Assembly (NCBI GenBank): GCA_032622095.1
Contig: CP136064.1
Coordinates: 132,439,129 to 132,503,128 of the forward strand
Length of the DNA stretch: 64,000 bases
Reading direction: 5' to 3'
Origin: Siphonodentalium dalli
Lineage: Eukaryota > Mollusca > Scaphopoda > Gadilida > Siphonodentaliidae
The notes under the pieces were generated by a model. The model did no database searches, was not told where the DNA came from, and was given only the letters and a program-made list of their open reading frames with translations. Numbering within the stretch: position 1 is the stretch's first letter; every line of letters starts with the position of its first letter. Positions 1 through 64,000 of this stretch are shown here, piece after piece. The translations under genes and the position numbers were made by a program.

Positions 1-817
1 ATTGGAGTACTTCAAATTGACTTACTAACGGAAGTGCTGCTGCCGAGCAAATAGTATAATCAACCACAGAGGAGTCGCGGCATGTTAATGCCCCAACACC
101 TCTATCACTACCCACTCGGCCATTAAGAATGAGAAAGCCATTCAGCTTACAGAAGTTCAACAGTAGACTACCGTAGCTGTTATGTGATCGGTCTTGGTTA
201 TCTCTAAACAGGGGCGTATTCGTAAGCTGTAGGAAGAATAGCTGTTCTGTATTCAAACTAAAACAAATATCTTGATCAATTGTGAATGAATCGTCATCTA
301 CATCATCAATGATAACATCCAATTTGGATGCCGTTCGTGCATTAAAATCACCTGTTATCAGTATGTGATCAGTTCGGTTTGAGAGGGATAAATATTCGCT
401 CTCAATTTCGGTGAGTGCATCTTTTGAAGTGTATTTACTTCCGTCCGGTGGTACATATGTCGCTCCTACAATAACATGGAAATTATATGATTGGTTCTGT
501 TTTCTAATCTCTATCCAGTTAACAAATTTAGATTTTGTATTTATAATTTTGGAAAAGTGCACCAATTCATTTATTATTCCTATTACAATTCCACCGGATC
601 TGATTTTGCTAAGTTTCGTTCTGTTTTTCATGAAAAAGGTGTACCCAGGTAGTTCCAGCTTATCGCAGTCGTCCGTTTTTGTATCTGAAAAGCATAGTAA
701 ATCATGTGAATTGCACAAATCTTGGAACTCTGGATATTGAAGTCTTTTTCGGAGACCACATACGTTCAGTGTTAGTACTTTCAGTTTATACGAAGAAATA
801 TATATATACATGGACAT
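1..817 (-). CDS. LINE (non-LTR retrotransposon) APE-type endonuclease domain, partial at window edge
   Basis: Read on the minus strand, a frame of about 272 codons is open from ATG at 817 (a second ATG at 811; in-frame stop upstream at 829-827) to the window edge without a stop. It shows the blocks of an APE-like endonuclease that nicks target DNA for target-primed reverse transcription: LTLNVCGLRK near residue 17, CFSDTKTDD near 40, an ATYVPPDGSKY block, ITGDFNART mid-way, and SSVVDYTICS near the end. The GDFN and S-x-V-D-Y blocks carry expected catalytic residues. The position usually held by Glu in the ETK block reads Asp here. The reverse transcriptase should lie left of the window. Clade is not resolved; the motif style suits a CR1/Jockey-type LINE. 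The frame is uninterrupted, unlike other LINE pieces here, so this copy is young or its 5' part is intact. Confidence 0.82.
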   Translation of the reverse strand, partial: MSMYIYISSYKLKVLTLNVCGLRKRLQYPEFQDLCNSHDLLCFSDTKTDDCDKLELPGYTFFMKNRTKLSKIRSGGIVIGIINELVHFSKIINTKSKFVNWIEIRKQNQSYNFHVIVGATYVPPDGSKYTSKDALTEIESEYLSLSNRTDHILITGDFNARTASKLDVIIDDVDDDSFTIDQDICFSLNTEQLFFLQLTNTPLFRDNQDRSHNSYGSLLLNFCKLNGFLILNGRVGSDRGVGALTCRDSSVVDYTICSAAALPLVSQFEVLQ

Positions 818-1094
818 ATTACATTCCTATACAACATGACAATAACAACAATAATGTCCTGGTTTAGAGGGGGACTTTCGCACGCAACTCGCACACACCT
901 TACATACATTCAAAATTGAAATGACACATGTGTTATTACATAAATTTATGAATGGATGATCGATAAAAAAAAATATGTAATAGATATGCATTTAATTTAT
1001 AATCTCCCATATGTCAAACATTGCCGCTATCCGTGCCAAACATTTATGTATAGCGTTAAAGAATAAACTTCGAACTTTATAATAGCCATGTTAC
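818..1094. other. AT-rich spacer between two LINE pieces
   Basis: It contains a short TA run just upstream of the endonuclease frame and otherwise AT-rich unique-looking sequence. No promoter or frame is recognisable. It could include 5' untranslated sequence of the minus-strand LINE. Confidence 0.3.
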
Positions 1095-1640
1095 ACCAAT
1101 GTTACTATATGGAAGTGATTATGAGGTTTTGAAAACAATGAAATTATAGAAAAAGTTCACAAACAAGTCAAAGTGAAATCATCTACCCCTAGATTATATG
1201 GTGTATATATGGTGAAACAGGCCGAATGGCCAACTAATATTTAAAATTATATATACTACATATGTTTGAGCACTGGATACATTTAGTAAACATTAACAAT
1301 GATGGAATCCAAAATTTACCGATTAGTTCACTAAAACATTTTTCAATGAAATAGTTAATTCCTTTGGATGGGTAAAACATGTAAGAAACATACTTGAAGA
1401 CTGTAACAAATTACACTTGCTAAATGTTGATAAAATACCCAATACAATGAGGTCTCCCAGTTGAAACATGCAGACGGAATGACACAGACCGACGAGGAAA
1501 GTTCCCATTATGTAACATCAAAATGATTGGTGATGATTTCCATAATATATTACAATGTGAAAAGTTTAGTGATATGAAGAAATAGTTGTAGAGGTTAGAA
1601 AACTGGGGAAAGGCCAAAGAACAATCTTGAGTGAGATTTT
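1095..1640 (+). pseudogene. Decayed LINE ORF2 C-terminal region
   Basis: Conceptual plus-strand translation in shifting frames gives, in the usual order, three blocks seen at the C-terminal end of CR1/Jockey-like ORF2 proteins. These are MLLYGSDYE near 1098, GWVKHVRNILEDCNKLHLL near 1366-1422, and a Cys/His segment with PLCNIKMIGDDFHNILQCE near 1500-1570. In-frame stops and frame changes separate the blocks, so this is a dead remnant. It lies in opposite orientation to the endonuclease frame at 1-817, so the two are not one simple element. Reading frames called on the minus strand over 1323-1617 are shadows of it. Confidence 0.72.
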
Positions 1641-2480
1641 TTAACTATATATATGTAGATGCCATTCACCTCCTCAAACTATATGTCGTTTTATAGCGAC
1701 GGTCAAGTAATTATTGAGAATGTCACATTGAACCAAAACCGAAAACATATTTCACATTCATCATTTATTACCTGTAAACGTGACATGTGACTGTATTCAA
1801 GTTTCAACACCAACACACCCCCCCCCCCCATGTCCACCATGTAGAGGGTTAACTAGAACGACAATCCAACCGGGTGCTTTTCAATTATAGCGTTGATGAT
1901 GTTATTCCGAATCCTATATTCTAAACTATTCAGGTAAGTATATCTCATATATACCAGTGAAGACCTTTTGAATATGGGACCAACTGTCCACCATGATTTG
2001 TTCCATTAAATCTGTATCTAGCCCTCTATTATCTAATTTATGTTAGAGTTTATATAAATGTCATTTCAAGAACGCTATCAACGTAATCGGTTTGTATTTC
2101 CCTGGGCGTCTGGGGCGTGGGGCGTTTTTGTATTTGTTTGTTTTGTATTACAAGAGGGTCCCGTTTGTTTCCTGTGCAAATTTAACAACTTCAAAACAAT
2201 ATTTGGTAAACTGTTCACCAATTTACAACATTACAAGATCGCACTTCGAAACTAACATCAATATTAAAAATGTGATCAGAGAACGCTCCTTAAATAGTAG
2301 GAATGATCTGTCTTTATGAACGGAAATGGTTAGAGACTCAGAAATCGCCATGATATGGTCTGTCGGCTGAGCGGCAGTAAACACTTAACCATCTAAAGCA
2401 GACATCAATACGTGTAGACACCTATGGGATTATGGATGCGAAATTATTGATTCTATAATATAGTTAGCTGTGATTAATAT
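1641..2480. other. No recognisable gene
   Basis: AT-rich sequence with a short poly-C tract near 1817. Overlapping small frames at 2058-2319 match nothing I know and have no coding character. No TIR or target duplication was found. Confidence 0.3.
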
Positions 2481-2493
2481 TATCCATCATGAC

Positions 2494-2610
2494 CTGGGAT
2501 GTGGGATGAAAAAATCTCACCCTAGGGGCCAGATATTTGGTCCGGACTTTCCGAGTGACCGACCAAATATCTGGCCACGAGAGTTAGATTTTTCCATGCC
2601 CACATCCCAG
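2494..2610. repeat. 117-bp imperfect inverted repeat (MITE-like hairpin)
   Basis: The left arm beginning CTGGGATGTGGG and the right arm ending CCCACATCCCAG pair over about 50 bases with a few mismatches; the inner part GGCCAGATATTTGGTC pairs exactly with GACCAAATATCTGGCC. A related sequence occurs at 4051-4150, with the same flank ATTAATATTATCCA before it. This suggests a small foldback element family. No coding content. Confidence 0.7.
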
Positions 2611-2939
2611 TTCATTGTGAATCATTTTTCTTCCAACCCAAGAGCCTCATTCTGACTTTTTTATACCAATATTTGGCACATTCCAATTTGTTTTTTTCAA
2701 TTCGTTTAATCTTATCGACCCATAATACATATATTAAGATAACATATAATACATTTATGTACATCACTTACATAATAAATATTCAAATGATATACATTAT
2801 AATATATGTATTATGTTCTCACAATATCATATCATGTAAAACTGATTTATTAGAGATTGTAATTCAAATCTCTCATCCGATCATCACCAAACTTCATAAT
2901 TATGAATCTTTGGAGTGACCCCTAGAAGGGAGCCATCGA

Positions 2940-3845
2940 TTTTTTTCCGAAATTCGTTAAAAACATGGCCGCCAGCAGCCATTTTGGATTTCAAATTTGA
3001 ATCAATTGGCACACCCTGCAGCCGCATTTATTGGAGAAATGTTTTTGAAATTTACAGGCATTTTTAGGCATGATGGGAGCTATCAAATTTTAGCGATTTT
3101 CGATTAAAAACATGGCCACCAGCAGCCGTCTTGAAATTTACTCTTTGCATGACTAAAACCGTTGGCACAACATACAGACCACATTCGTCATCTAATTGCC
3201 ACCAAACTTCATATGGATCTTCGGGGTGACCTCTAGATGGGAGCCTTGGATAATTTCCGAAATTCGTTAATCAAACATTGCCGCCAGCAGCCATTTTGGA
3301 TTGTATCTTGACATGACTAAATCCTTTGGCACACCATACAGGCCACATTCGTCATCCAATCGTAATCAAACTGCATACAGATCTTCGGGGAGACATCTAG
3401 ATGGGAGCCATCGATTATTTCTGAAAGTCGCTAAAAACATGGCCGCCAAATTTTTATCCATCGGCATACCATGCAGCCCGTTTTGGAAATTATAGGCATG
3501 ATTAGGATCATCACTAGATAAGAGTTATCGAATTCGAACAATTTTCGATTAAAAACATGGCCGCCGGCAGCCATTTTTGTTTACTCTTTGCATGACTAAA
3601 CCCGTTGGCACACCCTACAGACCACATCCTTCATCCGACAATCACCAAACCAAACTGCATATTGGTCTTCGGGGTGACCTCTAGATGGGAGCCTCCTATT
3701 TTGACCGATATTCGTCGTTGAAAAACATGGCCGCCAGCGTCCATCTTGGTATTTACTCTTTGTATGACTAAATCCTTTGGCACACATCGCGGACAACATT
3801 TCTCATCCGATCATCACGAAACTTGTGGATTTTCGGGGCGACCTC
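2940..3845. repeat. Degenerate satellite, about six copies of a ~160-bp unit
   Basis: The phrase ACATGGCCGCCAGCAG or variants recurs near 2963, 3111, 3277, 3438, 3557 and 3727 (spacings 119-170). Each copy is followed by AGCCATTTTGGA, then TTGGCACACC, then GATCTTCGGGGTGACCTCTA-like sequence. Copies are diverged by indels and substitutions. The two small frames called inside (3301-3495 plus, 3596-3799 minus) are repeat artefacts. Confidence 0.75.
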
Positions 3846-4050
3846 TAGTTAATTTCCTTCTTCGTTATCATTCTATGCATTGCTCAGCAAAATATTAAGT
3901 CCTTCCCAAGTTGAACTACACTGATTTGTCCATATTTATTGACTTGATACGTGAAGTGTAAATGGTTGGTCGCCATTGTTTAGTTAACACAAGACATGTT
4001 GGTGGTTCATTAACATAGTTCGGTGGGGTGAGAAACAGTCACGTGTGGTG

Positions 4051-4150
4051 TCATATTAATATTATCCAGCATGACCTGGGGTGTGGGATGGAAAAATCTC
4101 AAATATTTGGGCCGGACACGAGGGTGAGATTTTTCAATACCCAAATCCCT
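4051..4150. repeat. Second copy of the 2494-2610 foldback family, diverged
   Basis: ATTAATATTATCCAGCATGA followed by CCTGGGGTGTGGGATGGAAA matches the left arm and left flank at 2478-2505. Inside, TGGGATGGAAAAATCTCA pairs with TGAGATTTTTCAATACCCA. The middle is shortened relative to the first copy. Confidence 0.6.
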
Positions 4151-4169
4151 TTTTGTTTTATACCAATCG

Positions 4170-4319
4170 TTGGCACATTCCAGTAGCTTCGTAAAGGTAC
4201 ACCTGGTGAGAAAACTGATGCAATATTCGTAATTATCTGGGATGATTTCGGTATATACTAAAAGTATATACTAAAAGTATATACTGTAAACACAAAGCGC
4301 CTTGCCCGTGCGCGCAGGG
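4170..4319. repeat. Dispersed ~140-bp repeat, copy 1 of 4
   Basis: TTGGCACATTCCAGTAGC, then TATCTGGGATGATTTCGGTA, then repeated GTATATAC, then a GC-rich end reaching GCAGGG. The same string of blocks recurs at 47939-48076, 49901-50025 and 58041-58178, in each case inside the Helitron array. It could be a SINE or MITE; no A/B box or TIR was clear. Confidence 0.6.
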
Positions 4320-4446
4320 TTAACACGTTAGAGTGAAATTGACATGGCCATGTGAAAGCGACACGAATACGTCACATCATTGCACCTGCATTGATTCCGA
4401 GAAACACGCGTATTGATATGAAGTATATATAGAGGATATGAAATGA

Positions 4447-4514
4447 GTGTTTCTCTCATATGATATTTATGAAAATTCGTGACGAGTTTCATAAATATCA
4501 TATGAGAGAAACAC
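4447..4514. repeat. Perfect hairpin: two 28-bp arms around a 12-nt loop
   Basis: Arm 4447-4474 (GTGTTTCTCTCATATGATAT and onward) is the exact reverse complement of 4487-4514, separated by ATTCGTGACGAG. A related ACGAATTACATAT...TATTTATC segment occurs right after it and again at 4749-4780, so the hairpin sits in a wider repeat. Confidence 0.85.
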
Positions 4515-5040
4515 GAATTACATATACTATTTATCATATGACACCTATAAATTGATTATGATGTCCAAAACGCACACAAATCACTAAATAGCTATATGAC
4601 TCGGCAGCAAAAGGTTAATGTGACGTCACTTCATTGCATCGGAAGCCCAATTACACCTGGTGAACTAGCAGAAATAATATGCACGCGAAGATATAGTGCG
4701 CTATTATGTTCTCAGTTTGTGACATTATATCGTATGTTTATTAGATAAATACGAATTACATATTCTATTTATCGTATAACAATGTCCAAAACTATATATT
4801 TCAAGATTATAATTGCGAGAATTTCGACATCGCGTTGATTGACGCGCACCAATTTGACCTGCATTTAGTTAGAGATGCGGCTCGGCCCAGGCTGCCATTC
4901 AGCCAATCAGAACATACTTTTTGTCAACAAACCAATCAAATTATCGGAAGGTGATATGAACTAGTAGTTCATATGAAATTGATTTATGACATACTTTCCA
5001 ACGTAAATAATGATTGAGTCATATGATAAATATATATATA

Positions 5041-5682
5041 TCTATTATATATTTTGGGAAATCTGTGTGTCTGTCTATCTGTCTGTGAGTTCGCGATGGA
5101 CTCGAAACGGCCAAGCCGATTTCGATGAAACTTGGTATGTGGGGACACTTTCGGCCGGGAAGTGGCATGGGCCTATTAATTTGCCCATGCGACGTGACAT
5201 TGACCTTGAAATCGGGTCATTTCAAGGTCAAACGCCCGAATATCACGGGATTTCGATGAAAATTAGTGTCTGGGGATACTTTCGTATGGGGAATGTCGTA
5301 AGCCTATTCGTTTGCCCGTGCGACGTGACCTTGACCTTCAAATCGGGTCAATTCAAGGTCAAATCGCGATTTTTTATGGGATTTCGACGAAATTTGATAC
5401 GTAGGGTTACTTTTGTCCACTGGGTGTTTTGGACGGGTCAAATCGTGACCCCGACCTGACCTTGACCTTCAAAATGATCAATTCGAGGTCAAATCGGGTA
5501 AAACCGGGTGGATTTCGACGGGTACTTTTGTCGGGTACTTTTGTCCGGGCAGTGTTTTGGACGGGTCAAATCGTGACCCCACCTGACCTTGACCTTCAAA
5601 ATGGACAATTCAAGGTCAAATCGCGCAATTCGCCGAAAAGCAGAGGGGAAACAGCCCGGACGAAGTCGGGTCCACCTGCTAG
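5041..5682 (+). mobile_element. Complete solitary non-autonomous Helitron
   Basis: It starts TCTATTATATATTTTGGG and ends with a GC-rich hairpin (CCCGGACGAAGTCGGG) 8 nt before a terminal CTAG. It sits in a TA run with A immediately before and T immediately after, as expected for canonical Helitrons (5' TC, 3' CTRR, A|T target). There is no Rep/helicase gene, so it must be mobilised by an enzyme encoded elsewhere. The 642-bp body consists of a TCTGTCTG-like tract followed by degenerate ~130-bp repeats, each with TGACCTTGACCTT and TTCAAGGTCAAA motifs. Frames at 5010-5749 on both strands are repeat artefacts. Confidence 0.82.
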
Positions 5683-6021
5683 TATATATATATATATATA
5701 TATAAGTTTCGCTTTGTGGCCTTACGTTTGATGAAATATATTCGCACAATTAGTCGTTTATATTGCAAGTTATGCAACTCTGCGCTTGCAGGTTACAGGT
5801 TATGTTGAAGGTGCTTCGTGTTTAACATGATGGAGGTTAATCTCCATTTGCATTAGCCTCCACAAACTCTTCCGTATGTATTTACTTGAAACGTGAAACG
5901 TAACTGGTTGGTCAACTTGGTCGCCATTGTTTTAGTTGACACAAAACATGATGACTGATTTTTAAAATAGTTCCGGCTCTTAATTAAATAGGTAATGTAG
6001 TCACGTGGGTAGGGTGAGACA

Positions 6022-6205
6022 GCTGGTCACGTGTTGGGTGAGATGGAAATCTCACCAAGTTATTCCACATGGGCTGCATGTGCTAAAATGTGTAGGGGTT
6101 CACCGTGTGAGAAAGGAAAATCTCACCTAGCTATCTCACACGAGCTGCCTGTGTTAAAATGTGTATGTAGGAGTGCCAGTGGGAGAAAGTGCTCTCACCA
6201 ATGAG
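6022..6205. repeat. Tandem pair of ~80-90-bp diverged units with a partial third
   Basis: Blocks GTGAGA(T/A)(G/A)GAAA(A)TCTCACC, GCTGC(A/C)TGTG and TAAAATGTGTA recur in the same order starting near 6030 and 6110, with a partial third (GGGAGAAAGTGCTCTCACC) near 6181. Short inverted GGTGAGA/TCTCACC pairs lie within each. The preceding 5870-6010 resembles 3937-4050 (TTGGTCGCCATTGTTTAGTT-like block). Confidence 0.5.
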
Positions 6206-7453
6206 TGCAAAGTTTATGTGCGACAATTTGAAACAAAACGAATAATGTTATATATACTGCGTGATTGTACATGTATATATACAAGTAACTGATATAACCT
6301 TGTATGAGCATGTGAATGTATTCTTGAATTCAGAGCACATGCACGTACAAATCTATCTTATTTTTTTATCAACGATTGAATTACCTGTTTGGCGAATGTG
6401 GAGACCAGTGGCGTGTCAGACGACGATCAGATGAGGTGGTGCAGGGTGTACACTTAAGCCGCTATATCATCAACTCAAGAGGACAGATTCATTTTAATCT
6501 CTGGCATGTCAGCCAACATCAAATGTAATATGATTTAATGTTAATGCATTCCGTGCGAGTTGTATATATCAGCGCTGAAATAATCGATGAGATAGGTCCG
6601 ATTCCAATTCCGTGTTCTATGATCGCGACTTGGAGCGCGTTCGCGTGATGATCTGTAGCATGATGCTTGGATTGATTTGTGAACAAAAAACTATGTTGAC
6701 GTCAGGGAATCTGAACCAAGATCCACGTTATCGCGAGTGTCGTTATCACGAAACGCTTTATAATATTAACCGATATATATCCAAGTGGCCATGAATGCAT
6801 TGATTTGTAAACAAAGTTTCATGAATGAATCAATGGCTGGTGACTTTCGAATTATCTTGGAATGTACCCGAAATGCTAACCAATGGAATAATTGATTATG
6901 TTTAATACGCCAACATATATATGCCACCGTCTGGTTTGGACTGCGAATCATGGTTAACTTTAGGTCAACATAATTATGTTTATAGTAATATTAATATATG
7001 TTTGTGTAACTTTGGACGACGTCCTTCGGTGCGAAGAAAATGTAAAAGGACATGGCACGTTTGAACCCCAAAGATATTTATACGTAATTCGGTCAGATGT
7101 ATTTCAAAACATACATATATAACGCGGACGATTTCCGAAAAAACTCGTCGATATATATACATGTATATATACAAAGGTGATATACGTGCAGCGAGTATGT
7201 CCAAATCTACCAATAAATGCTATTCTCGGTAATATTCGAGTTGAAATACGTTTTTAAAAGGCAAACTTCACTCAAATATTTGCGAAAATTCCTACCTTCG
7301 GTCCAATGATTTCGTGCAGGGTATGACCAAAGACTCATAAATCTGTGTCACAGACGGGTGTTGAATATCCCTGTCTGAACGTGATCTAAGATTAAAATAT
7401 GAAAACAATTTATGAAAAATGAGAATTTTAACTAATTTCCGTAAAATTTACAA
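6206..7453. other. No recognisable gene
   Basis: AT-rich sequence with scattered TATATA runs. Small frames (6612-6794, 6766-6951, 6980-7213) show no domain or coding signal. No terminal inverted repeats found. Confidence 0.3.
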
Positions 7454-9242
7454 CATTAGAGACCTTTCGCAAAACTCACGTTTACGATTACGGATACGGA
7501 TAGGGTACTACGTCACCAACCTTTGTGTACTTTCTAATCGTTCTCGTATTTTACTATCCGTAATAACGGTTACGATTTCATGGTTTCTAATAAGCTCAAA
7601 TAACACCTGAAATTTATTTTCTGCAATATATCACTTTACTCCGTTCGAGACTGTATATGTATATCATGTAAACCATCAAGTTGTATTGAGCTACGACCTC
7701 GATATGCTGTTTAGATTGTCAATCACTGTACTCGTCGTCGTGAATCACGAGCTTCCCGCGAAATAAGATCGCTATTCACAACGGATAGCCATCGCTGGCT
7801 GCGACAGAAAACTTTACAGTAAGAGGAGTGCACTATGAAACCAGTCGCCAAAAATACAGTTTATAGTTTGCGATGCATGAGGAGTTTTGAGTGATTATTA
7901 TGTGCAAGATAGTACACAATATATAGTGAAATTCAACAATTATTTAATTCAACAACCCATGGTCGTGTCCTAACGTGTGCAGTTATAGAATGCCACATGA
8001 GAGCCTAACGAATGGCATAACCCTATTAATGAAAAGTGAAAGATTTTGTGTTCTCTTCCCCTTTCCCGAATTGAATAGTTCATTCAATTTAATAATATTC
8101 GGTTTTCGGTAGAAGTTGGGTTTTATATACCTCTCTCGTAGAGTCTGTAATGCAGGGCATTTAACATTACATGGAATTCATAACCGAGTTTAAAATTACA
8201 TGGAATTCATAACCGAGTTCTAAGTTACATAAAGTACTCTGTCTGAGTAATCTGAACCTACCCTGGATCCCGATTCAAATGGTAAGTAGTAATTTCTGCT
8301 CCTGAACCGTAACTAAAAGAATATTTGGCACACCCACCGACATCACCAGAGCTCAGCAGTCTCTGTCAGGTTTGTTCTTTGCATTTATTTTTAATTTAAA
8401 AACACGCACAAATGCGGCATTTAAAGGTACTCAATCCGATTAGATGTCCCCATATCATCCGATTCCAACAACAATATTTTTTTGAAATGCCGCTTCTGTT
8501 ATCAGAATCGAGTAATTGCTCAACATTAATGCTAACCACAGTCAACTATATTATAAAATTGCCCAAAACCTGTTATTTATCAACATTTTGTTCAACGAAA
8601 TTTTGCCGGTTTGTCAAATATCTGACAAAAAAGCAACTTGATGCACATCGCTTCTACCGTGTCGACTTTGTTTCGATTTGGTAGTAACAAATCAGAAGTG
8701 ATGCACATCAGCGAGCTCACAACCTTATGTCGGATTTCCTAAACCCAAAGAGGTGAAGCCGCAATCGCATTGAAATCAAATCGCGGACACGAAGGGGCTT
8801 GAACGATGGCGTCGTGGTTGATGTGAGGTCCAAATTCAGGAACCCCTCTTCCTCATCAGCATAACGTCTATCTGGTCATCCATGCTAACAACGAACTGTA
8901 TTTCCACCACATATGACCTGGCATTTATACCTGTATTGCCACAATATATCACGTGAATCCCGGGTCGTACGTTGTGACTGGTCGAATTATTGACAATATT
9001 AACAGGTCATGATTATCGCAATGTTGCAAATGAGACGATAAGTGAAGTATTAAGGGACTGTATACCAAACACACGCTTTGAGTTGTAAAAGTGGTACGAA
9101 AAAATGATCGTACGTGTTCGTCAAAACTCTTACGCGTAACCGTTTTGCGAAAGGACTTTTTGGCCATACGGATAGACTTACGACTACGAATAGCTATCCG
9201 TATTCGTAATCGTAAACGTGAGGATGCGAAAGGTCTCTAATG
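7454..9242. mobile_element. TIR DNA-transposon-like element, non-autonomous, ~1.79 kb
   Basis: The left end CATTAGAGACCTTTCGC... (7454-7503) and the reverse complement of the right end (9193-9242) match over about 50 bp, including CTCACGTTTACGATTACG. The right arm continues into a further imperfect palindrome of CGTATTCGTAATCG-type sequence. No transposase is visible inside; the 90-aa frame at 8412-8684 is unrecognised and AT-rich. A clean target duplication could not be read, so the superfamily is open. Confidence 0.65.
8166..8224. repeat. Tandem duplication of 29 bp
   Basis: ATTACATGGAATTCATAACC-GAGTT occurs twice, starting at 8166 and 8195. It lies inside the 7454-9242 element. Confidence 0.8.
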
Positions 9243-12200
9243 TCATTAAATTTTGATATAACATCACGAGAACACTGGTCTAGATTTCACACACCTCTTG
9301 AACAATAATGCCCGCTGTGTCATTCCCGGAAATGACACATGACCTATTTTTGATTTCGTATGAAGAATTATCCTAGCTCATATTCATCGTGAAACATAAC
9401 ATTCTAGTATTTCGACATGTACGCGTCAGGGAAATAAAAACAATAACTAGCGTGCGACCGAGGCGTGCTGCATTGGCTGCTTGTAACAGCATACATGTAT
9501 CCGCTTCCTCGTGGTAACATACTAGCACGAGATCAGGAACTAACTATAAGCGAACTTCGCCATTGACGGACCGTATCACGTGACATTCGACCCCGTGGCA
9601 AACATAATTCAGTGATTTTGAAACAGCACTCGATCATTCGCGAAAAAATAGAAGCCTGTCAAGGAGTCTTTGTTGTCACCACCTGATAAATATTTGGCAT
9701 TGTCTGGTAATGTGTCATGGACACAGGATATGTGAAGCCTTGCCTGAATACCATGATTGTATTCTCGGGTTGCAGGAAACAGGTATAGCATAATGACTTA
9801 TTATGAAAAGAGGTGCAATGTATCATACTATGCAAAAACTTCAACAATCTACTAATATCGATGATGAACTACTTACATCCTGCTTTATGTGACAAGCCGA
9901 CATGTATTCAAGTCGATGAATTACGATAAATGTTCTCCTGTTGTAAAACGAGAACAATAACACCAAATACAGACTTCTGAAGCAACACATTTTTCGTGCA
10001 AACTATCAGGCAATAACTCACACCCATTCTGGAATGCCACGTCCTTATAACCCTATACAACTTGGGCTCAATATATAGCCACACCTTGTATGGCATATAT
10101 AACCATAGCCCTGTCTCTAGTGCGTGAGTTACATGTTTATGGTTATATGATAACAAAACTAGGCATAGTAACATGAGGTGTCCCTAAAGTATGCCCCTTT
10201 ACCTATATGCCCGTTTGAGTGTAATGTAAATAATGTTATAACATGGACGCAGAGTGGGAATAGTCAGCACCCAGATGCACAAGCATAAGAACGAATCTAT
10301 AACCAATGCTGAAGCAAGATTCGGGCGTAATCATGACCAATCTCATTGTCCCTTTCATGCCCGTCGGCTTCATAGCATAGATAAACACCATGCTACTATT
10401 ATAATCTTCGTATTGTTAACAAATTCAAATGATTTCAGTTGACCCAGAATATATACCCACAAGCTTGACAGAAACATAACAGCTAAATAGAGTAAAAAAC
10501 AATCCTGAAGTACTGAACCTTTTGACACGCAGTGTATCGGATCGCCCCGGTGGCCCGGTCCGTCCCCCAGCGCTAATATATAATCAAGCCATGGGCGTTC
10601 TGCTTGTCAACCTCAAGCTTGAACATAGGCATGGCTAAAATGACCCCGCAACAGAAGTACCGGTACTGAAAGCATAGTTACCATGCATGAGATATATGGG
10701 TGCATGGGATTATATGGGATTGGTTTTCCATGACGGCCATCGGTGGTCGCTTCGTGAGGGCCCGGAAGTCCTACACATCAACAACGCATTGACGGCACTT
10801 CATCCCTATCCAATTGTAGTTATGGAACTACTGCGATTTGCAACTGGCTACAATGATTCATGTGAATTGTTCTTATTTTGGCTGCCGACATGTCAGGATG
10901 TACTGGTGTATGAAATTAAATGCATGGAATAACCGAAGTAGTGCCAATTTTTACTTAACTGGCTACCCTGAGGATGAGCAGAGTTATTGGGCATTTTCGT
11001 CAATCAATTACTCATCACAATAAATGAGTTGAGACAAGATATTAGAGTTCTTTAGTTTGTGGAGGAGCACCAGTGAATGCATTTCTTAATGACTAATTCC
11101 CTTATCCGCATATGACGAACCCAGTTTAATTTATGTCGGTAAGATTGAAAATATTCGATGTTGCTGGCCGTTTTGGACGCCATCTTAAAACAATTATCAA
11201 ACATGAAGTGTCCGATGCTGTATGTATCGTAATTTGTGTCTAGTGTCAGAAAATGCGCCAGAAAATAACAAAATATCTCCCTAAAAACGTGAGTCTCACT
11301 CATCAGCCTTTGGTAGCCATATGTGACCAGTTGAAATATAAAAACAAATAAAAATATATAAAAATTCAAATACAAATTGAAAAAATATGAAATAGTTGAC
11401 AAAAAAGTGATCATGTGAGGTTTTATGAATTTACAAATTCTGGACCAGTATTCTCGGCTGATTTTTCCATACCCATATCAAAATTTAATGACAATGTTGT
11501 AAAATTTTGAGAAATTATTAAAATTACCAATTTTCATCTTATAACACGTTCAGACAAGGTTGTTTATCATTCCCCTTCATCAATCTCTACACTGTTCCAT
11601 TTTATGACACTAAAGCCTTCTTTGCATGCGGCAATCTAAGTGTAAACTATACACTTAATTTTTCTGAGAAAATTATATTTTAGGGGTGGGGTTAAGTTTA
11701 TGCTCACAGCGCATTTTCACAGAACTATAATTCGAATTCCATCATCCAAATTGTTTTGCTATGTCTTTGTGGCAATTTTTGAGATATGTTGCGCGATGTG
11801 TTTCACAAGTTATAGCCAATTAAATGTGACACTATTTTTCAAAATCCAAGTAATTTTTCGCAATTTCGAAATATTTATCGCATTTTTTTTTCGAACTAGC
11901 TTATACATTGGTCCAGTGTTGTATCTCATGTTGTATTATGGTGATCTATAATTAATATAAACAATGTCTTGTTCACTTTATAACCGCAGTCATTTTTGTA
12001 TACACTGACACTTGTACTCAATGAAATTTTTATTTTATTTTAGGGTTAGGAGTTGTCTTTCCTGAAAAAATATATTTTGGGACACATTCTGAAGCGGGAA
12101 ACAAGCAAAATAGGATGTGTTATATAATGATCTTCAATTTGATATATAAAAACCTTTGTTGGAGAGGGTGCAGCCAACTTCTAAACTAGAGGCTTTCTGA

Positions 12201-12288
12201 GAATTGGCCCACGGACTATGATTAGTGCTCTTACTAGTGGAACTACAACGTCTTTCTCTGTATATACGAATGACCTCTTTATTGTATA
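9243..12288. other. No recognisable gene in ~3 kb
   Basis: AT-rich, apparently low-copy sequence. Several 60-120 aa frames exist (e.g. 9908-10174 minus, 10687-10932 plus, 11052-11414 minus, 11700-11951 plus). None shows a domain I recognise, and amino-acid content follows base composition. Possible intron or intergenic DNA upstream of the UNC-93-like exon. No RNA gene seen. Confidence 0.35.
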
Positions 12289-13235
12289 CTAGCATGTTAG
12301 CTCGCCACTGGCGGCGTTGGTCCGAACCATGACATTTTGTTTGGCTTTTCAGTGAGTTAAATGTGCCTTTTTAATCAAGAGAAATTATGGTACCCGTCCC
12401 TAAAAGAGGTATGATTTAAGGTACATCGGGAGGAAAAAAATGACCCGATGAAAATTTCCCCCCATTCCTAGGAACGACAGACATAAGAATCACACAACAC
12501 GCATTTTTTAATGAGTTAATTCTGTCTTTTTAATCAAGAGGAATTATGATACCCGTCCCTAAAAGAGGTATGCCAACGATGTCGTTGTTGTTGGCATTGA
12601 CGGTTTGTGGGCCACCCGAAGATTCTCACATTGCCGTAAAGAGAAAATAGGATTGCGTGTATTTAGTAATTTTAACTAATTATTTTCTCGCCAACAATGT
12701 CGTTGTTGTTGGCATTCAAGGCTTGGGGTGACCCCACCTTTACGAAAGCAGTGGAAGTCACGTCAGATTCGGGGACGTATCACAATGCCTCGTATTAACT
12801 GAACTTTCGCCAGCCAGATAAGTCTGCGTGAGTTAGCACGAATTGAGCGGTGTAAGTTTATAGCTTTAAAATATGAATGTATCGAAAATAGACTAAGATT
12901 TTCAGCCATAATAAAAAGTGTATATATCAGAAATTGTAAATTCTATATTTTGGAAGGTATTAGCAAGTTTTGCTCAACGGGTTTAGCAGTTTGAAGTGAA
13001 TATGGATATACAAATATACATATACAGATATAACAAATGTAGAGTTACGCCTCTTGGATCGCGAGCGAATCGATAGCGAAACCCATTTATCCAAACGAAT
13101 GTCGCACCTTAAGGGTTAAGGAGTGCTCAGAGCTTGTCCAAAATGCGACGTCGACGATCCCCGTGTGTTTTTACACTTATATACGAAATGTGAGCTCGAT
13201 CCGCGTAGCCGTTTTCGATTCTATGAAGTATCCAC

Positions 13236-13318
<83 letters not shown>
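12289..13318 (-). mobile_element. Helitron-like unit B1 (3' type I)
   Basis: On the minus strand it ends at CTAG (12292-12289), preceded by a GCCGCCAGTGGCG hairpin that marks type I ends. The body matches units at 59062-60117 and 60822-61981: GTTAATTCTGTCTTTTTAAT, a GTACCCGTCCCTAAAAGAGG block and the near-palindrome GCCAACGATGTCGTTGTTG. The 5' side dissolves into a long TA/CA microsatellite (13239-13318) where B2 begins in the other orientation, so the usual TCTA...TTTTG start is missing. Confidence 0.65.
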
Positions 13319-13322
<4 letters not shown>

Positions 13323-13868
13323 ATATATATTTTGAAGACCTCTGTCTGTATGTATGTTTGTTTGTTTGTCTGTTTGTCTGTCTGTCATTTATACAAATCT
13401 ACGATTCTCGACCGATCGGGACGAAACTTGGTACGTGTGTGTAGTTTGACCAGGCGGTGAACGTTGTCGTATTGGCGAGCCCGTGCGGCGCCCGCTTCGC
13501 GCATGCGCAGACGAGATCTCGGAAACGGGTGGAGCTATCGACTTGAAATTTGCTATGTGAATGTATCTTGCCCCGGATACGAATTTTATCGGGTCGCCGA
13601 GCCCGTGCGACACCAGCTTCGCGCATGCGCAGACGAGATCTCGGAAACGGGTGGAGCTATCGACTTGAAATTTGCTATGTGAATGTATCTTGCCCCGGAT
13701 ACGAATTTTATCGTGTCGCCGAGTCCGTGCGACGCCAGTTTCGCGCATGCGCAGACCAGATCTCGGAAACGGGTAGAGCTATCGACTTGAAATCGTCGGG
13801 CTGGGTAGAGCTATCGACTTGAAATTTGGTTTTTGAATAGCCCGGACAACGTCGGGCTCATCGGCTAG
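13319..13868 (+). mobile_element. Helitron-like unit B2 (3' type III, 122-bp monomers)
   Basis: It starts TCTCATATATATTTTGAAGA with a TCTGTCTG tract and ends in the hairpin CCCGGACAACGTCGGGCTC followed by ATCGG and CTAG (13865-13868). The body is 122-bp tandem monomers (GAGATCTCGGAAACGGGT, then ATCGACTTGAAATTTG, then TTTTATCG-GGTCGCCGAG), each with GCGCATGCGC. Its start and body reappear in inverse orientation in B7. Frames crossing it (13389-13822) are artefacts. Confidence 0.75.
13499..13752. promoter_or_regulatory. Three NRF1-like palindromes at exact 122-bp spacing
   Basis: GCGCATGCGC occurs at 13499, 13621 and 13743. The consensus of NRF1/P3A2-type factors is (T/C)GCGCA(T/C)GCGC(A/G). 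Activity is not shown by sequence; the sites are part of the Helitron monomer. Confidence 0.4.
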
Positions 13869-14619
13869 TCTATTATATATTTTGGAAGATCTGTGTGTGT
13901 GTGTGCGTGTGTGTCTGTGTGTGTGTCTGTCTGTTTCCAATGGACTCGAAAACGGCCGAGCCGATTTCGATGAAACGTGGTACGTGGGGGTATTTTCGGC
14001 CGGTGAGTGACATAGGCCTATTAATTTGCCCGTGCGACGTGACATTGACCTTGAAATCGGGTCATTTCAAGGTCAAACGCACGAATATCACGGGATTTCG
14101 ATGAAACTTGGTATGTGGGGGTATTTTCGGCCGGGCAGTGCCATAGGCCTATTAATTTGCCCGTGCGACGTGACCTTGACCTTGACATCGGGTCATTTCA
14201 AGGTCAAACGCCCGAATATCACGGGATTTTGATGAAACTTGGTATGTGGGGGTACTTTCGTATTGGGAGTCTCATAAGCATATTCATTTGCCTGTGCGAC
14301 GTGACCTTGACCTTCAAATCGGGTCAATTCAAGGTCAAATCGCGAATTTTGATGGGATTTCGACGAAATTTGATACGTAGGGTTACTTTTGTCCACTGAG
14401 TGTATTGGACGGGTCGAGTCCCGACCTGACCTTGACCTTCAAAATGATCAGTTCGAGGTCAAATCGGGTAAAACTGGATGGATTTCGACGGGTACATTTG
14501 TCGGGTACTTTTGTCCGGGCAGTGTTTTGGACGGGTCAAATCGTTACCCCACCTGACCTTGACCTTCAAAATGGTCAATTCAAGGTCAAAGCCCGGACGA
14601 AGTCGGGTCCACCTTCTAG
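13869..14619 (+). mobile_element. Helitron-like unit B3 (AGGTCA-rich body)
   Basis: It starts TCTATTATATATTTTGGAAG directly after the CTAG of B2 and ends with CCCGGACGAAGTCGGG, TCCACCTT, CTAG (14616-14619). The body has five degenerate repeats of about 125-131 bp (TGACC(T/A)TTGACC-type motifs near 14040, 14171, 14302, 14427 and 14554) and a TG microsatellite near the start. Same family as the solitary copy at 5041-5682. Confidence 0.78.
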
Positions 14620-15252
14620 TCTATTATATATTTTGGAAGATCTGTCTGTGTGTGTGTGTGTCTGTGTGTGTCTGTCTGTTTCCAATGGACTCGAAAACGG
14701 CCGAGCCGATTTCGATGAAACTTGGTACGTGGGGGTATTTTTCTGCCGGGGAGGGACATAGGCCTATTAATTTGCCCGTGCGACGTGACCTTGACCTTGA
14801 AATCGGGTCATTTCAAGGTCAAATGCCCGAATATCACGGGATTTTGATGAAACTTGGTATGTGGTGGTACTTTCGTATGGGGAGTCTCATAAGCATATTC
14901 ATTTGCCCGTGTGACCTTGTCCTTGAAATCGGGTCAATTCAAGGTCAAATCGCGAATTTTGATGGGATTTCCACGAAAGTTGATACATAGGGTTACTTTT
15001 GTCCACTGAGTGTTTTGGAACCCGACCTGACCTCGACCTTCAAAATGATCAATTGAAGGTCAAATCGGGTAAAACCGGATGTATTTCGACGGGCACGTTT
15101 GTCTGGTACTTTTGTCCGGGCAGTGTTTTGGACTGGTCATATCGTGACCCAACTTGACCTTGACCTTCAAAATGGACAATTCAAGGTCAAATCGCGCAAT
15201 TCGACGAAACGCAGAGGGGAAACAGCCCGGACGATGTCGGGTCCACCTGCTA
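14620..15252 (+). mobile_element. Helitron-like unit B4, 3' end clipped by one base
   Basis: It begins TCTATTATATATTTTGGAAG immediately after B3. It ends GTCGGGTCCACCTGCTA, lacking the last G of CTAG, and passes at 15253 directly into inverted sequence. AGGTCA-rich body as in B3. The lost terminal base at the inversion point suggests that the orientation switch arose at a Helitron 3' terminus. Confidence 0.75.
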
Positions 15253-15770
15253 CAAAAGTACCCGACAAAAGTACCCGTCGAAATCCATCAGGTTTTACCC
15301 GATTTGACCTTGAATTGACCATTTTGAAGGTCAAGGTCAGGTCGGGGTCACGATTTGACCCGTCCAAAACACTCAGTGGACAAAAGTAACCCTACGTATA
15401 ACATTTTGTCGAAATCCCATCAAAATTCGCGATTCGACCTTGAATTGACCCGATTTCAAGGTCAATGTCACGTCGCTCGGGCAAACGAATAGGCTTACGA
15501 CACTCCCCATACGAAAGTATCCCTAGACACTAATTTTCATCGAAATCCCGTGATACTCGGGCGTTTGACCTTGAAATGACCCGATTTCAAGGTCAAGGTC
15601 ACGTCGCACGGGCAATTTAACAGGCCCATGCCACTTCCCGGCCGAAAGTACCCCCACATACCAAGTTTCGTCGAAATCGGCTCTGCCGTTTTCGAGTCCA
15701 TCGCGAACACACACACACACACACACCCTCCCTCAGACACACACACATATTTCCCAAAATATATAATAGA
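15253..15770 (-). mobile_element. Helitron-like unit B5, 3' truncated, inverted relative to B4
   Basis: On the minus strand it starts TCTATTATATATTTTGGGAA (15770 leftward), with a CA/TG tract, and carries the AGGTCA-rich body. It stops inside the body at ACTTTTG (15253), without hairpin or CTAG. It abuts B4 tail to tail. Confidence 0.72.
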
Positions 15771-16201
15771 CTAGCTGATGTGCCCGACATTGTCCGGGCT
15801 ATTAAAAATATATATAAGAACAATTTGTACCCGGTAGCTCCACCCGTTTCAATAAGAACAATTTGTACCCGGTAGCTCCACCCATTTCCGAGATCTCGTC
15901 TGCGCATGCGCGAAGCTGGCGTCGCACGGGCTCGGCGACCCGATAAAATTTGTACCCGGCGCAAGATACATTCACATAGCAAATTTCAAGTCGATAGCTC
16001 CACCCGTTTCCGAGATCTCGTCTGCGCATGCGCTGCACGGGCGTCGCACGGGCTCGCCAATACGACAACGACCACCGCCTGGTCAAACTACACACACGTA
16101 CCAAGTTTCGTCCCGATCGGTCGAGAATTGTAGATTTGTATTAAGGACAGACATACAGACAGACAGACATACAGACAGATTGTATCAAAATATATAGTAG
16201 A
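15771..16201 (-). mobile_element. Helitron-like unit B6 (3' type III variant)
   Basis: The minus-strand 3' end is CTAG at 15774-15771 with a CCCGGACAATGTCGGGC hairpin; the 5' end TCTACTATATATTTTGATAC is at 16201. The body has two 122-bp monomers with GCGCATGCGC at 15902 and 16024. A short block (ACAATTTGTACCCGGTAGCT) is duplicated near the 3' end. Confidence 0.75.
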
Positions 16202-16711
16202 CTAGCCGATGAGCCCGACGTTGTCCGGGCTATTCAAAAACCAAATTTCAAGTCGATAGCTCTACCCGTTTCCGAGATCTGGTCTGCGCATGCGCGAAGC
16301 TGGCGTCGCATGGGCTCGGCGACCCGATAAAATTCGTATCCGGGGCAAGATACATTCACATACCAAATTTCAAGTCGATAGCTCCACCCGTTTCCGAGAT
16401 CTCGTCTGCGCATGCGCTAAGCTGGCGTCGCACGGGCTCGGCGACCCGATAAAATTCGTATCCGGGGCAAGATACATTCACATAGCAAATTTCAAGTCGA
16501 TAGCTCCACCCGTTTCCGAGATCTCGTCTGCGCATGCGCGAAGCGGGCGCCACGCGGGCTCGCCAATACGACAACGACGACCGCCTGGTCAAACTACACA
16601 CACGTACCAAGTTTCGTCCCGATCGGTCGAGAATCGTAGATTTGTATCAATGACAGACAAACATACAGACAGACAGACAGACAAACAGAGGTCTTCAAAA
16701 TATATATGAGA
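16202..16711 (-). mobile_element. Helitron-like unit B7 (3' type III)
   Basis: The minus-strand 3' CTAG is at 16205-16202 with a CCCGGACAACGTCGGGC hairpin; the 5' end TCTCATATATATTTTGAAGA is at 16711. Three 122-bp monomers carry GCGCATGCGC at 16286, 16408 and 16530. Near-identical to B2 read in reverse, making it the outer arm of the inverted cluster. Confidence 0.78.
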
Positions 16712-17411
16712 TATATAATGATTGATTAATTTATTCATGTTTATTTAATTTGTCGCGTCTTCGCATTTTATGGACAGGACAGAAGGTGGTACATTTAAAT
16801 GCGACTTAGGGTGAACACCCGTAACGTTCAAACAACAAATGCTGAGAGTTCGACATAGCGCCTCCAAATTAAGTTTGTGTGAAGAACAATGAATCTCGTA
16901 AACGCTGAAGTGTCCTCAACTTGCTCAAGAAATGTTAATATATCACGTGGAAGATGTGTGAGATGAAGCAATAAAAGGTCGCTGTTGCGGAGACTCGTGG
17001 CCCATACGAATAACGGTATGCCGTACAGAATGCGGTATAAAATTTCACACAAAAATCATAATTAGAATTCTAGTCATATTTCAAGAAGAAATGCAAACAG
17101 ACAAACAAACACAATTGAGTTATATTAGTAAAGATAATGGTATTACCTGTGCATATTCGAAGACATTTGACCGACGTTTGGTCTGGAAGGTCTAGCTAAA
17201 CGATATAAAACAGATAACTTCGGTCTCGAACATCTACTCTTCTTTTAAACACACGGGTTGGAGAACACTAATTTACATCGATGTGGCATTTCGTACATCG
17301 TTGTCATCATAATCGTTATGGACTGGGGACATCAACTCAGATTGTTATTGTTTATATATCACTCATTATCTGCGGTTGTGAACACTAATAAGATAACATT
17401 TCATTCCTCAG
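16712..17411. other. Probable intron of the UNC-93-like gene
   Basis: AT-rich sequence between the Helitron cluster and the exon acceptor. The stretch before the acceptor is only weakly pyrimidine-rich (TTTCATTCCTCAG ends at 17411). No other exon with UNC-93 similarity was found here, so the previous exon lies in unrecognised sequence or outside the window. Confidence 0.4.
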
Positions 17412-17679
17412 TCATATGTCAACTGCACGCTGGGAGTTCGTAATATCGGACCGTTGTTGGTTTGCTTTGGAGTTGTCAGCGCTGTGAGTTCCATCACCAT
17501 AGGGTGTATAGCTGAACACATCAAGAGATTTGCCTTCATTACGGCTGGAGCAACTTTCAACGTTGGACTCCTCATCGTTCTATGGCTGTGGCGACCTCTT
17601 CCGGGAGATATTCCCAACTTCTACGTTGTTGCTGCTTGCCTTGGGCTGTGCGATGCCATATGGCAGACGCAAACATATA
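17412..17679 (+). CDS. UNC-93-like (UNC93A-type) membrane protein, single internal exon
   Basis: After a CAG acceptor (17409-17411) an 89-codon phase-0 frame runs to a GTAAGTA donor at 17680, leaving one extra base (phase 1). The translation begins SYVNCTLGVRNIGPLLVCFG, contains two hydrophobic segments, a short charged cytosolic loop (EHIKRF) between them, the WRPLPGD loop, and ends GLCDAIWQTQTY. The order S-Y-V-x-C-x-L-G, VCFG, WRP and D-A-x-W-Q-T-Q is characteristic of the UNC93A branch of the major facilitator superfamily, C-terminal half. UNC93 proteins are multi-pass membrane proteins; UNC93B1 guides Toll-like receptors, while UNC93A function is poorly known. Neighbouring exons are not visible. 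No frameshift or stop, both splice sites good, so it is probably a real exon, although a pseudogene cannot be excluded from one exon. Confidence 0.85.
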
Positions 17680-17930
17680 GTAAGTATTTCCAAACTGATA
17701 TAATAATTCGATTAACGTCCCCATGCATGCACCGTGCAAATCCTTACGCACACGTTTTGGAAATATAATTGACTTGTAGCCCAATCAAAATATGACAAAT
17801 GTGGGGGAAAAGTGTGCTCCTTGCTTCGCGACAATCTATGCGGCGAAATGGGAGAGAAAAGCTTTTTTCCAGTGTGACCAGAATTTATGTATTTCCGTTT
17901 TCTTGATGAGATATTTTTATATGGACTCAT
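17680..17930. other. Start of the following intron
   Basis: It begins with a strong donor GTAAGTATT. No further UNC-93-like exon was found before the Penelope-like remnant. Confidence 0.5.
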
Positions 17931-18655
17931 TCTATAGAGCAGAATTAGATATTTTCAGATAATGACAACATAAAATTAGAACCTACAGCCTCAAATTCAT
18001 CAGTCAATTTTCTAGATGTAACTATTTTTAAGGGCCGCCTTTTCCGTGAACAGGAAAACTGATACTCATGCCTTGTTACATAAAAGCTCATTTCAACATG
18101 ATCTTAATGAAGCTTGTAACATTCTCTTTCAATCTCCCATTATTCATCGAAGCTACTCAATACGCTAACGAAGACAAATTAAACACTAGCTTTCAAACTG
18201 CACCCGAACGGCCACGTCTTCTCGAACGGAAAGATCACTTACTCTAAAACGAAGCGTTGCGCCATGAACACCAGACAATATGTTCAGACAGGAATTTCTT
18301 TCAGAGCGAAACTATTCGCGTTCAATATTGGATCACTCATCAATTGGATTGCTACACTGCAAATGTAATTTATCGTATAATCTGTCAGTTTTGCAGATTC
18401 CAATATGAAGGTTAGACCAAAAATGAACTAATAGTCCGCATGAGGTTACATCTGCCAGACATCAAACTTAAGTTGGACAGGCCAGTTGTCAACCATTTCA
18501 GTTCATCGGGACATAACGTTATCACTGACTTTCGTTTCATGCTCATAGAGATAGTACCTCTCTGTGAAACAGAAGAGGACACCAAATCGATGAGTCTGCA
18601 GCAAAAAGAAGTTTGGACATCCACAGTCAAAACCACAACCCCTTATGGAATGTAA
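17931..18655 (+). pseudogene. Penelope-like retroelement remnant (RT end plus GIY-YIG-type domain)
   Basis: Translation in changing frames gives SSVNFLDVTIFKGRLF near 18000-18045, then TDTHALLHKSSFQ near 18059-18100, blocks found near the C-terminal side of Penelope-like reverse transcriptases. From 18362 one frame gives NVIYRIICQFCRFQYEG, an in-frame TAG at 18413, then TKNELIVRMRLHLPDIKL and a tail ending KEVWTSTVKTTTPYGM at 18652. This matches a GIY-YIG endonuclease-like segment (NVIY...QY.G.T...LR.R...H...I). Frameshifts and stops make it inactive. It lies in the intron after the UNC-93-like exon, same strand. Confidence 0.72.
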
Positions 18656-20270
18656 TCGCATTTAAGAAAAATCAGAATCTTAAAGATAAGCCAGTCAAAG
18701 CTAAACTTAGTTAATTCAGTATCTAGTTTTCATCTTCTTTTTTTTCTATCTTTCTCACGATGGTTTACTTCGTCGTGTTGACAATTCGGTTTTCAGTGTG
18801 AATGCCCTATTAATTACACGTTGGGCGAACAAACTTGTTTCTCTGGCAGTTTTCATTTTAAACCCTTCGGACGTCGCATCGGTTTAAGAGAGATGTCTGA
18901 TAACTAATTATATTTACCCGCGATTATTTCAGTCCTCGTCAGGGGGATCTGGGGAAAAAATGCAGACACGAGGCTAAAACAAAAACAATTTCCTACCTCA
19001 AGGTACCCACCACCTCCCTACTTGTAAAAACAATATTTTTTCCTCGGCAAAACTATCCCATAATTGACACTTTTAAATGCTTTTTTACTAATTTTTTATT
19101 GGGAAAACCATCCCAAATGTATTCCTTGTTCACTTTTGTTTCCAATCCTGTTCCACTATCTATTTTACAAGTCATTAAAATTGACTAAATATATGTGCCA
19201 TCCTACCATATCATTTAGTCTTCCCTATTATTATTGACTATTGATAAAAATAAATGGCGTGAAACAATTCTATCCCAAAAACATAGGTAATGTACTTTAT
19301 TCTCCGAAACAAACTATATGTATAAACCTGCCTAAATACCAAATATAACCCCATGCAACAGCATGCAACATAATTTTGAGCGTGATGTTGTTGTAAAATC
19401 CACTGTTAAAACCATGTGACTTCTAGGTCCATGCGCATTGTAAGCAATGTGGTGACTGATCTTGGGTCCAGAGCCAGTCAATATGCTATAAACTATGGTT
19501 TGGTGTCTGGAAGGATGAGATATCACTACATGTGTTAATGGTTGTGTAGTACGCATGTCGCTCACACAGGGCTAATCGTTCTTTGGGACTAAAGCCATAT
19601 TTTACTAATGACATTCCATGACAATGACAACTGAGTCAGGTATATTCCTTTATTATTAATTTAAAAAAAATTATCGCCACTTAAAAATATATAAGATAAC
19701 GTTAGGAAACCTTATGAAACCTATCTATTATACAGGTGTCACTTCGAATCATGCTGCATGCATCTTTCGCAGCAAAAAAAAACAACAGTCAAAATCAAAT
19801 TTTAGTTCTGACACTTAATTTTATAGATTCTCGAATGATGCGTCTTTCAGAACCAAATCTCAGAAGCAATGGCTCTGAAACTGTGTCCCGTATTTGGAAC
19901 CATTAGATTCTGAACACTAAATTTGTTTCAACATAGAAAAAGAAAATGCAACCAAATAATTCCTTTGCCCATTTGGGTCCACCAAATGTCTTCTAGGAAA
20001 CAATTCCTGCCGTGATAATATTCTATAATTATAAGCACGTTTGGGGGTGTCGTTGTTTCGGAATGTTCTATTAGATCGTAAATACTTTATACTTTATATA
20101 TGTTGGTACGTCATACAATTGACATCACACGTTGTTGGTTCACTGAATAGAACCCGAAGACGTTCTGATGTCTGAAGGAAATGTCGAATTATATCTCTAA
20201 AGTTAATGTTTCATACTGTATTTCTCCTATTTGTGATACGAGCAATAAGTTATCCCCACAGCAATACAAT
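18656..20270. other. No recognisable gene; intronic or intergenic
   Basis: AT-rich. Around 19730-20000 there are interspersed (A)GAACCA / TGGTTCT-type words like those in the repeats at 23721 and 25065, suggesting a diverged copy of that family. No exon continuing UNC-93 was seen. Confidence 0.3.
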
Positions 20271-20279
20271 GATTGGAGT
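20271..20279. repeat. Left target-site duplication GATTGGAGT
   Basis: Identical to 22530-22538 and immediately outside the left TIR. Confidence 0.8.
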
Positions 20280-22529
20280 AGGTGTGTCAAGTTAGTTCGA
20301 CGTTGGTCGTTCGATATTCATTCCATATCCGCGTGAAGTTAGTTCGACGTTGGACATTTGATATTCGATATTCAACCAAAAAAAATGAATTTTCGTTTTA
20401 TGCATGAGAGGTGCGACATGAGTCCAATTCGTGCTCTCTCATTGAAACTTCGTCCGAAATTCCGCGCTTTTCATGTTTTCAAGACCACAGCTGGACTTGA
20501 AAAAGTATCTCTTATACGACATATAGCTGTAGATATAGCGCAGGCTATATTAACTGGCCTATTGAGCGATTGAGCTGAAATTTGATAATAATAGTCACTC
20601 CCATATGAGAACTGAACATGCCAGTCTACAAGACTTAGTCCAGACATGGTCAGCGTGCTGCGTTTTAAATATCGAATATCATAGCTGTACTGAAAATTTC
20701 GTGCTTTCCAACTCACAAATTTTCCACCTTTTTTTTTTAGCCGAAGTTTTATTTCACGTTCGATATTCATTGGATATTCGATATTCGCGTGAAGTTAGTT
20801 TGGACGTTCGACGTTGGATATTTGATATTCGGCACTTAGAAAATTTCTAAGCTCGTCAATACAGCCTGCGCCATCTACAGCTATATGTCGTGTAAGTGTA
20901 AATTTTCAGCTATGGTCTGGAAAACAGGAAAAGCTCGGAATTTCGGACGAAGTTTCAGTGGGAGAGCACGAATTGGACTCATGGCGCACCCCTCGTGCAT
21001 AAAACGAAAATTCATTTTTTTGAAATTTTCTCTAAGTGGCGAATATCGAATATCCAACGTCGAACATCCAGCTAAATTCATGCGAACCTCGAATGAATAT
21101 CTGAATATCCATTGAATATCGAACGTGAAATAAAATTTCGGTTAAAAAAAAAGAGGACAAGTTGTGAGTTGGAGAGCAGGAATTAGGTCTAGAGAAGTCT
21201 CCTGTGCAATCAGGAAACTGCGATTTTTTTTTTGTGTGGATATGTTAGCCGAAATTTTCAGTCCAGATATGGTATTCGATATTCAAAACGCATGAGGCTG
21301 ACCATGTCTGGACTTGTAGATTGGCATGTGCAGTTCTCGTATGGGAATGACTATAATTACCAAAGTTCAGCTCAATCGGCTCGTCAATACAGTCTATATG
21401 TCGTTTAAGTGTAAATTTGGTCTGGAAAACAGGTAAGCGCGAATCTCGAATAAATATCTGAATATCCATTGAATATCGAACGTGAAATAAAATTTCAACT
21501 AAAAAAAAAAGAGGACAATTTGTGAGTTGGAGAGCAGGAATAAGGTCAAGAGAAGTCTCCTGGTGCAATCAGGAAACGCGAATCTCGAATGAATATCTGA
21601 ATATCCAATGAATATCGAACGTGAAATAAAACTTCGGCTAAAAAAAGTGGAAAATTTGTGAGTTGGAAAGCACGAATTACGTCTAGAGACGTCTCCTGAT
21701 GCGATAAATTTTTCTGCGATTTTTTTTTCGATATGTGTTAACCGAAATTTCAACATGTTTTAGCGAAAATAAGCACATAATCGACCTGTATTGTCAACTA
21801 TCTACATAATGTGATTATTTTATTCTAAGATAAGGAGATAATCATTATGGCTCATATCCGTTGTTTCGTTTTATGGTGCGGGCCACAGTAAAAACACGTA
21901 TTCAAGAGCGCACACCTGAAAAGTCGTGAGTTGGGTTAATTGTGTCATTGTCCGCATAACCTGCTTAGATTCGCCTCATTATATATGAGTCAATAATGTG
22001 ACTAACAATGCTCTCATTTTCAGCTCATTATCAACTCAAAATGAGGCTATTCTAAGCAGATTATCTACATAAAATAAGTTCTATTATAAGCAGTTAATGT
22101 GCGTGTTTTCGGGAGAACAGGCTGGAAATTTTCAGTCCAGCTATGATATTCGGTATTTAAAACGCATGACGCTGACCATGTCTGCACTTGTAGATTGGCA
22201 TGTGTAGTTCGCATATGGGAGTGACTATAATTATCAATTTTATCAAATTTCAGCTTAATCGGCCAGTTAATATAGCCTGCGCTCTGTACAGCTATATGTC
22301 GTATAAGTGAAAAGTCCAGCTATGGTCTGGAAAACATGAAAAGCGCGGAATTTCGGACGAAGTTTCAGTGGGAGATCACGAATTGGACTCATGGCGCACC
22401 CTCATACATAAAACGAAAATTCATTTTTGAATATCGAATATCGAGTGTCGAACGTTGAACGAACTTCACGCGAATATGGAATGAATATCGAACGTCCAAC
22501 GTCGAAGTTCGAACCAACTTCACACACCT
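20280..22529. mobile_element. Mutator-like (MULE-type) non-autonomous element with long TIRs
   Basis: The element begins AGGTGTGTCAAGTTAGTTCG and ends in the reverse complement of AGGTGTGTGAAGTTGGTTCG. Similarity of the two ends extends about 400 bp (20280-20700 versus 22125-22529), including AATGAATTTTCGTTTTATGC-type and CCAATTCGTGCTCT-type blocks. It is flanked by GATTGGAGT on both sides (20271-20279 and 22530-22538). A 9-bp duplication with long TIRs is the hallmark of the Mutator superfamily. The middle holds further inverted copies of the terminal sequence (20690-21130, 21240-21610), so it would fold extensively. No transposase frame is visible; frames inside are TIR shadows. Confidence 0.82.
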
Positions 22530-22538
22530 GATTGGAGT
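22530..22538. repeat. Right target-site duplication GATTGGAGT
   Basis: Identical to 20271-20279. One further base (T) also matches, so the duplication could be read as 10 bp if the element is one base shorter. Confidence 0.8.
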
Positions 22539-23720
22539 CTAAATATGACTGGGAAATTGTCTCGGCGTGTGTGCATTGGTATTTCAAAGGAATGACGCTT
22601 GACCTTGTCTTCCCTAAATCATCTATTCCCAAACGCGGGGACCGATTGTTAAATTTTAGTCTGGGAAATTTGACGTCTTGGGTGCTCTACGCCAGTACTG
22701 ATTATGGATGTAAAATATCACACTTTGTGTATTACGCCCGTACTCGGTATGGACCTATCTCAGCAAACTAGCAATCGACCTTATTCATAACTGGAACTCA
22801 GAGATGGGTGCATCGGAACTGTATCTCGAAGTTTCAAACAGTGTATGACGTTCCACGATTGTGAATGATAATAGCCTTCAACTGAGTCAGTTGAATGGTT
22901 TTCGTGATATTCCCGTTATATTTTTTCACTGGAAAATGTCAAAAACGTCAACGGCCCATCATTCGACGTCATATAACGTCATTATCAGTGAAGGGGTTGA
23001 CCCTTTGGAGAGTATCTGCAACGTCATATATATGATGTCATGAGTAAATTTAACGTCAACGTCATAGCAATAATTATTAACAAGTTCGGGTCAAAAGTGT
23101 CCAATAATTCGTTTTAATTTTTGTGCATTTTTGGTTAATGTGTGTTATCATAATCATTTGCACTTATACATTCGGGACATTATATTAATCAAAATATGTC
23201 ATATACAAATCATTTATAAATCAAATGATTTATTGAAGTTATGTCTACATAAAAGTCATAAAATAACACTTCCTAAACGACATATATCTCGTTCTACTCC
23301 TCGACCGATAGACGACATATATATACGTCGTTCTACACGCCAGAGGGTTAAGCTAGGTCGTGTTCCCACACAAACCTTGGACTATATGAGAGAACGTTTT
23401 TCCAACTAAAATTATGAAGCAGCAGCCATGAATGATATGACAAGCGACATCCAAGTACTAAGTGCATTAATTGCATATATTTCTCTCATTGTTCTCATTT
23501 AATCCAAATTTACACATAACATGATAAATTAACGTATAAATTCCCTGCCTCTAAGAACCACAACTGAGTCAAATTGAGATATGGTCTCTCGCGGAGACGG
23601 CAAATATAAGCATTAAAGGCTTACAGCCGAACCACTTCTCATCCTACACAAGGAACACAATAGTATATGCTATTGTGTTATACATGATGTGGTTTGAATG
23701 GAATAAAATATTATTAAACC

Positions 23721-23862
23721 AAACCTTTGATTCAGTTTGGTTCCATATGAAGGTAAAACGAAAGAAGGGTGGAACCAAAGTGTTTGGTTCTATGGTCGTA
23801 TATCTGGTTCTCCGATGAACTTTTCTCTTAACAGCTAATAGGTTCTGGACGCTAAATTAGGT
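23721..23862. repeat. Dispersed repeat, copy a (GGTTCT-rich)
   Basis: CCTTTGATTCAGTTTGGTTC ... TATGAAGGT ... GGTTCTATGGT ... CTAATAGGTTCTGGACGCTA. It aligns along its length with 25065-25213, with scattered substitutions. Confidence 0.65.
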
Positions 23863-25064
23863 ATACTGTGCACAATTATTGAGAGAATACCGTAGTGGTG
23901 ACTGACACCTGTTCTGGAAACAGCAACATAACCTGTCAAATAATCAAAAATCAGTCTCAAGTAATACATGGTCAACTCACTAACAGCTATCTGTGATTCG
24001 CGAGTTCACCGTTAACTCAGTCGGGCGACAAGATGCTCCCTGCTAAAATAGACAAACTGTATACTGTGCCATAAGTTAAGTCAGGTTAAAACAATCGAAC
24101 GAACCTGTGTGGTTTTCGAACTCGGTCGAGATATTGTTGTGAATGAAATCTATATACCACATATAAATGAAATCGGTCGGCGTCTGCTCAAGTTATCGCG
24201 CTAACGAACATGAACATGATGTATGTACATAGAAGCACGGCCGTTACTCTGGTGAGTGCTTCAGGGTGGTTCCCACTTTATAAACTCACATACCAAAAAA
24301 TCCATAAATAAATGACTAAGTTGTCAGGTATAGAGAATTAGGGGCGGACGCCCGGACACATGTGCATGACCACCAAAACGCCCGCCCACCAACCGTTCCT
24401 CGTCAAGTTATACGTAAAGAAAAATACTCGACTAAAAACAATTGACCACAGCACTGCGATGGCAATGGCATAAAGTACACGCGCCCCGTAGCCATGTCCA
24501 CCAAACATGCATTATAAATAACCACAAATAATTATGTCGGACAACATTAAATGTTGTAAGACCTATGGATAACTGGACGAAGCATATCAGTGACCTATAC
24601 CTACTCCGTTCGTTTTCGTATTCTGAGATCTAGGCAAGGGAACACATATTTATATAACTTCCCAGTCACACATGCAGAGAGATGCAAACACTCGGCGTTA
24701 TTGATCAAACGCGAGCAGTTCCGTCGGCTCCAGACGTAAACTACATTACATCGCCCTCATATGCTGATTCCCATAAGAGATCACAGAATAACACCACACA
24801 CTCAGCATTTAAAACCACGTCGTAACAAGATATGTCACGTGCAGACAAATCAGTGGATATTCAAGAACTGCTTGCAATACAGATTGGACCAAAAAGACTG
24901 CAAAACAAATCCGATTATCGTAGAAGCAGTTGGTTTCAATTTATGTCAACTACATTACCTTACCAAATGATTCAACTGTGGTGAATCATCTTAACCCCAA
25001 ACGGGGGAACCGATTGTTAAATCTTAGTCTGGGACATTTAAGGTAGGTCGTGTTCCCACACAAA

Positions 25065-25213
25065 CCTTTGATTCAGTTTGATTCTATATGAAGGTAGAAC
25101 CAAAGAAGAGTGGAACAAAAGTGCTTGGTTCTATGGTGGTTCTTGTTCTCCTATCAACTTTTATCTTAAGAGTGAATAGGTTTTTAACACTAACTTATGG
25201 TTCTATAGGTTCA
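25065..25213. repeat. Dispersed repeat, copy b (GGTTCT-rich)
   Basis: Diverged copy of 23721-23862. Further GGTTCT / AGAACC words continue to about 25330, so the underlying element is longer than the aligned part. Confidence 0.65.
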
Positions 25214-26711
25214 TGCGGAACCAACTCTCAGAACCAATGGTTCTTGACACTAAATTTGGTTCTTGGCGGAGAACCAAGAGATGTCAAATGATTCTTCATT
25301 TTGGAACTAAATAATAGAACCAATTCAGAATAAGTAGCTCCTCCTCTCATTTTGTTTTTGTTCTTCGTCGAAACTTACAGGAAACCAAACGTTATTATTT
25401 ATTATTTATCGGCCACTGCTCCGCCCCTTCTTTGTCCGACAAAGAGATGCCCATGGTGGGCATTGCGAATTTTCAGTACAAATTGCTAAAACAAATTGTA
25501 ATAACTGAACAAATAATTGGCAAACCCAACAGGATATGAAAATTGCCGGCATTGACACTAATATACGCGCCTTTCGCGTGCGGTTTAGAGCGACGCCTCC
25601 AGTCAGGAACTGTAACTCTATTCTTGAGCCAGTTATATGTGCTTTATGAAGCTTGGAGCACCTATAGAGACGTCTATATGGGATCACATTTCTGGGTTGG
25701 TTCTCTAAATTTGACTCCCCACTGGTTCTGAAGGATAAAATATTTGTGAAGATTCATTTGATTCTGAATATTTCGGAAAGTGTAAAAGGCTGAAAAATGT
25801 TATGTGGAAAACATTGATTTGCTGAAGTGTGAATTGCTATAAGAGTGCAACGTGGCTGTGCATTGGGGTGCTCGATATCATAGTATGCACGCAAACATAG
25901 TGAAGAAGTGGACTTTGCATTGTCAAATCTAACTCTACCATACCATTAAATATAACTATAATAGCCGAATTTAGAATGTGCCAAACCTGCTAACACTTCG
26001 ATGTACTCCCTGTCGGGTGAGTATCGACATTTGGGCGGATAAATGAATACGTGTTGGTTTACTGATATTGCAAGCTGATATCTTTCAAAGGGATATTACA
26101 TGAATCGGAATGATGTTTTACCAGAGTTAAACATTTGTACGAATTCTGAAAATAGTCCCAGAAGTACACGAAATACGTATATTCATAGATCATATTTCGT
26201 ATTGTACATATTGAATTATATGGAATAAATACTGTTACATGCACCAATGTAATTATATCTACTTTGTTTGTTGTAAACTGTTGCTCTCGAGTGAACGTTG
26301 AACATATATAGTAAATTCGTAACTGTAGCACGTAGCATCACAGTTAATTTCCAAGAAATCAACATTTTCAACTCCAAATGTAGTTTCCTGCCAATCTGTT
26401 TTCTGAGATGTGTAATTGTCAGAAGTATCTTCTTGTGTTGGGTATACACTGTGTGATTATACAGTATTAACACATCACAATCTTACATATATCGCTTGTG
26501 GTATATATGTTTGAGATTCGGCATCGCTGTGGCTGAAAAGTGCAATCACAACCTGAGATTGGTTTGTTCCATTAATAAATAACAGCCTTAAATACTGTAG
26601 CATAACGAGTGTGACTACTCACACAGTAATCATAGTCCTTTTTTACGAGGCAACGAAAATTTCCCCAGTTTTAGACATGCCTTTTATACTTACACTATGC
26701 CCATATAAAAA

Positions 26712-27122
26712 TCCCCCTTGGTGAAAACATGGTTTCACCAAGGTACCACCTTGGTTCACCATTGTGACATCTTGGTTCACCATGGTGGTAGCACAGTAAA
26801 GTGGTATCACGGTGAAAACACCACGGTGGTATCACGGTGGTAGCACAGTAAAGTTTTTGTACCAAGGTGAAACCATGGTGGCACCAATGTGGTACCACGG
26901 TGGTAGCACAGTAAAGTTTGTGTACCAAGGTGAAACCATGTTGGCACCAAACCTGACCAAGGTATCACCATGGTGGTAGCATAGTACAGTTTTTCTACCA
27001 AGGTGACACCAAGGTATCACCACGGTGGTAGCACAGTAAAGTTTTTCTATCAAGGTGAAACCATGGTGGCACCAAGTATAACCATGGTGGTAGCACAGCA
27101 CTAGTGAAGTTTTTCAATCAAG
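26712..27122. repeat. CCATGGTGG-rich minisatellite
   Basis: The phrase GGTGGTAGCACAGTAAAGTT recurs near 26784, 26839, 26899, 26973, 27025 and 27086 (spacings about 52-74), separated by CCAAGGTGAAACCATGGTGG-type words. Much of it is locally self-complementary. The three overlapping minus-strand frames here (repeating KLYCATTV) are repeat translations, not genes. Confidence 0.85.
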
Positions 27123-27130
27123 GTACCAAT

Positions 27131-27828
27131 TTCGGGGGCTGATTATTTTTTTTAAATTCCGATCTAACAAGCGATGGATTATGCACTTTGAAATTAAAAA
27201 CCGCCGCTGCCATGATTCAGTGGATCTGTTGAAGTTGATGGAACATTGAGGAATATAATCAATTAATTATATGGAATATGATTATTATGACAGTGTACAC
27301 ATCATGAAACTAATAAATTGGAATACCGTAATCATTCTTGATCATTATTATGTGAAGGAAATAGTACTGTTTACAATTACATCCAAATTTCAACTCAAAC
27401 TTCGAAGTTAATTGGTGTGTTGACACGGAAACCGGCGAGCTCGCCAATTTTGAATGGGATGAACAGTGGAGACTGGATAGGAAAATTCAATGACCATGAA
27501 ATTCGGATTCAGTTGATCAACCATGAAATTCCAGTGATGTTCCATATACATTCAAGTATATTAGGATAAAGGCCAGCCCAAGCCGACACTGCCATGGGTT
27601 TTTTTCGTACTGAAGTTCTGATGGCGATGCCACTGTGCACAATGCAGGTAACAGTATACTGACACTGTCTGCTGTGCAGGTGGCTTCCCTTGAATAAGTT
27701 GAACTTGAATTTATTTTCCCCAGGGATCACGCATAGAAGCCATGGAACTTGATGAAGATTAAGGTCATAAACTTCAAGGAACATTCTTTTTAAATTGTTC
27801 ATTTTACAAATCCTGTGTCAAGTTCAAG
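27131..27828. other. No recognisable gene
   Basis: AT-rich sequence. A 97-aa minus-strand frame (27509-27802) resembles nothing I know. Confidence 0.3.
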
Positions 27829-27837
27829 TTAGTACCG

Positions 27838-28355
27838 CTGATGGGGTCATTGTCACAAGGCATTGATCACAAATTCACAATCGTGGCCAGATTTTTAAAT
27901 CGATCACAAATGTACCCAGCTTTTCTATGGTGATCACATTTGTAGCCAGCTTTTCATATTCATGCGAGCATCGGTGAACACGATTAGGTTATAAATAATC
28001 TACGGTAATTTTTCTGAGTTGGTGGATGAAAAACAACTTGACATTTAAATTGATATTTAATAGTTCTGTCTAACAACCTGAGAGGTTTCCGATCAATGTC
28101 GTTAGAATGCTCGAGTTATATGCCATTAATGTAATTTAAGTTGATAAACAAAGTCAGATTTGGAGCATGATGTCGACATTTTAGTCACAAACGCGATGAC
28201 GTCATATTCCGCGCCATATAAAGCATGCGATTAGAAAAGCTGGCTACGAATGTGATCGCCGGTGAAAAGCTGGCTAGATTTGAGATCGATTTAAAAAGCT
28301 GGCTATATACCGTTACGAATGTGACCGGAGCCTTGTGACAATGACCCCATCGGCA
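27838..28355. mobile_element. 518-bp TIR element with a 9-bp target duplication
   Basis: Left CTGATGGGGTCATTGTCACA and the reverse complement of the right end (TGCCGATGGGGTCATTGTCA) match, and similarity extends over roughly 120 bp per side with several CCAGCTTTTC blocks. TTAGTACCG flanks both sides (27829-27837 and 28356-28364). No coding content. The 9-bp duplication suggests a Mutator-like non-autonomous element. Its right half is duplicated at 29066-29330. Confidence 0.75.
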
Positions 28356-28889
28356 TTAGTACCGGTACTTACTATTAGTCATACAATGAAACGACTTTGC
28401 ATATGTACGTACTAGCTACTACTGCTAGTACATGGACAAACGATGGTACAATGTGTCAAATTCAATTACCTTACTCGTATTTAAATTCGCGCAGTACTAT
28501 TTTTCGCGCAACCATCGGTGTGCGAATTTAAACTGAGCGAAATATAGTACGACTCCAAAGTTTAATCTGAACCACAGACCATAGGTAATACAAGAGGGCT
28601 ATGTTGCTGAGTTTACATATATTATGAACGGTTGAACAGACAATTATGCCTATACATGCAGGGGGGGGTCGGAAAAAAATTCCAGGCACGTATGATCATT
28701 TTAATTTTTTCCGGCCACGGGGGACCCACCCACACAATTTCTTCCGTTTCCGGCAGGGGGGGTCATCCACTTTTTTCCATACATTAAGCCGGGGTGGGTG
28801 GGTGGTTCAGCTGCGAAAAAGTAACTTTTTCCTGAGTGGTCAGGGGGGGGGGGGGTCGGAAAAAAAATTCAGGCACGTATGGCATTTTT
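28096..28889. repeat. Segmental tandem duplication, copy 1
   Basis: From ATGTCGTTAGAATGCTCGA onward it matches 29066-29844 with few substitutions and small indels (G-run lengths, CTAGCTACTACTGCTAGTA present only here). It starts inside the 27838-28355 element and includes a G-tract / TCGGAAAAAAATTC element portion. It is separated from copy 2 by 176 bp. Confidence 0.85.
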
Positions 28890-29000
28890 TCCCTTACGAT
28901 CATTTTTTGTACCCACCCACCCCCACCGCCAAATTTTTTTCCGTTTTCGGCAGTTTTTTCCGACCATTTTTTTACACCCACCCCCCCTTTGACCAAGTAC
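28655..29000. mobile_element. G/C-tract element copies (CAGGGGG-type, hAT-like), fragmentary
   Basis: Runs of G followed by TCGGAAAAAAATTC(C)AGGCACGTATG occur twice (near 28662 and 28848), and the segment 28890-28995 matches the internal part of the complete 30804-31355 element read in reverse (CCCACCCACCCCCACCGCC, then TTTTCGGCAGTTTTTTCCGA). This is probably one element disturbed by the local duplication. Overlapping frames rich in Gly/Pro/Phe are artefacts. Confidence 0.5.
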
Positions 29001-29065
29001 GAAACGACCATGGTACGAAACGTCCTGTACCCGATACCCTGTACCCGATATTAGGGCATTACTGT

Positions 29066-29844
29066 ATGTCGTTAGAATGCTCGAATTATATGCCATTAAT
29101 GTAATTTAAGTTGATAAACAAAGTCAGATTTGGAGCATGATGTCGACATTTTAGTCACAAACGCGATGACGTCATATTCCGCGCCATATAAAGCATGCGA
29201 TTAGAAAAGCTGGCTACGAATGTGATCGCCGGTGAAAAGCTGGCTAGATTTGAGATCGATTTAAAAAGCTGGCTATATACCGTTACGAATGTGACCGGAG
29301 CCTTGTGACAATGACCCCATCGGCATTAGTACCGGTACTACTATTAGTCATACAATGAAACGACTTTGCATATGTACATATGGACAAACGATGGTACAAT
29401 ATGTCAAATTCAATTACCTTACTCGTATTTAAATTCGCGCAGTACTATTTTTCGCGCAACCATCGGTGTGCGAGTTTAAACTGAGCGAAATATAGTACGA
29501 CTCCAAAGTTTAATCTGAACCACAGACCATAGGTAATACAAGAGGGCTATGTTGCTGAGTTTACATATATTATGAACGGTTTGAACAGACAATTATGCCT
29601 ATACATGCAGGGGGGGTCGGAAAAAAATTCCAGGCACGTATGATCATTTTAATTTTTTCCGGCCACGGGGGACCCACCCACACAATTTCTTCCGTTTCCG
29701 GCAGGGGGGGTCATCCACTTTTTTCCATACATTAGGCCGGGGTGGGTGGGTGGTTCAGCTGCGAAAAAGTAACTTTTTCCTGAGTGGTCAGGGGGGGGGG
29801 GTCGGAAAAAAAATTCAGGCACGTATGGCATTTTTTCAAGCGAC
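29066..29844. repeat. Segmental tandem duplication, copy 2
   Basis: Homologous to 28096-28889, offset 970 bp at the left end. It diverges from copy 1 after GCATTTTTTC near 29844, where unrelated sequence begins. Confidence 0.85.
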
Positions 29845-30112
29845 AAATCGCTAGAAAATTCGCAAGATTGTCAAGATGTAGCAAAATTCAAAGTGTTACG
29901 GGTGCGGGTGTACTCCGTTGATGCCCCGTTTGCGCGGAGTTAGAAAAGACGGGAAAAGTCGCGTGCGGCGATCTGAATAAACCGATTTTTTTCGTGGTAC
30001 AATTGGAAAAAGTAGAATTGTACCACAAAACTGGAACGAGATAGCCATGGTAACTCGGGCCACTGGCCAATCAGGACATGGCTTTTAAGCATAGTTAGGC
30101 AGGGTCGTATTA
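29845..30112. other. Spacer without recognised gene
   Basis: It contains a short inverted repeat, TTTCGTGGTACAATT...AATTGTACCACAAAA (29990-30029). Nothing else recognised. Confidence 0.35.
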
Positions 30113-31438
30113 CAATTGTTTATACATACAAATGAATTGGGGGACAAGTACTGACTCACTTAAGGGTACAGCCTCTCCCATATGTTATTACACTGAAAAA
30201 ATAAATAATTAGTAATGGCAAAGCAACATGACTACCAAAACAAGTTGAACATATATACATATATATACCCGAGTTAGTCATAAGTTTGTATATGTATTTA
30301 TTTAAAATCGGGTTTGTTTGTTGCGTTTGTTGGCTTGTACGTATCATTATTTGAAACAGTTAGTCAAAAATAATCCTGATTTTCCTCACGTATGAATGAC
30401 TGCACAGCTTAGCAAATTGTACCAAAGTTCGGGGTGGGAGTCGAGACACCCAATCAACCCCTGTCGCCACGTCCCTGTTCAACTGACAAGTTTTGTGTGT
30501 TCTTCACAACATCTTCGGAATTTGATTCAGGAGGCCTAGAGCTGTCACGTTTAGATATGCTTGCCATCATCAATAAACACACTTTAACTTGAAAAAAAAA
30601 AGATGCGATTAAGTCGGATTGGCAGCAAATTATGTGCCGTGTATATACACATAGAAGAAAAGCATGACTTTCACAACAAACATGAACTTTATAAATATAA
30701 GATACAAATGATACTTGTGTCAAATACATGAGCCATGTTTGACGCTGGGAGAAAATTAACATAGTTTCGGAGACCACGTGGATTTCAAAATCTGACCTAG
30801 AATCAGGGGGGGGGGTGAACAAAAAAAATTCCGGCACGTATGCCGGGGTGGGTGGGTGGTCAAAGCCAACAACAAGCATTTTTTTCCGCAACTAAATAAA
30901 AAAATTCCTGCTTGTTTTTTTAGTGTTTGGCAATGAGTTGGGCTTCAAAACCACTTTGAATGAGAGAAATAAAGTAATTCTAACTGGTAAACTGACTGCA
31001 GGCAGTTATCGTGTTGTATTTTGTTGCAAATTTTGAAATCCAATATGGCCGCTGCCAGCCATGTTTTTTTGGACGAATGACCTCAAAATGACTCATTCCT
31101 ATTTACATGTCCATGTTAACATCCATGATAAATAGTATGCACAGAAATTCATATACAGCTGTTTACAGTGAATTTCCCCCCGCAAATCTCTGTTTTAGTG
31201 TTAAAAGGGGGGTGGGTGTAAAAAAATGGTCGGAAAAAACTGCCGAAAACGGAAACAAATTTGGCAGTGGGGGTGGGTGGGTACAAAAAATGATCGAAAG
31301 GGAAAAAAATGCCATACGTGCCTGAATTTTTTTTCCGACCCCCCCCCCCCCCCTGGTAGAATCGGGAATTAGCCCCGCCCCCGTAATCGGCTTCGGATTC
31401 TCAATCCGGATTTTAGCGAAATTACGACTCTGGGGTCG
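30113..31438 (-). repeat. Dispersed repeat family X, copy 1, interrupted by an insertion
   Basis: It matches 63198-63935 along its length when 30804-31355 is removed. Features include TGTTTATACATACAAA at the left, a conserved minus-strand stretch translating to SISKRDSSRPPESNSEDVVK (30500-30570), and the right end GAATTAGCCCCGCCCCCGTA. The orientation is a guess from the frame. It may be part of a retroelement; no polymerase motif is seen. Confidence 0.7.
30804..31355. mobile_element. 552-bp CAGGGGG...CCCCCTG element inserted in repeat X (hAT-like)
   Basis: The ends are CAGGGGGGGGGGTGAAC and the reverse complement of CAGGGGGGGGGGGG-TCGGAAAA, with shared ATTC(A/C)(G)GGCACGTATG. It is flanked by CTAGAAT (30797-30803) and GTAGAAT (31356-31362). 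The homologous repeat at 63859-63870 reads CCTAGAATCGGG uninterrupted, an empty site that defines the insertion. The TIR start CAGGG and a short duplication suit hAT-like elements. No transposase. Confidence 0.72.
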
Positions 31439-31439
31439 T

Positions 31440-33200
31440 ATTCACCGAGTGGGTTTATTTTATAAACCAGGTAGTTTATTTGGTAGCGGCTGAACGCACA
31501 ATGTGTCTTCGGTAAGCGTTAACGACACACGCTATCGATGATGTGATTGACCCAATCTATCATATTTGTCATTTGTATTTGTCAATGTATTATGACTAAA
31601 TCTCGAGCACAACCGGCCACAATCCGCATGCATAGCGGTATACATTATGCGTATAATTTTAAAGAGGATCAGACTGGCCGGTGTGTAAAAATATATATGC
31701 AGAATGAGTTTTGGTGACATAATTGAGATTTTCGAATTGGCACACCGTGAGAAAGGGGAAAATCCACAACAACAATTCAGTTAATTATAAGGGATAGGTC
31801 CAACCCACTAGCAAAATCAGTGACGTGGCTAGAGGGTCTCCGGTGTGGGGGATGCATCCACACCTTGATAATCTCAACTGCATGCACCACCCCTTCAACC
31901 AGACCAAACACGTTTGCGTAATTCATTTGCACCATGTGGTCACTAGCCGGGGGTATCAAGATAATCTATACTGGGCAAACCACGACTCTGTCCAATATGA
32001 GAATGTTTTTTAAACGGCAATAGGGAGGGATGATCAAGATACACCGGACAGTCCACGGTTCGGTGTGAGAACATTTTGAAATCGGCACATGAATATCGCA
32101 AAATCCTAGCATCTAGACTGGGCTCAAGCTTAATTTCCAAGCGTTGTAAATTTCCAACCTGACATTCCCTATACGGTTGAAAATTTCGAACAATTAGCAG
32201 TTTTTGACTGGCCAAGGACATGCACACGCTTGCCAAGTTTTGGAAATTTCCTACCTGACACCCAAATAGGGTCGGTATATTTCCAACTGATGGCTTTCTC
32301 AGTCAATCATTTTGACCAAAATTATGCAAATATTGGTAAAAATAACAACGAATTCCCTAGTGAAAAAAAAGACCCCGTCGCCACATGATGAGTGGAGGTT
32401 TGTTGGGCGCTATAGAATTTAAGCACAATCCAAATACTAGACATGATCTATATTTTTAACATTTCCGAAGAAATTTCTTTCCGGCACTGGTGGATGGTTT
32501 CGGTCTCTTTGTTTTCAAGGATTTTTATGTTTCAATGCACTATATATATGCTCAAAAAGTATTGCGTTCATCGGTTATGTAACCCATCTTTTCCATCGGT
32601 TACTCATAATTGAACTGAACCAAACATGTACTGTTACTCTGCTATATGCGCAGCATGTATTTTGTACGCAACCGGTGGTCAATCCATGATTGTTCCCCCA
32701 ATCACCTTGATTGAATACTCCTATACCGCGTCGATGCCTTCCCATCGATGTCCACCGAAATGTTCGCATTGAGCGTCGCCTCGTATAAACTACCTGGACT
32801 ATATATAAACCCACTCGGTGAATACGACCCCTGATGTTCATGATGTGAAGAATTTGTTGAAAAATAATTTTAATTTCTCAGATATTCAGAATGGACTCTT
32901 TGGTATCTGTCAAAGCATATTGTGTTTATTACCGTTTTATATACAAAGAAAATCATGCATTAAGAGACGAAAAATCATAAAATGTCAAAATTATATAAAA
33001 AAATTATATTTCAAGCTTGCCTATACCATACTGGTCCCAATTTTTCTGACATGTAACTTGACCCAAACCTTTATTTTTCTTTGGTCTTAGATTCTTGTTT
33101 TATACATTTGTTTGAAATTCACCTTATTTGGCCCAAGAGTTGGTTGCAGTAAGTATGCAGGAAGTAATTTGTTGCACGCTTTCCGCAAACAATAATCTGC
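31440..33200. other. No recognised gene
   Basis: Several small frames (31532-31720, 31943-32236, 32575-32841, 32818-33090) without recognisable domains. The segment 32100-32290 (AATTTCCAACCTGACA words) resembles 62930-63110 weakly, indicating another diverged repeat. Confidence 0.3.
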
Positions 33201-33205
33201 TGCGG

Positions 33206-33508
33206 TAAACCACAGTATACCATCATGGTAACACCACGGTAAACCATGGTAACACCACGGTAAACCACAGTATACCACCATGGTAACACTACGGTAAACC
33301 ACAGTATACCACCATGGTAACACCACGGTAAACCACAGTATACCACCATGGTATCACCACGGTAAACCACAGTATACCATCATCATGGTAACACCACGGT
33401 AAACCACAGTATACCACCATGGTAACACCACGGTAAACCATGGTAACACCACGGTAAACCACATTATACCATCATGGTAACACCACGGTAAACAATGGTA
33501 AAAACACC
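33206..33508. repeat. ~34-bp minisatellite rich in CCATGGTAACACCACGG
   Basis: Words CATGGTAACACCACGGTAAA and CCACAGTATACCA(C/T)CATGG recur about nine times, spaced about 34 bp or multiples. Related in style to 26712-27122. The two minus-strand frames (33087-33370) repeating VVYRGVTM / CGLPWCYHG are repeat translations. Confidence 0.85.
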
Positions 33509-33679
33509 GAGATATATTGGCCACCTATCGTGGTGTCACCATGGTGGTGTCACCATGGTGGTTTACCATGGTTTAACACCGTGGTAACACATCGGTAAAC
33601 CACAACGGTGTTACCACCACGGTAATCCACCATGGCGACACCACCATGGTGACACCACGATAGGTGGCCAATATATCTC
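33509..33679. repeat. Long hairpin with 50-bp arms
   Basis: GAGATATATTGGCCACCTAT... (33509-33558) pairs with ...ATAGGTGGCCAATATATCTC (33630-33679) with one mismatch. The 71-bp centre is itself built of CCATGG/GGTTTACC words. It may be a foldback element that seeded the adjacent minisatellite. Confidence 0.82.
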
Positions 33680-33947
33680 TTCTTTTTTTTACCATGGTTT
33701 ACCGTGGTGTTTTACCATGGTGGTACCAAGGTTTTTTTGGTATATGGGTGAACATGCAAGTATATCTATAGTCCAAGTCTTCTCGTACTAAAGCCGGCTA
33801 AGATATTGGGATGGAGGTGCCGGTCTTTAGTCCGAGATCGCGCGCATAGCCTTCTTATGACACGAGTTACGCCCAGGATCTGTGGCGGGAATCTGTGGTG
33901 TATTTTACTCGATTTACCTAACAAAGCAATACATGATGCTATATACG

Positions 33948-34838
33948 TCGGAAAGAGTGACATCTTGTGGTCAGAATGGTGTATAATAATCTAACTTTAA
34001 TGTTAAATTACACATAGAATATTCCGGTTGATTGCCACAAACATCGTTGTTTTTTCTGTTTGTTTACTTAACTGAAAGCCGAACTCAGGTTCCGAAGAAC
34101 TTCGGCATTGTCCGGTGTTTGTTCTGAGTATTCTAGTTTCCGTTTCTATATATAGCGCGGGGTTTTCCGAACAAAATGGTGAAAACCGATCGCCGCAAAG
34201 TCCAGTTTCCAATGTGCTTTGAGAACAATTCCCGCACTAAAAACTTAATGACATAATGGAGGATCAGAAAGGTAGTTTTGTTGACAATTTTCGCAAGCAA
34301 CTTGTCAAAATTGGAGCAAATTAGAACTCTTGTGTCTGACATGCCATGCGTGTGATTTTCATCCATGTGCATTTTGACTTTTGTGTTGATAAAATAATCG
34401 GAGAACCGAATCACACAGTTTCGAAATATAGTTCTTCCGTTTTAGTGGGACTTTTCAAACTTAAGGTTAAAAATTTATACAAATTTTGTTTGATTTTTTG
34501 TGTGCTTAACAAGAGCAGTATATTGCTCTGTTCGCTTAGTATATATCTTAATTTCGCTGAAGTCCACCAAATGTGGGAAATGTAGCACCATATAATTTAT
34601 TCTAATGCTCGTTGTGTTTACACTGTTTTAAACTTTGAGAGGGTTGTAATTCCCCGTAATTTATTTAATGTATTACATTTATATCTTCAATGTTTAATTA
34701 ATCTATTTATTTTTTATTTATTGACACACATAATTACGATTACAATGGAGAATTCATCGTAATTTGCGTTGTCAGTCGAAAATCTACGGAATATTTTCAA
34801 CGGAAAATGCCGAACACAGTTCGTGAGGTCAACTGAGT
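33948..34838. repeat. 891-bp direct repeat, copy 1
   Basis: Begins TCGGAAAGAGTGACATCTTG and is followed without gap by copy 2. Translated frames inside (at 34003, 34133, 34346) are residue-for-residue identical to those in copy 2. Confidence 0.9.
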
Positions 34839-35729
34839 TCGGAAAGAGTGACATCTTGTGGTCAGAATGGTGTATAATAATCTAACTTTAATGTTAAATT
34901 ACACATAGAATATTCCGGTTGATTGCCACAAACATCGTTGTTTTTTCTGTTTGTTTACTTAACTGAAAGCCGAACTCAGGTTCCGAAGAACTTCGGCATT
35001 GTCCGGTGTTTGTTCTGAGTATTCTAGTTTCCGTTTCTATATATAGCGCGGGGTTTTCCGAACAAAATGGTGAAAACCGATCGCCGCAAAGTCCAGTTTC
35101 CAATGTGCTTTGAGAACAATTCCCGCACTAAAAACTTAATGACATAATGGAGGATCAGAAAGGTAGTTTTGTTGACAATTTTCGCAAGCAACTTGTCAAA
35201 ATTGGAGCAAATTAGAACTCTTGTGTCTGACATGCCATGCGTGTGATTTTCATCCATGTGCATTTTGACTTTTGTGTTGATAAAATAATCGGAGAACCGA
35301 ATCACACAGTTTCGAAATATAGTTCTTCCGTTTTAGTGGGACTTTTCAAACTTAAGGTTAAAAATTTATACAAATTTTGTTTGATTTTTTGTGTGCTTAA
35401 CAAGAGCAGTATATTGCTCTGTTCGCTTAGTATATATCTTAATTTCGCTGAAGTCCACCAAATGTGGGAAATGTAGCACCATATAATTTATTCTAATGCT
35501 CGTTGTGTTTACACTGTTTTAAACTTTGAGAGGGTTGTAATTCCCCGTAATTTATTTAATGTATTACATTTATATCTTCAATGTTTAATTAATCTATTTA
35601 TTTTTTATTTATTGACACACATAATTACGATTACAATGGAGAATTCATCGTAATTTGCGTTGTCAGTCGAAAATCTACGGAATATTTTCAACGGAAAATG
35701 CCGAACACAGTTCGTGAGGTCAACTGAGT
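34839..35729. repeat. 891-bp direct repeat, copy 2
   Basis: Same sequence as copy 1 at an offset of exactly 891 bp; no difference noticed by eye. It ends at GAGTTCG, where the sequence leaves the repeat. The short shared (T)TCG at both junctions may be the recombination microhomology. Confidence 0.9.
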
Positions 35730-36032
35730 TCGCATACTTTTAAATATTTGTAAACATTGCGGTAAATGTCTCTTTTCGCATTAAATTACCGCTTTCAATT
35801 CACAACTGATGTGGGTTTCAGATCAAATAGCATGTCTTCTGCGGAAAATATCCGTTTATTGTCGCAATTGTGATATTTTATTTCATATAATTGTGGTTTT
35901 ATTTGAGCGGGTCACTAACGCTTAAGTCGTGTCATAGGAATGCATGGGCCTGGAACTCGGACTAAATACCGGCACCTCCATCCCAATATCTTAGCCGGCT
36001 TTAGTACGAGAAGACTTGGACTAGTATATCTA

Positions 36033-36400
36033 CAGGTAATGTCAGTCAGTCAGTGTCATATATAGCCATTGTGACTAACTGGATCCGTGTATAGAAAAGC
36101 GATATTTGGGCGTAGATAATTCTGAACTTTAGCTTGGTACTAGGTTGTAATATACAACGGAGCATGAATATATGATCAAGAATGTCTGTCGAATTAAACT
36201 ATATATCGGACATTCCTGTATAGTTGGCAGCGGTCCACACAACAATCGGAATTCCGGTTTTAATATGTGGACGTGACTTAACGACGGAGTTCCGGAACCT
36301 AAAGTACCATAGCACGCGCGAAGAAGTAATTAGGGGGGGGGCTAACCCCGGGATTCCCGGAAGGACCGAATGGTCCTCCTCTTAACCCTAATTTTACGCA
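36033..36400. other. Spacer; hairpin near 36330-36385
   Basis: It includes a G-run and GGGATTCCCGGAAGGACCGA, with short self-complementary parts (GGACCGAATGGTCC, CCCCGGG). Possibly the tail of the retroelement read on the minus strand to its right. Confidence 0.3.
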
Positions 36401-36412
36401 TTTAATGAAAAT

Positions 36413-37060
36413 CTAAACAAAACAAAAACAAAACAAACAAAAAAGGACATATATAACACATTTAAAATAATTCATGTCTCCTTCTTTTCCTTCATTTGGT
36501 GGGTAGTTGATCTTTTGGTGGTATAATGTTGTCGCTGCTGTTGGCAGCTCCACCAGCTCTACTTTCACGACTTGCCGCGTGGCTTTTAATTCTGCAGATA
36601 TTATGTCATATTGCCGTCCTGGAGGTATCCATGTCAGCAATGTGAAATAACAGAGCGTTAGTTTGCTCGCGATATCATATAAGGATAGATAAAGACATCC
36701 TTGCTGTAATGCTTGAATCAGATCGTCTTGTTACTTTGATGTCGTTGTTGTTGTTACCGCCTGGCCAATACTATTCTCGGGAGACACCTGTTCGATGTAA
36801 TTCGGCGTGGGTGATGGTGATGTTGACTCGATCTGTACTTCACGACGCACAGGAGATGGTGGTGGAATATCAGTCTCCTGCACGAGACTACGGTTGGAAG
36901 CGACAGTCTGCGTGGCGGGATGCGAAGGGACCGATGGAGTGACGTCAACGCAGGAACCAAGTGGGAGGAGGGATCTGGGCGTCTCTAATATCTCCTCGCT
37001 ATTAACCAAGCCTTCCGCGCTGCATTCTTCTTCCTCTGCTGCATGGTGTCGAGTTAGCAT
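36413..37060 (-). pseudogene. Retroelement ORF1-like remnant, minus strand
   Basis: A 109-codon minus-strand frame (37060-36731) is Ser/Thr/Pro-rich (blocks EEEECSAEGLVNSEEILETP and PPPSPVRREVQIESTSPSP) with no stop, and a second frame (36640-36413) reads RQYDIISAELKATRQVVKVE. The style is that of the low-complexity non-catalytic first protein of a retroelement. It lies in line with 37327-37744 on the same strand and is opposed to 40187-40980. Function uncertain. Confidence 0.35.
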
Positions 37061-37326
37061 TCAGCCTAACTTAGCAACTCGATGGTCAGTGTACACCTGC
37101 ACGTGTGACAGCAGTTTTTATTAGGGATTTCGGGATTTGACCCGGGAAGATTTGGAAGGGAGGCACCCATCCCCTTACATCCCACTTAGGAAATTTTAGA
37201 GGGGTCACGCAATGGTATTATATTGAACACGAAATGATGATGATGTTGTTGTTGTTGTTGATGATGATTGTGGTGGTGGCAAGCTGGTAGCTGCAAGCTG
37301 AGTGTTGGTTTCTGTATATTTCCCAG

Positions 37327-37744
37327 CTATAACATCCTTAGCTGTGATGCTATTCCGGCACATGTCTTAGGTGGTAACGTGTCCATCTCCTCCTCGAAGT
37401 CTGTGACAGGGACGTCCGGGGTGACATCGGCGTCCCTGTCTCGGCTGGCATCGATGACGACGCCAGGGAAACCCGGGATGACTTCGGCGTCCCTGCTGGC
37501 TGTGGTAATGTCGACGACGTCTTTTGCAATGGCCAAGTGGGGGGGGGGGTTGGCGTCTCTCCGCTCGTCCCTGTTTCCACTTTGACCTCCTGTCTGCGTC
37601 CCCATTCTTGCGAGAGGGGGTCTTTTTCTTTCTGCTTCTCTTCCTTTGATCGGTCTTCCCGTTCCTCTGGTCCATTGGTCGCTGGTGGTTTCCAGCTACC
37701 GGGCTACGGCCAACAGAGGGTCCTGAGAGGGACCGTGATTCCGT
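37327..37744 (-). pseudogene. Arg/Pro-rich ORF1-like remnant, homologous to 40187-40690 inverted
   Basis: Minus-strand frames give a basic stretch RKRSRKKKTPSRKNGDADRR, then RDADVTPDVPVTDFEEEMDT. The plus strand at 40187-40690 gives KKRKKSPVNRHRDAE, RDADITPDIPVADVE and RDADVTPVVHGADF...LEMDT. The shared order (basic patch, repeated RDADxTPxxP) shows the two are copies of one mobile gene in opposite orientation. The internal acidic/Pro phrase is itself repeated within each copy. No catalytic motif seen. Confidence 0.5.
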
Positions 37745-38270
37745 GACCCGGAATTCCAGAAAAGGTTCACAGCGGTTAGCTGACCTGTGTAAAGTCTTTT
37801 CAAGCAGGGCCCCGCATGGATAGAGCTGAATAAGTGCCCGACTTCACCAGGTAGAATAGAGCATTCCATTATCCAGCTAAAGTCGGTAATCCGGCCGCTG
37901 AGTGAGCGAAGTGCTGGTGCGCTCAATCCAGCACGTCTTGTCACGTCGGAGCACGAATGAGTGATGAGAGGAGAGTGGTTGGGCGCGAAGCGACCGGGAT
38001 GGTCGAAAAGATCGAGTGATCTTCTCCTTCACCCCACGATTTCTCTCTCCCGCCCATCCTTCCCCGCGCAGATGAAAGCATGTCTTGACAAATTGTATAT
38101 ACAGTATTTGGTAGACTTTAATAGCTGACAATATATGTGAATGGTATTTAACAAGAGAGATATGCACATAATATGCATTCAATAGATTTTTTTTTGTATG
38201 TCTTTTTTTGGGGGTATTTTCAGGCCAGCCGAAGACTATGATCAACACTCATATTAATGATCATACGAGG
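37745..38270. other. GC-richer spacer
   Basis: Upstream (minus strand) of the 37327-37744 frame. Frames at 37696-37944 and 37877-38248 are not recognised. Possibly 5' sequence of that retroelement. Confidence 0.3.
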
Positions 38271-38289
38271 GGGCGATGTCTCACTGAAC

Positions 38290-38700
38290 CCCGGTCCAAG
38301 GAAAAGACAAGCCAGAATTTGTCCATGCGGCTTTAAAGAACAAGGGGAGGTTTGTGGACGACAGTGTGGGAAATGCGGAAATTCTGTTCCAGCAGTTTAA
38401 ATCAGTGTTCACCACAGAAAATCATGACGAAATTATACAACCAATTAACACGGACACCGAAAGTATAGAACATCTGGACATAGCAGTAGACGGTGTAACC
38501 GATCTGCTGAAGGACGTAAAGCGAGGGAAAGCTCCGGACCTGATGGTATTCTAAACAGACAGGAGAGGTGCACCAAGCTGAAAATTATAGACCAGTCTCA
38601 CCTACATATGTGTGTTGCAAAATATTAGAGCACATATTATGCCGCCACATCATAAGCCATCTAGAAGACCACGACATCCTATCCAAACTATATATACGAT
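38290..38700 (+). pseudogene. LINE reverse transcriptase N-terminal fragment, frameshifted and internally deleted
   Basis: One frame gives AEILFQQFKSVFTTEN then VDGVTDLLKDVKRGKAP (38375-38535), the conserved run-up to the LINE RT core. A one-base loss in the KAPG-PDG motif shifts the frame. After a deletion, 38575-38700 gives ENYRPVSPTYVCCKILEHIL followed by HIISHLEDHDILSKL, the next conserved RT block. The catalytic FADD region is absent. CR1/Jockey-like in style. Confidence 0.78.
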
Positions 38701-38789
38701 TAGTTTGGCAATACATGCTTTCGCATGCGAGAAGAATATAAAAAATATAAAAACAATACTTGACTAAATTGCTTAACTTAACATTTCTT

Positions 38790-39185
38790 TACAGAAAACA
38801 ACCGCAACATCAGCGGCAAATCAACTGAAACCATCTTTGGCGGCTGTGAAACCATCGATAGTGTCGGACACAGCAGTCATGGACGAAGCTAGGGCAGGCG
38901 CAGAAAGATACGAGACAAATGAAAATAACAAGAGAACTCCTAGCTGCCGTCAGTTCCAAACCGACATTTCAACAACCACCACCAACAGCAACAACAGAGA
39001 GAACAGGAAAAAGAGCAAAGAAAAAAAAATATGTCTACAGCACTTTCATCAACTTCCATCTGTCATGTTAAATGTATCACCCTTTCGTGACCCCTACCAA
39101 ATAGCCAACGTGGGTTGTAAGATCCTGCCCTTTCAAATCCTTCCGGGGTCCTCCCAAATCCCTAACAATGGTGTTTCTATTGCTT
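38790..39185 (+). pseudogene. ORF1-like C-terminal remnant, copy 1
   Basis: A 116-codon frame (38837-39187). Its nucleotide segment 38930-39120 (CTCCTAGCTGCCGTCAG, ACAACCACCACCAACAGC, AAAAAAATATGTCTA, CCAACGTGGGTT) matches 40790-40980. A Gln/Thr/Pro-rich tail followed by a Lys-rich end. Unknown function. Confidence 0.45.
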
Positions 39186-39729
39186 AGTTATGTCGTCCGG
39201 TATGCGCTTGCATGGCACTTTTTGGGAGCAACCATCTAATGCATCAACAGGAGTGGTTAGCCAATGAGTCCCGGTCTGAGGTTCCGATGGGGTGGACTAT
39301 TTTTCTTAGAGGGGTATGATTTGAAGAACTGAAGAACAAGTTTGATGCGGTGATCGCTTGGGCGCCTGATGTAGTTTTTGTGCAGTTGGGTGGAAACGAC
39401 ATTTCGGTTGACACTTTCGATTGCCGTCTTTATTGGGGGCTAAACAAATTTGTTGCTTGTGGTGTACTTTGGGGAGATTTTGCTGTGCTGAGGACGTATT
39501 TTAGAGACAGGAGTTTGACACTGGATCACTAAAATATAAGGCGCGGGACTTTTGCAATGAGTTTCTGGAGCGGCTGTTACCTGATCAGCGGTTTATAATG
39601 TTCTACCGATTGAAGCCTGCTCACTTTGTTGATGATGTTAATGTGTCGAAGGAGCCAATCGAGGGAATGACGATAGCGCCTAGGACGATTTACTATGACA
39701 CCGTGAAGTTCCGTTTGGTGAAAAATTAG
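39186..39729 (+). pseudogene. SGNH/GDSL-hydrolase-like frame of a retroelement, broken
   Basis: Conceptual translation gives HQQEWLANESRSEVPMGWTI, an in-frame stop near 39318, then DAVIAWAPDVVFVQLGGNDI (39337-39396), where GGND matches the SGNH block III (Gly-x-Asn-Asp). After a frame change, 39534-39726 gives ARDFCNEFLERLLPDQRF and a C-terminal stretch ending at TAG. SGNH-like domains occur in proteins of some CR1 LINEs and Ngaro/DIRS-like elements. The Ser nucleophile block is not identifiable. Confidence 0.5.
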
Positions 39730-40186
39730 GCGTGGATGCGACCATGAGATAAGATATCTGGCCTGTATTAGCTGCCCTTTTCAGGGCCCGTTTAATGTTT
39801 CGTTTAGAGAGCGCTGCCCCTTTATGGGCTCCGTCGAGGGGTCCTTCCGTGGATGCGAGTGACATGGCACATTTTAACAAGATCTTATATACAACGCATG
39901 CACATGTGTGAATTAACGACGCGCGATTCGATTAACATATTTGCATTATAAAATATCCGATCAACAGAGTGGCGTTAACAGTCATATTTTCAAGTGTTGA
40001 TCCGACCGCTGGTGGGATAAGTTTTGTGCGCTCCTGGACATCGCCCATCTGTCAGTCGGATTACTGACTTCAGAGGATTGTGGATACTTATATTGTCCCC
40101 GCTGAAATCAGGCTCGTGCTGAGCTCACTCAACGTGGATCACTGCCTGACCTGGACTCTTATCCGTTTCATGCACATGATGGGCGG
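39730..40186. other. Spacer between retroelement pieces
   Basis: A frame on the minus strand (39680-39880) is not recognised. 40020-40186 probably belongs to the 5' side of the following ORF1-like copy. Confidence 0.3.
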
Positions 40187-40980
40187 GTGGGTGTGGCTCT
40201 GGAGTATCGGGTCGCACTCGCTACCAGATACAGCCCGGTGAAGAATCCAAGACCTGGACAGAAGACAGATGGAAATCAAGAACCAAGACCCAAGAAGAAA
40301 AGAAAGAAGAGTCCGGTAAACCGACACAGGGACGCAGAACGAATGGTAAGGTGGATTGCGGGGAAGGTTGGAAGACGCCATCTATCCCACCTGGCCTCCT
40401 CTGGACAGGAACAACTTCCCGACGATATCACCAACAACAACAGGGACGCCGACATCACCCCGGATATCCCTGTCGCCGACGTCGAGGCAAGCGGTTCCAA
40501 ACAGGGACGCCGATGTCACCCCGGTCGTCCATGGCGCAGACTTCCTGTTGGAGATGGACACGCAACCACCAAGGACACCGGAATACTACCACAGCCCAAT
40601 ATCCCCCATCTACATCACCACCAACATCACAACAGTCACAACACCAGCGGCGGATCCAACTATTCAGCTAACAAGTCCGCGTTGAAGTAATCGAAATGTC
40701 GCAGAGGATACTGGCGGACACAAGAGCCATATATACAGCTAGAGAATTAAATCTAAAGGCAGAAGAACAACAACGAATGATACGAATAAACTCCTAGCTG
40801 CCGCCAGATCCCAGCCGACATCTGAACCAACAACAACAATCGAAAGAACTACACGTAAGAAAAAAAGGCAAAAATAAAAAGAAAGAAATTATGTCTAGAT
40901 CATGTTCACAATCACCTCTCATCGTCATGTGTAATGTTATACCATTTTCACGACACCTTTCAAAAATAATCAACGTGGGT
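40187..40980 (+). pseudogene. Retroelement ORF1-like gene remnant, plus strand copy
   Basis: A 167-codon frame to 40690 begins with a basic region (PRPKKKRKKSPVNRHRDAER), then the RDADITPDIPVADV phrase, and loses frame before the end. Neighbouring frames give a Thr/Pro/His-rich tail. 40697-40800 gives MSQRILADTRAIYTARELNL then an in-frame stop, followed by the segment shared with 38930-39120. Three overlapping frames here are one decayed gene. No nucleic-acid-binding zinc knuckle is visible. Confidence 0.5.
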
Positions 40981-40989
40981 TAAAGGAAA

Positions 40990-41104
40990 TGGAATTCAAA
41001 ACATCTCGGGCCCCTCCCCAAAACCTCTCGGGCCCCTCCCCAAAACCTCTCGCCCCAAACCTCTCGGGTCCCTCCCCAAAACCTCTCGGCCCCTCCCCAA
41101 AACG
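40990..41104. repeat. Tandem ~21-bp repeat
   Basis: AACCTCTCGGGCCCCTCCCC and variants repeat about five times. The minus-strand frame over it (REVWGERFWGGAREV) is a repeat translation. Confidence 0.9.
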
Positions 41105-41937
41105 ACAAATGTGGCATTAACAGTTTGACAAATAAGTAATTATTAAAAGCGTAGCATTGGGTACGACGAATAGTAAATAACGAACATACGCTTGGATAAG
41201 AATTGACAAGTTGCATACTAAAGCCAGCTAATTAATACAAAGAAATGTTGGAATTCTTCTGACATGTTCGAACATGTCAAACAATATCGCGATTAACAAT
41301 CGCGATTAGACAAAAAGCATAGAACTTGTTTCCGAAAATCCACCAGACAGAGAGAAATACCGTTATCCGCTTTTATGGCCACCCTTCCAAGCTGGTTGTG
41401 AAATTAATAAGCATGAATGCCTAATTTTGTCTTGAATGTGTAGAGAAATTATGTACCTATTTTTCTTCAAAATAAATGTACAATTAAATTAAATGAAATT
41501 ACGAATTGTCGAAATACTAATTGTGACATGTGGATGTCATGCAGTCATATTATACCTATCACCAAGCTCATGTGGTTTAAAGTTTTGACCATCGCTTAAG
41601 TTCACACTATACCTGTGTAATTTCCCCTTGACACAAAGTAATGGAATCCGTATATAATATATATAGTGTGTAGACTGTCGCATGTCACAAAATACATATA
41701 CTCTATTTACTGAGTCCAAAATTTTAAGAAGAATGTATAAAACCAAATCTGATCTAAGTCTCAAAATCCTATATAGGCCCCTATGCATGTATATATACAT
41801 CTATACACACCCCTAACGTTCTAAGATCCATTTTTATGGTTATGCCGCTGATCAAGATTTAGTCGTGCAACGTAAAAGCCTCATAAATGGCGCACTCGTG
41901 TTTTGAGAACAAAGTGCGTCCGGATAACTGCATCTGT
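41105..41937. other. No recognised gene
   Basis: AT-rich. Short inverted words (GAACATGTC; AATCGCGATT near 41286-41307). The 41537-41800 frame is unrecognised. Confidence 0.3.
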
Positions 41938-42070
41938 TAGGATAGGATAGGATATTTTATTTCAATATACACATATTAATGCATAATACATTTGACAAAT
42001 ATTATATTGTATATTTGAGGGGGTGGCATAGTCAGACTAGACTGTCTTACTGCCACCCCCTGATTAAACA
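41938..42070 (-). mobile_element. LINE/SINE 3' end with (TATCC)n-type tail
   Basis: On the minus strand the sequence runs through a hairpin (GGGGGTGGCA / TGCCACCCCC, 42019-42060) to AAATAAAATATCCTATCC and TATCCTAAC. A stem-loop followed by a short microsatellite tail is typical of the 3' end of CR1/RTE-like LINEs and their SINEs. The upstream body is not recognisable; 41979-42245 and 42289-42480 frames are unassigned. Confidence 0.45.
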
Positions 42071-42529
42071 ACCGTCCATTCCCTGGTGTTACAACACCTC
42101 AGTTCTATCTCGCAGCCTATACATAAATGGAGGCGTAATTTATAGACGTCTGGGGAAAACTATTCACGACCAGCCGGGCGATCCTCGTAAGAGCACTCAG
42201 AACACGAACTCACACAATTACAAGCAGATCAACTATATCGATTGACATCGCTTCCCTCGTTAAACCATTAACTAAGCAAAAGGCGCTAATGCCTCAAACG
42301 TCAACCGGTGTAGTTGTAATAATGCTCGCATCATACATGGTCGGGTGTTATTTGGCAATTTTCAAGCCTGCCATTATAAAGAGTAATCTGGTCTTCTCTT
42401 CGTACGAGTTCGTGCGAGAGAATGGCTTATATGAATTACCAGGATGTATTGTTGTAACCACTGCCCAGGATCACCAATAATGCAGATGAGTTATAGCATG
42501 TATAGTACATGCAGCTGTTTTATATATTA

Positions 42530-42659
42530 TATATTCCTTTATTTCCTCCAGTACCGGAGAGCAAGTAACACATGCAAATACATTACAAATCACAATACAT
42601 ATATGGTTGCATAGGTATAATATAAAAGTTATACGATACGATAGATATAAATATAAGAA
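42530..42659 (-). mobile_element. Possible second retroelement 3' end
   Basis: On the minus strand GCTCTCCGGTACTGGAGGAA folds (CTCCGGTACTGGAG) and is followed by ATAAAGGAATATATAAT. The pattern suits a LINE tail; weak evidence. Confidence 0.3.
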
Positions 42660-43615
42660 TTAACCCTTTGAACCCGTAACACCGATATGTAGGTGCAAAC
42701 GAACCGTGACTATATCCCGTAACACCGATATTTCGGTGCAGCGACGACATGATTCGGTAGCAAATTTATATATAGTATAACGAGCATCTGACCCACTGAT
42801 TTATATTTAAATTGCCCCCACATATGTCAGCGGCGCCCATGGTGCGTATGGAATGGTTGACCGCTAGTATCGGGTAGAAATATATGCGCATGCGCATAGC
42901 ATATAATCTACAAAAACATACGATATTTTAAGCGAACTATGCCGCTATATACGGCATATAATTTCGTGTTCCCCGTGTGTGTACAGAACAGACGTAATTT
43001 AGACACACAATTTCAGTTTAAATTACCCTCGTGTATATTAACCAGTGTTCTGCTACATATGGGGAAGGGTCTATCACATATGAAGTTGATTTATTGGCGC
43101 ATGCGCAGACTAGCGCAATGACAAATAAATGGTTTATAACGTACTTATACACGACATACCCACTAATATATATATTTAAATTGGCCTATTGAAGTCAGCG
43201 CTGGCAAAGGTGTCTATATGGATTGGCTGCCCGCTAGAAATGGCTAGGAAAATATGCGCATGGGCGCAGACTATAATTCATTTTTAAAAATGCGTTTAAG
43301 TTAAATGTGGCGCTAAATATGACATTTTGTTGCATGTTTCACATGTTAGTATAGTAGACACAATCTAGACAGCTTACTTGAACAATGGGGCCACGATATG
43401 TTACGGGAAATTACGTTGTTTCTGGTCTCTGTAATATCAGTCTCTGTTGTGCCACATGCAGCAAAAAGTCTATCGCATATCAAGTTGACTTACTCGCGCA
43501 TGGTCAGGTATATCTTAATTTCACATTAGGATGTTGGTTGCATCGAAACGCAATTCGCTGATGTATAATTACAACGTTATAAGCTAGAATTCGTTTATCC
43601 TGCAAATTTCGGGTA

Positions 43616-43629
43616 GTTGCCTAGTAACC
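43616..43629. promoter_or_regulatory. RFX X-box-like palindrome GTTGCCTAGTAACC
   Basis: Matches the GTTRCC(N)1-3GGYAAC-type inverted site of RFX factors apart from central bases. Others: TTGCTTAGCAACC (43834) and GTTGCCTAGCAACC (44001). All lie inside the piggyBac-like element; function not shown. Confidence 0.3.
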
Positions 43630-44000
43630 GTTTCTAAGGCGAGATCGGGTGGCAAAGTCTCCCGATCTTACAATGATCAGTGGTCCGTGCATGCATATAT
43701 CATGCCTGCACAGTTTCAGGTAGGTGTCCCCTTTCAACATAACCAACACCATGCGACTAGACACTGTCTAAATTAAGGAAAAACATACCACTGAATGGTT
43801 AGTGCAATTATGTCATTCGATCAGTTGTGGTATTTGCTTAGCAACCGTTGCTACCCTTAAATGGGATATTTGGTTCACTATTCTGGTCGGGTATATCTCA
43901 AATTTCACGTTAGGGTAGTACCTGCATCAAAAAACGCAATCACTGAGGTTGAATTACGACGCTATAAGCTATATTTACATTTTCCAGTCAATTCCGGGTA

Positions 44001-44014
44001 GTTGCCTAGCAACC
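44001..44014. promoter_or_regulatory. RFX X-box-like palindrome GTTGCCTAGCAACC
   Basis: A symmetrical GGTTGCTAGGCAAC-type site, the best of the three in the element. Confidence 0.35.
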
Positions 44015-44226
44015 GTTACCAAGGAGTTGCCGCGAGGCAAAGGCTCGCGATCTTATAATGATCGCTGATCCATGGGGGACAAACCTGTAAAGTTTCAGAC
44101 CGGTGTCGCAATTTGAACATAATCAACACCATGCTACTAGAAACTATCTAATTTAAGCGGACATACCACTGGGAGCCCCGGGTCAGGGTGTCGATCACTG
44201 TGGGGCGCCAGGGTTCAAAGGGTTAA

Positions 44227-44556
44227 GGACGACACACAGTATTTTGGGATCCAATTAAGACCCAGACTATAAGGTGCTTCAAAGTATGCATATATGTGTA
44301 TAATAAAAGAAGAAAAAATATATATATATATAAAAGCTATCAGGGAGATTCATGTATACTGCGCACATGGTCATTTGCGTGCGCGTGAACTATATGGTAT
44401 GTGCGATGGGTGTGTCATTCCCAACACAGGTGTGTCCCCATAACAGTAAGCCGTTTTATGGACGTGATCGCATGGGTAGTCACGTCGTCTGGCGACGTTA
44501 TTGCTATATAAAACGTTTGGTGTAGTATTATTAGTTATTTCACATTGTATAACTAA
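44227..44556. other. Spacer between the piggyBac-like element and the Helitron array
   Basis: A TA run near 44320 and no recognised gene. The base before the first Helitron 3' end is A on the plus strand (T after CTAG on the element strand), as expected for an A|T target. Confidence 0.4.
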
Positions 44557-45430
44557 CTAGCAGGTTAGCCCGCCACTGGCGGCATTCGTCCCATGACTTT
44601 GTTCGAAAAAGCAATTGCAACAGGTTCCGATACACTTGTGCGTCGAAATCAGCAAGTTTTATCCGATTTGACCTTGAATTGACAATTTTGTAGGTCAAGG
44701 TCAGGTCGTGGTCATGATTTGACCCGTCCAAAACACTCCGCGGACAAAAGTACAGAAATCCGCCAGTTTTACCTTGAATTGACCAGTTCCGCCAAACAAA
44801 TTAAAAATCCGCCAGTTTTACCCGAGTTGACCTTGAATTGATCATTTTGAAGGTCAAGGTCAGGTCGGGGTCACAATTTTAACCCGCCCATGACACTTCC
44901 CGTAGGTAGCAAGTTTGAGCTCAATCGGTTCGAGTCTATAAAGGACACACACATATATATATATATATCATGTGGGGGTACCCGTTTCAAGGTGAATATC
45001 ACCTAGGACGGAAAAACTGACCCGATCCCAGTTCATAGGAAGCCCTAAGTACGTAATAATCACACAACACGCTCATGTCTGGATACCATAAGTACGTAAG
45101 AATCACACAACACGCTCACCGACGCTGACGCAAGTGTACAGACGTAAGAATCACATTACGCACATACGCTCTTTATCAACAACACTGCGGATAGGAACGC
45201 TCTTTAACTATCAACGCGATTAACACACGCAGTGCCGTTTGCGGTGATTTTGATGATTGGGAGTGGAAAATGAGTGCTCAGAGCTTGTCCAAAACGCGAC
45301 GACGGCCATTCCCGTCGTTTTCTACCTTTAGATAGGAAGTTTGAGCTCGATCTGACCAGCCGTTTTTGATTCTATAAAGTACACACACACATATATTTAT
45401 ATACGGAAGTCTCAAAATATATACTAAAGA
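44557..45430 (-). mobile_element. Helitron-like unit A1 (3' type I), right array begins
   Basis: Minus-strand 3' CTAG at 44560-44557; hairpin CCGCCAGTGGCGG 44582-44570; 5' end TCTTTAGTATATATTTTGAG at 45430. The body has TGACCTTGACC motifs (44690-44720, 44860), an AAGTTTGAGCTCAATCGG block twice, and a CA/TA microsatellite near the 5' end. Confidence 0.72.
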
Positions 45431-46510
45431 CTAGCAGGTTAGCCCGCCACTGGCGTGCTTGGTCAGAAACATGACAATGTTTTATGTTGTTAGCAGGTTA
45501 GTCCGCCACTGGCGGCATTGGTCCCATGGCTTTGGTCGATCCATTAATTGTACAGGACCGGGCTACTCAAAAACCAAATTTCGATAGCTCCACCCGTTTC
45601 CGAGATCTGGTCTGCGCATGCGCGAAGCTGGCATCGCACGGGCTCGGCGACCCGATAAAATTCGTATCCGGGGCAAGATACATTCACATACCAAATTTCA
45701 AGTCGATAGCTCCACCCGTTTCCGATATCTCGTCTGCGCATGCGCTGCACGGGCGTTGCACGGGCGCGCCAATACTACAGCGACGACCACCTGGTCAAAC
45801 TACACTCACGTACCAAGTTTCGTCCCGATCGGTCGAGGTGTTGGTATCTGATGCAAAAGACGAAATTGTGAGTGTTGGTCAATAGTCCCCGTCGTGAACC
45901 CCATCCTCGCAAAGAGCGGACAGTCAATTAATCCGTCGTGAACCTCCATCACCAACGCGACGTAAACATGTGTTGCGTTTTAAAAATAGGAAAGCACTTT
46001 CTCTCTGCATAATACATTTCGAGCGATAACGTTTGCGTAAATACGAAATTGTGAGTGTTGGTTTGTAACCGGGATTTCTGAGAAGCATTATGCCTATAAC
46101 TACCCTCCCACATAAGCCCCGACCTAAGTGTCATACATACTATAACAATGATGTTGTAAGAGTACTATGGCATCCAATAAATCTCCCCGCATAGGAAAGC
46201 ACGCAATGTTCCCGTATAACTCTGCAGATGCTAATAACGTTGAATGGAAACAGACGCTCTTTATAGCGATGCGTCAAAAACAAACGCTCATTAAATAATC
46301 ACTTGATTAACCCACGCCGTGCCTTTGCGGTGATTTGGGAGTGGATAAAGGGTGCTCAGAGCTTCTCCAAAACGCGACAACTACGGTGTTCGTGGATTTT
46401 TACACTTATATACGAAAAATGAGCTCGGTGGGTGCAGTCGTTTTCGATTCTATAAAGTACACACACACATATATATATATATACGGAAGTCTCAAAATAT
46501 ATAGTATAGA
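45431..46510 (-). mobile_element. Helitron-like unit A2, chimeric (type I end on a 122-bp-monomer body)
   Basis: CTAG at 45434-45431 with a type I hairpin, then a second, partial type I end at 45492-45530, then GGGCTACTCAAAAACC and two 122-bp monomers (GCGCATGCGC at 45614 and 45736) that elsewhere belong to type III ends. 5' end TCTATACTATATATTTTGAG at 46510. It shows exchange of 3' ends between families. Confidence 0.7.
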
Positions 46511-47190
46511 CTAGCAGGTTAGCCCGCCAATGGCAGCGTTCGTCAGAAACATGACAATTTATAATTTTTTGAATGAATTTTTGAATTTAATTTTTTGAAT
46601 TTAATTTTTGGTTTTTCAATATTTTACCGGATTTGACCTTGAAATGATCATTTTCAAGGTCAAGGTCAGGTCGGGGTCACAATTTAACCGGTCCACGACA
46701 CTTCCCATAGGTAGCAAGTTTGAGCTCAATCAGTTCGAGTCTATAAATGACACACACATATATATCATTTATGGGTACCCGTTTCAAGGTGAAGATCACC
46801 TAGGGCGGAAAATCTGACCCGATCCGCGTTCCTAGGAAGCCCTAAGTACGTAAGAATCACACAACACGCTCATGTCTGTATACTAACGCACACGCCCAGA
46901 CCCAGACGTAAGAATCACATTACGCACATACGCTCTTTATCAACTACACTGCGGATAGGAACGCTCTTTAACTATCAACGCAATTAACACCCGCAGTGCC
47001 GTTTGCGGTGATTTTGATGATTGTGAGTGGAGAATGAGTGCCCAGAGCTTGTCCAAAACGCGACGACGGCAATTCCCGTGGGTTTTTACCCTTAGATAGG
47101 AAGTTTGAGCTCGATCTGACCAGCCGTTTTCGATTCTATAAAGTACACACACATATATTTGTATACGGAAGTCTCAAAATATATAGTAGA
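46511..47190 (-). mobile_element. Helitron-like unit A3 (3' type I)
   Basis: CTAG at 46514-46511, hairpin weakened to CGCCAATGGCAGCG; 5' end TCTACTATATATTTTGAG at 47190. The body resembles A1 (GGTACCCGTTTCAAGGTGAA, GAATCACACAACACGCTCA), with AGGTCA motifs near 46630-46680. Confidence 0.7.
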
Positions 47191-48397
47191 CTAGCATGTT
47201 AGCCCGCCACTGGCGGCATTCGTCCCATGGCTTTGGTCGATCCATTAATTTTAGTTTTTCAATGTAACCCCGTACAGGATCGGGCTACTCAAAAACCAAA
47301 TTTCAAGTCGATAGCTCCACCCGTTTCCGAGATCTGGTCTGCGCATGCGCGAATCTGGCGTCGCACAGGCTCGGCGACCCGATAAAATTCGTATCCGGGG
47401 CAAGATACATTCACATACCAAATTTCAAGTCGATAGCTCCACCCGTTTCCGATATCTCGTCTGCGCATGCGCTGCACGGGCGTCACACGGGCTCGCCAAT
47501 ACGACAGCGACGACCACCTGGTCAAACTACACTCACGTACCAAGTTTCGTCCCGATCGGTCGAGGTGTTGGTATCTGATGCAAAAGACGAAATTGTGAGT
47601 GTTGGTCAATAGTCCCCGCCGTGAACCTCATCGTCGCAAAGAGCGGACAGTCAATTAACCCCGTTGTGAACCTCAATCACCAACGCGACGTAAACATGTG
47701 TTGCGTTCTAAAAATAGGAAAGCACTTTCTCTCTGCATAATTCTGCAGATGCTAATAACGTTGCTCCCCGTAGGTAGCAATATCGTTGTTGTTGATATTT
47801 ACGGCTTGGGGGCTATTTTCTTATTTAGCAAGTTTGAGCTCAATCGGTTAGAGTCTATAAAGGACACACTCATATATATGACACTTCCCGTAGGTAGCAA
47901 GTTTGAGCTCAATCGGCATTCCCTGGAATTTCCCGTAGATTGGCAGATTCCAGTAGCTTTATAACGGTATATCTGGGGAGAAATCTGATGCTATATTCGT
48001 GATTATCTGGGATGATTTCGGTATATACCAATGGTATATACTGTAAAAACAGAGCGCGCCATCCGTGCTCGCAGGGAATAAATTTCGAGCGATAAAGTTT
48101 GCGTTCCCGTATAACTCTGCAGATGCGAATAACGTTGAATGGGAAACAGACGCTCTTTATAGAGATGCGTCAAAAACAAACGCTCATTAAATAATCACTT
48201 GATTAACCCCCGCCGTGCCTTTGCGGTGATTTGAGATTGGAGAACGGGTGCTCTGAGCTTCTCTAAACCGCGACCACGGTCGTGTCGGTGGGATTTGACA
48301 CTTACATAGGAAGTTTGAGCTCAATCTTTACACGCGTTTTGGATTCTATGAAGTACATATATACACACATATATACGAAGTCTCAAAATATATAGTA
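47191..48397 (-). mobile_element. Helitron-like unit A4, chimeric (type I end, 122-bp monomers, dispersed repeat)
   Basis: CTAG at 47194-47191 and a type I hairpin; monomers with GCGCATGCGC at 47341 and 47463; a copy of the ~140-bp dispersed repeat at 47939-48076; 5' end ACTATATATTTTGAGACTTC at 48397 without the TCT start. Much of 47280-47700 parallels A2. Confidence 0.7.
47939..48076. repeat. Dispersed ~140-bp repeat, copy 2
   Basis: ATTGGCAGATTCCAGTAGCT ... GGTATATACC ... GTGCTCGCAGGG, as at 4170-4319. Confidence 0.65.
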
Positions 48398-49293
48398 CTA
48401 GAAGGTGACCCGACTTCGTCCGGGCTATTCAAAAACCAAATTTCAAGTCGATTGCTCCACCCGTTTCCTAGATCTGGTCTGCGCATGCGCGAAGCTGGTG
48501 TCGCACGTGCTCGGCGACCCGATAAAATTCGTATCCGGGGCAAGATACATTCACATACCAAATTTCAAGTCGACAGCTACACCCGTTTCCGAGATATATA
48601 GCCCAATGTCATTTGCGGATACCTCGGCCGGTGATGAGTTAACGCGACACAGTCAAATGCATCGGCAGGGTAAAATTCGTATCCGGGGCAAGATACATTC
48701 ACATACCAAATTTCAAGTCGATAGCTACAACCGTTTCCGAGATATATAGCCCAATGTCATTTGCGGATACCTCGGCCGGTGATGAGTTAACGCGACACAG
48801 TCAAATGCATCGGCAGGGTGAGAGTTAACGTAATCTAACTTTATGACCTCTGACGACGTCATAGAAGTTACGCATTGATTTTATCCTGATAAAAGATCGT
48901 ACCACTTGTACCTAATAATTGAGGCAGATAACTAAAACGGATACATACATATTATATATCGTTGGAAAGATGAAGCCACACAGATTCCAACCGTGTAAAT
49001 TATATGACTGGCAATTTATTATTCGCGCTATATCGAATCGATTTGTGAGCACCGAACTGAAATATATTAGCGCAAAACGGCGTAAAAATAGATTTGACCT
49101 CCGCACGTGAAAAGTTGACCTCGCACGGACAAATAAATATGCCTATGTTCGTCTCCGGCCGAAAATACCCTAAAATACCAAATTTCATCGAAATTGGCTT
49201 AGTCGTTTTCGAGTCCATCGATTTCAAACACACACACACACAAACAAACACACACACAGATCTTTCAAAATATATAATAGATAGATAGATAGA
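48398..49293 (-). mobile_element. Helitron-like unit A5 (3' type II)
   Basis: CTAG at 48401-48398, hairpin CCCGGACGAAGTCGGG. GCGCATGCGC at 48481. A module (CAAGATACATTCACATACCA to AAATGCATCGGCAGGGT) is present twice. The 5' side has GTTTTCGAGTCCATCGA, a CA tract and a (GATA)n extension up to 49293. Near-identical units are A13 and A14. Confidence 0.75.
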
Positions 49294-51405
49294 CTAGCAG
49301 GTTAGCCCGCCACTGGCGGCATTCGTCCCATGGCTTTGTTCGAAAAAGCAATTGCAACAGGTTCCGAGACACTTGTGCTGCATTTGCAGCAAATTTCGGC
49401 AATAGTCAGAAACATGACAATTTTAATTGAATTTTTTGTTTTTCAATGAGTTAATTATTTTGTTTTTCAATGAGTTAATTGTGCTTTTTTAATTTTTTAA
49501 TTGAATTTTTTGTTTTTAAATTTTACCCGATTTTTTTTGGTTTTTCAAGGAGTTAATTGTGCCTTTTTAATTTTGTTTTTCAATTTGACCCGATTTTTTT
49601 TTGTTTTTCAATGAACCCGTCCATGACACTTCCCGTATTTAGCAAGTTTGAGCTCAATCGGTTCGAGTCTATAAAGGACACACACATATATATGACACTT
49701 CCCGTAGGTAGCAAGTTTGAGCTCAATCGGCATTGCCTGGAATTTCCCAGTCAATATTTAGCAAGTTTGAGCTCAATCGGTTCGAGTCTATAAAGGACAC
49801 ACTCATATATATTTGCCGACATTGCCGTGGGGATGCCCGTTCCTACACGCGTTTTCGATTCTATGAAGTACCCACATATATACACACATATTAATAGTAG
49901 ATTGGCAGATTCCAGTAGCTTTATAATGGTATATCTGGGGAGAAATCTGATGCTATATTCGTGATTATCTGGGATGATTTCGGTATATACTGTAAAAACA
50001 GAGCGCGCCATCCGTGCTCGCAGGGAATAAATTTCGAGCGATAACGTTTGCGTTCCCGTATAACTCTGCAGATGCGAATAACGTTGAATGGGAAACAGAC
50101 GCTCTTTATAGAGACTGGCGGCATTCGTCCCATGGCTTTGTTTCAGAAACATGACATTTTTGTAATTATTTATTTTTTATTTATTTTTGTTTTTTATTTT
50201 TGAATATGAATTTAATGTTTTTTAAATTTAATATATTTTGTTTCTGAATTGTTAATTTTTTTTTATTTTAAATTGTTTTAATTAAATTGTAAATTGTTTG
50301 AATTAATTTTTTTGTTTCTGGCGGAAAAATTTACCCGTAGAAATCCCCCCCTTCCTAGGAACGACAGACAACGCATTCTTTGTTTCGTGATCGAAGAAGT
50401 GTCAAACTTGACAGTAGTTAGGTACGCTATTCAGGTGCGCAAAGAGATACCACAAGCTATCTTATTGGATCAGAGCTCTCGCTAGCAACCAATGAAAACA
50501 CGCGATACAACCGGTAACCGGATGTAAACTAATACACGTGAATCGGTCCAATTTGGAAAAGGTCGTTTGTATTTTGGTAAGATTAAATATTTTAAGATTA
50601 AAGAATCATAAAAGTACCCAATATAATTTTTTTCTGAATTTTTTCCGAAACATAACAGAAACATGACATTTGTTTTATTTTTATTTATATATTTTTTTAA
50701 TTTTAACATGACATTTTAATATTATTTTAATGTTTTTTAAATGTAATATATTTTTTCTTCTTATTTTTTTCCGAAACATAACAGAAACATGACATTTTTT
50801 TAATTATTTTGTTTTTATTTATATATTTTTTAAATTTTAATATTAATTTAATGTTTTTAAAATTTAATTTATGTATTTTTTCAATTTTTTAATATTTAAT
50901 TCTTTTTTATAATTTTAATTTTTTTTTTATTGTTAATTTTTTTTTTTTTCTGGAGGAAAAAACCGATGAATCCCCCTTCCTAGGAACGACTTTCAGTGAG
51001 TTAATTCATGGTACCCGTCCTAAACATTTCGAGCGATAACGTTTTGTTGAACCCCGTAACGTTTTGTTGATGTGTAAACATGCCCCCCCCCCGTTCATAG
51101 GAACGACAGGCAATCTCTCTGCATAATATTTCGAGCTATTTCGAGCGATAACGTTTTGTTGGATAACGTTTTGTTGAATTGTAAACATGTCCCCCGTTCT
51201 CAGACTCCCGTCATACAGATAAGTAGAGTTATGCCTCTTGGATCTGCATAGATAGCGAAAAGACGCTCTTTATATAAACACTGCGGGAAACGAACGCTCT
51301 TTATATATCAACGCTATTAACCCCGAAGTGCCGATTACACTTAAATACGAAGTTTGAGCTCAATCTGAACACGCGTTTTGGATTCCATGAAGTACACATA
51401 CACAA

Positions 51406-51448
<43 letters not shown>

Positions 51449-51473
51449 CGAAAGTCTCAAAATATATAGTAGA
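49294..51473 (-). mobile_element. Helitron-like unit A6 (3' type I), longest, compound
   Basis: CTAG at 49297-49294 with a type I hairpin; 5' end TCTACTATATATTTTGAG at 51473. The first ~450 bp are near-identical to unit A11. Inside lie the dispersed repeat (49901-50025), a partial second type I 3' end (50112-50150), and A/T low-complexity DNA (50157-50950). Probably two or three units fused with lost junctions. Confidence 0.65.
49901..50025. repeat. Dispersed ~140-bp repeat, copy 3
   Basis: As 47939-48076 but with one GTATATAC instead of two. Confidence 0.65.
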
Positions 51474-52349
51474 CTAGCAGGTTAGCCCGCCACTGGCGTG
51501 GTTGGTCAGAAACATGACATTTTTTTAAATTATTTTGTTTTTATTTATTTATTTTTTTTAATTTGTTTTAATATTAATATTTTTTCTGAATTTTTTAATA
51601 TTTATTTAATTTGTTCTTTTTTTTATTTTAAATTGTTTTAATTAAATTTTGTGTTTCTGGCGGAACAATTTACCCGATGAAATCCCCCCCCCCCCCTTCC
51701 TATGAACGACAGACAACGCATTCTTTGTTTTGTTTTTTTTTAACCTGCCCGTACCCGTCCTAATGTCGTGAAATCTCTCTGCATAATATTTCGAGCGATA
51801 ACATTGCATTGAATTGAAAACAAACACTTCCCGTCGTGAAATCTCTCTACGATAACATTGCATTGAATTGAAAACAAACGCTTCCCGTCGGGAAATCTCT
51901 CTGCATAATATTTCGAGTCTGCCGTACCCGTCCTAATGTCGTGAAATCTCTCTGCATAATATTTCGAGCGATAACATTGCATTGAATTGAAAACAAACGA
52001 TTCCCGTTGTGAAATCTCTCTGCATAATATTTCGAGCGACAGACTACAATCAGACTTCCCCATACAGATAAGTAGATAGCGAAAACGACGCTCTTTATAT
52101 AGACACTGCGGAAAACGAACGCTCTTTATATATCAACGCTATTAACCCCGAAGTGCCGATTGCGGTGATTTTGATTATTGGGAAGGGAGAAACGGTGCTC
52201 TGAGCTTCTCCAAAACGCGACCACGGCGGTGTCCGTGGGATTTTACACTTATATACGAAATTTGAGCTCCATCAGTCAACGTGTTTTCGATTCTATGAAG
52301 TACACACACACACACACATATATATACGGAAGTCTAAAAATATATAGTA
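51474..52349 (-). mobile_element. Helitron-like unit A7 (3' type I)
   Basis: CTAG at 51477-51474 with a type I hairpin; 5' end TACTATATATTTTTAGACTT at 52349. The body has T/A low-complexity DNA and four diverged repeats of ATTTCGAGCGATAACATTGC-ATTGAATTG (51785-52030). Confidence 0.68.
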
Positions 52350-52845
52350 TAGCCGATGAGCCCGACGTTGTCCGGGCTATTCAAAAACCAAATTTCGATA
52401 GCTCCACCCGTTTCCGAGATCTGGTCTGCGCATGCGCGAAGCTGGCGTCGCATGGGCTCGGCGACCCGATAAAATTCGTCTCCGGGGCAAGATACATTCA
52501 CATAGCAAATTTCAAGTCGATAGCTCAACCCGTTTCCGAGATCTCGTCTGCGCATGTGCGAAGCTGGCGTAGCACGGGCTCGGCGACCCGATAAAATTCG
52601 TATCCGGGTCAAGGTACATTCACATAGCAAATTTCAAGTCGATAGCTCCACCCGTTTCCGAGATCTCGTCTGCGCATGCGCAAAGCTGGCGCCACACGGG
52701 CTCGCCAATACGACAACGTCGACTGCCTGGTCAAACTACAGACACGTACCATGTTTCGTCCCGATCGGTCGAGAATCGTAGATTTGTATAAATGACAGAC
52801 AGACAAACAAACAGACAGACAGAGGTCTTCAAAATATATATGAGA
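52350..52845 (-). mobile_element. Helitron-like unit A8 (3' type III)
   Basis: The 3' end reads CGGCTA without the final G, with the CCCGGACAACGTCGGGC hairpin; 5' end TCTCATATATATTTTGAAGA at 52845. Three 122-bp monomers: GCGCATGCGC at 52428, a one-base variant near 52550, and 52672. Same subfamily as B2 and B7 of the left cluster. Confidence 0.75.
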
Positions 52846-53641
52846 CTAGAAGGTGACCCGACTTCGTCCGGACTTTGACGGTTTGACCTTGAATTGACCA
52901 TTTTGAAGGTCAAGGTCAGGTGGGGTCAAACACCAACACCCCAAAAATGGTGGAAATCGGCCCAGCGGATACCGGGAAATCGGCCCAGCGGATACCGAGA
53001 TACCCTAAAAATCCGTAAAAATCCGCTAGTTTAACCCGATTTGATTTCCACTCAAGTATATAAACGCGCCTCATATACACACGCTCATTAATTATCAAGT
53101 TTCAACTTAAAGATAAATTACCATCGGTGCCCGAGATATCGCCAAGACGTCTGAAACAGTCAAATGCATCGGCCGGTTAAGCGTTAACGTGATCTAACGT
53201 TATGACCTCTAACGACGTCATAGAAGTTACGCATTGTTTTTATCCTGATGGAAGATAGTACCACTTCTTCTTGATAATTGAGGCAGATAACTAAAACGGA
53301 TACATACGCATTATATATCGTTGGAAAGAGGAAACACGAAATATTCTCACAGTGTTTATATTATGACTGGCATTTTATTATTCGCGCTGTTTCGAATCGA
53401 TTTGTAAGCACCGAACTCAAATGAAAGTCCCGTAACACAGCGTAAAAACAGATTTGACCTCGGCACGTGAAAAGTTGACCTCGGATCTGAAAATTAATAT
53501 GCCTATGCCACTTCCCGACCGATAGTAGCCTCACATTCGAAGTTTCATCGAAATCGGGTCGGCCGTTTTCGAGTTCATCGCGAACACACAGACAGACACA
53601 CCACACACGCACAGATCTTCCTAAAATATATAATAGATAGA
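52846..53641 (-). mobile_element. Helitron-like unit A9 (3' type II)
   Basis: CTAG at 52849-52846, hairpin GTCCGGACGAAGTCGGG; 5' end TCTATCTATTATATATTTTA at 53641. The body starts with AGGTCA motifs, then a segment resembling the 5' half of A5 (GGCAGATAACTAAAACGGAT, GTTGGAAAGA). Confidence 0.7.
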
Positions 53642-54095
53642 CTAGCAGGTTAGCCCGCCACTGGCGGCGTTGGTCAGAAACATGACCTTTTTTTGGCTTT
53701 TCAACGAGTTAATTGTGCCTTAATTGTGCCTTAATTGTGTCGATAGCTCCACCCGTTTCCGAGATCTCGTCTGCGCATGCGCTGCACGGGCGTCGCACGG
53801 GCTCGCCAATACGACAACGACGACCACCTGGTCAAACTACACTCACGTACCAAGTTTCGTCCCGATCGATCGAGGTGTTGGTATCTGATGCAAAAGACGA
53901 AATTGTGAGTGTTGGTTTGTAACCGGGATTTCTGAGAAGCATTATGCTTATATCCACACTAACTACCCCCCTAAGCCATGGCCTAGGTGTCATACATACT
54001 ATAACAATGATGTTGTAAGAGTACTATGGCATCCAATAAATCTCCCCGCATAGGAAACCACTCAAAAGTATTGTTCCCGTATATCTCTCTGCAGA

Positions 54096-54960
54096 CAGGG
54101 GGGCAGGGCCGGAAAAAATAACTGCAGACACAGGGTGGAAAAAACTGTTTTCTTCGGTTTGGGTACCCCCCCCCCCCAAACTGCAAAAACTGCAGTTTGT
54201 TTTCACTGACCATTTGCCCCCCCCCCCCCCAGAAAAAAAAAATCTACCCCAGCCGGACAACAACTCGGTTTGACCGGAAACCGAAAAAAACACCAGAGCA
54301 TACAATTCACGAGAAGGTGCTTGGTAACTTAGTTTAGATTATTATGAATAAAATGGTCATTGTCTACCAGTAGAACGCAGATTTGTACCTCGTGATGTCA
54401 TGACATGTACAAACATGTATATTGGTGATCGCAACGCTTTGTATGCACTTAAAAAAATGACAACTAGTCATTACCTCGACTTTGAAAAAGATGCAAATGA
54501 GATGAGTGAGATACCAGCATATAACTGTTTTCTGATACCATTGGAGGAGAAATTGTTTAATACATGGGATAGTTCTGCAGTAAAAATTTGCCAGATAAGC
54601 GATCGCAGGGTAGAATTCTGCATTCGACTGGTAGACACTGACATAGTCGGCATTATTAAGAGGGTTAATGGGGTCAATATCACATGTAAACCAAGACAGT
54701 GGTTATCCAAAATTGTTTTAGGTGGATTGTACTACTCATGTATGACCATGTATATATGATTTGGATATTAAGGTTAATCCATATTCTATAAAATGAGAGA
54801 AAATTGAATTTGTGAGTCTGAAAATACATATTTGGAAAAAAATTACATGCAAATTTTTTCTGACAACCCCCCCTAAATGAATAAGGAAAAAATTTACGCC
54901 TATGTACCCCCCACCCCCGGTACGTTGTGTCCCGCAGTTTTTTTCCGCCCCCCCCCCCTG
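54096..54960. mobile_element. 865-bp CAGGGGG...CCCCCTG (hAT-like) element inside a Helitron unit
   Basis: The ends CAGGGGGGCAGGGCCGGAAA and the reverse complement of CAGGGGGGGGGGCGGAAAAA are related. CTGCAGA flanks both sides (54089-54095 and 54961-54967), and homologous Helitron units show the empty site. Same terminal style as 30804-31355 but a different interior, including a 119-codon frame. A 7-bp duplication is near the 8 bp usual for hAT, so the superfamily is tentative. Confidence 0.72.
54400..54759 (+). CDS. Hypothetical 119-aa frame inside the hAT-like element
   Basis: ATG at 54400 (second ATG at 54415), TGA at 54757. The product has mixed, protein-like composition without low complexity: SHYLDFEKDANEMSEIP, then IPLEEKLFNTWDSSAVK, then RVEFCIRLVDTDIVGIIKRV near the middle. 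No transposase motif, signal peptide or clear membrane span was recognised. It occupies about 40% of an otherwise non-coding element, so it may be a captured host exon or a chance frame. No expression signal is visible. Confidence 0.35.
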   Translation: MTCTNMYIGDRNALYALKKMTTSHYLDFEKDANEMSEIPAYNCFLIPLEEKLFNTWDSSAVKICQISDRRVEFCIRLVDTDIVGIIKRVNGVNITCKPRQWLSKIVLGGLYYSCMTMYI

Positions 54961-55247
54961 CTGCAGATGCTAATAACGTTGAATGGTAAACACACGCTCT
55001 TTATAGCGATGCGTCAAAAACAAACGCTCATTAAATTATCACTTGATTAACCACCGCAGTGCCGTTTTTGTGACTGAGATTGGAGAACGGGTGCTCTGCG
55101 CTTCTCCAAAATGCGACGCCGACGGTGTCCGTGGATTTTTACACTTATATACGAAATTTGAGCTCAATCTGTCCACGCGTTTTCGATTCTATGAAGTACA
55201 CATATACACACATATATATATATTCATAGTTCTCAAAATATATAGTA

Positions 55248-55898
55248 CTAGCAGGTTAGCCCGCCACTGGCGGCATTCGTCCCATGGCTTTGTTCGAAAA
55301 AGCAATTGCAACAGGTTCCGAGACACTTGTGCTGCATTTGCAGCAAATTTCGGCAATAGTCAGAAACATGACAATTTTAATTGAATTTTTTGTTTTTCAA
55401 TGAGTTAATTATTTTGTTTTTCAATGAGTTAATTGTGCTTTTTTAATTTTTTAATTGAATTTTTTGTTTTTAAATTTTACCCGATTTGTTTTTGTTTTTC
55501 AAGGAGTTAATTGTGCCTTTTTAATTTTGTTTTTCAATTTTACCCGATTTGTTTTTGTTTTTCAATGAACCCGTCCATGACACTTCCCGTATTTAGCAAG
55601 TTTGAGCTCAATCGGTTCGAGTCTATAAAGGACACACACATATATATGACACTTCCCGTAGGTAGCAAGTTTGAGCTCAATCGGCATTCCCTGGAATTTC
55701 CCAGTCACCAACGCGGCGTAATTTTGGTACATATATAGAGACCAATTGTCCATCGGCTGTCATGTGTAGTAAAGATGTCTTATAAGCCGACATTGCCGTG
55801 GGGATGCCCGTTCATACACGCGTTTTCGATACTATGAAGTACCCACATATATACACACATACATATATATATACGGAAGTCTCAAATTATATAGTAGA
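55248..55898 (-). mobile_element. Helitron-like unit A11 (3' type I)
   Basis: CTAG at 55251-55248 and a type I hairpin; 5' end TCTACTATATAATTTGAG at 55898. It carries the GCAATTGCAACAGGTTCCGA block and AAGTTTGAGCTCAATCGG repeats. Near-identical over about 450 bp to the start of A6. Confidence 0.75.
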
Positions 55899-56487
55899 CT
55901 AGCAGGTTAGCCCGCCACCGGCGGCTTGTCCGAAACATGACATTTTTTTATATTTTTTTTTAATTTTTAGCTCCACGCGTTTCAATAAGAAAAATTTGTA
56001 CCCGGTAGCTCCACCCGTTTCCGAGATCTGGTCTGCGCATGTGCGAAGCTGGCGTCGCACGGGCTCGGCGACCCGATAAAATTTGTACCCGGCGCAAGAT
56101 ACATTCACATAGCAAATTTCAAGTCGATAGCTCCACCGTTTCCGAGATCTCGTCTGCGCATGCGCTGCACGGGCGTCGCACGGGCTCGCCAATACGACAA
56201 CGACCACCGCCTGGTCAAACTACACACACGTACCAAGTTTCGTCCCGATCGGTCCAGAATCGTAGATTTGTATGAAGTACCCACACACACACACAAACAT
56301 AAATATATAAGAGAGATATGTAAATTAGATAGATTGTAACACAATATATAGGGAGAGATATGTAAATGATCTACACACCATTACTGGTGTTTGTGGGGTA
56401 TATCAATACTCATTCACGATCATATCATTGAGGTCCGGAGGGTGTGGGCTATCTCTCGAATACACAGAGTTCTCAAAATATATAGTA
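55899..56487 (-). mobile_element. Helitron-like unit A12, chimeric (type I end, 122-bp monomers)
   Basis: CTAG at 55902-55899, hairpin changed to CCGCCGGTGGCGG (symmetry kept); monomers with a variant near 56034 and GCGCATGCGC at 56156; 5' end ACTATATATTTTGAGAACTC at 56487, preceded by non-Helitron sequence (56290-56450). Confidence 0.7.
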
Positions 56488-57202
56488 CTAGAAGGTGACC
56501 CGACTTCGTCCGGGCTATTAAAAAACCAAATTTCAAGTCGATTGCTCCACCCGTTTCCTTGATCTGGTCTGCGCATGCGCGAAGCTGGTGTCGCACGTGC
56601 TCGGCGACCCGATAAAATTCGTATCCGGGGCAAGATACATCCACACACCAAATTTCAAGTCGATAGCTACACCCGTTTCCGAGATATATAGCCCAATGTC
56701 ATTTGCGGATACCTCGGCCGGTGATGAGTTAACGCGACACAGTCAAATGCATCGGCAGGTGAGAGTTAACGTAATCTAACTTTATGACCTCTGACGACGT
56801 CATGGAATTTACGCATTGATTTTATCCTGATAAAAGATCGCACCACTTGTACCTAATAATTGAGGCAGATAACTAAAACGGATACATACATATTATATAT
56901 CGTTGGAAAGATGAAGCCACACAGATTCTAACCGTGCAAATTATATGACTGGCAATTTATTATTCGCGCTATATCGTATCGATTTGTGAGCACCGAACTG
57001 AAATATATTAGCGCAAAACGGCGTAAAAACAGATTTGACCTCCGCACGTGAAAAGTTGACCTCGCACGGACAAATAAATATGCCTATGTTCGTCTCCGGC
57101 CGAAAATACCCTAAAATACAAAATTTCATCGAAATTGGCTTAGTCGTTTTCGAGTCCATCGATTTCAAACACACACACAGATCTTTCAAAATATATAATA
57201 GA
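56488..57202 (-). mobile_element. Helitron-like unit A13 (3' type II)
   Basis: CTAG at 56491-56488 with the CCCGGACGAAGTCGGG hairpin; GCGCATGCGC at 56571; 5' end TCTATTATATATTTTGAAAG at 57202. Near-identical to A5 but with the doubled module present once. Confidence 0.77.
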
Positions 57203-58040
57203 CTAGAAGGTGACCCGACTTCGTCCGGGCTATTAAAAAACCAAATTTCAAGTCGATTGCTCCACCCGTTTCCTAGATCTGGTCTGCGCATGCGCGAAGC
57301 TGGTGTCGCACGTGCTCGGCGACCCGAGAAAATTCGTATCCGGGGCAAGATACATTCACATACCAAATTTAAAGTCAATATCTCAACCCGTTTCCGAGAT
57401 CTCGTCTGCGCATGCGCGAAGCTGGCGTCGCACGTGCTCGGCGACCCGATAAAATTCGTATCCGGGGCAAGATACATTCACATACCAAATTTCAAGTCGA
57501 TAGCTACACCCGTTTCCGAGATATATAGCCCAATGTCATTTGCGGATACCTCGGCCGGTGATGAGTTAACGCGACACAGTCAAATGCATCGGCAGGGCGA
57601 GAGTTAACGTAATCTAACTTTATGACCTCTGACGACGTCATAGAAATTACGCATTGATTTTATCCTGATAAAAGCATCGTACCACTTGTACCTAATAATT
57701 GAGGCAGATAACTAAAACGGATACATACATATTATATATCGTTGGAAAGATGAAGCCACACAGATTCGCGCTATATCGAATCGATTTGTGAGCACCGAAC
57801 TGAAATATATTAGCGCAAAAACGGCGTAAAAATAGATTTGACCTCCGCACGTGAAAAGTTGACCTCGCACGGACAAATAAATATGCCTATGTTCGTCTCC
57901 GGCCGAAAACACATCCAAATACCAAATTTCATCGGAATTGGCTTAGTCGTTTTGGAGTCCATCGATTTCAAACACACAAACAAACACACAAACTTATAAA
58001 CTTACACACACACAGATCTTTCAAAATATATAATAGATAG
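57203..58040 (-). mobile_element. Helitron-like unit A14 (3' type II)
   Basis: CTAG at 57206-57203 with the same hairpin; two 122-bp monomers (57286, 57408); 5' end ATCTATTATATATTTTGAAA, with a GATA step, at 58040. Third member of the A5/A13 group, with a small deletion around 57770. Confidence 0.77.
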
Positions 58041-58178
58041 ATTGGCAGATTCCAGTAGCTTTATAACGGTATATCTGGGGAGAAATCTGATGCTATATTC
58101 GTGATTATCTGGGATGATTTCGGTATATACCAAAGGTATATACTGTAAAAACATGGCGCGCCATCCGTGCTCGCAGGG
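58041..58178. repeat. Dispersed ~140-bp repeat, copy 4
   Basis: As 47939-48076. It stands exactly between the 5' end of A14 and the truncated unit that follows. Confidence 0.68.
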
Positions 58179-59061
58179 TTGGTCAGAAACAAATGTTTTT
58201 TTTTATTTAATTTATGATTTTTATTCTAATTGACACGGGCTCGCTATAACTCCGGTATCACTAACGTACGCGGCATTGGAAGGGTCATGTTAACTTCCGC
58301 CTGGACCCACGTGGCGTGACGTAATTCACAACCACGTGTATTTACCTCGCGACCGCGACACACACAATGGCCCGATAATGGGCACACGTTCCCTGGCATT
58401 TCCCAGAAGATATTCATGGGGAGGTCAAGTGACCAATTTTGAAATTTGCTGGTCGCATTCGTCTGTATGTCTGAGGAATTCTCGGCTAGATATTGTTACC
58501 AACATGACATATTTAAATTAATCCCGCCGTGTACCCCAACACCAACGGCAACGCGACATGTGCTGCGTTCTAAAAATAGGTCGATTGCAGTGGATTCGTA
58601 CAGATGACGAAATATGAGTGCGATAGATAATATTGTTGATCGAAAGCATTTGAATTAATACGTCGCAAAACTCGCCTTGATGTTGGCTAATAGATATTTG
58701 TCCATGCTAGGTGTTGGGAATGTCGTCACACAACACGCTCATGTCTGCATACAGTCTTACACGCACACGCCGAGACCCAGACGTAAGAATGACATTAGGC
58801 ATATACGCTCTTTATCAACTACAATGCGATAGGAACGCTCTTTAACTATCAACGCGATTATCCCCCGCCGTGCCTTTGCTGTGATTTGGGAGTGGATAAA
58901 GGGTGCTCAGAGCTTCTCCAAAACACGACTACGGCGGTGTCGGTGGGATTTTACACTTACATACGAAAATTGAGCTCAATCTGTACACGCGTTTTGGATT
59001 CCATGAAGTACACACACACACATATATATACGGAGTTGTCAAAATATATAGTATAGATAGA
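58179..59061 (-). mobile_element. Helitron-like unit A15, 3' end lost
   Basis: It resumes at TTGGTCAGAAACA, a sequence normally following the type I hairpin, and ends with the 5' terminus CTATCTATACTATATATTTT at 59061. The missing CTAG end is replaced by the dispersed repeat. A mid part (58200-58560) is GC-richer and not found in other units. Confidence 0.6.
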
Positions 59062-60117
59062 CTAACAGGTTAGCCCGCCACTGGCGGCGTTGGTCCGAAA
59101 CATGACATTTTTTTGGCGTTTCAATGAGTTAATTGTGCCTTTTTAATCAAGAGAAATTATGGTACCCGTCCCTAAAAGATTTAAGGTACATCGGGCGGAA
59201 AGAACTGACCCGATGAAAAATTGTTTAATCAAGAGGAATTATGATACCCGTCCCTAAAAGAGGTATGCCAACGATGTCGTTGTTGTTGGCATTCACGGCT
59301 TGGGGCCACCCGAAAATTCTCACATTGCCGTAAAGAGAAAATAGCATTGTGTGTTTTCTCGCCAACAAAGTCGTTGTTGTTGGCATTCACGGCTTGGCGA
59401 GTCCAACAATGTCGTTGTTGTTGGCATTCACGGCTTGAGGCAGTGGAAGTCCCGTCAGATTATGGGACGTATCACAGTGCCTCGTATTTACTAAATTTTA
59501 GCAGCCATATAAGCTGCGTTCTCACCAACGTCGTTGTTGTTGGCATTCACGGCTTGGCGAGTCCAACAATGTCGTTGTTGTTGATATTCACGACTTGAGG
59601 CAGTGGAAGTCCCGTCAGATTCTGGGACGTTTCACAGTGCCTCGTATTTACTAAATTTTAGCAGCCATATAAGGTGCGTGAGTTAGCACGAATTGAGGGG
59701 TGTAAGTTTAGAGCTTGTTTATATGAATGTATCGAAAATAGACTAAGATTTTCAGCCGTAACAAGAAATGTATATATCAGAAAATGTAAATTCTATATTT
59801 TGGAAGGTATTATTAGCAAGTTTTGGCTCAACGGGTTTAGCAGTTTGAAGTGAATATGGATATAAAAATATACATATACAGATATAAAAAATGTAGAGTT
59901 ACGCCTCTTGGATCGCGAGTGAATCGATAGCGACAAACATCGTATCGAAACGAAATGTCGCACTTTATGGGTCAAGGAGTGCTCGTGTGTTTTTACACTT
60001 ATATACGAAATTTGAGCTCGATCCCACCAGCCGTTTTCGATTCTATGAAGTACCCACATACACACATATATATACACATATATACATATATACGGAAGTC
60101 TCAAAATATATAGTAGA
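59062..60117 (-). mobile_element. Helitron-like unit A16 (3' type I, CTAA variant of the internal motif)
   Basis: The plus strand begins CTAACAGGTTAGCCCGCCAC, so the terminal tetranucleotide is TTAG rather than CTAG. 5' end TCTACTATATATTTTGAG at 60117. The body is like B1: AACGATGTCGTTGTTGTTGG repeated several times (59269-59590) and a GGAAGTCCCGTCAGATT block twice. Confidence 0.72.
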
Positions 60118-60821
60118 CTAGCAGGTTAGCCCGCCACTGGCGGCATTCGTCCCATGGCTTTGTTCGAAAAAGCTTTATTTTTCAATTCGTCGAAATCCGC
60201 CAGTTTTACCCGATTTGACCTTGAATTGATCATTTTGAATGTCAAGGTCAGGTCGGGGTCACAATTTAACCCGCCCATGACACTTCCCGTAGGTAGCAAG
60301 TTTGAGCTCAATCGGTTCGAGTCTATAAAGGACACACACATATATATATCATTTGTGGGTACCCGTTTCAAGGTGAAGATCACCTAGGACGGAAAAACTG
60401 ACCCGATCCCAGTTCCTAGGAAGCCCTAAGTATGTAAGAATCACACAACACGCTCATGTCTGGATACCAAGTACGTACGAATCACACAACATGCTCACCG
60501 ACGCTGACGCCCATGTACAGACGTAAGAATCACATTACGCATATACGCTCTTTATCGACTACACTGCGGATAGGAACGCTCTTTAACTATCAACGCGATT
60601 AACCACCGCCGTGCCGTTTGCGGTGATATTGATGATTGGGAGTGGAGAATGAGTGTTCAGAGCTTGTCCAAAATGCGACTTGGAAGATCCCCGTGGGTTT
60701 TTACCCTTATATACGAAATTTGACCTCGATCCGCGCAGCCGTTTTAGATTCTATGAAGTACCCACATACACACATATATATATATACACACATATACGGA
60801 AGTCTCAAAATATATAGGAGA
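60118..60821 (-). mobile_element. Helitron-like unit A17 (3' type I)
   Basis: CTAG at 60121-60118 and a type I hairpin; 5' end TCTCCTATATATTTTGAG at 60821. The body resembles A1 and A3, with AGGTCA motifs at 60210-60255. Confidence 0.75.
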
Positions 60822-61885
60822 CTAGCAGGTTAGCCCGCCACTGGCGGCGTTGGTCCGAAACATGACATTTTTTTGGCTTTTCAATGAGTTAATTGTGCCT
60901 TTTTAATCAAGAGAAATTATGGTACCCGTCCCTAAAAGAGGTATGATTTAAGGTACAAACTGACCCGATGAAAAATTCCCCCATTCCTAGGAACGACAGA
61001 CATAAGAATCACACAACACGCATTTTTTAATGAGTTAATTCTGTCTTTTTAATCAAGCGGAATTATGATACCTGTCCCTAAAAGAGGTACGCCAACGATG
61101 TCGTTGTTGTTGGCATTCACGACTTGGGGCAACACGCATTTTTTAATGAGTTAATTCTGTCTTTTTAATCAAGAGGAATTACGATACCTGTCCCTAAAAG
61201 AGGTATGCCAACGATGTCGTTGTTGGCATTCACGGCTTGGTGGCCACCCGAAAATTCTCGCCCGAAGATTCTCACATTGCCGTAAAGAGAAAATTAGCAT
61301 TGTGTGGATTTAGTAATTTGAACTAATTATTTTCTCGCCAACAATGTCGTTGTTGTTGGCATTCACGGCTTGGGAGTGACCCCCACCTTTACGAGATGGT
61401 CAAAGGAGAAGGCAGTGGAAGTCCCGTCATATTCTGGGACGTATCGCACTGCCTGGCATTTACCGAATTTCAGCAGCCATATAAGCTGCGTGAGTTAGCA
61501 CGATTTGAGGGGTGTATGTTTATAGTTTGTTTATATGAATGTATCGAAAATAGACTAAGATTTTCAGCCGTAACAAGAAATGTATATATCAGAAAATGTA
61601 ACTTCTATATTTTGGAAGGTATTAGCAAGTTTTGGCTCAACGGGTTTACCAGTTTGAAGTGAATATGGACATAAAAATATACATATACAGATATAACAAA
61701 TGTAGAGTTACGCCTCTTGGATCGCGAGCGAATAGATAGCGAAACCCATCGTATCGAAACGAAGGTCGCACTTTAAGGGTCAAGGAGTGCTCAGAGCTCG
61801 TCCAAAATGTTTTTACACTTATATACGAAATTTGAGCTCGATCCGCGCAGCTGTTTTCGATTCTATGAAGTACCCACATACACAC

Positions 61886-61916
<31 letters not shown>

Positions 61917-61981
61917 TATATATATATATATATATACGTAGTTCTAAAATATATATACGTAGTTCTCAAATATATAGGAAA
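60822..61981 (-). mobile_element. Helitron-like unit A18 (3' type I)
   Basis: CTAG at 60825-60822 and a type I hairpin; 5' end TTTCCTATATATTTGAGAAC at 61981. The body is like B1 and A16, with a TA/CA microsatellite (61880-61945) and a duplicated TACGTAGTTCT step at the 5' end. Confidence 0.75.
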
Positions 61982-62068
61982 CTAGCTAGTGGGCCCGACT
62001 TCGTCCGGGCTGTTTCCCCTCTGCTATCATCGAAAGGCGCGATTTGACCTTGAATTGACAATTATGAT
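61982..62068 (-). mobile_element. Helitron-like 3' fragment A19 (3' type IV), array ends
   Basis: CTAGCTAGTGGGCCCGACTT: the hairpin CCCGGACGAAGTCGGGC is followed by GGGAAACAGC-type sequence and one AGGTCA motif, then unrelated DNA. Only the 3' end is present. Confidence 0.7.
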
Positions 62069-63190
62069 TGTGTTGATCAATGAAAAATTGGGCTGAGATA
62101 AGTTGTAGGTCATGGGTTCATAACCAAGTTAAAGCTGACCACCATATCTCTGAACACAGAGGCGTTATTTCGCTAAAAGCCGGATTCAGATTACAGATTG
62201 GTCCCCGTACGACTTGGTTCGGCAAAAGAACAGACCAGAAATTGGCAGTATCAGTAAACGAACAGACCGTAACTAGGCTCAATTTCGTGGTAATCCGAAT
62301 CTGGATTCGGATTCCGATTACGGACTCAAATGTTCGTAATGTAAACAAACCGAGATTTCGCCACCTCGGAGTTTAAAAACACAATAAAACATAAGAATCC
62401 GTCTCTTGTGTACAAATTATTGCAGAATATAAACGATCTATATCAAAGAATTTTAAATGCGGAGACAAATTTGTTTTATTGAATGTAAACTGGGAGAATA
62501 TTACTGAAATTAGCCAAATAATAACGCTATTGATAGTAACGCTGGGGGAGCACTTCGGTTGATGGCGAAGCAAATCATTGTTGGTTGTCACTTTCATATG
62601 TCCATTTAATAATTCCATCCATAAAATACCGCCCAAACGCATGTCGATTTCGAATTCGGCGGATACGTCACCATTGACCGAATTCATATGAACCTGCATG
62701 GATATGTCTTCTGTTGTGTTCGTTATTATAATGTTTCTTCTTATTCAAGAAATAGTAGGATTTTCATGTTTAAAATGTTTTGTTTCGTTAAATGCAGTCG
62801 TTTTGCACAATAGTCTCTGTATAGACAACAGACACATGTTCTAGGGATGTGGCTAGAAGTTTCCTCAAAATTTCCGGCCAACTCCCCCCCCCCCCCCCCC
62901 CCCCCCCCCCATTGAACCAAACATCAATCTCACAGGTTCGCAGAATTCCATTTGCTCCCCTTGCAAATATCCAACCTGACAAACACTAAGATTGGAAAAT
63001 TACCAACTTTTACTGGTTGAAAAAAATCAAACAATGAGAACAATGCCAACCTGTATATGGTGTCAAATTAATATCCAACTAATGTTGTGTCATGCATGAA
63101 ATTTCCGACTGCTGGAATGTACCAAAGTTTAGTTTAGATATATTTATTTAAAATGTATGTCAAATTTAGATAACACATGATATATAACAC
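62069..63190. other. No recognised gene; contains a long poly-C tract
   Basis: A 98-codon plus frame (62080-62376) and a 108-codon minus frame (62699-62373) are unrecognised; the latter starts MQVHMNSVNGDVSAEFEID and has somewhat protein-like codons but no flanking evidence. Self-complementary ATTCGGATTCCGATT-like sequence lies near 62310. Confidence 0.3.
62884..62910. repeat. Uninterrupted run of 27 C
   Basis: Directly visible. Its length is likely variable and error-prone. Confidence 0.9.
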
Positions 63191-63197
63191 ATACATT

Positions 63198-63935
63198 TGT
63201 TTATACATACAAAGGAATTGGGGGACAAGTGCTGACTCACTTAAGGGTACCCCCTCTCCCATATGTTATTACACTGACAAAATAATAATTAGTAATGGCA
63301 AAGCAACATGACTACCAAAAACAAGTTGAACATATACAGATCACTGGACACCCCTCTCCCGAGTTAGTCATAAGTTTGTATATGTATTTATTTAAAATCG
63401 GGTTTGTTTGTTGCGTTTGCGTTAGTCAAAATAATCCTGATTTTCCTCACGTATGAATGACTGCACAGCTAAGCAAATTGTACCAAAGTTCGGTGTGGGG
63501 GTCGAGACACACAACCAACCCATGTCGTCACGTCCCTGTTCAACTGACAAGTTTCGTGTGTTCTTCACAACATCTTCGGAATTTGATTCAGGAGGCCTAG
63601 ATCTGTCACGTTTAGATATGCTTGCCCTCATCAATAAACACACTTTAACTTGAAAAAAAATGCGATTAAGTCGGATTGGCAGCAATTTATGTGCCGTGTA
63701 TATACACATAGAAGAAAAGCATGTCTTTCACAACAAACATGAACTTTATAAATATAAGATACAAAATTAATGATACTTGTGTCAAATACATGAGCCATGT
63801 TTGACGCTGGGAGAACATTAAACATAGTTTCGGAGACCACGTGGATTTCAAAATCTGACCTAGAATCGGGAATTAGCCCCGCCCCCGTAATCGGCTTCGG
63901 ATTCTGAATCCGGATTTTAGCGAAATAACGACTCT
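63198..63935 (-). repeat. Dispersed repeat family X, copy 2 (uninterrupted)
   Basis: Homologous to 30113-31438 without the 552-bp insertion. The minus-strand stretch SISKRDRSRPPESNSEDVVK is conserved with a few replacements. It differs by small indels and an inserted word (GATCACTGGACACCCCTC near 63339). Confidence 0.75.
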
Positions 63936-64000
63936 GTGGCCTAATTCAAGTTGATTACTCTCTGCTTGAGTGGACCACACTGCTTATCAACATTTGTTTT
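63936..64000. other. End of window, nothing recognised
   Basis: 65 bp of sequence beyond repeat X. Confidence 0.3.

Follow-up and report, generated by a model that had tools for sequence, protein, structure and literature searches.

A head-to-tail stack of Helitrons in Siphonodentalium dalli and its probable growth by insertion at resident 5' ends

The minus-strand array described here is most probably a polar stack of Helitrons that arose from sequential insertion of new copies at the 5' ends of resident copies. It lies in a 64,000-nucleotide stretch of the Siphonodentalium dalli genome, the whole of which is referred to as the window. The array units are non-autonomous canonical Helitrons with the organization TC...predicted hairpin...CTAG. 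In the sequences below, a slash marks a junction or a cut.

Array structure and genome-wide stacking

The array, from 61981 to 44557, comprised 18 head-to-tail units, U01 (from 61981) to U18 (to 44557), delimited by their boundaries, and an approximately 90-bp 3' stub ending at 61982, immediately upstream (Table 1). The sequence-only reading had counted about nineteen units, which is right when the stub is included, and the 11 junctions that it listed were all exact to the base. On the 3' side of the 18 junctions (stub/U01 to U17/U18), CTAG/T was found at 15, TTAG/T at U03/U04, CTA/T at U11/U12, and CCAA/TC, with no Helitron 3' end, at U04/U05. The downstream units started with TC at 13 of the 18 junctions, as expected for canonical Helitrons, with TACT at four (U07, U09, U12, and U15), which are read as displacement, and with TTTCC at one (U01).

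The terminal sequences were far more frequent in the window than expected: 11 matches to CTAGTCTANTATATATTTTG with up to three mismatches (0.05 expected; seven inside the array and four in the smaller stacks), 14 to the 3' end GGCGGGCTAACCTGCTAG (0.01 expected), and 17 to TATATATTTTGAGACTTC (0.10 expected). Two types of 3' end were distinguished, 3A (CCGCC-AGT-GGCGG, 9 nt, and CTAG) and 3B (a GC stem around GGACGAAGT, 7 or 8 nt, and CTAG). The predicted stems pair CCGCC with GGCGG, CCCG with CGGG and, in U11, AGCCCG with CGGGCT. Folding of five 3' ends, which represent three distinct sequences, gave z-scores of -2.05, -0.73, and -0.34 relative to shuffles, one being clearly more stable. The same window held two smaller stacks and one single copy. 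Ten open frames from the window, searched against Pfam, gave only weak endonuclease/exonuclease matches, at 2-826.

Table 1. Helitron units and related features in the window
Feature	Positions	Strand	Description
U00	61982..62068	-	3' stub of 3B-type Helitron, upstream of stack; ends ...AGCCCGGACGAAGTCGGGCCCACTAGCTAG; 5' limit approximate
U01	60822..61981	-	1160 bp; 5' TTTCC variant; 3A end
U02	60118..60821	-	704 bp; 3A end; best partners U18, U16
U03	59062..60117	-	1056 bp; related to U01; 3A end with mutation to TTAG
U04	58042..59061	-	1020 bp; 5' TCTATCTATACT; without Helitron 3' end, breaks at CCAA at U05 start
U05	57203..58041	-	839 bp; 3B end; one extra TCTA, 5' side
U06	56488..57202	-	715 bp; 3B end; closest is U14, 8 units off
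U07	55899..56487	-	589 bp; TACT start (TCTA displaced); 3A end
U08	55248..55898	-	651 bp; 3A end; kin of 3' part of U13
U09	53642..55247	-	1606 bp; TACT start; 3A end; hAT-like insert at about 54097-54962
U10	52846..53641	-	796 bp; 3B end; one extra TCTA
U11	52350..52845	-	496 bp; 5' TCTCATATATATTTTGAAGACC; 3B-type end ...CATCGGCTA
U12	51474..52349	-	876 bp; TACT start; 3A end
U13	49294..51473	-	2180 bp composite: U13a and U08-like 3' part, joined CCAA/TCTA near 49902
U14	48398..49293	-	896 bp; 3B end; three extra TCTA
U15	47191..48397	-	1207 bp; TACT start; 3A end
U16	46511..47190	-	680 bp; 3A end
U17	45431..46510	-	1080 bp; 5' TCTATACT; two successive 3A ends, first mutated, ending at 45490
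U18	44557..45430	-	874 bp; 3A end, then host T (TTAGTTATACAATG)
P1-P3, second stack	13319..15252	+	three head-to-tail units; 3B-type ends
N1-N3, third stack	15253..16711	-	three units; tail to tail with second stack
B1	12289..13300	-	3A-type, U01/U03 family; faces P1 head to head; approximate 5' limit
S1	5041..5682	+	solitary copy; A/TCTATTATATATTTTGG...CTAG/T

Stacking extended throughout the genome. One exact sequence of the 3A end was present in 10,907 copies, and 6,725 of these (61.7%) were directly followed by TC. Among the first 100 3A ends listed, all on C1, consecutive ends within 5 kb of each other were on the same strand in 50 of 50 pairs, compared with 24 of 49 pairs that were farther apart. 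The 5' end TCTACTATATATTTTGAGACTTCC occurred in 1,369 exact copies, 737 after GCTAG and 367 after A. Inspection by eye classified 10 of 20 loci as stacked (the automatic label gave 11 of 20; L090 and L108 were removed and L096 was added). The earlier suggestion that the array is of unusual size therefore does not hold for the genome, in which C1:13715580-13757769 has 19 exact 3A ends on one strand and TC so commonly follows the 3A end. The label satellite is also unsuitable because the units of the array are not homogenized; repeated, regular spacings were found only in other stacks of the genome. An exact-pattern search for relatives elsewhere gave no match in viral_contigs or genome_contigs.

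Target motif, register, and cut 5' ends

Non-stacked 3' ends revealed the target. In a small set of 32 unique flanks, from which near-identical flanks and ends other than CTAG had been dropped under a stricter stacking rule, the next base was T in all 32 and TC followed in none. TATA started at +3 to +8 in 26 of the 32 flanks, compared with 2 to 4 of 32 in equal intervals farther out, and exactly at +6 in 18 (shuffles: mean 1.2, maximum 7); 21 of the 32 came from loci found via a 5'-end pattern, and a single host repeat family accounts for four to five. In the 11 flanks found without that pattern, TATA was at +3 to +8 in 10 and exactly at +6 in 6, and the corresponding counts for the 27 flanks without a shared host repeat were 21 and 14. 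The host TATA motif is still present at the 3' end of a resident copy.

Insertion was between A and T, apparently without target duplication: in all 12 copies whose non-stacked 3' end could be read, A is joined to T, the A being a selection criterion for the copies and the T not. The window starts without a preceding Helitron 3' end (5041, 13319, 16711, and 58041) all follow A (4/4). Five of the six 5'-end forms that were checked have TATA at +6 and therefore mimic the target.

These observations are best explained by a mechanism in which the transposase would join the 3' CTAG of the element to T at an A/T site about five bases before a TATA-like motif (A/TNNNN-TATAWA). The element's own 5' ends (TCTAC-TATATAT, TCTAT-TATATAT, TCTCA-TATATAT, and TCTCC-TATATAT) carry the motif in the same register, which would make each resident a preferred target. 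A new copy would enter at A/T just before or inside the resident 5' end, in the same orientation, and its own 5' edge would then serve as a new target, so that copies of the family would tend to accumulate on each other rather than scatter. The transposase presumably reads the TATA motif, perhaps through N-terminal STPR repeats, and growth would have been mainly on the 5' side.

The sixth 5' form, TCTATACT, counts against this mechanism where it directly follows CTAG, with TATA at +8 (11 among the 100 junctions listed). It was cut at TCTA/TACT approximately as often as it was intact (721 CTAG/TACT versus 775 intact), and this cut restores TATA at +6. TACT seldom, if at all, forms a terminus of its own because TACT ends preceded by G had CTAG in 721 of 767 cases and those preceded by A had TCTA in 775 of 825. 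In a wider set of loci, with near-identical junctions dropped, the upstream unit carried an extra TCTA at four of seven TACT junctions and at 3 of the 65 other junctions (Fisher p=0.001); in a hypergeometric estimate on the window alone, the displaced TCTA was not significant. The three TACT junctions without an extra TCTA just upstream were U08/U09, U06/U07, and L014. For U06/U07, a TCTA is found one unit farther, at U05, and the TACT of L014 may be host DNA.

Alternative origins of the array

It was at first thought likeliest that new copies enter at the resident 3' end (CTAG/T), where the host TATA is still available, so that stacks grow on the 3' side. This would yield the same CTAG/TC junction, and the host TATA motif does persist past the last unit. 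Divergence did not differ between 5'-edge and internal units (60 loci, 4 dropped as duplicates); relative age thus gives no support for 5'-side growth and does not oppose growth on the 3' side. However, the target of 3'-side insertion would be G/T, in conflict with the readable copies that rejoin A and T (A by selection) and with the four window starts that follow A. Furthermore, it would make neither CTAG/TACT nor a TCTA before the upstream unit. It was dropped on the TACT counts and is considered unlikely as the main route, but some stacking at 3' ends is possible because the host site there keeps the TATA motif.

Relationships between units bear on the remaining alternatives. Mean similarity was 0.236 for adjacent units and 0.237 for all pairs (P=0.49 versus shuffled order; 18 units, uncapped scores), and the adjacency test on 19 refined units, with scores capped at 1, gave P=0.43; a concatemer or tandem-duplication origin of the whole array was rejected on this basis. 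The exceptions were U05-U06 and U12-U13, which are both adjacent and best partners, and in the small stacks P2-P3 (0.86) and N1-N2 (0.78) are adjacent kin.

An origin from a few founding units that were multiplied by unequal crossing-over or segmental duplication might be considered because regular spacings are found at C1:63814215-63823545 (1475/2452), C1:258716666-258730138 (about 1900/1955), and C1:49026576-49042241 (1301/1118), and because the pair U15-U16 resembles the pair U17-U18 in order (0.75 and 0.74). However, similarity in the array is independent of adjacency, U18 resembles U02 (0.88) more than it does U16, and the two pairs begin differently (TACT and TCTAC in U15-U16 versus TCTATACT and TCTTTAG in U17-U18). 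Duplication is also unable to make the first stacks and is a very improbable source of the array. The same low probability applies to joint movement of blocks of two or more stacked units after a skipped terminator, which would deliver part of the array ready made. The composite U13, the two 3' ends of U17, and the recurrence of module M before TCTA in U04/U05, U13, and U15 fit such events, and terminator bypass is described as demonstrated for Helraiser in the part of that study cited here (PMC4778049), but they would cover few units and leave most junctions, the strand rule, and the register unaccounted for.

Rolling-circle concatemers with a missed 3' terminator, as proposed for bat and plant arrays, would give head-to-tail order without spacer, and the cited parts of two papers name missed termination as the cause (PMC4067079, PMC5876387), but this origin is scarcely credible here: neighbors are not as a rule nearest kin or 3' truncated, despite U05-U06 and U12-U13, two 3' families alternate with CTAG kept at 15 of 18 junctions, and the TACT junctions are left unexplained. 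Thus, where the sequence-only reading had offered rolling-circle events or repeated insertion, insertion beside earlier ends was borne out, whereas missed-termination copies are unsupported for the array because neighbors are just as alike when the order is shuffled and CTAG is exact at those junctions.

Implications, known systems, and Helitron class

Head-to-tail Helitrons are usually attributed to rolling-circle replication without proper termination. The same appearance is better explained here by targeted insertion, with a signature that can be checked in any genome: TATA at +6, the TCTA/TACT cut, and the displaced TCTA. Sequential insertion at resident 5' ends provides a landing rule for Helitrons, an explanation for their clustering, and a way for chimeric elements to arise. 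This genome, which has stacked ends in the thousands and several RepHel copies with long open frames, is a system for testing target choice by HUH transposases. It is conceivable, if slightly on the doubtful side of even, that the Helitron 5' terminus is a homing site, evolved or kept as a copy of the target motif, with which the family directs new copies to existing ones. If so, stacks would be a self-made safe harbor that spares host genes, in which skipping between stacked ends breeds chimeras and raw material for satellites. The bat Helitron 5' end has TC and then a TATATAA run. By analogy, bat Helitrons may have the same self-targeting, in which case self-mimicry would generally lie behind the Helitron arrays that are at present attributed to missed termination.

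The bat elements Helraiser and Helibat share with the S. dalli elements the TC...CTAG ends, an A/T target with an AT-rich 3' side, and a RepHel protein. Helraiser prefers A/T, with AT-richness most marked toward the transposon 3' flank, and in bats the 5' end of one copy sometimes directly adjoins the 3' end of another, according to the cited part of that study (PMC4778049). In contrast, abutting is the majority state here for the 3' end with 10,907 exact copies, and the TATA-like target motif is in a fixed register and recurs in most 5' ends of the elements themselves. Pacific oyster Helitrons are likewise short (mean 1,092 bp) and non-autonomous, with TC and CTAG ends, a hairpin, and 86% of insertions at A/T; the cited sections describe neither stacking nor a target register and no autonomous element (PMC7992393), whereas S. 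dalli has at least 151 Helitron_like_N matches, several of them with open frames that exceed 1,600 codons. For FoHeli of Fusarium, composites and additional 5' ends are traced to self-insertion, in few cases and with non-canonical termini and target, and the portion cited describes no genome-wide stacking (PMC5148889). The cited portions of the open-access PMC literature (including PMC9646362 and PMC2374699) hold no report of a Helitron 5' end that matches its own target motif. Plant centromeres also have long head-to-tail runs, described in the cited parts as tandem 3'-truncated Helitrons with inner copies that lack 3' ends (PMC5148889, PMC8268682, PMC7492417), in contrast to the CTAG-bearing junctions of the array, where neighbors are often of different families.

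The termini and the A/T target support the assignment as Helitrons, as does an autonomous RepHel element whose termini are related. This 8,675-bp element, on C1 within another stack of the same genome, carries a Helraiser-like RepHel frame, open over 1,614 codons, in which Pfam identified Helitron_like_N and PIF1; compared with U11, P1, and N1, its first 349 bp are 83-85% identical and its last 32-33 bp 97%. An autonomous partner of another class had been named as a finding that would count against Helitrons; the outcome favors Helitrons for this one element, the one analyzed end to end, whose ends belong to the 3B family and not to the commoner 3A. Helentrons or HINEs, with a C-terminal endonuclease and a T-rich TT target, were rejected on Pfam matches without that endonuclease and on the A/T target. 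The RepHel likeness to the bat elements is seen in the L089 protein, which matched 7lcc over residues 157-1587 (E=2.4e-271). U11, P1, and N1 form one family, with ends related to those of the autonomous element.

Helitron units and their autonomous relative

We delimited 18 units (U01 to U18), with lengths of 496 to 2180 bp, and one 3' stub in the array, and the 11 junction positions named in the sequence-only reading were all exact. The 18 junctions read CTAG|T in 15 cases and TTAG|T, CTA|T, and CCAA|TC once each. Terminal-motif counts in the window were two to three orders of magnitude above those in shuffled sequence. There are two types of 3' end. The 3A end is CCGCC-AGT-GGCGG followed by 9 nt and CTAG, and the 3B end is a GC stem around GGACGAAGT followed by 7 or 8 nt and CTAG. 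The stems are predicted by DNA folding and were clearly more stable than shuffles in only one of the five ends folded (three distinct sequences). All 12 genome copies whose non-stacked 3' end could be read rejoined A|T; the A was a selection criterion for this set and the T was not.

Coordinates of Helitron stacks and other features (C1 and C2 are contigs of the genome)
Feature	Coordinates	Strand	Sequence
Array	44557-62068	minus	window
Three-unit stack	13319-15252	plus	window
Three-unit stack	16711-15253	minus	window
Region of opposed stacks	12289-16711		window
Solitary copy	starts 5041		window
Insert within U09	54097-54962		window
Paired 3A ends of U17	45431-45507		window
Internal repeats (examples)	13476-13793; 13963-14372; 52395-52704		window
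~140-bp module	58042; 49902; 47940	minus	window
Paired open frames	34136-34441; 35027-35332	minus	window
Nuclease-like fragment	2-826	minus	window
Minisatellites	26734-27098; 33203-33737		window
Run of 19 3A ends	13715580-13757769	same strand	C1
Regular-spacing stack	63814215-63823545		C1
Regular-spacing stack	258716666-258730138		C1
Regular-spacing stack	49026576-49042241		C1
Regular-spacing stack	25962051-26007559		C2

The genome holds at least 151 matches to Pfam Helitron_like_N, several with open frames of more than 1,600 codons. The match at C1:13743912, which sits within a run of 19 3A ends, belongs to L089, the one autonomous element read end to end. This element is 8,675 bp long, follows CTAG and a brief TCTATCTTCTA lead, and ends in CTAG, directly after which another unit starts. 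Its ends are related to those of the small units U11, P1 (plus-strand stack), and N1 (minus-strand stack), with 83-85% identity over the first 349 bp and 97% over the last 32-33 bp. Its frame of 1,614 codons matched Helitron_like_N, PIF1, and STPR, with no Pfam match to an endonuclease domain, and the protein aligned to Helraiser (7lcc) over residues 157-1587 (E=2.4e-271). An autonomous Rep/helicase element of the kind that the earlier reading had proposed to seek is therefore present, with termini related to those of these small units. The units are canonical Helitrons. A Helentron identity does not fit the lack of an endonuclease match in the L089 frame or the A|T target.

Several units carry further structures. 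Repeats of 122 bp and 131 bp form short runs within several of them; satellite-bearing Helitrons and Helentrons have been reported from oysters, and the internal repeats resemble these. Nested in U09 is an insert of ~870 bp with CAGGGGG...CCCCCTG ends and TCTGCAG repeated on both sides, a candidate hAT-like element. In U17 a mutated 3A end (GGCGGACTAACCTGCTAA) is followed by a second 3A end at a distance of 59 bp; skipping of the terminator, or capture of a stub downstream, could explain this. In the region of opposed stacks a 3A unit lies head to head with the plus-strand stack, which lies tail to tail with the minus-strand stack, and inner 3' ends are damaged.

Stacking and the target motif

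Searching the genome (2.23 Gb, 9 contigs) recovered 10,907 exact 3A ends (0 for the reversed-pattern control). TC directly followed 6,725 of these, versus none of 32 non-stacked flanks. Among the first 100 3A ends, all on C1, 50 consecutive pairs were less than 5 kb apart, where uniform placement predicts 2.1, and every one was on the same strand; of pairs farther apart, 24 were on the same strand and 25 on opposite strands. Ten of the first 20 3A ends read with flanks were followed by a Helitron start, as judged by eye, 7 of them by TC. One exact 5' end had 1,369 genome copies, 737 after GCTAG, 367 after A, and 265 in other contexts, which probably include upstream 3B ends. For these ends stacking is at least as frequent as non-stacking.

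CTAG 3' ends from the window and fetched loci, with near-identical flanks removed, gave 31 stacked flanks, in which a Helitron start follows, and 32 non-stacked flanks. The first base was T in all 32 of the latter. TATA started at +3 to +8 (counted from the first base after CTAG) in 26, compared with 4, 2, 2, and 3 in equal windows farther out, and exactly at +6 in 18, whereas 5,000 shuffles averaged 1.2 and never exceeded 7. Loci found via a 5'-end pattern contributed 21 of these flanks; the other 11 had TATA at +3 to +8 in 10 and exactly at +6 in 6. Four or five flanks belong to one host repeat family, without which the respective counts were 21/27 and 14/27, and 19/25 and 14/25 when two (TA)n runs were also left out. 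Several flanks look like textbook TATA boxes (TATATAAAAGG, CTATAAAAAGG), a likeness of sequence that implies no promoter role. The Helitrons at L022, L024, L031, L094, and perhaps L033 share an insertion region, an AT-rich stretch within a single repeated host element (TATATAATGTGATCTGGGGGTTCGAAA).

Proposed insertion at resident 5' ends and its alternatives

TATA also lies at +6 in the 5' ends TCTACTATATAT, TCTATTATATAT, TCTCATATATAT, TCTCCTATATAT, and TACTATATAT; in the end TCTATACTATATAT TATA occurs at +3, +8, and +10. Judging from these six forms, the elements' 5' ends appear to mimic their own target, TCTATACTATATAT excepted at +6. The TCTATACTATATAT form is cut internally, with 721 copies of CTAG|TACTATATATTTTGAGACTTCC versus 775 of intact TCTATACT, and a start at TACT restores TATA to +6. 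CTAG precedes 721 of 767 G-preceded TACT copies and TCTA 775 of 825 A-preceded copies; TACT seldom or never serves as a start by itself. Among the 100 junctions listed of 1,701, none had its cut at the following A|T (CTAG|TATATTTTG), and 11 had the out-of-register CTAG|TCTATACT.

An element inserting between TCTA and TACT would be expected to leave TCTA at its own 5' edge. The upstream unit carried a displaced TCTA at 4 of 7 TACT junctions versus 3 of 65 others (Fisher p=0.001). As for the three TACT junctions without an adjacent TCTA, U06|U07 has one a unit farther upstream, in U05, U08|U09 has none displaced, and the TACT of the L014 junction may be host DNA. The TCTA-bearing units at non-TACT junctions are U05 and U10, both of which have a TACT unit two units downstream, and one at L002, a locus that also has a TACT junction. 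This pattern indicates that the upstream unit entered the 5' end of the downstream unit. Divergence did not differ between edge and internal units, and therefore this direction is not confirmed by relative age.

These results show that stacking is polar, that insertion follows the A|T rule with TATA in a preferred register, that 5' ends match this register, that the cut is specific, and that a TCTA tetramer is displaced. Most likely, a transposase carrying a circular or single-stranded copy would favour A|T sites with a TATA-like run starting about five bases downstream, and a resident 5' end would offer both to the incoming copy in the same orientation. STPR proteins bind AT-rich DNA, and the STPR repeats near the RepHel N-terminus (residues ~148-218) are a candidate reader of the motif. 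Helraiser is known to favour AT-rich sequence at the 3' flank (PMC4778049), a milder version of the rule proposed here. Adjacent or tandem Helitrons have been described from bats, maize, rice, Drosophila, silkworm, and fungi (PMC4067079, PMC5148889, PMC4778049); the stacks of this genome differ in their majority scale, mixed kin, mostly intact inner 3' ends, and self-matching 5' end.

Besides insertion at resident 5' ends, some ready-made blocks may have moved as units, as module M precedes TCTA in U04|U05, U13, and U15, and U13 and U17 are composites. Some stacking may also have occurred at resident 3' ends. The array does not look like a concatemer. Missed termination, the rolling-circle origin offered by the sequence-only reading, or local duplication would make neighbours nearest kin, but mean similarity was 0.236 in the 17 adjacent pairs versus 0.237 in all 153 (P=0.49 with unit order shuffled; P=0.43 with composites split and the insert left out of U09). 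U06 is nearest to U14, eight units off, and U02 to U18, sixteen units off, although U05-U06 and U12-U13 are adjacent best partners and, in the small stacks, P2-P3 (0.86) and N1-N2 (0.78) are alike. U15-U16 resembles U17-U18 in the same order (0.75, 0.74), yet U18 is nearer to U02 (0.88).

Other features of the window and genome

A module of ~140 bp ending ...CTACTGGAATCTGCCAA, followed by TCTA, recurs in the array and upstream of the start in L065, as if it and a Helitron 5' end had spread as a fixed composite. Genome stacks with regular multi-unit spacings (e.g., 1475/2452 and 1900/1955 bp) suggest later tandem duplication there and are possibly satellites in the making. Elsewhere in the window, two open frames of 102 codons each, 891 bp apart and identical in their first 60 residues, are a local tandem duplication. 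A fragment with weak endonuclease/exonuclease domain matches (PF14529 and PF03372, both under cut-off) is probably a LINE remnant. Both minisatellites consist of CCATGGTAACACCACGGT-like units.
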